Of a stretch of 20,548 bases of DNA, positions 1 through 20,548 are shown piece by piece. Where the stretch lies: positions 1 through 20,548 of the forward strand of contig JAADBR010000068.1 in assembly GCA_009995705.1 (NCBI GenBank), given 5' to 3'. Numbering within the stretch: the stretch's first letter is position 1; every line of letters starts with the position of its first letter. The notes beneath the pieces were generated by a model that did not search any database, had not been told where the DNA came from, and was given only the letters and a program-made list of their open reading frames with translations. The position numbers and the translations under genes were made by a program. This DNA is from Microcystis aeruginosa W13-11 (lineage in GTDB: Bacteria > Cyanobacteriota > Cyanobacteriia > Cyanobacteriales > Microcystaceae).

Positions 1-58
1 GTGTCAGGTTTTTCAGGCTTTCCCTGTCTAGTAGCGGCGGCGGTTCTTTTTGCTTCAT
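1..58 (-). CDS. IS66-family transposase, N-terminal fragment cut by window edge
   Basis: The visible product is MKQKEPPPLLDRESLKNLT, running off the window at base 1. The pattern of charged/proline-rich residues followed by LLDRESLKNLT matches the start of cyanobacterial IS66-type transposases as I remember them, where it precedes a coiled region. The DDE catalytic domain would lie outside the window. A purine-rich GAGAGG directly abuts the ATG, which is too close for a normal ribosome site, so initiation may be weak. The same fragment occurs at the right edge in the opposite orientation. Confidence 0.55.
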   Translation of the reverse strand, partial: MKQKEPPPLLDRESLKNLT

Positions 59-113
59 CCTCTCAATCTACACTTTTTTCTGTTTTTGTCAATCCCCTGA
101 CCTGAATCCTTAC
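1..113 (-). mobile_element. Tip of an IS66-like insertion sequence (left copy, reads out of window)
   Basis: Bases 1-114 are the exact reverse complement of 20435-20548. Read on the minus strand, the element starts at 113 with GTAAGGATTCAGG. A GTAA tip is characteristic of IS66-family elements. About 55 bp inside the tip an ATG opens an N-terminus that resembles single-ORF IS66 transposases. A promoter-like TTGACA lies between the tip and the ATG. Just inside the window the plus-strand gene at 115 is open right up to the junction, so the element disrupted it. The 8 bases next to this tip (114-121, tgaaaagt) differ from those next to the right copy, so the two copies are separate insertions. 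The family call rests on the tip and 19 residues only. Confidence 0.7.
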
Positions 114-114
114 T

Positions 115-1512
115 GAAAAGTTAGTCAAGGAATTTAAAGATAATTTTGCACAACTACAAGAAGCAAGTGTTTTATTTAAAAATTTAGACGATTTAATCAA
201 TGAAATTAAAGCTAGAGATGAGGGAATCAAACTAAATAAAAGAATTGATATTTTGCTGGAAAGAACCAAAGAACAAGTAGCGGGATTCCCTCCAGAATTA
301 GACCGGGAAGTACAGGGGGAATTAGCTAAATTAATTACAATACTAGGGATAGCGCAGGTAGAACTCATGAACATTTCCAAACCTTGTGATATCATGCAAG
401 TAAAGGCGGTGGTAGATGCTGGAGAAATTGCGATTAAATCTTTAACAGGTCAACCTAATATTAAGTTGGCACAAAAATTACGCTATGCTGCGAAAACGGG
501 ATTAAGAAAAATTCAGAACGGTTCTGGGTTTATTTCAGCAAACTTCAGAGATAATCTTTTCCATTCTTTCAGAATACCTACAAAAGTTTTAATTGGATTA
601 GCGTTGGCTTTCCCTGTAAATTGGGTTATTATGAAATTCTCTCCAGTGAACGAGTTACTTTCCTTACCTCCAGTCATAAAAAAATCTAGTAGCCAAAATA
701 CTCAGGGAGAAGGTAGCCAAAATACTCAGGGAAAAAATAGCCAAAATACTCAGGGAAAAAATAGCTCAAATCCCAAGGACGGAGTAATAACAATACCTCC
801 AGTCATAAAATCTAGTAGCCAAAATACTCAGGGAGAAGGTAGCCAAAATACTCAGGGAGAAGGTAGCCAAAATACTGAGGACAGAGTAATAACAATTATG
901 CGTTTGATGTGGATAACAGGCACTTTAGGGGGAGGAGTTAGTCTTCTAGCTCGTTTGCAAGACTTTGATAATCCCAAAAATCAAAAATATGACGATAACT
1001 TCTTGCCATTTGCAATTGGTTTAACCAAACCCATTTTAGGGGGAAGTTTCGCTTTCTTTATTCTGCTAATTCTTAACTCTAACATTTTTCCCATAGAAAT
1101 TCGGCCTAGCACTAAAGGTACGGGTGATGACACCTATTTATATGGACTTTTGGCAATGGCTTTTGTGGCTGGATTTAGCGAACGTCTTGTTCCCGATTTA
1201 ATTAATCAAGTAGAGAAAAAAGTGACTGTAGAGGCTAGTTCCACTGGACAGGGACTACCTCCAGCGATTTTGATTGCTCCGCCTAGCGCAGATTTAGCAT
1301 TAAACGGGGAGAAAGAATTTACCATTAATCCCGTCGGTAACTACACCATCACAATCTCGCCGCCAGACAGAGGTAAAATTGATAAAAATACCACTGATGC
1401 CAAATTTACCTACACTGCACCTGCACAAGGAAAGGCTGGGGATACAATTACTATTACTGTCACTTCTGGTTCTGGACAAACTGCCAAGGCTACAGTCACT
1501 TTAATTGTATAA
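115..1512 (+). CDS. Repeat-bearing membrane protein with C-terminal Ig-like domain, 5'-truncated by IS
   Basis: The frame is open from the insertion-sequence junction (nearest upstream stop is inside the element at 103) to TAA at 1510-1512, about 465 codons without a true start. The TTG at 253 could initiate, but the upstream codons read as a charged helical protein segment, so the original gene began further left. Numbering from base 115: helical/coiled N-terminal part (1-150), membrane segment about 156-174, a Ser/Asn/Gln/Gly-rich linker of 8-residue repeats SQNTQGEG/KN (about 193-256), three more hydrophobic segments (about 262-279, 301-325, 342-356; the last runs into GFSERLVPDLI), then a beta-rich Ig-like domain to the C-terminus. 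I do not recognise the family. The gene is convergent with the channel gene at 1636. As it stands it is probably a pseudogene or a fragment expressed only from an IS promoter. Confidence 0.75.
   Translation, partial: EKLVKEFKDNFAQLQEASVLFKNLDDLINEIKARDEGIKLNKRIDILLERTKEQVAGFPPELDREVQGELAKLITILGIAQVELMNISKPCDIMQVKAVVDAGEIAIKSLTGQPNIKLAQKLRYAAKTGLRKIQNGSGFISANFRDNLFHSFRIPTKVLIGLALAFPVNWVIMKFSPVNELLSLPPVIKKSSSQNTQGEGSQNTQGKNSQNTQGKNSSNPKDGVITIPPVIKSSSQNTQGEGSQNTQGEGSQNTEDRVITIMRLMWITGTLGGGVSLLARLQDFDNPKNQKYDDNFLPFAIGLTKPILGGSFAFFILLILNSNIFPIEIRPSTKGTGDDTYLYGLLAMAFVAGFSERLVPDLINQVEKKVTVEASSTGQGLPPAILIAPPSADLALNGEKEFTINPVGNYTITISPPDRGKIDKNTTDAKFTYTAPAQGKAGDTITITVTSGSGQTAKATVTLIV
691..888 (+). repeat. 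24-bp tandem repeats coding SQNTQG(E/K)(G/N), in two duplicated blocks
   Basis: Full 24-bp units (agccaaaatactcaggga + 6 variable bases) lie at 691-714, 715-738, 739-762, 817-840 and 841-864. Degenerate end units lie at 763-786 and 865-888, both ending in a variant of ggac(g/a)gagta. The flanking text cctccagtcataaaa...tctagt precedes both blocks, so a roughly 125-bp segment has been duplicated as well as the short unit. All units keep the reading frame, so copy number can change by slippage without a frameshift. They encode a hydrophilic linker between membrane segments. Confidence 0.9.
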
Positions 1513-1571
1513 AAAAAGACCAAGAGAGCCTTCTAGTTTGACAAAAAAAGTATTGTAAAGTTTCAATACAA

Positions 1572-1636
1572 ATATAGTCAGATATAGTCAGACATGGTAG
1601 CATATAGACATGAAACTATCAGACTATAACTACCAT
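1572..1636. other. Short direct and inverted repeats between convergent genes
   Basis: The 124-bp gap between the convergent genes has a tandem 10-mer atatagtcag (1572-1581, 1582-1591). Tatagtc (1573-1579, 1583-1589) is matched by its complement gactata at 1622-1628. Atggtag (1594-1600) is matched by ctaccat (1630-1636). A transcript from either side could fold here, so a bidirectional terminator is possible, but no strong GC stem plus T-run exists. Confidence 0.35.
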
Positions 1637-3666
1637 TAACCCCACCCCGATTTCGGGTTAATGGGAATGGCCAATGCTTGAACTTGAATTTTTTTCAACT
1701 CGGAAACTAATCGAATTGCCTGCTGTTCGTAGAGGGGAGCGCCCAGAGTCGCTGGCAAATTTTCCATGAGATCGCTGGCGGTTTTCAGGGGACAATTAGA
1801 AAAACGACTGATTACGGTGGGTGCTTCTGCGGCAATATTGCGGTTAAAGGCTTTTTCCACCCGCACGCGCCAAGTTTTGGGAGTGCGACGACCCTGTTCC
1901 ACCCGTCGCAGTCCGTTGATGGTGGCCAGCACCACAATGCGATCGCCGATGCGTAAATTGAGATAGTCTTCCGGCATTAATTTCGGGGCTTCCCGTCCCC
2001 GTTGGTGTAGGATCGGCACGACTCGATAACCGTAGGCAATATCGCCGAGCGAGCTACCATTGAGAGTATCTCCGGCTTCGATCTCGTATTCCGTCACCAG
2101 AATCGTTTTTTGCGCCCAACGGAACAGATAGATGATATTTTCTCCGAAAGCCGCTCCCGTAAAGGCTTCTGCCGCCACGGTGTTGGTTCCTAAAATGTGA
2201 GAGCGGGGCAGAATTTGACTTAATTGTTGACTAAGGGTATCGTCGGTGGTGCGGATGACTAAGTAGCTTTGGGGGTTGAGTTTGCGGGTGGTTAGGGCTA
2301 CTTCTAAATTGAGGATTTCGTCATCGGTAACGATCGCTATACTTTTAGCCCTGTCTAAATTGACATTTTTTAAAGATTCTTCGATATTTCCCGTCATCAA
2401 GGGCATTTTTGGCAGCATAGTCACATCAAAATCCCTATTTAAGCTGACCCCGACAATCGCCTGTTTCATTTCTAGTAATAAATTAGCCACTTCTGTGCCG
2501 ACTCGACCTAAGCCCACAATAACGATGTGATTCTCTTGGGGAACTGGGGGACGGTTAGGGATAAATTGAAATCTTGATGATAATAAAGTTTCTGTCAAAA
2601 TAGCGTAGAGAACCCCGATAAAAGCGGTTCCAGCTAAGGTTAAAAAGAGACTAAATAGCTGCATCCACCAGGGGACTGCATTTAAATCTTCGGGGTTAGA
2701 GGCACCGAAAACATCACCGTAACCACCTAATAAAAGAATCGCCGTTCCTGAAAGAGAGGAAATAAAGGAAGCTCTCGGGGCGTAGAGATGGAAAAGAAAA
2801 GTCCCGATCATTACCAGCAGGATAATGATAAATACTGACAGGAAAGCCACCCGGTGAATTTGCTGCTGAAAACTCAATTGCCAGAATTGTTGGATTTCTT
2901 TGAGCAATTTTTGCCAAAAATGCGGCAACTTCTGGCGAGAATTTGCAGTTTTTTGGCGAACAGCATCGATATTTTGATAGGTAGTTTCGATGGTGGTAAT
3001 GGTATCACCGTCCCCGATAGTGGTGCTGGGAGACCATTGATAAAATCCAGCCCTTAAAGGTTCATCGGGGGCTGTGTGTGCTAATAGACGACGGGTGGGG
3101 GTGTTTAAATCACCTAAAAAGCGATCAAGCAAACCATCTTCGGGGCTAATTTGTCTCTGGATAATCCGCAATTTCTGACCGTCGAGATGCAAAAAACCGA
3201 GGGTTTCTGTGCCTAAGGTGGCTAAAGCAAAGGCATTGGCGGGTAGTTGGGTGGGTTCATAGGCGATAAAATTGCCTAAACGTTCCTTAAGTAGCTGATT
3301 GAGATTATCTTTAGAAGAACGCACCACTAAGCGGGTATGGGGATTTAATTGCCGAATAATTAGGGCAGTGGTGGCATTAATTCGCTCATCACTGGTGACA
3401 ATTAAAGCAGCCCGACAGCGCTCGATTCCCGCTCTTACTAAAATGCTTTTTTGACGGCAATCACCGATAATTATTTCCTCTAATAAATCGGGAAAATCAT
3501 TAATTTCCCAACTGGGAGGCTGTATTAGTTCGATACCGACAACGCTAACCCCAAACTCTTTTAAAGACTTGACGCAGTGTTGTCCGAGACTACCCAATCC
3601 ACACACTAAAAAGTGATCGGCTAACTTGACATTCCCATGGACAAAGCTGAGAGATTCTTGGTTCAT
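1636..3666 (-). CDS. Potassium-channel-like membrane protein with two TrkA/RCK NAD-binding domains
   Basis: 676 aa. Domain order: an N-terminal Rossmann RCK domain (GLGSLG at 23-28; LIVTSDE near 88-94), a linker, a two-segment pore module (TM about 272-292, pore helix and GYGD at 315-318, TM about 334-358), a second Rossmann domain (GLGRVG at 385-390; IAIVTDDE) and a TrkA-C-like end (about 530-600). This layout is known from prokaryotic K+ channels gated by nucleotide or ion binding to RCK domains, here with an extra RCK in front of the pore. It would sit in the plasma membrane. The filter is LLGGYGD rather than the usual T-V-G-Y-G-D, so K+ selectivity is not certain. No convincing Shine-Dalgarno sequence precedes the ATG. 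It stands alone, with hairpin repeats upstream. Confidence 0.85.
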   Translation of the reverse strand: MNQESLSFVHGNVKLADHFLVCGLGSLGQHCVKSLKEFGVSVVGIELIQPPSWEINDFPDLLEEIIIGDCRQKSILVRAGIERCRAALIVTSDERINATTALIIRQLNPHTRLVVRSSKDNLNQLLKERLGNFIAYEPTQLPANAFALATLGTETLGFLHLDGQKLRIIQRQISPEDGLLDRFLGDLNTPTRRLLAHTAPDEPLRAGFYQWSPSTTIGDGDTITTIETTYQNIDAVRQKTANSRQKLPHFWQKLLKEIQQFWQLSFQQQIHRVAFLSVFIIILLVMIGTFLFHLYAPRASFISSLSGTAILLLGGYGDVFGASNPEDLNAVPWWMQLFSLFLTLAGTAFIGVLYAILTETLLSSRFQFIPNRPPVPQENHIVIVGLGRVGTEVANLLLEMKQAIVGVSLNRDFDVTMLPKMPLMTGNIEESLKNVNLDRAKSIAIVTDDEILNLEVALTTRKLNPQSYLVIRTTDDTLSQQLSQILPRSHILGTNTVAAEAFTGAAFGENIIYLFRWAQKTILVTEYEIEAGDTLNGSSLGDIAYGYRVVPILHQRGREAPKLMPEDYLNLRIGDRIVVLATINGLRRVEQGRRTPKTWRVRVEKAFNRNIAAEAPTVISRFSNCPLKTASDLMENLPATLGAPLYEQQAIRLVSELKKIQVQALAIPINPKSGWG

Positions 3667-3710
3667 AGATTCTGCTTGTCTTAAAAAATAGAGTGCTTTT
3701 TCAGACTTCT

Positions 3711-3790
3711 GATCCCCCCTGCCCCCCTTGATAAGGGGGGTGCTGATCCCCCCTTAATCTACCCTTAATTTTTTTTTAACTAAGGGGGGT
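3711..3790. repeat. C6/G6 hairpin repeats (cyanobacterial interspersed-repeat type)
   Basis: Two stems lie in tandem. ccccccttGATaagggggg (3722-3740) has an 8-bp perfect stem and 3-base loop. A 9-bp stem pairs cccccctta (3748-3756) with taagggggg (3781-3789) across a loop holding a T-run. Both follow the phrase gatccccc. Similar gatccccc...ccttaa...gggg sequences are common between genes in Microcystis and other cyanobacteria. Lying upstream of the channel gene and downstream of the SWIM gene, they may end the SWIM/SNF2 transcript. Confidence 0.7.
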
Positions 3791-3817
3791 ATTAGACAAT
3801 TTTTAACACCTACTTAA

Positions 3818-4657
3818 TTATAACATACCAGCATTTTTATTGCGTACCCGTTGATACATTTCTTCCATTACCTCGATAAAGGAAGTGTCCCGATCCCAAA
3901 ATGCAGGATAATCACCAGCTTTTTTAATGACAATTGCGGGAATAGTTGCTGCTTTAACTAACTGAGGATTTTCGGGTAAACGGTGATGAGAGTGCCAAAA
4001 TTCTTTGAGATCAATTGTTTCTGATGCTGGTATAGTTTCGGGTTTAGTGTGATAGGAAGTAACCGGGTTAAGAGGAATTTGTTCCTCTTGGATGGAGGAG
4101 GAAAGCAGCTTACCGAGGGGAGTTTTTGCTAACTCTTGCAGTAATTTTTGACGAGAGATACCGCGTAATTCAAATAAGAGGAAAGGATCCTGATCTAATT
4201 GGGAAGCAACGAGGTAATAAACTCCAGCAATATGTTTACAGGGATTTTCCCAATCGGGACAGGAACAATTGGTGATAAAATCCTTTTGACTGTGGGGTAA
4301 TAAGTGGAGATTCAGATCGCTAAATGCCTCATCAATATTATCGGGAACTTCTTTGAGCAGAAGTTTAGAGATCATACTCGCTCTTGAGCCAAGATTATAT
4401 AAAGCTTGTGACCACTCTGCTTTAGTAATTGGTTTAATCTCGATACTCACCTTATACAAAGGTTCTTTGTAAACCCCAAAGTAGGGATTAATGGAACCTC
4501 GCACCTGAGCAGTAATTAAATTACCGTCAATTTTGTAATTCTTGACTTTATCATTTTTAGCGTAGGAACGTCCTCGACTCAAACGCGCTGAGTCGGTAAA
4601 TTCCTCTAATGCTTCTATAAAGCGTTGTCCCCACCAAGTTTTACTAAATTTATTCAT
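3818..4657 (-). CDS. SWIM zinc-finger protein, partner of the SNF2 gene
   Basis: 279 aa. The SWIM motif CxCx6CxH is visible as C131, C133, C140, H142 (CSCPDWENPCKH), followed by AGVYYL as usual. The N-terminal half begins with the TWWGQRFIEALEE type of sequence that bacterial SWIM proteins share. SWIM fingers bind DNA or protein, and in bacteria these proteins are routinely encoded beside SNF2-family ATPases. The ATG has a GAGGT ribosome site 7 bp upstream. It lies 13 bp downstream of the SNF2 stop, so the two form one transcript. Function beyond helicase partner is unknown. Confidence 0.88.
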   Translation of the reverse strand: MNKFSKTWWGQRFIEALEEFTDSARLSRGRSYAKNDKVKNYKIDGNLITAQVRGSINPYFGVYKEPLYKVSIEIKPITKAEWSQALYNLGSRASMISKLLLKEVPDNIDEAFSDLNLHLLPHSQKDFITNCSCPDWENPCKHIAGVYYLVASQLDQDPFLLFELRGISRQKLLQELAKTPLGKLLSSSIQEEQIPLNPVTSYHTKPETIPASETIDLKEFWHSHHRLPENPQLVKAATIPAIVIKKAGDYPAFWDRDTSFIEVMEEMYQRVRNKNAGML

Positions 4658-4670
4658 AGATTTACCTCAA

Positions 4671-7600
4671 TTAAATAATTGTCTGTTTATTCAATGCGAT
4701 TAACTGACGAAAACTTTCGTTATCTAATTCCGTTAACCAGGATTCATCATTACTAACAATAGCATTAGCTACCTTTTTCTTTTCCTCGATCATTTCATCA
4801 ATTCTTTCCTCTAAGGTTCCCAATGTGACAAATTTATGCACGAAAACATTTTTTTGTTGACCAATTCTAAAAGCGCGATCGGTTGCTTGATTTTCTACCG
4901 CAGGATTCCACCAACGATCAAAATGAAAAACATGATTTGCTTTGGTTAAAGTAATCCCCACTCCCCCAGCTTTTAGGGATAAAATAAATACGGAAGGTTC
5001 TGTTTCGGGATGTTGAAATTCTTCGATCATTTGTTCTCGTTTTGGTTGAGAAGTTCCCCCGTGAAGATAATAGGTATTATAGCGAAAAGTTTGTTTGAGG
5101 TACTTTTGTAAGGAGTCACCGATTTCAGTAAATTGAGTGAAAATTAGCAGACTATCTCCCTCTAAAATTACTTCTTCTAGCATTTCTCCTAAACGCTCTA
5201 ACTTATGCGATCGCTCAGGGGTAAAAGCGCTGTTATCCTGTAAAAATTGACGCGGGTGATTGCAAATTTGTTTCAAGCGCATCAGGGTAGATAAAATTAA
5301 TCCTTTGCGCTTTATTCCCTCCGCTTCTTCTAATTGTTTTTCCACTTCTTTGATGACAACTTCGTAGAGAGAAGCTTGTTCTTTAGTTAAATTACAATAC
5401 TGTTTGTTTTCCACTTTGTCAGGCAAATCTTTAATTATCTGCTTATCGGTTTTTACCCGACGCAGAATAAAAGGTTCCACTAATTTTTTGAGAACCGTGG
5501 ACTGGAGACGATCATTCTGTTTTTGGATTGGCACTTCAAAAGCTTTACGAAATTGAGTTTCTTTACCTAAATAACCGGGGTTAAGGAAGTTAAAAATTGA
5601 CCATAAATCAAGCAGTCTATTTTCTACTGGAGTTCCCGTTAATGCGAGACGATGTTGTGCAGATAAACTCAAGATTGCTTTAGTTTGTGCCGCTTTAGGA
5701 TTTTTGATATTTTGTGCTTCATCAATTACTAAACGTTGCCAAGATTGCGAGTTAAATAATTTCAAATCCTTGCGAACTAAGGTAAAAGACGTAATGACGA
5801 TATCCTTTTGACTAGCTACTATCTGAAATTCTTTCTCATCTTGATAGCGCTTACTACCATGGTGAATTAAAACCTGAAGATGGGGGGCAAATTTTTCAAT
5901 TTCTTTTGCCCAATTTCCCACCACGGAAGTGGGTGCGACTAGCAGAGTTGGTAAAACATTATTATCTCCCTCTCTTTCCCCAACCAATCTAGCAATTACC
6001 TGTAGAGTTTTTCCTAATCCCATATCGTCAGCAAGACAACCATTTAAACCCAATTGTTCCAGGTATTGAATCCAAGCAACCCCGCGCTTTTGGTACTCCC
6101 GCAGCGTTCCTTGTAATTGGGGAGGATTTTCGATCGGTTCTAGTTGACTAGGATTTTGTAATTTCTCTAGCATAGAACCCAAAAATTCATCGGTTTCAAC
6201 AATAATTTCCTCCGGGTATTCGGCAGCTTTTTTCATTAATTCAATCAGATTCATCTCAGGATTTTCCTGCTGATATTTCTGCCAAAAATCCAGCATTTGC
6301 TGCATTTTATTTTGTTCTAATTCTACCCATTGACCTCGAAATTTAACTAAGGGTGTTTTGGTGTTAATTAATTGTTGCCATTCCTCTTGGGTAATAGTTT
6401 CTTCACCGATGGCTAGTTCATATTGATATTCAATGATGTTTTCGAGGCTAAAAATCCCTTTACTAACCGGGGTAGATTTGCCTGATTTAGAAGTGGTTTT
6501 TAGCCGAACTTTAGCGCGTTGACGGCCTTCGGGAGTCCACCAAGCGGGAATAATTACCTTATATCCCGCATCTTCTAAAATCCAAGCAGTTTCTTTTAAG
6601 AAAGTAAAAGCTTCTGTAAGGTTGAGAGAAAATCCCGTTGGTTTATCCGTTTCTAATCCTTGCCAAATGGGGGGATAAATACGGGCAGCATAACCCAAAC
6701 TTAGTAAAATATTTTTGTCTAAATCTTGACCAAAATGCCCTCGTATGCTTGTTCTAGTTTCGGGTACTGCATACCAATATTCGTCTAATTCTAATCGCAG
6801 GGAGGGGTCTTGTTTAGAGATGAGAATAAAAGTAATTTGCCACTGTTCAATATTATTTTCTGGGGCCTCGGTTAGTTTAAAACCAAGGCTAAAACTAGAT
6901 ATATTTTGGTCTCCTAGTAATTGCTGTCTCCAAGTTTGCCACTGTTGATATTTTTCTAAAGCGGCAGCGGTTTGCAGAAATCCGGCAGTTTTAGCCACAG
7001 AGAAGCAATCACCTATAATTGTCTCGCTAATTTTTTTATCAAAACTGGCAGGAATTGCTGTGTTAGTGACAATTTCATTGAGAAGACTTTCGGAGAAGTG
7101 CCGAAGTAGGGTTTTGGGATCGTATAATTGTGGTGAAGCATGGGGATTTTCAGCACCAGCAAGACAAATGCGGGGAAGATATTCGAGATAGCGATCAAGA
7201 TTGGTTTCGTAGGTTGCTGATATAATTTCCCAAAGAGGATAGATGGCAAAGTTAGCGGTTTTCTGGTTATTTGTGGCTAATTCTCGATATTTAAAGGCAG
7301 GAATATAGTTATCTTTGAGAATTATTTCTTTAAAAGCTTGACTGTAGTGATACCAAAAAAGTAAATCTGCACCTAACTGAATCTCTGAGGAGTTGTAAAG
7401 ACAGATAAAGTGCAGATCATTGAGCAGTTTAAGTACAGGATTAAGGGGATAACAATCAATTTGCCAAGATTGCCATTGGCTATTTTCTGGGGGTTCTTTT
7501 TCTAGATAACGCAGTAATTCTAAGGAGGGTACAGGTTGATTATCCAGACTAGGTAAAAGAAAGTAGCGGGGGACAAATTGCCGACTAAGAGGATTATAAT

Positions 7601-7793
7601 TCGATTGAACTATTCCTAACTCTCCAGTGAGAAAGCTAGTTAATTCTTCTTTGCTTAACTGAAAAGGATGACGATTATCAGCAGTGGTGGGACTCTTTTT
7701 CGGGGTGCTAGTTTCTCCCCAAAGATAAAAGCTACCCTTCTGAATAAATTCGTCCGTTGATTGGGGAATCCAAGTACCGTGAAGAATTTTCAT
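4671..7793 (-). CDS. SNF2/Rad54-family DNA-dependent ATPase (DEAD/DEAH helicase-like)
   Basis: 1040 aa. The N-terminal ~500 residues correspond to the bacterial SNF2-associated region. The ATPase core begins about residue 560: motif I DDMGLGKT (about 587-594), motif II DEAQN (about 690), motif III LTGTPVENR. The C-terminal helicase lobe has LIFTQFTEIGD, SLKAGGVGITL, and QATDRAFRIGQ near 965-975. All core motifs are intact and length is normal for the bacterial group, so it should be an active translocase that remodels DNA-protein complexes. It does not unwind DNA in the usual sense. Upstream lacks an obvious Shine-Dalgarno sequence. Transcribed with the SWIM gene; involvement in repair or transcription recycling is inferred from the family. 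Confidence 0.93.
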   Translation of the reverse strand: MKILHGTWIPQSTDEFIQKGSFYLWGETSTPKKSPTTADNRHPFQLSKEELTSFLTGELGIVQSNYNPLSRQFVPRYFLLPSLDNQPVPSLELLRYLEKEPPENSQWQSWQIDCYPLNPVLKLLNDLHFICLYNSSEIQLGADLLFWYHYSQAFKEIILKDNYIPAFKYRELATNNQKTANFAIYPLWEIISATYETNLDRYLEYLPRICLAGAENPHASPQLYDPKTLLRHFSESLLNEIVTNTAIPASFDKKISETIIGDCFSVAKTAGFLQTAAALEKYQQWQTWRQQLLGDQNISSFSLGFKLTEAPENNIEQWQITFILISKQDPSLRLELDEYWYAVPETRTSIRGHFGQDLDKNILLSLGYAARIYPPIWQGLETDKPTGFSLNLTEAFTFLKETAWILEDAGYKVIIPAWWTPEGRQRAKVRLKTTSKSGKSTPVSKGIFSLENIIEYQYELAIGEETITQEEWQQLINTKTPLVKFRGQWVELEQNKMQQMLDFWQKYQQENPEMNLIELMKKAAEYPEEIIVETDEFLGSMLEKLQNPSQLEPIENPPQLQGTLREYQKRGVAWIQYLEQLGLNGCLADDMGLGKTLQVIARLVGEREGDNNVLPTLLVAPTSVVGNWAKEIEKFAPHLQVLIHHGSKRYQDEKEFQIVASQKDIVITSFTLVRKDLKLFNSQSWQRLVIDEAQNIKNPKAAQTKAILSLSAQHRLALTGTPVENRLLDLWSIFNFLNPGYLGKETQFRKAFEVPIQKQNDRLQSTVLKKLVEPFILRRVKTDKQIIKDLPDKVENKQYCNLTKEQASLYEVVIKEVEKQLEEAEGIKRKGLILSTLMRLKQICNHPRQFLQDNSAFTPERSHKLERLGEMLEEVILEGDSLLIFTQFTEIGDSLQKYLKQTFRYNTYYLHGGTSQPKREQMIEEFQHPETEPSVFILSLKAGGVGITLTKANHVFHFDRWWNPAVENQATDRAFRIGQQKNVFVHKFVTLGTLEERIDEMIEEKKKVANAIVSNDESWLTELDNESFRQLIALNKQTII

Positions 7794-8200
7794 GGTTTTT
7801 AATTAGTACAAAAGAACTTGAATGAGGGCAATACTTAGCCTCTAGAAAAATTGTAGCGATTATGGGAGGATTCTCCACACTTTTTTGTCCCTTTGCGAAC
7901 CCAGAAGTCCTCTGCATAGGAGAAAAAGGTTAATAGCGCTTCTAGGACAAAAAACCATTGAGAAGAGGTGATCGGCGGTTTTTTGAGCTTAAAGCTTATC
8001 CCTATATGGGTTTATAGCTATTTTTGTTCTAGGTTTTGTTGAGGTTCCACTAAGAGGACTGTCTAATTATAGCAATTCTCCAAAATCCAGCCACAAGAGT
8101 TCGATCCCCCTGCCTTCGTCTCCCTTAAAATGGGAAAAAGGGGAAAGGGGAACTTAAATTCGATAATTTGATGTGTAGTTTTTGTGGGTGAGAATTAGTA
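7794..8200. other. 407-bp gene-free stretch with a repeat remnant
   Basis: No convincing coding frame was seen. Near 8104-8155 there is a gatccccctgcc...cccttaa...gggg sequence that shares its opening with the hairpin repeat at 3711, but its stem is degraded. Around 7985-8010 there are short palindromic pieces (agcttaaagct; ccctatatggg). The right part should hold the SNF2 promoter, but no clear -35/-10 pair stands out. The left end receives the end of the DUF3616 transcript. Confidence 0.5.
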
Positions 8201-9181
8201 TTAATTCACTTTTACCCAAATACTGCGGAAATATTTTTCGGGATTATTTTTATCGGGAATCTCTTTACAGGGAGTATTACCAACTCGCTTGATTGTACCA
8301 TCATCGCTTAAAATCTGAAAGCGATCTTGGAAATGGGGATCAAACAACAAAGCTTCTGGACGAAAACCGTCAGGGAATTGCAGTGATTCTATCTTTTCTG
8401 GTGCATCTTCTTTTTTTCCTGACCAAGTATATACAACAAATTGATCGCCTCCATAAAATTCTCCAGCAATAATTAAATATACTTCTAAAGAAGGCCAAAA
8501 TTCAATACTCCGAATTCCTAATCCTCCCAAGTCTAACAAGATAGGATCACCAAATTCAGCTTTAGCCGTGGTTAAATTAGTAACTAAACTCTTGGGATTT
8601 TTTATGGGTAATAAAAGAGCTTTACAGTTGGGGACAGGATTACGAAAACCGATCAAGATATTTCCGTCTGGAGTTGCCGTTAAACCTTCAATATTTAATC
8701 CTCCTTCAGCTTTGGGAGCTTTGGTTTCTGCTGTTTTGAAATCAAATATTTTAGCCAATTGAGAGTCTTCGATAATATCGCGCAATACTAACTGAGTATA
8801 GGACTCACCCACTTGAACTATACTAGAGCCGTCATCGGTAATTTTACTAGCAAAAAATTGATGGCGAGGTAGTTTTCGTTCAGCATTTTTATTGCGTCCA
8901 TGGGAAGTAATCCAATAGATTATGTCATTTAGCACAGTTACCCCTTCTAAGTCGATTTCTCTATTTTTAGGATTGTTTTTTAGCCAACCATTAATGTCAA
9001 TTGTTTCCAGGGCTTTTCCCGACTCTTGAGAGGAATAAATCCAGAGAATATTACCTAATTCTGGATCGGACTCATCATTACCAACAACAAATTTATTTTC
9101 TCCTAAGGCAATAGCTGCAGAAGCATCACAAAGTCCTTGATGTTTGATTTCTTGAATAATAGAAAAGTTGAGAGGTTGCAT
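8201..9181 (-). CDS. DUF3616 family protein (beta-propeller-like, cytoplasmic)
   Basis: 326 aa from the preferred start. The opening DASAAIALGENKFVVGNDE, the middle IEGLTATPDGNILIGFRNP and the late FRPEALLFDP are features of the DUF3616 family, whose biochemical role is unknown; repeated beta-strand blocks suggest a propeller. A longer frame opens at 9253, but a sigma70-type promoter lies inside that extension and AAGGAG sits 9 bp before the ATG at 9181, so 9181 is chosen. There is no signal peptide. It appears to be a single-gene unit, independent of the wall-enzyme cluster upstream. Confidence 0.8.
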   Translation of the reverse strand: MQPLNFSIIQEIKHQGLCDASAAIALGENKFVVGNDESDPELGNILWIYSSQESGKALETIDINGWLKNNPKNREIDLEGVTVLNDIIYWITSHGRNKNAERKLPRHQFFASKITDDGSSIVQVGESYTQLVLRDIIEDSQLAKIFDFKTAETKAPKAEGGLNIEGLTATPDGNILIGFRNPVPNCKALLLPIKNPKSLVTNLTTAKAEFGDPILLDLGGLGIRSIEFWPSLEVYLIIAGEFYGGDQFVVYTWSGKKEDAPEKIESLQFPDGFRPEALLFDPHFQDRFQILSDDGTIKRVGNTPCKEIPDKNNPEKYFRSIWVKVN

Positions 9182-9224
9182 GACTGTATTCTCCTTGTTA
9201 ACTGGAAAAGTGAGGATTGAGAAC

Positions 9225-9253
9225 ATTATAGGCGATAGAGGAGAAAAAGACAA
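9225..9253 (-). promoter_or_regulatory. Sigma70-type promoter of the DUF3616 gene
   Basis: On the minus strand: TTGTCT (9248-9253), a 17-bp spacer, then a perfect TATAAT (9225-9230). Transcription would start near 9218, giving a leader of about 37 nt with AAGGAG before the ATG at 9181. Confidence 0.65.
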
Positions 9254-9330
9254 GAAATGACTAGAAATAATCTGAGAAAGGACTGGTTTGAGGATTGATT
9301 GAAAATCTTTAAGGTGACAAACATAGTTAT

Positions 9331-10332
9331 TTATTTCTGAGTATTAGGTGATATGGGTTTACCAGTATTACGCACATTGATCAACTTCCCTAAAATATCA
9401 AACCAAAAAGGTGCGCCCATCGCCACGGCTACTCCTGTCATTAGCCAGCCAAAGATAGCTTGTAACCAGCCATTTTGTTCTTTTATTTGTTCACCGTTAA
9501 ACCATCCTTTTTCATTCCAACCAAGGGGCAGAGGTTGATTAACTTTTTCTAAATCCTTGATACTAACTTGTAATTTTTTTGTACATTCAGCGACTTTGTT
9601 AGGATCATCTTTAGCATCTTTAAAACAAGATTCATTAGTTTGAAAAACTTCTGTAGCCACCTGATTAATTCCCTGTCTTAAATTGGGATTTTTGGATAGT
9701 TGCTCAATGACATAAAAACTATCAATATTGAGCAAAGCAGCCGCTAAAAAACCAAAAGCAAAAGATACCCCCTTGGCATTTCTTTTATATACTCCCGATG
9801 TTCGCTCCATAATTTGAGTAAAAGTGTTGGCTATTTCATCAACAAAATCCTCCAGAGTTGGATTGTCATATTTGAGTTTGGTACTGTAACCTATTTCTAT
9901 CAATCTATCAATCGCTAATTTGTCTATTTTAGAAAAATCAGAAATACTAGCTAATTTCTTAAAGATTCCTGTTTTTTGTTGATCAAGATTATTGCCTAAA
10001 AAATCCGCTTTTAATAATTTTTCATTATCTGAAAGTTTACTATTAACTAGATTAATTAGGGACGATGCCAAAACCTTTGGTTCAACATAGGAAGGACCAA
10101 CTGACTTCCCCAAATTAGTGTATTGATTTAAACTTGATAATAACGATCCATTATTGTACAAAGATTTGACCGTCTCTTTCCCCAAGAATATTTCTAGGGC
10201 TTGTTTTAAATTTTTAGCCCGAAATTCTAGCAAGGCGGCTAATTGTTCCTGTAATTCGGAGATAATAAGGCTGGAAGCTAAGTAGATAAAAATTAGAGCA
10301 ACAATAATTTCGAGAAGGGTTCCTAGGTTCAT
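9331..10332 (-). CDS. Conserved hypothetical membrane protein at the end of the wall-enzyme cluster
   Basis: 333 aa. There is an N-terminal membrane segment (about 4-26) followed at once by an amphipathic, charged stretch (ELQEQLAALLEFRAKNLKQAL), a long soluble region, a second hydrophobic segment (about 188-206), a polar loop with two cysteines (236, 250), and a third segment (about 290-314) ending in APFWFDILGKLINVRNTGKP. I recall bacterial hypothetical proteins with this same N-terminal 'YLxxSLIxSExxE' and C-terminal 'GAPFWFDxLxKLxNxR' pattern, but no named function. GAGGT lies 7 bp before the ATG. It is last in the run of hydrolase genes, 58 bp after the serine hydrolase. Anchoring, export or holin-like release of the leaderless enzymes is conceivable but unproven. 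Confidence 0.7.
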   Translation of the reverse strand: MNLGTLLEIIVALIFIYLASSLIISELQEQLAALLEFRAKNLKQALEIFLGKETVKSLYNNGSLLSSLNQYTNLGKSVGPSYVEPKVLASSLINLVNSKLSDNEKLLKADFLGNNLDQQKTGIFKKLASISDFSKIDKLAIDRLIEIGYSTKLKYDNPTLEDFVDEIANTFTQIMERTSGVYKRNAKGVSFAFGFLAAALLNIDSFYVIEQLSKNPNLRQGINQVATEVFQTNESCFKDAKDDPNKVAECTKKLQVSIKDLEKVNQPLPLGWNEKGWFNGEQIKEQNGWLQAIFGWLMTGVAVAMGAPFWFDILGKLINVRNTGKPISPNTQK

Positions 10333-10390
10333 TTTTAAGACCTCACTATTGATTTTACAAGTTTTTGTTTTTAGTTATGACCAAACTAGA

Positions 10391-11875
10391 TTAAGCCAAT
10401 TCTTCGGTTAAAATGCGGCGGACAATTTCGGTGACAGCGGCGGCTAAATTGGTATCTCTCCCATCAAAATCAGCAAAAACTGGACTCGGACAACGTAAAG
10501 CTAAAGCAAAAGTTCTCAATTTTGCAGGAGTAAAACGTCGATCAACAAATTTAACAAATACGGTATAAGTCATTGACCCAGAAGTAGCAGATACGTTTCC
10601 CCAACCTACTTTTGAAATAATCACTGGTTCACTGATAATATTCATAACTCCCAAGGTTTCAAAAGCTACATCTACATATCGTGCTGTATCATGACCCATT
10701 GCCCGAACTATGCTTTCTAAACTTTTCCATTGGGCTGAGGGAAGTTTAGCATTATTGGGTAAATGTAAATGCCAACCTAGCATGGAAATTAAGCGGGCTA
10801 GATCGTAAGCTGAAAGGGAATTGGTTGAAGTAGCTGCACCAACAGATCCTGAAGATAAGACAATATTTCCTGTCGTTGTGTCTTTAATTCTTGCAGGAGA
10901 AATTAATGGGTCTTCTCCATAGGAGCCAGTAAAATTTAGATTACTACTTCCTGTTTGTGTTTCAATCCATTTACTTAAAACTTCTCTTTTACTAAAGCTT
11001 TTAAATAAAGCCCCAATACGATTAGAAGATAGTCCCTGATAACTCACCATATCTTTTACTAAATCATTAAATCGGTTTTTAGGGGACTCAATCACACAAT
11101 CATCAATGTCTGTATTAATGGAGTTTTGATGAATTTGACAAACTGTATTTAAAACGCCAATAAATTTAGTGGTACTCCACCATAAAGCAACAGGTGTTAG
11201 GGCATCTTTTCCTAACCATCGGGCTTTAATTGGGCTATTACTATCGCTAAAGCTTCCGATACAAACACAAGCATGAGAGATATTACTGGGCAGAAAACTT
11301 AAGCCTGTATTATCAATATTAGGCTGTTTTCCTAGACTAGGATAATCATCAAAATTAACAGTTTTGCCATTAGTTAGAGTAAAACTATCACCATAGGAAA
11401 TTAAAGATGTTCCATCTGGTTTTTGTGCCAAAAATGTCGGATAGTTAATAATTAATGGCTTGAAAGGAGATTGCTCAATACTTCGAGATACAAAAGCAGA
11501 AGAAGGTGTATTTTTATTAACAATCGGCGATGAGGCTTGAATTTGTTGAAGACGGGTAAGAATTGAACTTTGATTAGCTGCTTTAAGAACCGAGTCAACT
11601 TGCTTGGTTGTTAGCAATTTTTGGGCAATCTCTTGATTGATAGCTAGGGTATCGGAGGGAATGGGAAGACTCCCAATTTTTTTACAGAAATCAATTAATC
11701 CAGTCCAAGAAAAACTACTTGATTCTCCTAAATCTCCATCAATCCAACCACCACCAGGATAAAATCCTAAGTTAGCTAGTTTGGTTTGAATTTCTATTAC
11801 TAACCCTTTATCCGCTTTTAGTTGAGAACGGTTTAGGGTTTTGTTATCGTTGATAATGTCTTGTAAGGTAGCCAT
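10391..11875 (-). CDS. Peptidoglycan-binding SxxK serine hydrolase (beta-lactamase/DD-peptidase fold)
   Basis: 494 aa. The N-terminal ~100 residues resemble a peptidoglycan-binding helical domain (IEIQTKLANLGFYPGGGWIDGDLG). The larger C-terminal part shows the three signatures of penicillin-recognising serine enzymes: S234-T-T-K237, SSN at 283-285 (SxN), and KVG at 422-424 (KTG-like), with SAYDLARLISML between the last two as in class A-type enzymes. DD-carboxypeptidase, endopeptidase or an inactive relative are all possible; the KTG threonine is replaced by valine. There is no signal peptide. AAGGA lies 7 bp before the ATG. Given its neighbours a peptidoglycan substrate is more likely than an antibiotic. 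The fold assignment is from motifs alone. Confidence 0.65.
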   Translation of the reverse strand: MATLQDIINDNKTLNRSQLKADKGLVIEIQTKLANLGFYPGGGWIDGDLGESSSFSWTGLIDFCKKIGSLPIPSDTLAINQEIAQKLLTTKQVDSVLKAANQSSILTRLQQIQASSPIVNKNTPSSAFVSRSIEQSPFKPLIINYPTFLAQKPDGTSLISYGDSFTLTNGKTVNFDDYPSLGKQPNIDNTGLSFLPSNISHACVCIGSFSDSNSPIKARWLGKDALTPVALWWSTTKFIGVLNTVCQIHQNSINTDIDDCVIESPKNRFNDLVKDMVSYQGLSSNRIGALFKSFSKREVLSKWIETQTGSSNLNFTGSYGEDPLISPARIKDTTTGNIVLSSGSVGAATSTNSLSAYDLARLISMLGWHLHLPNNAKLPSAQWKSLESIVRAMGHDTARYVDVAFETLGVMNIISEPVIISKVGWGNVSATSGSMTYTVFVKFVDRRFTPAKLRTFALALRCPSPVFADFDGRDTNLAAAVTEIVRRILTEELA

Positions 11876-11917
11876 AATTTTGTCCTTGACAGTTAAAGTA
11901 AATAAAGGAAGAAAAAA

Positions 11918-12715
11918 TTAGAGAAGGTTTTTAATAACAACAAACCAAGGACGGCTGGTGTCTTTTACTTTGCCATTGCCATCAAGTTTAAGGGTCTTTT
12001 TGGTAACTGAATCACTGACATTTCCTCCAATAATATCAACTTCATTGATTCTTTTGGCTACTACTAAATCACAGTGAGATGCATATCCTTCTTTGCTATC
12101 GTAAGTGACCCCTAATTGACGAGGAGCGCAAACTAAATCACCTACTTCTGGGGTAACTTCATCAATTTTAAAAGCGATAAAAGGCGCATCAACTGTTTTA
12201 TCTTTTCTTTTTTTTACAGCGTCTCGAATATAAACTGAATGACTAGCATTGCGCTTAAATTTATCGGCTACACCTGCTTTTGTCATGATCCAAGAAATAA
12301 AGGCCGCTGACCAAGGTACATTACCTACATCAGTAGGATCATCAATATCGGTACGATTTAAACCTTCTTTCCAGTATTTGACAATTCGCTGCCAAAAGCC
12401 ATTTTCTCGTTCTTTTTTAGTTCCTTTTTCAAAAAATTCCCATTCTTCAGTAGCTATATCTACTAAAGTTTTCTTGAAGTTAGGATCAGAAAATATTTCG
12501 ACATGGGAGATAAAAGCAAACCAAGTGACAAGACCATTTTGGGGAGTGACTAATTGAATTTCCCAATGATTATTAGGTGCAGAACGATATTGCAATATTT
12601 CTAAAGTAGCATCTTCAGGTAAAGTAATTTTCTGGGAATCACTTAAGCTAATGCTATCTTGAGGGAAAGACTTAATAACAGTGTTGGTTAATGCTTTGAG
12701 AGTTTTATTAGCCAT
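11918..12715 (-). CDS. DUF2272 domain protein (NlpC/CHAP-like), probable wall enzyme
   Basis: 265 aa. The first ~75 residues look like an SH3-like binding domain. The rest fits DUF2272: PWSAAFISWIM (134-144), ASHSVYI (157-163), a PEVGDLVC turn (189-196), ASHCDLVV (212-219) and a GGN loop (230-232). DUF2272 is thought to be related to papain-like NlpC/CHAP peptidases; the position corresponding to a catalytic Cys reads Ser136, so activity cannot be assumed. There is no signal peptide. An ideal AAGGAG lies 6 bp before the ATG, inside a leader shared with the decayed gene at 19178. Confidence 0.7.
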   Translation of the reverse strand: MANKTLKALTNTVIKSFPQDSISLSDSQKITLPEDATLEILQYRSAPNNHWEIQLVTPQNGLVTWFAFISHVEIFSDPNFKKTLVDIATEEWEFFEKGTKKERENGFWQRIVKYWKEGLNRTDIDDPTDVGNVPWSAAFISWIMTKAGVADKFKRNASHSVYIRDAVKKRKDKTVDAPFIAFKIDEVTPEVGDLVCAPRQLGVTYDSKEGYASHCDLVVAKRINEVDIIGGNVSDSVTKKTLKLDGNGKVKDTSRPWFVVIKNLL

Positions 12716-12721
12716 GATAGT

Positions 12722-12737
12722 CTCCTTAATGAATAAA
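12722..12737 (-). promoter_or_regulatory. Ribosome-binding leader shared with 19186-19201
   Basis: The 16-bp plus-strand text ctccttaatgaataaa is identical at both places. On the minus strand it reads TTTATTCATTAAGGAG and is the Shine-Dalgarno leader of the DUF2272 gene here and of the small decayed gene at 19178. This points to duplication or selection of a common leader within the cluster. Confidence 0.6.
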
Positions 12738-12743
12738 GAACAA

Positions 12744-13586
12744 TTAGGATTTGTGCAGTGTATTTAAAGCACTTTTAATCTGGGTATCAGTAATCACAAA
12801 AGCAGTGAAGGTTTTGCTAGAATCACTCTTAACATGGGAGAAAGGATTTTTATCCGTAATTCCCAAAAAAGTATCAATCTTATTTCCTTTAATTGCACTT
12901 CCCACATCCGCTGCAAAGAAATACCCATCATGCTTCACCTTTTTACCCGAAGGCAAAATGACTTCTTTTCCTCTTGCATCAGGAATATAAATAACTGTTC
13001 CTAAAGGAATCACGGTTTTATCAACGGCAATAGTACGATAAGGAACTAAGATAAATCCCCCTGAACCATCCCCAAAGAGTCCCTTAGCTAAGGCAAATAA
13101 AGAGCGATTCATGGCTTGGACAATGGAATCTTTTAAGCTCGGGAAAAAGGGTTTACAATTAGTTTGAGCGGTTGTTCCTGTGGTAGCAAAGTTAAAGGTT
13201 TTTAGGGTATTGCTATCGGTTTTAACTTGTACAGTTCCTTCTAAAGCGGCCGTACACCAGTCTTTTTTAGACAGTTTAACGCCTAAAGAAGTACCACTGG
13301 AATTTTTTAAGGCAATGGCATCGGTCGCACTACTCGCTTGAGCTTGATGAACAAAGTAGAAAGTAGAAAATAGGGTCAATTTTTTATCTTTAACGCCTTC
13401 TGTCGGTTCAGGAAAATCAAAGATAATTTGAGATTCAGTTAGGGCAATTAGGACAGGAACAAATTTATCCTTTTGAGCGGGGGGAGTATAGCTAACTTGT
13501 GCGAATGCAGGAGAGACAAAGCTGCTCATAAGAATTAGATAAATTCCTGCGATAATTAATAGTAAGTGTCGCAAATATTGATTCAT
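12744..13586 (-). CDS. Secreted 3D-domain protein (MltA/RlpA-like double-psi barrel)
   Basis: 280 aa. Residues 1-29 form a clear signal peptide (hydrophobic LLLIIAGIYLILM, cleavage near SPAFA-Q). The C-terminal part is a 3D domain named for three aspartates, visible here as D220, D227 and D238 (HDGYFFAADVG...GNKIDTFLG) after the typical VPYRTIAVDKTVIPLGTVIYI strand. 3D domains form the catalytic barrel of lytic transglycosylases such as MltA and occur in resuscitation-type wall enzymes. AGGAG lies 6 bp before the ATG and overlaps the stop codon of the gene before it (9-bp gap), so translation is coupled. Likely a periplasmic glycan-strand enzyme. Confidence 0.8.
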   Translation of the reverse strand: MNQYLRHLLLIIAGIYLILMSSFVSPAFAQVSYTPPAQKDKFVPVLIALTESQIIFDFPEPTEGVKDKKLTLFSTFYFVHQAQASSATDAIALKNSSGTSLGVKLSKKDWCTAALEGTVQVKTDSNTLKTFNFATTGTTAQTNCKPFFPSLKDSIVQAMNRSLFALAKGLFGDGSGGFILVPYRTIAVDKTVIPLGTVIYIPDARGKEVILPSGKKVKHDGYFFAADVGSAIKGNKIDTFLGITDKNPFSHVKSDSSKTFTAFVITDTQIKSALNTLHKS

Positions 13587-13595
13587 GATTAGCTC

Positions 13596-14534
13596 CTAAG
13601 AACCAATTTCAGTAAGGATATCATTAAGTTGTTTTGACCACTGGTCTAGGTTAAAATTCTGGGGATCGTCGTGATCTCCTGCGTCAATATCTAACACGAC
13701 ATGAAAAGCGGGAATTAACCATTTTCCGCGCCGTACACTGGCGGCAATATAAACAACTGCTAGGCGATCTAATTGTGCTTTGGTAAACCCCGGTTCGGGC
13801 GATTTAGCATCATTTTTTGTCGGTGGAGAACACTGTGTTTGACCAGAGTTAGGTTGACATTTTCGGGGTTGAACTAATTCAACTGCCAAAAATAAACCCT
13901 TACATTTATTGACCCCACAAAATTGATCTGATTCTCGTTTTGTAGAACGCCAAGGGATATTAAAATCCTTACGAGTGACGGAATCTCCTACTCGATTAAT
14001 AATGATATGAGCAGGGGATTTTTCGCCACTACCATATTGATTTAAGTTGTTAAACCTCCAACTAGCTCCATTAATATTATTGGGAAAGGGATCATTTCCC
14101 AAATTAGGAGTGCTGGTATCATGAATAATAAAATAACGAGCCAATTCTGCACTGGGATTATTATTATTAGTTCGTGAGACAGGGTTATCTAATGAACCGC
14201 CAATGTCTGCTTCGTTAATTCCTTGAGCTTGTAGATATCGTCTTAATTGCTCTTTACTGATATCAATGGTGGGTCTAGTTAAGAGTTGATCGAACGGAAC
14301 AGGTAAACTGGTTAAAGTTGGACCCACATTCCCAAAAATCTTGGGTTGACGCAATAAACATTTAGCCTGATCGATAGAAGAAATTTGAGAAGTCGGTACT
14401 ATTTGACAAACGGTTTGAGCTTGGATTTTTGCTTGAAAAAATAAGATTATTACTAAAGTAAATCCAAAGATCATGAATCGCTGAAAAAGCTTAAATAACA
14501 CGGCTTTATCACTCCTTGAAATCTTGAAATACAT
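13596..14534 (-). CDS. Secreted N-acetylmuramoyl-L-alanine amidase-like protein (Amidase_2/PGRP fold)
   Basis: Up to 312 aa. A signal peptide is present (hydrophobic 22-33, cleavage near QAQ at 38-40). Amidase_2-type features: RYFIIHDTS with H138, AHIIINRVGDSV with H176, PAFHVVLD with H278, and AGDHDDPQNF with H288 and D290, matching the pattern of zinc ligands and catalytic residues of PGRP-like amidases. The extra loop with CGVNKCKG and two more cysteines suggests an oxidised, exported fold. Start is uncertain: the ATG at 14534 has only a distant GAGG, while GTG at 14501 has AAGGAG 10 bp upstream and leaves a shorter signal peptide. It directly overlaps the ribosome site of the 3D gene downstream. 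Confidence 0.65.
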   Translation of the reverse strand: MYFKISRSDKAVLFKLFQRFMIFGFTLVIILFFQAKIQAQTVCQIVPTSQISSIDQAKCLLRQPKIFGNVGPTLTSLPVPFDQLLTRPTIDISKEQLRRYLQAQGINEADIGGSLDNPVSRTNNNNPSAELARYFIIHDTSTPNLGNDPFPNNINGASWRFNNLNQYGSGEKSPAHIIINRVGDSVTRKDFNIPWRSTKRESDQFCGVNKCKGLFLAVELVQPRKCQPNSGQTQCSPPTKNDAKSPEPGFTKAQLDRLAVVYIAASVRRGKWLIPAFHVVLDIDAGDHDDPQNFNLDQWSKQLNDILTEIGS

Positions 14535-14642
14535 AGAAAGACAAATTTCCTCTAACTAGATAACTGGACATGACTGACTAAAATTGATGCTTGAGATCGG
14601 CAAGCTGAATTGATGACGATAACCCCAAGAAATTCGAGGAAA

Positions 14643-15458
14643 TCAAGCTAGATAAAATTGTTGATAGCCGACGCTAACAGGTGTGGTGGTTCCTTTCAAA
14701 ACAAAGACTGCATCGTTAAAGAACTTCATAAAGCGATCGCAGTGTGCGGAAGTACCAATGGGAAATTGACGCATTCGCCAACGATTATTGGAATTTTTGT
14801 TTTCAAATAGAGAACCAGCATTATAAGCACAGGCAACTTTGGGCGGATCTAACAAAGTTTTCAAGCGTTGATCAGCAATAAATGACGTTCCTGCTTGAAT
14901 AGAAATACTGGCATTTTTCAAGTCATCTCGATCGATGGTTGAATTATGTAATGTACCTCTGGCCGTAGAAATTAATGTCTGCATTAAGCCAACACTGATC
15001 AAATGAGGGGTGATAGAATCAGATACATAACCCGGTTCTTTGCGGATAGCGTCTGCTTTTCCGTTCGATTCGGTGGCGATGGTGGTAATAATAATTACTG
15101 CCGGAACATTAAAGTGTTTTGACCATTGATTAATTTCATCAGAAAAATTATTCCAAATTTTGGTGACGGTTACTGGTTGACCACTGGTTCTCTCAATGCC
15201 GCTACCCTCAATTTCTACTCCATCTTCTACCAATCGCCAGCGTGCACTATTAGGAAAAGCCTGATGAAAATCTTCTAGGGGATTATTGTCATTGTCATCG
15301 GCAAGATCGGGAATTTCTAAAACTTGTCCCACGGAAATTTGATTGGGATTGGCAATATCGTTGGCTTCTTGAACTACCACAAATTTTGAAGCATCACCAT
15401 AAAATTTTAAAGCAATTCCTCTGAGGGTATCTCCAGATTTAATCGTGTACGTTTGCAT
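14643..15458 (-). CDS. LysM plus SLT lytic transglycosylase
   Basis: 271 aa. The N-terminal LysM (2-50: YTIKSGDTLRGIALKFYG...ISVGQVLEIP) binds GlcNAc glycans. The catalytic domain has E130 in TIATESNGKAD, SVGLMQTL and VACAYNAGS, the three usual motifs of soluble lytic transglycosylases, which cleave MurNAc-GlcNAc bonds to leave 1,6-anhydro ends. There is no signal peptide although the substrate is outside the cytoplasm. AGGAG lies 8 bp before the ATG; the downstream gap is 108 bp, the widest in the hydrolase core. Confidence 0.88.
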   Translation of the reverse strand: MQTYTIKSGDTLRGIALKFYGDASKFVVVQEANDIANPNQISVGQVLEIPDLADDNDNNPLEDFHQAFPNSARWRLVEDGVEIEGSGIERTSGQPVTVTKIWNNFSDEINQWSKHFNVPAVIIITTIATESNGKADAIRKEPGYVSDSITPHLISVGLMQTLISTARGTLHNSTIDRDDLKNASISIQAGTSFIADQRLKTLLDPPKVACAYNAGSLFENKNSNNRWRMRQFPIGTSAHCDRFMKFFNDAVFVLKGTTTPVSVGYQQFYLA

Positions 15459-15490
15459 AAAATCATCTCCTGAAGTTATCTTATCGATCT

Positions 15491-16393
15491 TTACTCAATT
15501 GTTACTGTCCGAGTTGTGCCATCCCAAGTTACAGAAAGATTCAGTGCTTGTGCCAAATCTACTATTTTCACAAAGCCGAATTGTTCAATTTTCTTGATGA
15601 TTTCTTGTTGGCTAGTTCCAGCGGGAATATCCATAGGTTTATTGCTATGTTCAATCAACAAAAATCCTAAAGGTTTTGCGTCTTCGCCATCGGCAAATTT
15701 TAATTCCATCACTTCTTGATCATTGGCAGTAATAATTTTCCAATTAAAAGTATCTAGCAAAGGACGAATCTTGACGATACTTTTTTCATTAAATATCTGT
15801 GCTTCCCGGAAGGCTTTTCCTTGAACAACTGCTGTGATACTAGCTGGAGTTTCCACTAAACCAGAAACGCCCGTTAATTTGGTTTTGACTAGCGTTCTAA
15901 ATTGCTCTCCTACCTGTATTTTACTTAAGGATGTATCCCAAGGTAAAACCATCGGATCCCATTTTCCGCGTTGGGGTTTATTAGGAAACTCCCGTTCCAC
16001 TTCTCCATGACCTAAAACGGTTTTAGCTGTTACTTCAATATCATAAAAATCACACAGTTCTGCTACTACCTGCGCCATGGTTTCCCATTGATTTTTAGTC
16101 ATCGGAAACTTACCCGCATTGAAGGGTTTTTCCACAGCACCACTCATACAACAGACGCTAACTCCGATTGAACCCGTACCAAACAGTGCCGTATGAGCCG
16201 CATAAACATTATCTGCGGTGGAAACATTATCTTTAATTGAGTGAGTTCCTCGCACTAAGTTACCATCATCCTCGATTAAAATATGATAATGAGATTTATC
16301 ATTGCTAGATGCTTTATATCCCCCTGCCGTCCAATGAATAATGATTCTTTTCATCGAACAGTTAGGCATCCATGTTGTCGGTACAATTCCCAT
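15491..16393 (-). CDS. N-acetylmuramoyl-L-alanine amidase, Amidase_2 type
   Basis: 300 aa. The T7-lysozyme-like fold is clear: H20 in RIIIHWTAGG, SHYHILIEDDG (34-44), GSIGVSVCCMSG, H129 in VLGHGEV and D146 in GKWDPMVLPWD; H20, H129 and D146 fit the zinc site. It would cut the MurNAc-L-Ala amide bond. Residues ~165-300 form a second, beta-rich domain ending in VTWDGTTRTVTIE, resembling a copper-amine-oxidase-N-like repeat often used for wall attachment. No signal peptide. AGGT lies about 8 bp before the ATG. Confidence 0.88.
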   Translation of the reverse strand: MGIVPTTWMPNCSMKRIIIHWTAGGYKASSNDKSHYHILIEDDGNLVRGTHSIKDNVSTADNVYAAHTALFGTGSIGVSVCCMSGAVEKPFNAGKFPMTKNQWETMAQVVAELCDFYDIEVTAKTVLGHGEVEREFPNKPQRGKWDPMVLPWDTSLSKIQVGEQFRTLVKTKLTGVSGLVETPASITAVVQGKAFREAQIFNEKSIVKIRPLLDTFNWKIITANDQEVMELKFADGEDAKPLGFLLIEHSNKPMDIPAGTSQQEIIKKIEQFGFVKIVDLAQALNLSVTWDGTTRTVTIE

Positions 16394-16442
16394 AATTTTT
16401 ACCTCTCAATTATTCAATTATCTGTTTAGTCAATGAATTAAA

Positions 16443-17993
16443 CTAAGCTCTCACGGGAGGGCGAATAGCAAAGTGAATGTGGTCATCATGACCAGGAGCA
16501 AAATTGCATAGTTTTTGTCCCAAAAAAGCTTCATTTCTCAGGGTCGCGTCATTAAAAAGCACTTGACTAACCAGTTTTTGTCGTCTCATGGCTTTAATCA
16601 GAGCGCGGGCTGCGGTTCGATCAAAATTGCCACTTTCCCAAGTGATTCCGCCATGTTGTCCATCCGTGCGCGGAAGCCTTACATCACACATTAAACCCGT
16701 CTCATGGCCTGCGTGTTGCGGGGTGTCTCCCCCTGTGGGTTTACTAACATCATTAATAGAAAAAGCGGCCTTACTGGGATTAGAAACTCGGAATGTATTA
16801 TGATAGTCAGCAGCAATTTCTAAGATGGCATCTGCTAACCAACTTGTTCCAAAATCATGATCGTCATTGGTTTGATTTTTCTCATGATTAATTAAGCTAA
16901 TAGAAGGATTACTATCGGGCATGGTTTGCCAACGAGGTGCATTGGCCGCTTCTAACCATTTCTGAGTGGTATTTCCCACATCTATTCGTCCATCTCCGCC
17001 TAGAGTTTCTCTCCCTGCAATAATCGATTGAAATAATTGAATAGCAAGAATAAAACCCGTATTCAAAGCTGCACTATTAGGATCACCAACAAAAGTATAG
17101 CCGAGGGAATGTAATCGCTGTTTAACCGCAATCTTATCGGCTGTTCGGTTGATTCCTCCTAATCCAACACTTCCCGTTAAATTCAGGGTAATTGCACCTG
17201 TTGCCTTGGGTGGAGAAGCCTTGATTTCGATTTCTACACTTTGATTATCAATGACTATTTTAACAATGCGATCGCCTGCTTGTAAAAAGACAAATTCGGC
17301 TTTCCATTTCCCTCCTTCTTCTATTTCAATATCATCTAGGGGGAATTTATTATCAACTAAAACGGTCAATTTTTTGCCTTTGTCGGCTGCTGCTGCGGTT
17401 CCTTCAATCTGAAAACTTTGTCCCACTTCCACTTCTTTGGGAAAACTGGTTACTTGTAAGGTATCGGGGGGTGGTGGAATAACAATTCCGTTGGCTTTTG
17501 CTAGTAAAGTCCTCGCTTCGGGAACAAGTTTTAACACTTTGCTGATATAACTTATATCGGCAGCAAAGCCTTTACTTTGAATAAAACCGATAAAGTTTTC
17601 AGGAGTTTGAGTATTTTCTTCTAATCCTTTATAGGTTTCACGGGTTAAAAATTTCCAATAACCTCGCAGAAATTTGTCAATATCCGTGAATAAGCAGAAG
17701 TCCATCGCTTCCGATTCAGAAGGTACTTTAATCGATTTAGGAGTAGCAAAGGGAGTCATTTCCTTGCGCCATTTTAAACCAGCGAAGTTTTTCTGTTCCT
17801 CGGCTAGTTTACTGGTGGCTCTGGCGGACTCTAATAGCCATTGAGCGAGAGAAACTTCTTTTAAATGACTAAAATGATCGGGAGGAATGTCTGTGAGATT
17901 AACCGATCTTTGAGAAGTGTTGTCAACTTCTTGAAAAATAGTAGCTAAGTCAGTTCTAGCATATTGTTGAACTAAGTCATCCAGTAAGGCCAT
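16443..17993 (-). CDS. Glucosaminidase / Ig-like / PG-binding / LAS-type endopeptidase fusion
   Basis: 516 aa. Domain order (numbering from the chosen start): a GH73-like glucosaminidase (about 40-140; VSLAQWLLESARATSKLA with probable catalytic E55, then NFAGLKWR), a Pro-rich hinge, an Ig-like beta domain (about 178-260), a PG_binding_1-type domain (about 285-350; AVKQRLHSLGY...GFILAIQLFQ), and a C-terminal LAS-type metallopeptidase like M15/M74 (H430xxGxxxD437 and H502DDHIH507). Two different bond types would be cut by one chain. Start: ATG at 17993 has AGGAG with ideal 6-bp spacing, while an in-frame ATG at 17999 abuts that site and is rejected. No signal peptide. Confidence 0.82.
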   Translation of the reverse strand: MALLDDLVQQYARTDLATIFQEVDNTSQRSVNLTDIPPDHFSHLKEVSLAQWLLESARATSKLAEEQKNFAGLKWRKEMTPFATPKSIKVPSESEAMDFCLFTDIDKFLRGYWKFLTRETYKGLEENTQTPENFIGFIQSKGFAADISYISKVLKLVPEARTLLAKANGIVIPPPPDTLQVTSFPKEVEVGQSFQIEGTAAAADKGKKLTVLVDNKFPLDDIEIEEGGKWKAEFVFLQAGDRIVKIVIDNQSVEIEIKASPPKATGAITLNLTGSVGLGGINRTADKIAVKQRLHSLGYTFVGDPNSAALNTGFILAIQLFQSIIAGRETLGGDGRIDVGNTTQKWLEAANAPRWQTMPDSNPSISLINHEKNQTNDDHDFGTSWLADAILEIAADYHNTFRVSNPSKAAFSINDVSKPTGGDTPQHAGHETGLMCDVRLPRTDGQHGGITWESGNFDRTAARALIKAMRRQKLVSQVLFNDATLRNEAFLGQKLCNFAPGHDDHIHFAIRPPVRA

Positions 17994-18041
17994 TGTCATC
18001 TCCTGTTAGCAACAAAGAATAAATCATTTTTGATTGGGTAA

Positions 18042-18067
18042 TAATAGACCGAAATTTCGGTCTATTA
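18042..18067. other. 26-bp perfect palindrome at the 3' end of the Amidase_3 gene
   Basis: The left arm taatagaccgaaa (18042-18054) is the exact complement of the right arm at 18055-18067, which includes the gene's TAA (18065-18067). A second small hairpin, AATCA-tttt-TGATT, follows at 18022-18035. No T-run follows the large stem on the minus strand, so it is a poor intrinsic terminator. A mRNA 3'-end/processing element or a protein-binding operator is possible. Confidence 0.75.
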
Positions 18068-18820
18068 CACTATTTTTGCAACCTCTTCAAACACAAAATG
18101 TTCGTCCCGATTGCCAAAACTTTTATCAGGCCATTTCACAAAAAAATGTCTTTCTTCTCGGCGCACATCTAACACTGGATAATCTCCCGGTTCAATCTCG
18201 AATAAGGTACTTGGCTCTAATTCAGAAGATTGCTCTGTGGAGGGTTTAAGAACAGTTTTTTGAGTAATTCTTAGGGTCGCTGGTTCTGGTGTGGATTTGT
18301 CCTCAGCATCCCCAATTAAACCAACTTTAATCGCTTCTGCCATCTTTTCTGCATCAAAAAGAGCCATGTCTGCTTGGGAATCCACAAAGCAACATTCAAT
18401 TAAAATCGCTGGCATTGAAGTATTTACCAACACAGAAAAACGGGTATTTTTTACTCCTCTATTTTTAAATTCTAGCTTGACAATTTCCGTCAAAACTGAT
18501 TTAGCGATCGCTTGAGAAGTTTGACTAATACCATAAACCTCCGCTCCCATTGCCTTGGTGGTGGGTTGAAAGGCATTAAAGTGAATAGAAACAAAAATAT
18601 CAACGTTATTACTATTGGCTTTATTGGCTCTTTTTCGCAAAGAATCATTAACACTAACGGCACTGGTCGGGGTGCAGTTAATTACTGAATGACCCGCTGC
18701 GGCTAATTTAGCAATTAGGCGAGTACCCACCTCTTTAATAACAACATCTTCCTGTCTAACTCCCGATGCGCCAATGTCATGAGGTGGGCAATTATGACCC
18801 ATATCAATCCCAAATTTCAT
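18065..18820 (-). CDS. N-acetylmuramoyl-L-alanine amidase, Amidase_3 (zinc) type
   Basis: 251 aa. Ligands and catalytic residues of the AmiC/CwlM-like fold are all visible: H9 in DMGHN, E24 in RQEDVV, H80 in VSIHFNA and E142 in LIECCFVD. After residue ~165 a linker leads to a small SH3-like end (PGDYPVLDVRREERHFFVKW). No signal peptide is present and the protein starts directly with the catalytic strand, as in phage and sporulation amidases. GGAGGT lies 7 bp before the ATG. First well-preserved gene in the core run; it ends inside a perfect palindrome. Confidence 0.92.
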   Translation of the reverse strand: MKFGIDMGHNCPPHDIGASGVRQEDVVIKEVGTRLIAKLAAAGHSVINCTPTSAVSVNDSLRKRANKANSNNVDIFVSIHFNAFQPTTKAMGAEVYGISQTSQAIAKSVLTEIVKLEFKNRGVKNTRFSVLVNTSMPAILIECCFVDSQADMALFDAEKMAEAIKVGLIGDAEDKSTPEPATLRITQKTVLKPSTEQSSELEPSTLFEIEPGDYPVLDVRREERHFFVKWPDKSFGNRDEHFVFEEVAKIV

Positions 18821-19015
18821 CTGTATACCTCCAGTTTCTTCAATGTTTATTTATTGGTCAATTCCTCTGGATATACTCTACCTCAATTAAACTCATAAAA
18901 ATTATATTTTTACAAAACTTTACTATTGTTTTATGGCAATTTTTATAGAAAGTTCGGCAGCAAAAATGCTATTCTAAAGCCTAATTTAGAACAGCCATAC
19001 AATCAATTATTTTTC
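18821..19015. other. AT-rich spacer upstream of Amidase_3
   Basis: No coding frame was seen. It holds the candidate -10 for the downstream genes and the GGAGGT site at the amidase start. The spacer is the largest non-coding gap inside the cluster, so it is the most likely place for an internal promoter. Confidence 0.5.
18901..18906 (-). promoter_or_regulatory. Candidate -10 element for the wall-enzyme operon
   Basis: On the minus strand the perfect hexamer TATAAT lies 80 bp before the Amidase_3 ATG. No good -35 is found at 16-18 bp, so it could depend on an activator or be fortuitous in AT-rich DNA. Confidence 0.3.
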
Positions 19016-19178
19016 TTAACTATTAACTTGACTCCTTGCAGCTTTTAGCGTATCAGAGACTAAAGCGGGCAAGCCATGAAATAGCTTAGTTCCTGTGGCA
19101 ATAGCCAAGGCTGATAAAACTGCATTTCAAGGATCATTCAGCCAACTTTTCAGTTTTTGAAAGAGACCGTTGACTCAT
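19016..19178 (-). pseudogene. Decayed small gene (about 53 aa originally)
   Basis: A perfect AAGGAG leader, identical to that of the DUF2272 gene, sits before an ATG at 19176-19178, but that frame ends after 14 residues. In the neighbouring frame a protein-like sequence runs on: VNGLFQKLKSWLNDP, a TGA at 19127-19129, then NAVLSALAIATGTKL...LKAARSQVNS to TAA at 19016-19018. The total of 163 bp is one base off a 54-codon gene, so one single-base indel near the start plus one nonsense change would explain it. The product would have been a small protein with a mildly hydrophobic alanine-rich centre. I do not recognise it. Confidence 0.55.
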
Positions 19179-19205
19179 AACTTAGCTCCTTAATGAATAA
19201 ATAAA

Positions 19206-20435
19206 TTAAACAAATTGATCTGTAGCCAGAATTTGAGCCAATTTATTCTCCCTGTCAGCCAGAGTTTCTGTGGTGGGAATATGGTCTAATAAACTGCTAT
19301 AGAAAAAATAGGCAAAACCAGCAAAATTTCGCTCACGAGTCTCCTGAGTTTGTGCTTGAATTAATTGGAAATTTACCCGTCTATCACTGGGTTTTAAACC
19401 AGTGAGAATACCGATGACGGTGGGAATATGTTCTCGCGCTGCTTTTACCTCTAATTTATCGATTTCGCCTTCAAAACTAGGCAAATTTGGACGATAAACT
19501 TGTAAGGCCATTTCTTCGATTAATCCTTCCTTTTCCCATGCTTCCCAATCAGCTAAAGCATGATCAACAGAAAATCCTAAAGGATTGGGAGAAATGGAGA
19601 GAATACAATCGTCTTTTTCCGCTTTAATGGTTTTAAAAATCAATCGCACTAATTGAGTTAACTTCTCCTTACGCCAATCTTTAAATTTCGCTAATTGGGG
19701 ATTACTTAAGGGACTAACTGAACCAGTTTCCTCTTGAAAAAGTTTGATAGTAAAGGATTCAAACCCCATGCTAAAATCAAAATTTTTAGTACCATTAGGC
19801 AAGAATTTTGCGTGATGAATAGCGAAGTGATCATCTAATTGAATACCATCAATTTCATAGTTTTTAACTACTTCACGAATAAGACTAACCCAAAAATCTT
19901 TAACTTCAGGATGAGCGGGATTTAAGCGGCAATTTCCATCACCATCAACGGTATTTTTCTGTTGATGAGTAAGCATAAACCAATCTGGTTTTTGGGCAAA
20001 TAAGGGAGCAGCTGGGGGAACCATTAAACCATATTCAAACCAGGCAATAATCCGAAAGTTATACTTTTCTGTCTGATTAATCTCAATGATTTCTGCTAGT
20101 AGATCTCTACCGACTAACTCTTTTTCAAGGTTGACTTTTTTGAGTTTTTCCTTATCGGCAGTGAAAACATTATCAGCAATTTGTGATTGAAAAAACACAT
20201 AGCCTTTGTTCCAAACTACTAGATAAAGAGTATTAAAACCTAAATTTTTAAGTTTTTCCAACCCAGTTTTTAAGTTGTCTTTAGACTTGAGAATATCACT
20301 GTCAACATTGGTGATCCAAACTCCTCGTATTTCTTCTACTTGTACATGATCATCAAAGAAAAATCCCGCTTTTCCCACTGAACCTTGTTCTTCGGCTAAC
20401 TTGACAGAATAATGATTATTTTGGCGAAAATAGGA
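19206..20435 (-). CDS. DigH/YddW-like glycosyl hydrolase (GHL10, PF02638 type), 5'-truncated by IS
   Basis: The catalytic domain starts at EEIRGVWITNVDSDIL, where GHL10 proteins normally start, and contains the conserved EIDGIQLDDHF (probable catalytic Asp pair), FRIIAWFEYG and LSISPNPLG. The family includes E. coli DigH, which cleaves denuded peptidoglycan glycans, so a wall-glycan substrate fits the neighbours. A GTG at 20378 could initiate a 390-aa protein, but the frame stays open upstream (SYFRQNNHYSVKLAEEQG) to the insertion-sequence junction at 20435 and beyond into the element, so the native N-terminus is probably lost. Only a weak AAGG precedes the GTG. The domain itself appears complete. 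It precedes the small decayed gene by 27 bp. Confidence 0.75.
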   Translation of the reverse strand, partial: SYFRQNNHYSVKLAEEQGSVGKAGFFFDDHVQVEEIRGVWITNVDSDILKSKDNLKTGLEKLKNLGFNTLYLVVWNKGYVFFQSQIADNVFTADKEKLKKVNLEKELVGRDLLAEIIEINQTEKYNFRIIAWFEYGLMVPPAAPLFAQKPDWFMLTHQQKNTVDGDGNCRLNPAHPEVKDFWVSLIREVVKNYEIDGIQLDDHFAIHHAKFLPNGTKNFDFSMGFESFTIKLFQEETGSVSPLSNPQLAKFKDWRKEKLTQLVRLIFKTIKAEKDDCILSISPNPLGFSVDHALADWEAWEKEGLIEEMALQVYRPNLPSFEGEIDKLEVKAAREHIPTVIGILTGLKPSDRRVNFQLIQAQTQETRERNFAGFAYFFYSSLLDHIPTTETLADRENKLAQILATDQFV

Positions 20436-20548
20436 GTAAGGATTCAGGTCAGGGGATTGACAAAAACAGAAAAAAGTGTAGATTGAGAGGATGAAGCAAA
20501 AAGAACCGCCGCCGCTACTAGACAGGGAAAGCCTGAAAAACCTGACAC
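20436..20548 (+). mobile_element. Tip of an IS66-like insertion sequence (right copy, reads out of window)
   Basis: This is a perfect reverse-complement match to 1-113, with the GTAAGG tip at 20436. A promoter-like TTGACA (20457-20462), 16-bp spacer and TAGATT (20479-20484) lie before the transposase ATG at 20491; if used, the transcript would be nearly leaderless. The adjoining bases (20428-20435, aaatagga) differ from those at the left copy, so no shared target duplication is visible. Confidence 0.7.
20491..20548 (+). CDS. IS66-family transposase, N-terminal fragment cut by window edge
   Basis: Identical to the fragment at the left edge (MKQKEPPPLLDRESLKNLT) and leaving the window at its last base. 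Identity of all 58 coding bases in both copies means recent transposition, gene conversion, or one element seen twice in an assembly. Confidence 0.55.
   Translation, partial: MKQKEPPPLLDRESLKNLT

Follow-up and report, generated by a model that had tools for sequence, protein, structure and literature searches.

The peptidoglycan (PG)-active genes of Microcystis aeruginosa W13-11 described here are one filling of a polymorphic, exchangeable island at a fixed site. The window, which is the whole stretch of DNA analysed, comprises 20,548 nt of contig JAADBR010000068.1 (GCA_009995705.1), read on the forward strand. Ten genes on the minus strand, Amidase_3 through DUF3616, occupy positions 18820–8201 in the order Amidase_3, glucosaminidase with an M74-like endopeptidase, Amidase_2, LysM-SLT, Amidase_2-like, 3D, DUF2272, SxxK, membrane protein and DUF3616. 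At least six PG-hydrolase families lie side by side in this run, and a GHL10 gene, whose 5' end is truncated by a repeated element, lies 385 bp upstream; the minus-strand cassette of varied PG-active families proposed in the first-pass annotation is thus confirmed. The related sets suggest a stored lysis weapon, not routine wall maintenance. Our leading reading, held tentatively and somewhat short of an even balance, is that the run fills a horizontally moving envelope-lysis island, and that its stored enzymes would most likely be used in the death of the infected cell.

Enzymes of the run

The assignment of the enzyme families is well supported. The GHL10 gene (glycosyl hydrolase-like 10, DigH-like; 19206..20435, minus strand; Pfam E = 1.7e-73) resembles its relatives up to window position 20435, where the repeated element (20436..20548, with multi-site matches in Microcystis genomes) breaks its 5' end. 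Residues 1–41 of the GHL10 open frame find matches at numerous sites across Microcystis genomes, and no match to the element was found at the GHL10 loci of four relatives. The N-terminus of the relatives' GHL10 bears a shared module of approximately 70 residues, part of which is retained in the window copy.

The remaining enzymes, all on the minus strand, include Amidase_3 (ami3; 18065..18820; Pfam E = 2.3e-32), with the shared module at its C-terminus, and a fusion protein (16443..17999) with a glucosaminidase domain (GlcNAcase; Pfam E = 1.3e-13). The latter presumably also contains an Ig-like stretch and an M74 zinc motif; in its homologue at L123, Peptidase_M74 matches at E = 7e-4, which is below the cut-off. 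They are followed by Amidase_2 (ami2a; 15491..16393; Pfam E = 3.1e-11) and the LysM-SLT lytic transglycosylase (14643..15458; Pfam E = 3.3e-14 for SLT and 3.3e-9 for LysM). The Amidase_2-like protein (ami2b; 13596..14534) contains the invariant residues H138, H176 and H278 and a DDP motif, and fusions of ami2b with 3D (PF06725) occur in other genomes (P0192, P0231, P0233–P0235 and P0238–P0240). The 3D-domain (MltA-like) protein (12744..13586; Pfam E = 1e-15) and the DUF2272 protein (11918..12715; Pfam E = 7.7e-33), with the shared module at its N-terminus, complete this group. According to PMC10318531, DUF2272 is papain-like with Ser replacing Cys.

Signal peptides were recognised by a hydropathy scan in two of the eight PG-active proteins of the tight run, namely ami2b and 3D, and are absent from the other six (ami3, the GlcNAcase fusion, ami2a, LysM-SLT, DUF2272 and SxxK). 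Wall-binding modules are common (LysM, PG_binding_1 and SH3_3). Furthermore, hmmsearch finds the unnamed module of approximately 70 residues in GHL10, Amidase_3 and DUF2272, weakly in the case of the Amidase_3 copy, and the catalytic and accessory modules are shuffled among the cassette proteins.

The SxxK protein (10391..11875, minus strand) belongs to the penicilloyl-serine transferase fold, as judged from its SxxK, SxN and KxG motifs and from a fold search that places residues ~188–492 in the class A beta-lactamase/PBP-A fold. Identification by sequence against the PDB was unconvincing, the best match (E = 6e-4) being an FHA-domain protein at profile positions 61–187. Its N-terminus is PG-binding-like, and PG_binding_1 is called there by Pfam in the relative at L113 only. 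The membrane protein (9331..10332, minus strand) shows three hydrophobic segments by eye and has no match in Pfam or PADLOC. Its relatives occur in 47 of 244 cyanobacterial genomes at E 1e-10, and no PG-hydrolase gene adjoins them at the six non-Microcystis loci fetched (L136–L141). Since the family is solitary at these loci, a role as cassette-specific holin is weak, and its AF2 structure has low confidence (pLDDT 73, pTM 0.56). At L136, one PG-binding ORF lies ~6 kb from the relative. The SxxK and membrane-protein genes are absent from 6 of the 12 Microcystis genomes.

The run ends with a DUF3616 protein (8201..9253, minus strand; Pfam E = 1e-11), whose gene is found repeatedly at cassette ends. 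No small partner genes lie between the enzymes in the window, no exporter or immunity gene was recognised there, and the longest island protein in the window has 518 aa; the membrane protein could be an immunity partner. A scan of the window gave 30 promoter-like sites against 36.1 expected and 13 terminator-like sites against 9.6 expected, counts that are uninformative on operon structure.

The insertion site and its exchangeable cargo

Twelve Microcystis genomes (G-numbers) were compared, with the window as an additional member. A site of ~40 bp adjoining an SNF2 gene is empty in three of them (G006, G007 and G011), filled in seven and unassessable in two. The right flank, common to the empty sites, lies at 7552..7927 (empty-site query 419–800 against window 7927–7552, 92.7%). 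Three cargos occupy the SNF2 site: the first in G001, G002, G009 and the window, the second in G005, G010 and G012, and the third in G004; one of these three hydrolase cargos includes a lipase. A second variable site contributes a Tle1-like lipase (PF09994), CHAP and GH24. In addition, individual genes are disrupted in some relatives: SxxK in G001, G002 and G017, LysM-SLT in G009, and 3D in G005, G010 and G012. The 3D gene has a common signal peptide and a C-terminus that is swapped between strains. A fixed set is not supported: given the wholesale swapping and the broken genes in several strains, no particular combination can be obligatory.

That these are routine genes for wall turnover or for remodelling of the colony, clustered by chance, is very unlikely. 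The AmiC-like, SLT, 3D and DigH-like families do include housekeeping enzymes, two of the proteins carry signal peptides, and the dN/dS values of the PG genes (0.13–0.37 in Microcystis comparisons with dS > 0.03) indicate purifying selection. However, housekeeping wall-turnover genes would be expected in all strains of the genus, and here the site is empty in a quarter of the genomes, the content is swapped, and a kindred cassette is plasmid-borne in Nostoc. The empty sites likewise make wall remodelling, one of the uses first suggested, unlikely.

Swapping of enzymes would be unexpected if the cell's own wall were the sole target, which favours attack on varied targets. The cassette may be read as a bacteriolytic library against other bacteria, such as neighbours in a colony or mat, freed when some of the cells lyse, in vesicles or through an exporter of unknown kind; the producer would be protected by cytoplasmic storage and by a wall lying beneath the outer membrane. 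The make-up resembles antibacterial effector sets (amidases, glycosidases, endopeptidases, Lipase_3 and the Tle1-like lipase), the cargo is exchanged between strains with shuffled modules, and several wall-binding modules are present. Nevertheless, most of the proteins carry no signal peptide, neither an exporter nor an immunity gene is recognised in the window, and the island-bearing genomes G004, G005, G009 and G010 have no sheath gene; we regard this antagonism as somewhat unlikely.

Kindred cassettes, phage genes and injection systems

Other genera, and a plasmid, carry cassettes of the same kind, and the order GlcNAcase–3D–DUF2272–SxxK–DUF3616 is preserved at L160 in a distant cyanobacterium. 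The genes therefore form a recurring unit, as first proposed. Relatives of SxxK, ami2b and the membrane protein are mostly solitary at the loci fetched elsewhere. In 27 of the 32 non-Microcystis loci fetched, no PG gene adjoins SxxK, by a screen that recognises the query proteins only. Outside Cyanobacteria, ami2b relatives are nearly always solitary in an ORF screen likewise confined to the query proteins, which is weak because it overlooked the ami2b gene at 17 of 80 loci. Scattered homologues, named at the outset as a sign of chance clustering, thus exist for some members, these two genes and, at six loci, the membrane protein.

Receptor-type genes neighbour several of these cassettes. On a Nostoc plasmid, a kindred cassette lies behind an upstream NB-ARC-WD40 gene, and NB-ARC-type genes, which resemble immune receptors, stand beside three kindred cassettes (L089, L113 and L159) and the single VanY gene of L146. 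Receptor-type HTH genes occur at 6 of 15 loci that have at least two PG genes, against 1 of 42 that have at most one (Fisher p = 8e-4, post hoc); leaving out an orthologue gives 5 of 14 against 1 of 42 (p = 0.003, also post hoc). The six positive multi-PG loci comprise the three NB-ARC loci, two with HTH-Uma2 (L123 and L124) and one with a 104-residue HTH-only ORF (L160). Neither the window nor the Microcystis island loci that were fetched gave an NB-ARC or HTH match, so a trigger is not seen there. Five window proteins gave no match to PADLOC models; among neighbours in other cyanobacteria, Uma2 parts match PDC-S03 and WD40 parts match HEAT-ARM_XIII. No description of such cassettes was found in the open-access papers searched, and the excerpts of PMC11237433 contain nothing on this locus.

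Among the 10 proteins, 5 (ami3, GlcNAcase, ami2a, the LysM part of LysM-SLT, and DUF2272) have matches to endolysin families in PHROG, and a sibling cargo contains GH24, so that domesticated phage lysis genes might have collected in an insertion hot spot. The N-terminal catalytic domain of ami2a is 50–53% identical to Rhizobiales phage endolysins, with relatives in two viral contigs (50–51% identity) and in phage records (up to 53%). These ami2a matches alone show phage-likeness for a single domain, not for the block. Against such an origin, searches of 50,697 records of phages and 72,556 of plasmids gave no near-identical DNA, and four of the five viral-contig scans (ami2b, ami3, GlcNAcase and DUF2272, as single-protein queries reaching close relatives only) returned no relative. 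Neither phage genes nearby nor the block in phages was found, as would mark a phage or prophage lysis cassette; in agreement with the initial description, no phage structural gene was recognised in the window, and the lysins far outnumber those of one phage. We therefore reject a phage origin for the whole block and consider the collected-genes explanation improbable.

That the enzymes serve as payload for a contractile injection or type VI system whose genes lie elsewhere is the least probable of these explanations. The families are effector-like, and all three genomes with a PF04984 sheath (G001, G002 and G012, out of 12) bear the island, i.e. 3 of 7 island-bearing versus 0 of 5 others (one-sided p = 0.16, by hand). 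Yet the sheath, the sole machinery family searched, is absent from the other four island-bearing genomes, and no sheath, spike or adaptor gene was noticed on reading the island loci. The initial description likewise noted no injection-system gene accompanying the run.

Possible use of the cassette and likeness to known systems

We infer the trigger, release and target of the cassette as follows. In the preferred reading of a stored lysis island, the enzymes would be kept in the cytoplasm, away from any wall, until infection, a lipase, the cassette membrane protein or a receptor-triggered death response opens the inner membrane. The enzymes could then reach the sacculus, where their modules would retain them, and their joint cleavage of glycan, amide and peptide bonds would lyse the cell completely. 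The likeliest use would be defence, or altruism, through the death of an infected cell, and lysins may be freed onto neighbours as a by-product. A bolder proposal, which we think unlikely as a whole, is a previously undescribed cyanobacterial conflict system: exchangeable cassettes of 3–9 mostly signal-less, wall-addressed envelope hydrolases (acting on lipids and on the glycan, amide and peptide bonds of PG), armed by NB-ARC/WD40 immune receptors in some lineages and disseminated via plasmids and chromosomal hot spots, would totally lyse the infected cell or intruding bacteria, as the bacterial equivalent of lytic death of the inflammasome type. The earlier interpretation as a whole is partly supported.

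If the preferred reading is true, colony-forming cyanobacteria possess many exchangeable enzymes that break walls and membranes and belong to no known secretion system, and they offer a natural stock of lysins that share an undescribed module. Cell lysis in blooms of Microcystis, with its bearing on phage resistance, the killing of neighbours and the release of cell contents, would also gain a genetic handle, and the old question of programmed cyanobacterial lysis would become testable by one deletion.

Type VI antibacterial effectors comprise Tae, Tge and Tle. The same enzyme classes are present here, including the Tle1-like PF09994 protein of the second island, but with several enzymes per locus, no adjoining secretion machinery and no recognised immunity partners. 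DUF2272 is treated alongside the Tse1 amidase in PMC10318531.

In Kaur et al. 2020 (PMC7159879), STAND/NLR-linked conflict systems are described mainly in multicellular bacteria, and their effector domains include some that attack PG, of lysozyme-like and papain-like type in System 3. Effector genes that attack PG are likewise present here, with an NB-ARC partner in four related loci (L089, L113, L159 and L146); unlike those systems, a whole array of PG hydrolases is present, and no STAND NTPase gene was found at the Microcystis islands.

Phage holin-endolysin cassettes share with the run signal-less lysins with wall-binding modules adjoining a membrane protein, and some catalytic domains here are phage-like; about nine enzymes and no recognised phage genes in the window set the run apart. 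Secretion, phage and immunity genes were not seen adjoining the hydrolase sets.

Polymorphic toxin systems use one large carrier with exchangeable C-terminal toxin tips and an immunity gene. In contrast, the enzymes here stand alone, with no recognised immunity gene, and no large carrier protein was noticed in the relatives' islands. The likeness lies in the strain-variable content, the exchange of catalytic and accessory modules, and a 3D gene that keeps its signal peptide as its C-terminus is replaced.

A strain-variable island beside the SNF2 gene

The window belongs to Microcystis: the nearest genome compared has 42% of sampled words in common with it, and two of its proteins have their closest named relatives in this genus. 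Between 18820 and 8201 in the window, all genes lie on the minus strand, separated by intergenic gaps of 9–108 bp. Named by Pfam where matched, the run comprises Amidase_3, a glucosaminidase with an M74-like endopeptidase part, Amidase_2 (15491–16393), LysM-SLT, the secreted Amidase_2-like protein ami2b, 3D, DUF2272, an SxxK protein (10391–11875), a membrane protein and DUF3616 (8201–9253, minus strand, Pfam). DUF3616 also stands last in the Microcystis cassettes and in that of L160, a locus from a distant cyanobacterium, and recurs weakly in a second island. A GHL10 gene is situated 385 bp upstream of the run. The window GHL10 agrees with four relatives only as far as 20435, and a repeated element at 20436–20548, whose frame has matches at many positions across Microcystis genomes, cuts its 5' end; because homology stops at 20435 with the element beyond, the start of GHL10 has been lost in this copy. 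The GHL10–Amidase_3 gap (18821–19205) contains a short broken coding-like stretch, judged by eye, that may be left over from a gene since lost. Elsewhere in the window, a plus-strand gene (253–1512) encodes a protein with a near-identical SQNTQGEG/GK repeat run and a weak bacterial Ig-domain match.

The hot spot is adjoined by an SNF2 helicase gene and a SWIM zinc-finger gene (together 3818–7793), and this SNF2 copy is present at 97–99% identity in 10 of the 12 Microcystis genomes. Comparison of an empty-site stretch of G007 with 12 loci and the window placed the start of right-flank homology at 419 in all filled loci reaching that far; the window has the same right edge (7927). Left-flank homology stopped at about 379 (G009, G012), 345 (G004) or 270 (G001, G002) in empty-site coordinates, the last being interrupted by a transposase-type insertion; L016 and L022 had no match to the stretch. 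Judged by these alignments, the gene run is an island at a fixed site. The site is empty in three genomes (G006, G007, G011) and filled in seven (G001, G002, G004, G005, G009, G010, G012), with the G002 flanks on two contigs and the G010 placement inferred from gene order, its cassette and SNF2 gene being on separate contigs; G003 and G008 lack this SNF2 copy and fall outside the tally. PF04984 sheath-type genes were found in three of the seven island-bearing genomes (G001, G002, G012) vs none of the five others, a distribution in favour of an injection-system payload, which is nevertheless a very improbable role for the set.

Three cargos occupy the site. Cargo A (G001, G002, G009 and the window) is the same set as the window run. 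In cargo B (G005, G010, G012; Pfam on the G005 copy), the stretch from GHL10 to DUF2272 encloses a PG-binding protein, two others whose C-termini are SH3_3, an SH3_3 protein with an Rv2525c-like hydrolase, another SH3_3 protein, SH3_3 with GHL10, Lipase_3, and fragments of DUF3616 and 3D. Cargo C (G004) consists of a GH24 lysozyme with a PG-binding domain, a membrane protein, a weakly SH3-like protein, three proteins without family and then DUF3616.

A second strain-variable envelope-hydrolase island was located in G002 (L132, 8762–14621), G007 (L133, 6989–11953) and G001 (L134, 5446–13538). One flank, with a gene which we take to be cysteine-synthase-like, is common to all three loci and the other to two. 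Next to the flank is a Tle1-like lipase of 369 residues (Pfam on the G002 copy: PF09994, E 1.7e-84); after it come CHAP, DUF4127, Ig-type and DUF2272 in G002, GH24 and DUF4127 in G007, and CHAP, DUF3616-like, DUF4127 and Ig-type in G001. The two sites have modules in common; for example, the GH24 of G004 at the first matches that of G007 at the second over its full length (E 1e-176).

Divergence within the first island is uneven. Between the window and G001, dS is 0–0.005 for ami2b, LysM-SLT and 3D, 0.04–0.22 for the remaining island genes and 0.09–0.10 for the flanking SNF2 and SWIM genes, while SxxK identity is 91% to G009 and about 60% to G001 and G012; both patterns reflect patchwork exchange. 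In Microcystis comparisons with dS above 0.03, dN/dS of the PG genes is 0.13–0.37; that of the membrane protein reaches 0.46 vs G001, and that of SNF2 and SWIM is 0.07–0.13. SxxK is broken in G001, G002 and G017, LysM-SLT is broken in G009 by a transposase-type ORF inside it (L013, 5210–8101), and 3D is shortened in G005, G010 and G012. Furthermore, the 3D gene of G009 and G002 (L013, 9164–10324; L019, 1170–2324) retains its signal peptide followed by an unrelated part without a Pfam match of its own; in L013 this part is similar to a GH75 protein of L135 and has an Ig-type module at its end. That enzymes are exchanged so widely argues for varied targets, and on this ground antagonism toward other cells, unlikely as it is, was weighted high.

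Enzymes of the run and a shared module

Pfam gave no match for three of the ten window proteins. Ami2b retains the histidines and DDP motif expected for Amidase_2 zinc enzymes, and 8 of the 120 homologues listed carry a 3D domain as a fusion partner, which ties ami2b to 3D. In the SxxK protein, which has a PG-binding-like N-terminus, the SxxK, SxN and KxG motifs are conserved in all 17 sequences, and the predicted structure (pLDDT 91, pTM 0.93) adopts a class A beta-lactamase/PBP-A fold; the protein may act as a DD-peptidase. DUF2272 is papain-like with the cysteine replaced by serine; PMC10318531 does not settle its activity and discusses it alongside the T6SS amidase Tse1. The catalytic half of the Amidase_2 protein (gene at 15491–16393) shares 53% identity with the Sinorhizobium phage PBC5 endolysin and 50% with that of Rhizobium phage vB_RleM_PPF1; that the whole set represents phage-derived leftovers has little likelihood. 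By a simple hydropathy scan, six of the eight PG-active proteins of the tight run are without a signal peptide, ami2b and 3D being the two that carry one.

A profile built from the N-termini of DUF2272 and DUF4127 proteins matches the GHL10 N-terminus (E 5e-6, 389 sequences) and reaches only E 0.8 with the window Amidase_3. Reciprocally, a profile from the Amidase_3 C-terminus matches GHL10 at E 2e-6 and DUF2272 at only 0.02. A joint profile, made once the first matches had been seen, gives E values of 8e-8 to 8e-6 for three other copies of Amidase_3 and 1e-3 for the window copy, the best of 321 control ORFs being E 0.46. These matches link GHL10, Amidase_3 and DUF2272 of cargo A through one module of about 70 residues, for which Pfam gave no match in these runs. 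The module is the best sign at the sequence level that its three enzymes may act at one place.

Related cassettes and receptor-type genes

In a sample of 244 genomes spanning the cyanobacterial phylum, relatives of SxxK occur in 14 (E 1e-3), of DUF2272 in 4 (E 1e-10), of the glucosaminidase protein in 8 (E 1e-20) and of the Amidase_3 type in 34 (E 1e-30, the match mostly covering 170–180 residues), and the cassette-type SxxK occurs in 23 of 388 genomes of the order (E 1e-100); such cassettes are thus rare. L160 (G293) carries glucosaminidase, 3D, DUF2272, SxxK and DUF3616 in the same order as the window, L015 (G017) carries LysM-SLT, GHL10, DUF2272 and a broken SxxK, and L089 carries Amidase_3, VanY and ami2b. 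L113 (G218) contains five PG_binding_1 proteins, namely SxxK, M15, GH25, VanY and GHL10, adjoined by alpha/beta-hydrolase-type genes, and L164 (G281) is a remnant riddled with transposons. The Nostoc plasmid pNPM5 (L159, 7279–20667) encodes, in one direction, M74-like and GH25-like proteins (both under the Pfam cut-off), GHL10, M15, an SH3_3 protein and SxxK; among the queries used, its parts are closest to the Microcystis cargos and L113. Evidence to the contrary is that 27 of 32 non-Microcystis loci have no PG gene next to SxxK and that VanY occurs singly or in small groups. Of 77 loci with non-cyanobacterial ami2b relatives, at most two showed company for ami2b, in a screen with window proteins only that overlooked ami2b in 17 of 80 loci.

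Four loci, pNPM5, L113, L089 and L146, have a gene with a shared HTH-like N-terminal part and an NB-ARC region, so named in the plasmid record; in L146 it adjoins a single VanY gene, in the first three it bears WD40 repeats, and in pNPM5 two other genes separate it from the hydrolases. The HTH part is fused to Uma2 in L123/L124, and L160 has a 104-residue HTH-only ORF about 1.5 kb away. This HTH presumably belongs to the vMAP/STAND world. Among 57 non-Microcystis loci, obtained via PG and membrane-protein queries, the HTH accompanies 6 of 15 with at least two PG genes vs 1 of 42 with fewer (p = 8e-4; p = 0.003 without the orthologue L124), in a post hoc test with L158 scored as one split gene. 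Around the Microcystis islands, no HTH/NB-ARC gene was detected.

Possible action and relation to known conflict systems

Judged by their families, the enzymes cut many kinds of bond; wall-binding modules occur among them, most lack a signal peptide, and their genes lie in exchangeable islands and are under purifying selection. That such a set remodels the wall is improbable. Lysis of the own cell as a defensive death is favoured, tentatively, because of the receptor link elsewhere and the absence of exporters. In such self-lysis, the enzymes would be stored in the cytoplasm, a membrane breach would release them, and they would jointly attack the sacculus; the purpose of the cassette would be conflict.

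STAND-linked systems with PG-attacking effector domains (PMC7159879) and PG-targeting conflict loci in general (PMC12419801) have already been published. In the literature searched, no paper was found to describe cassettes with several hydrolases like these.
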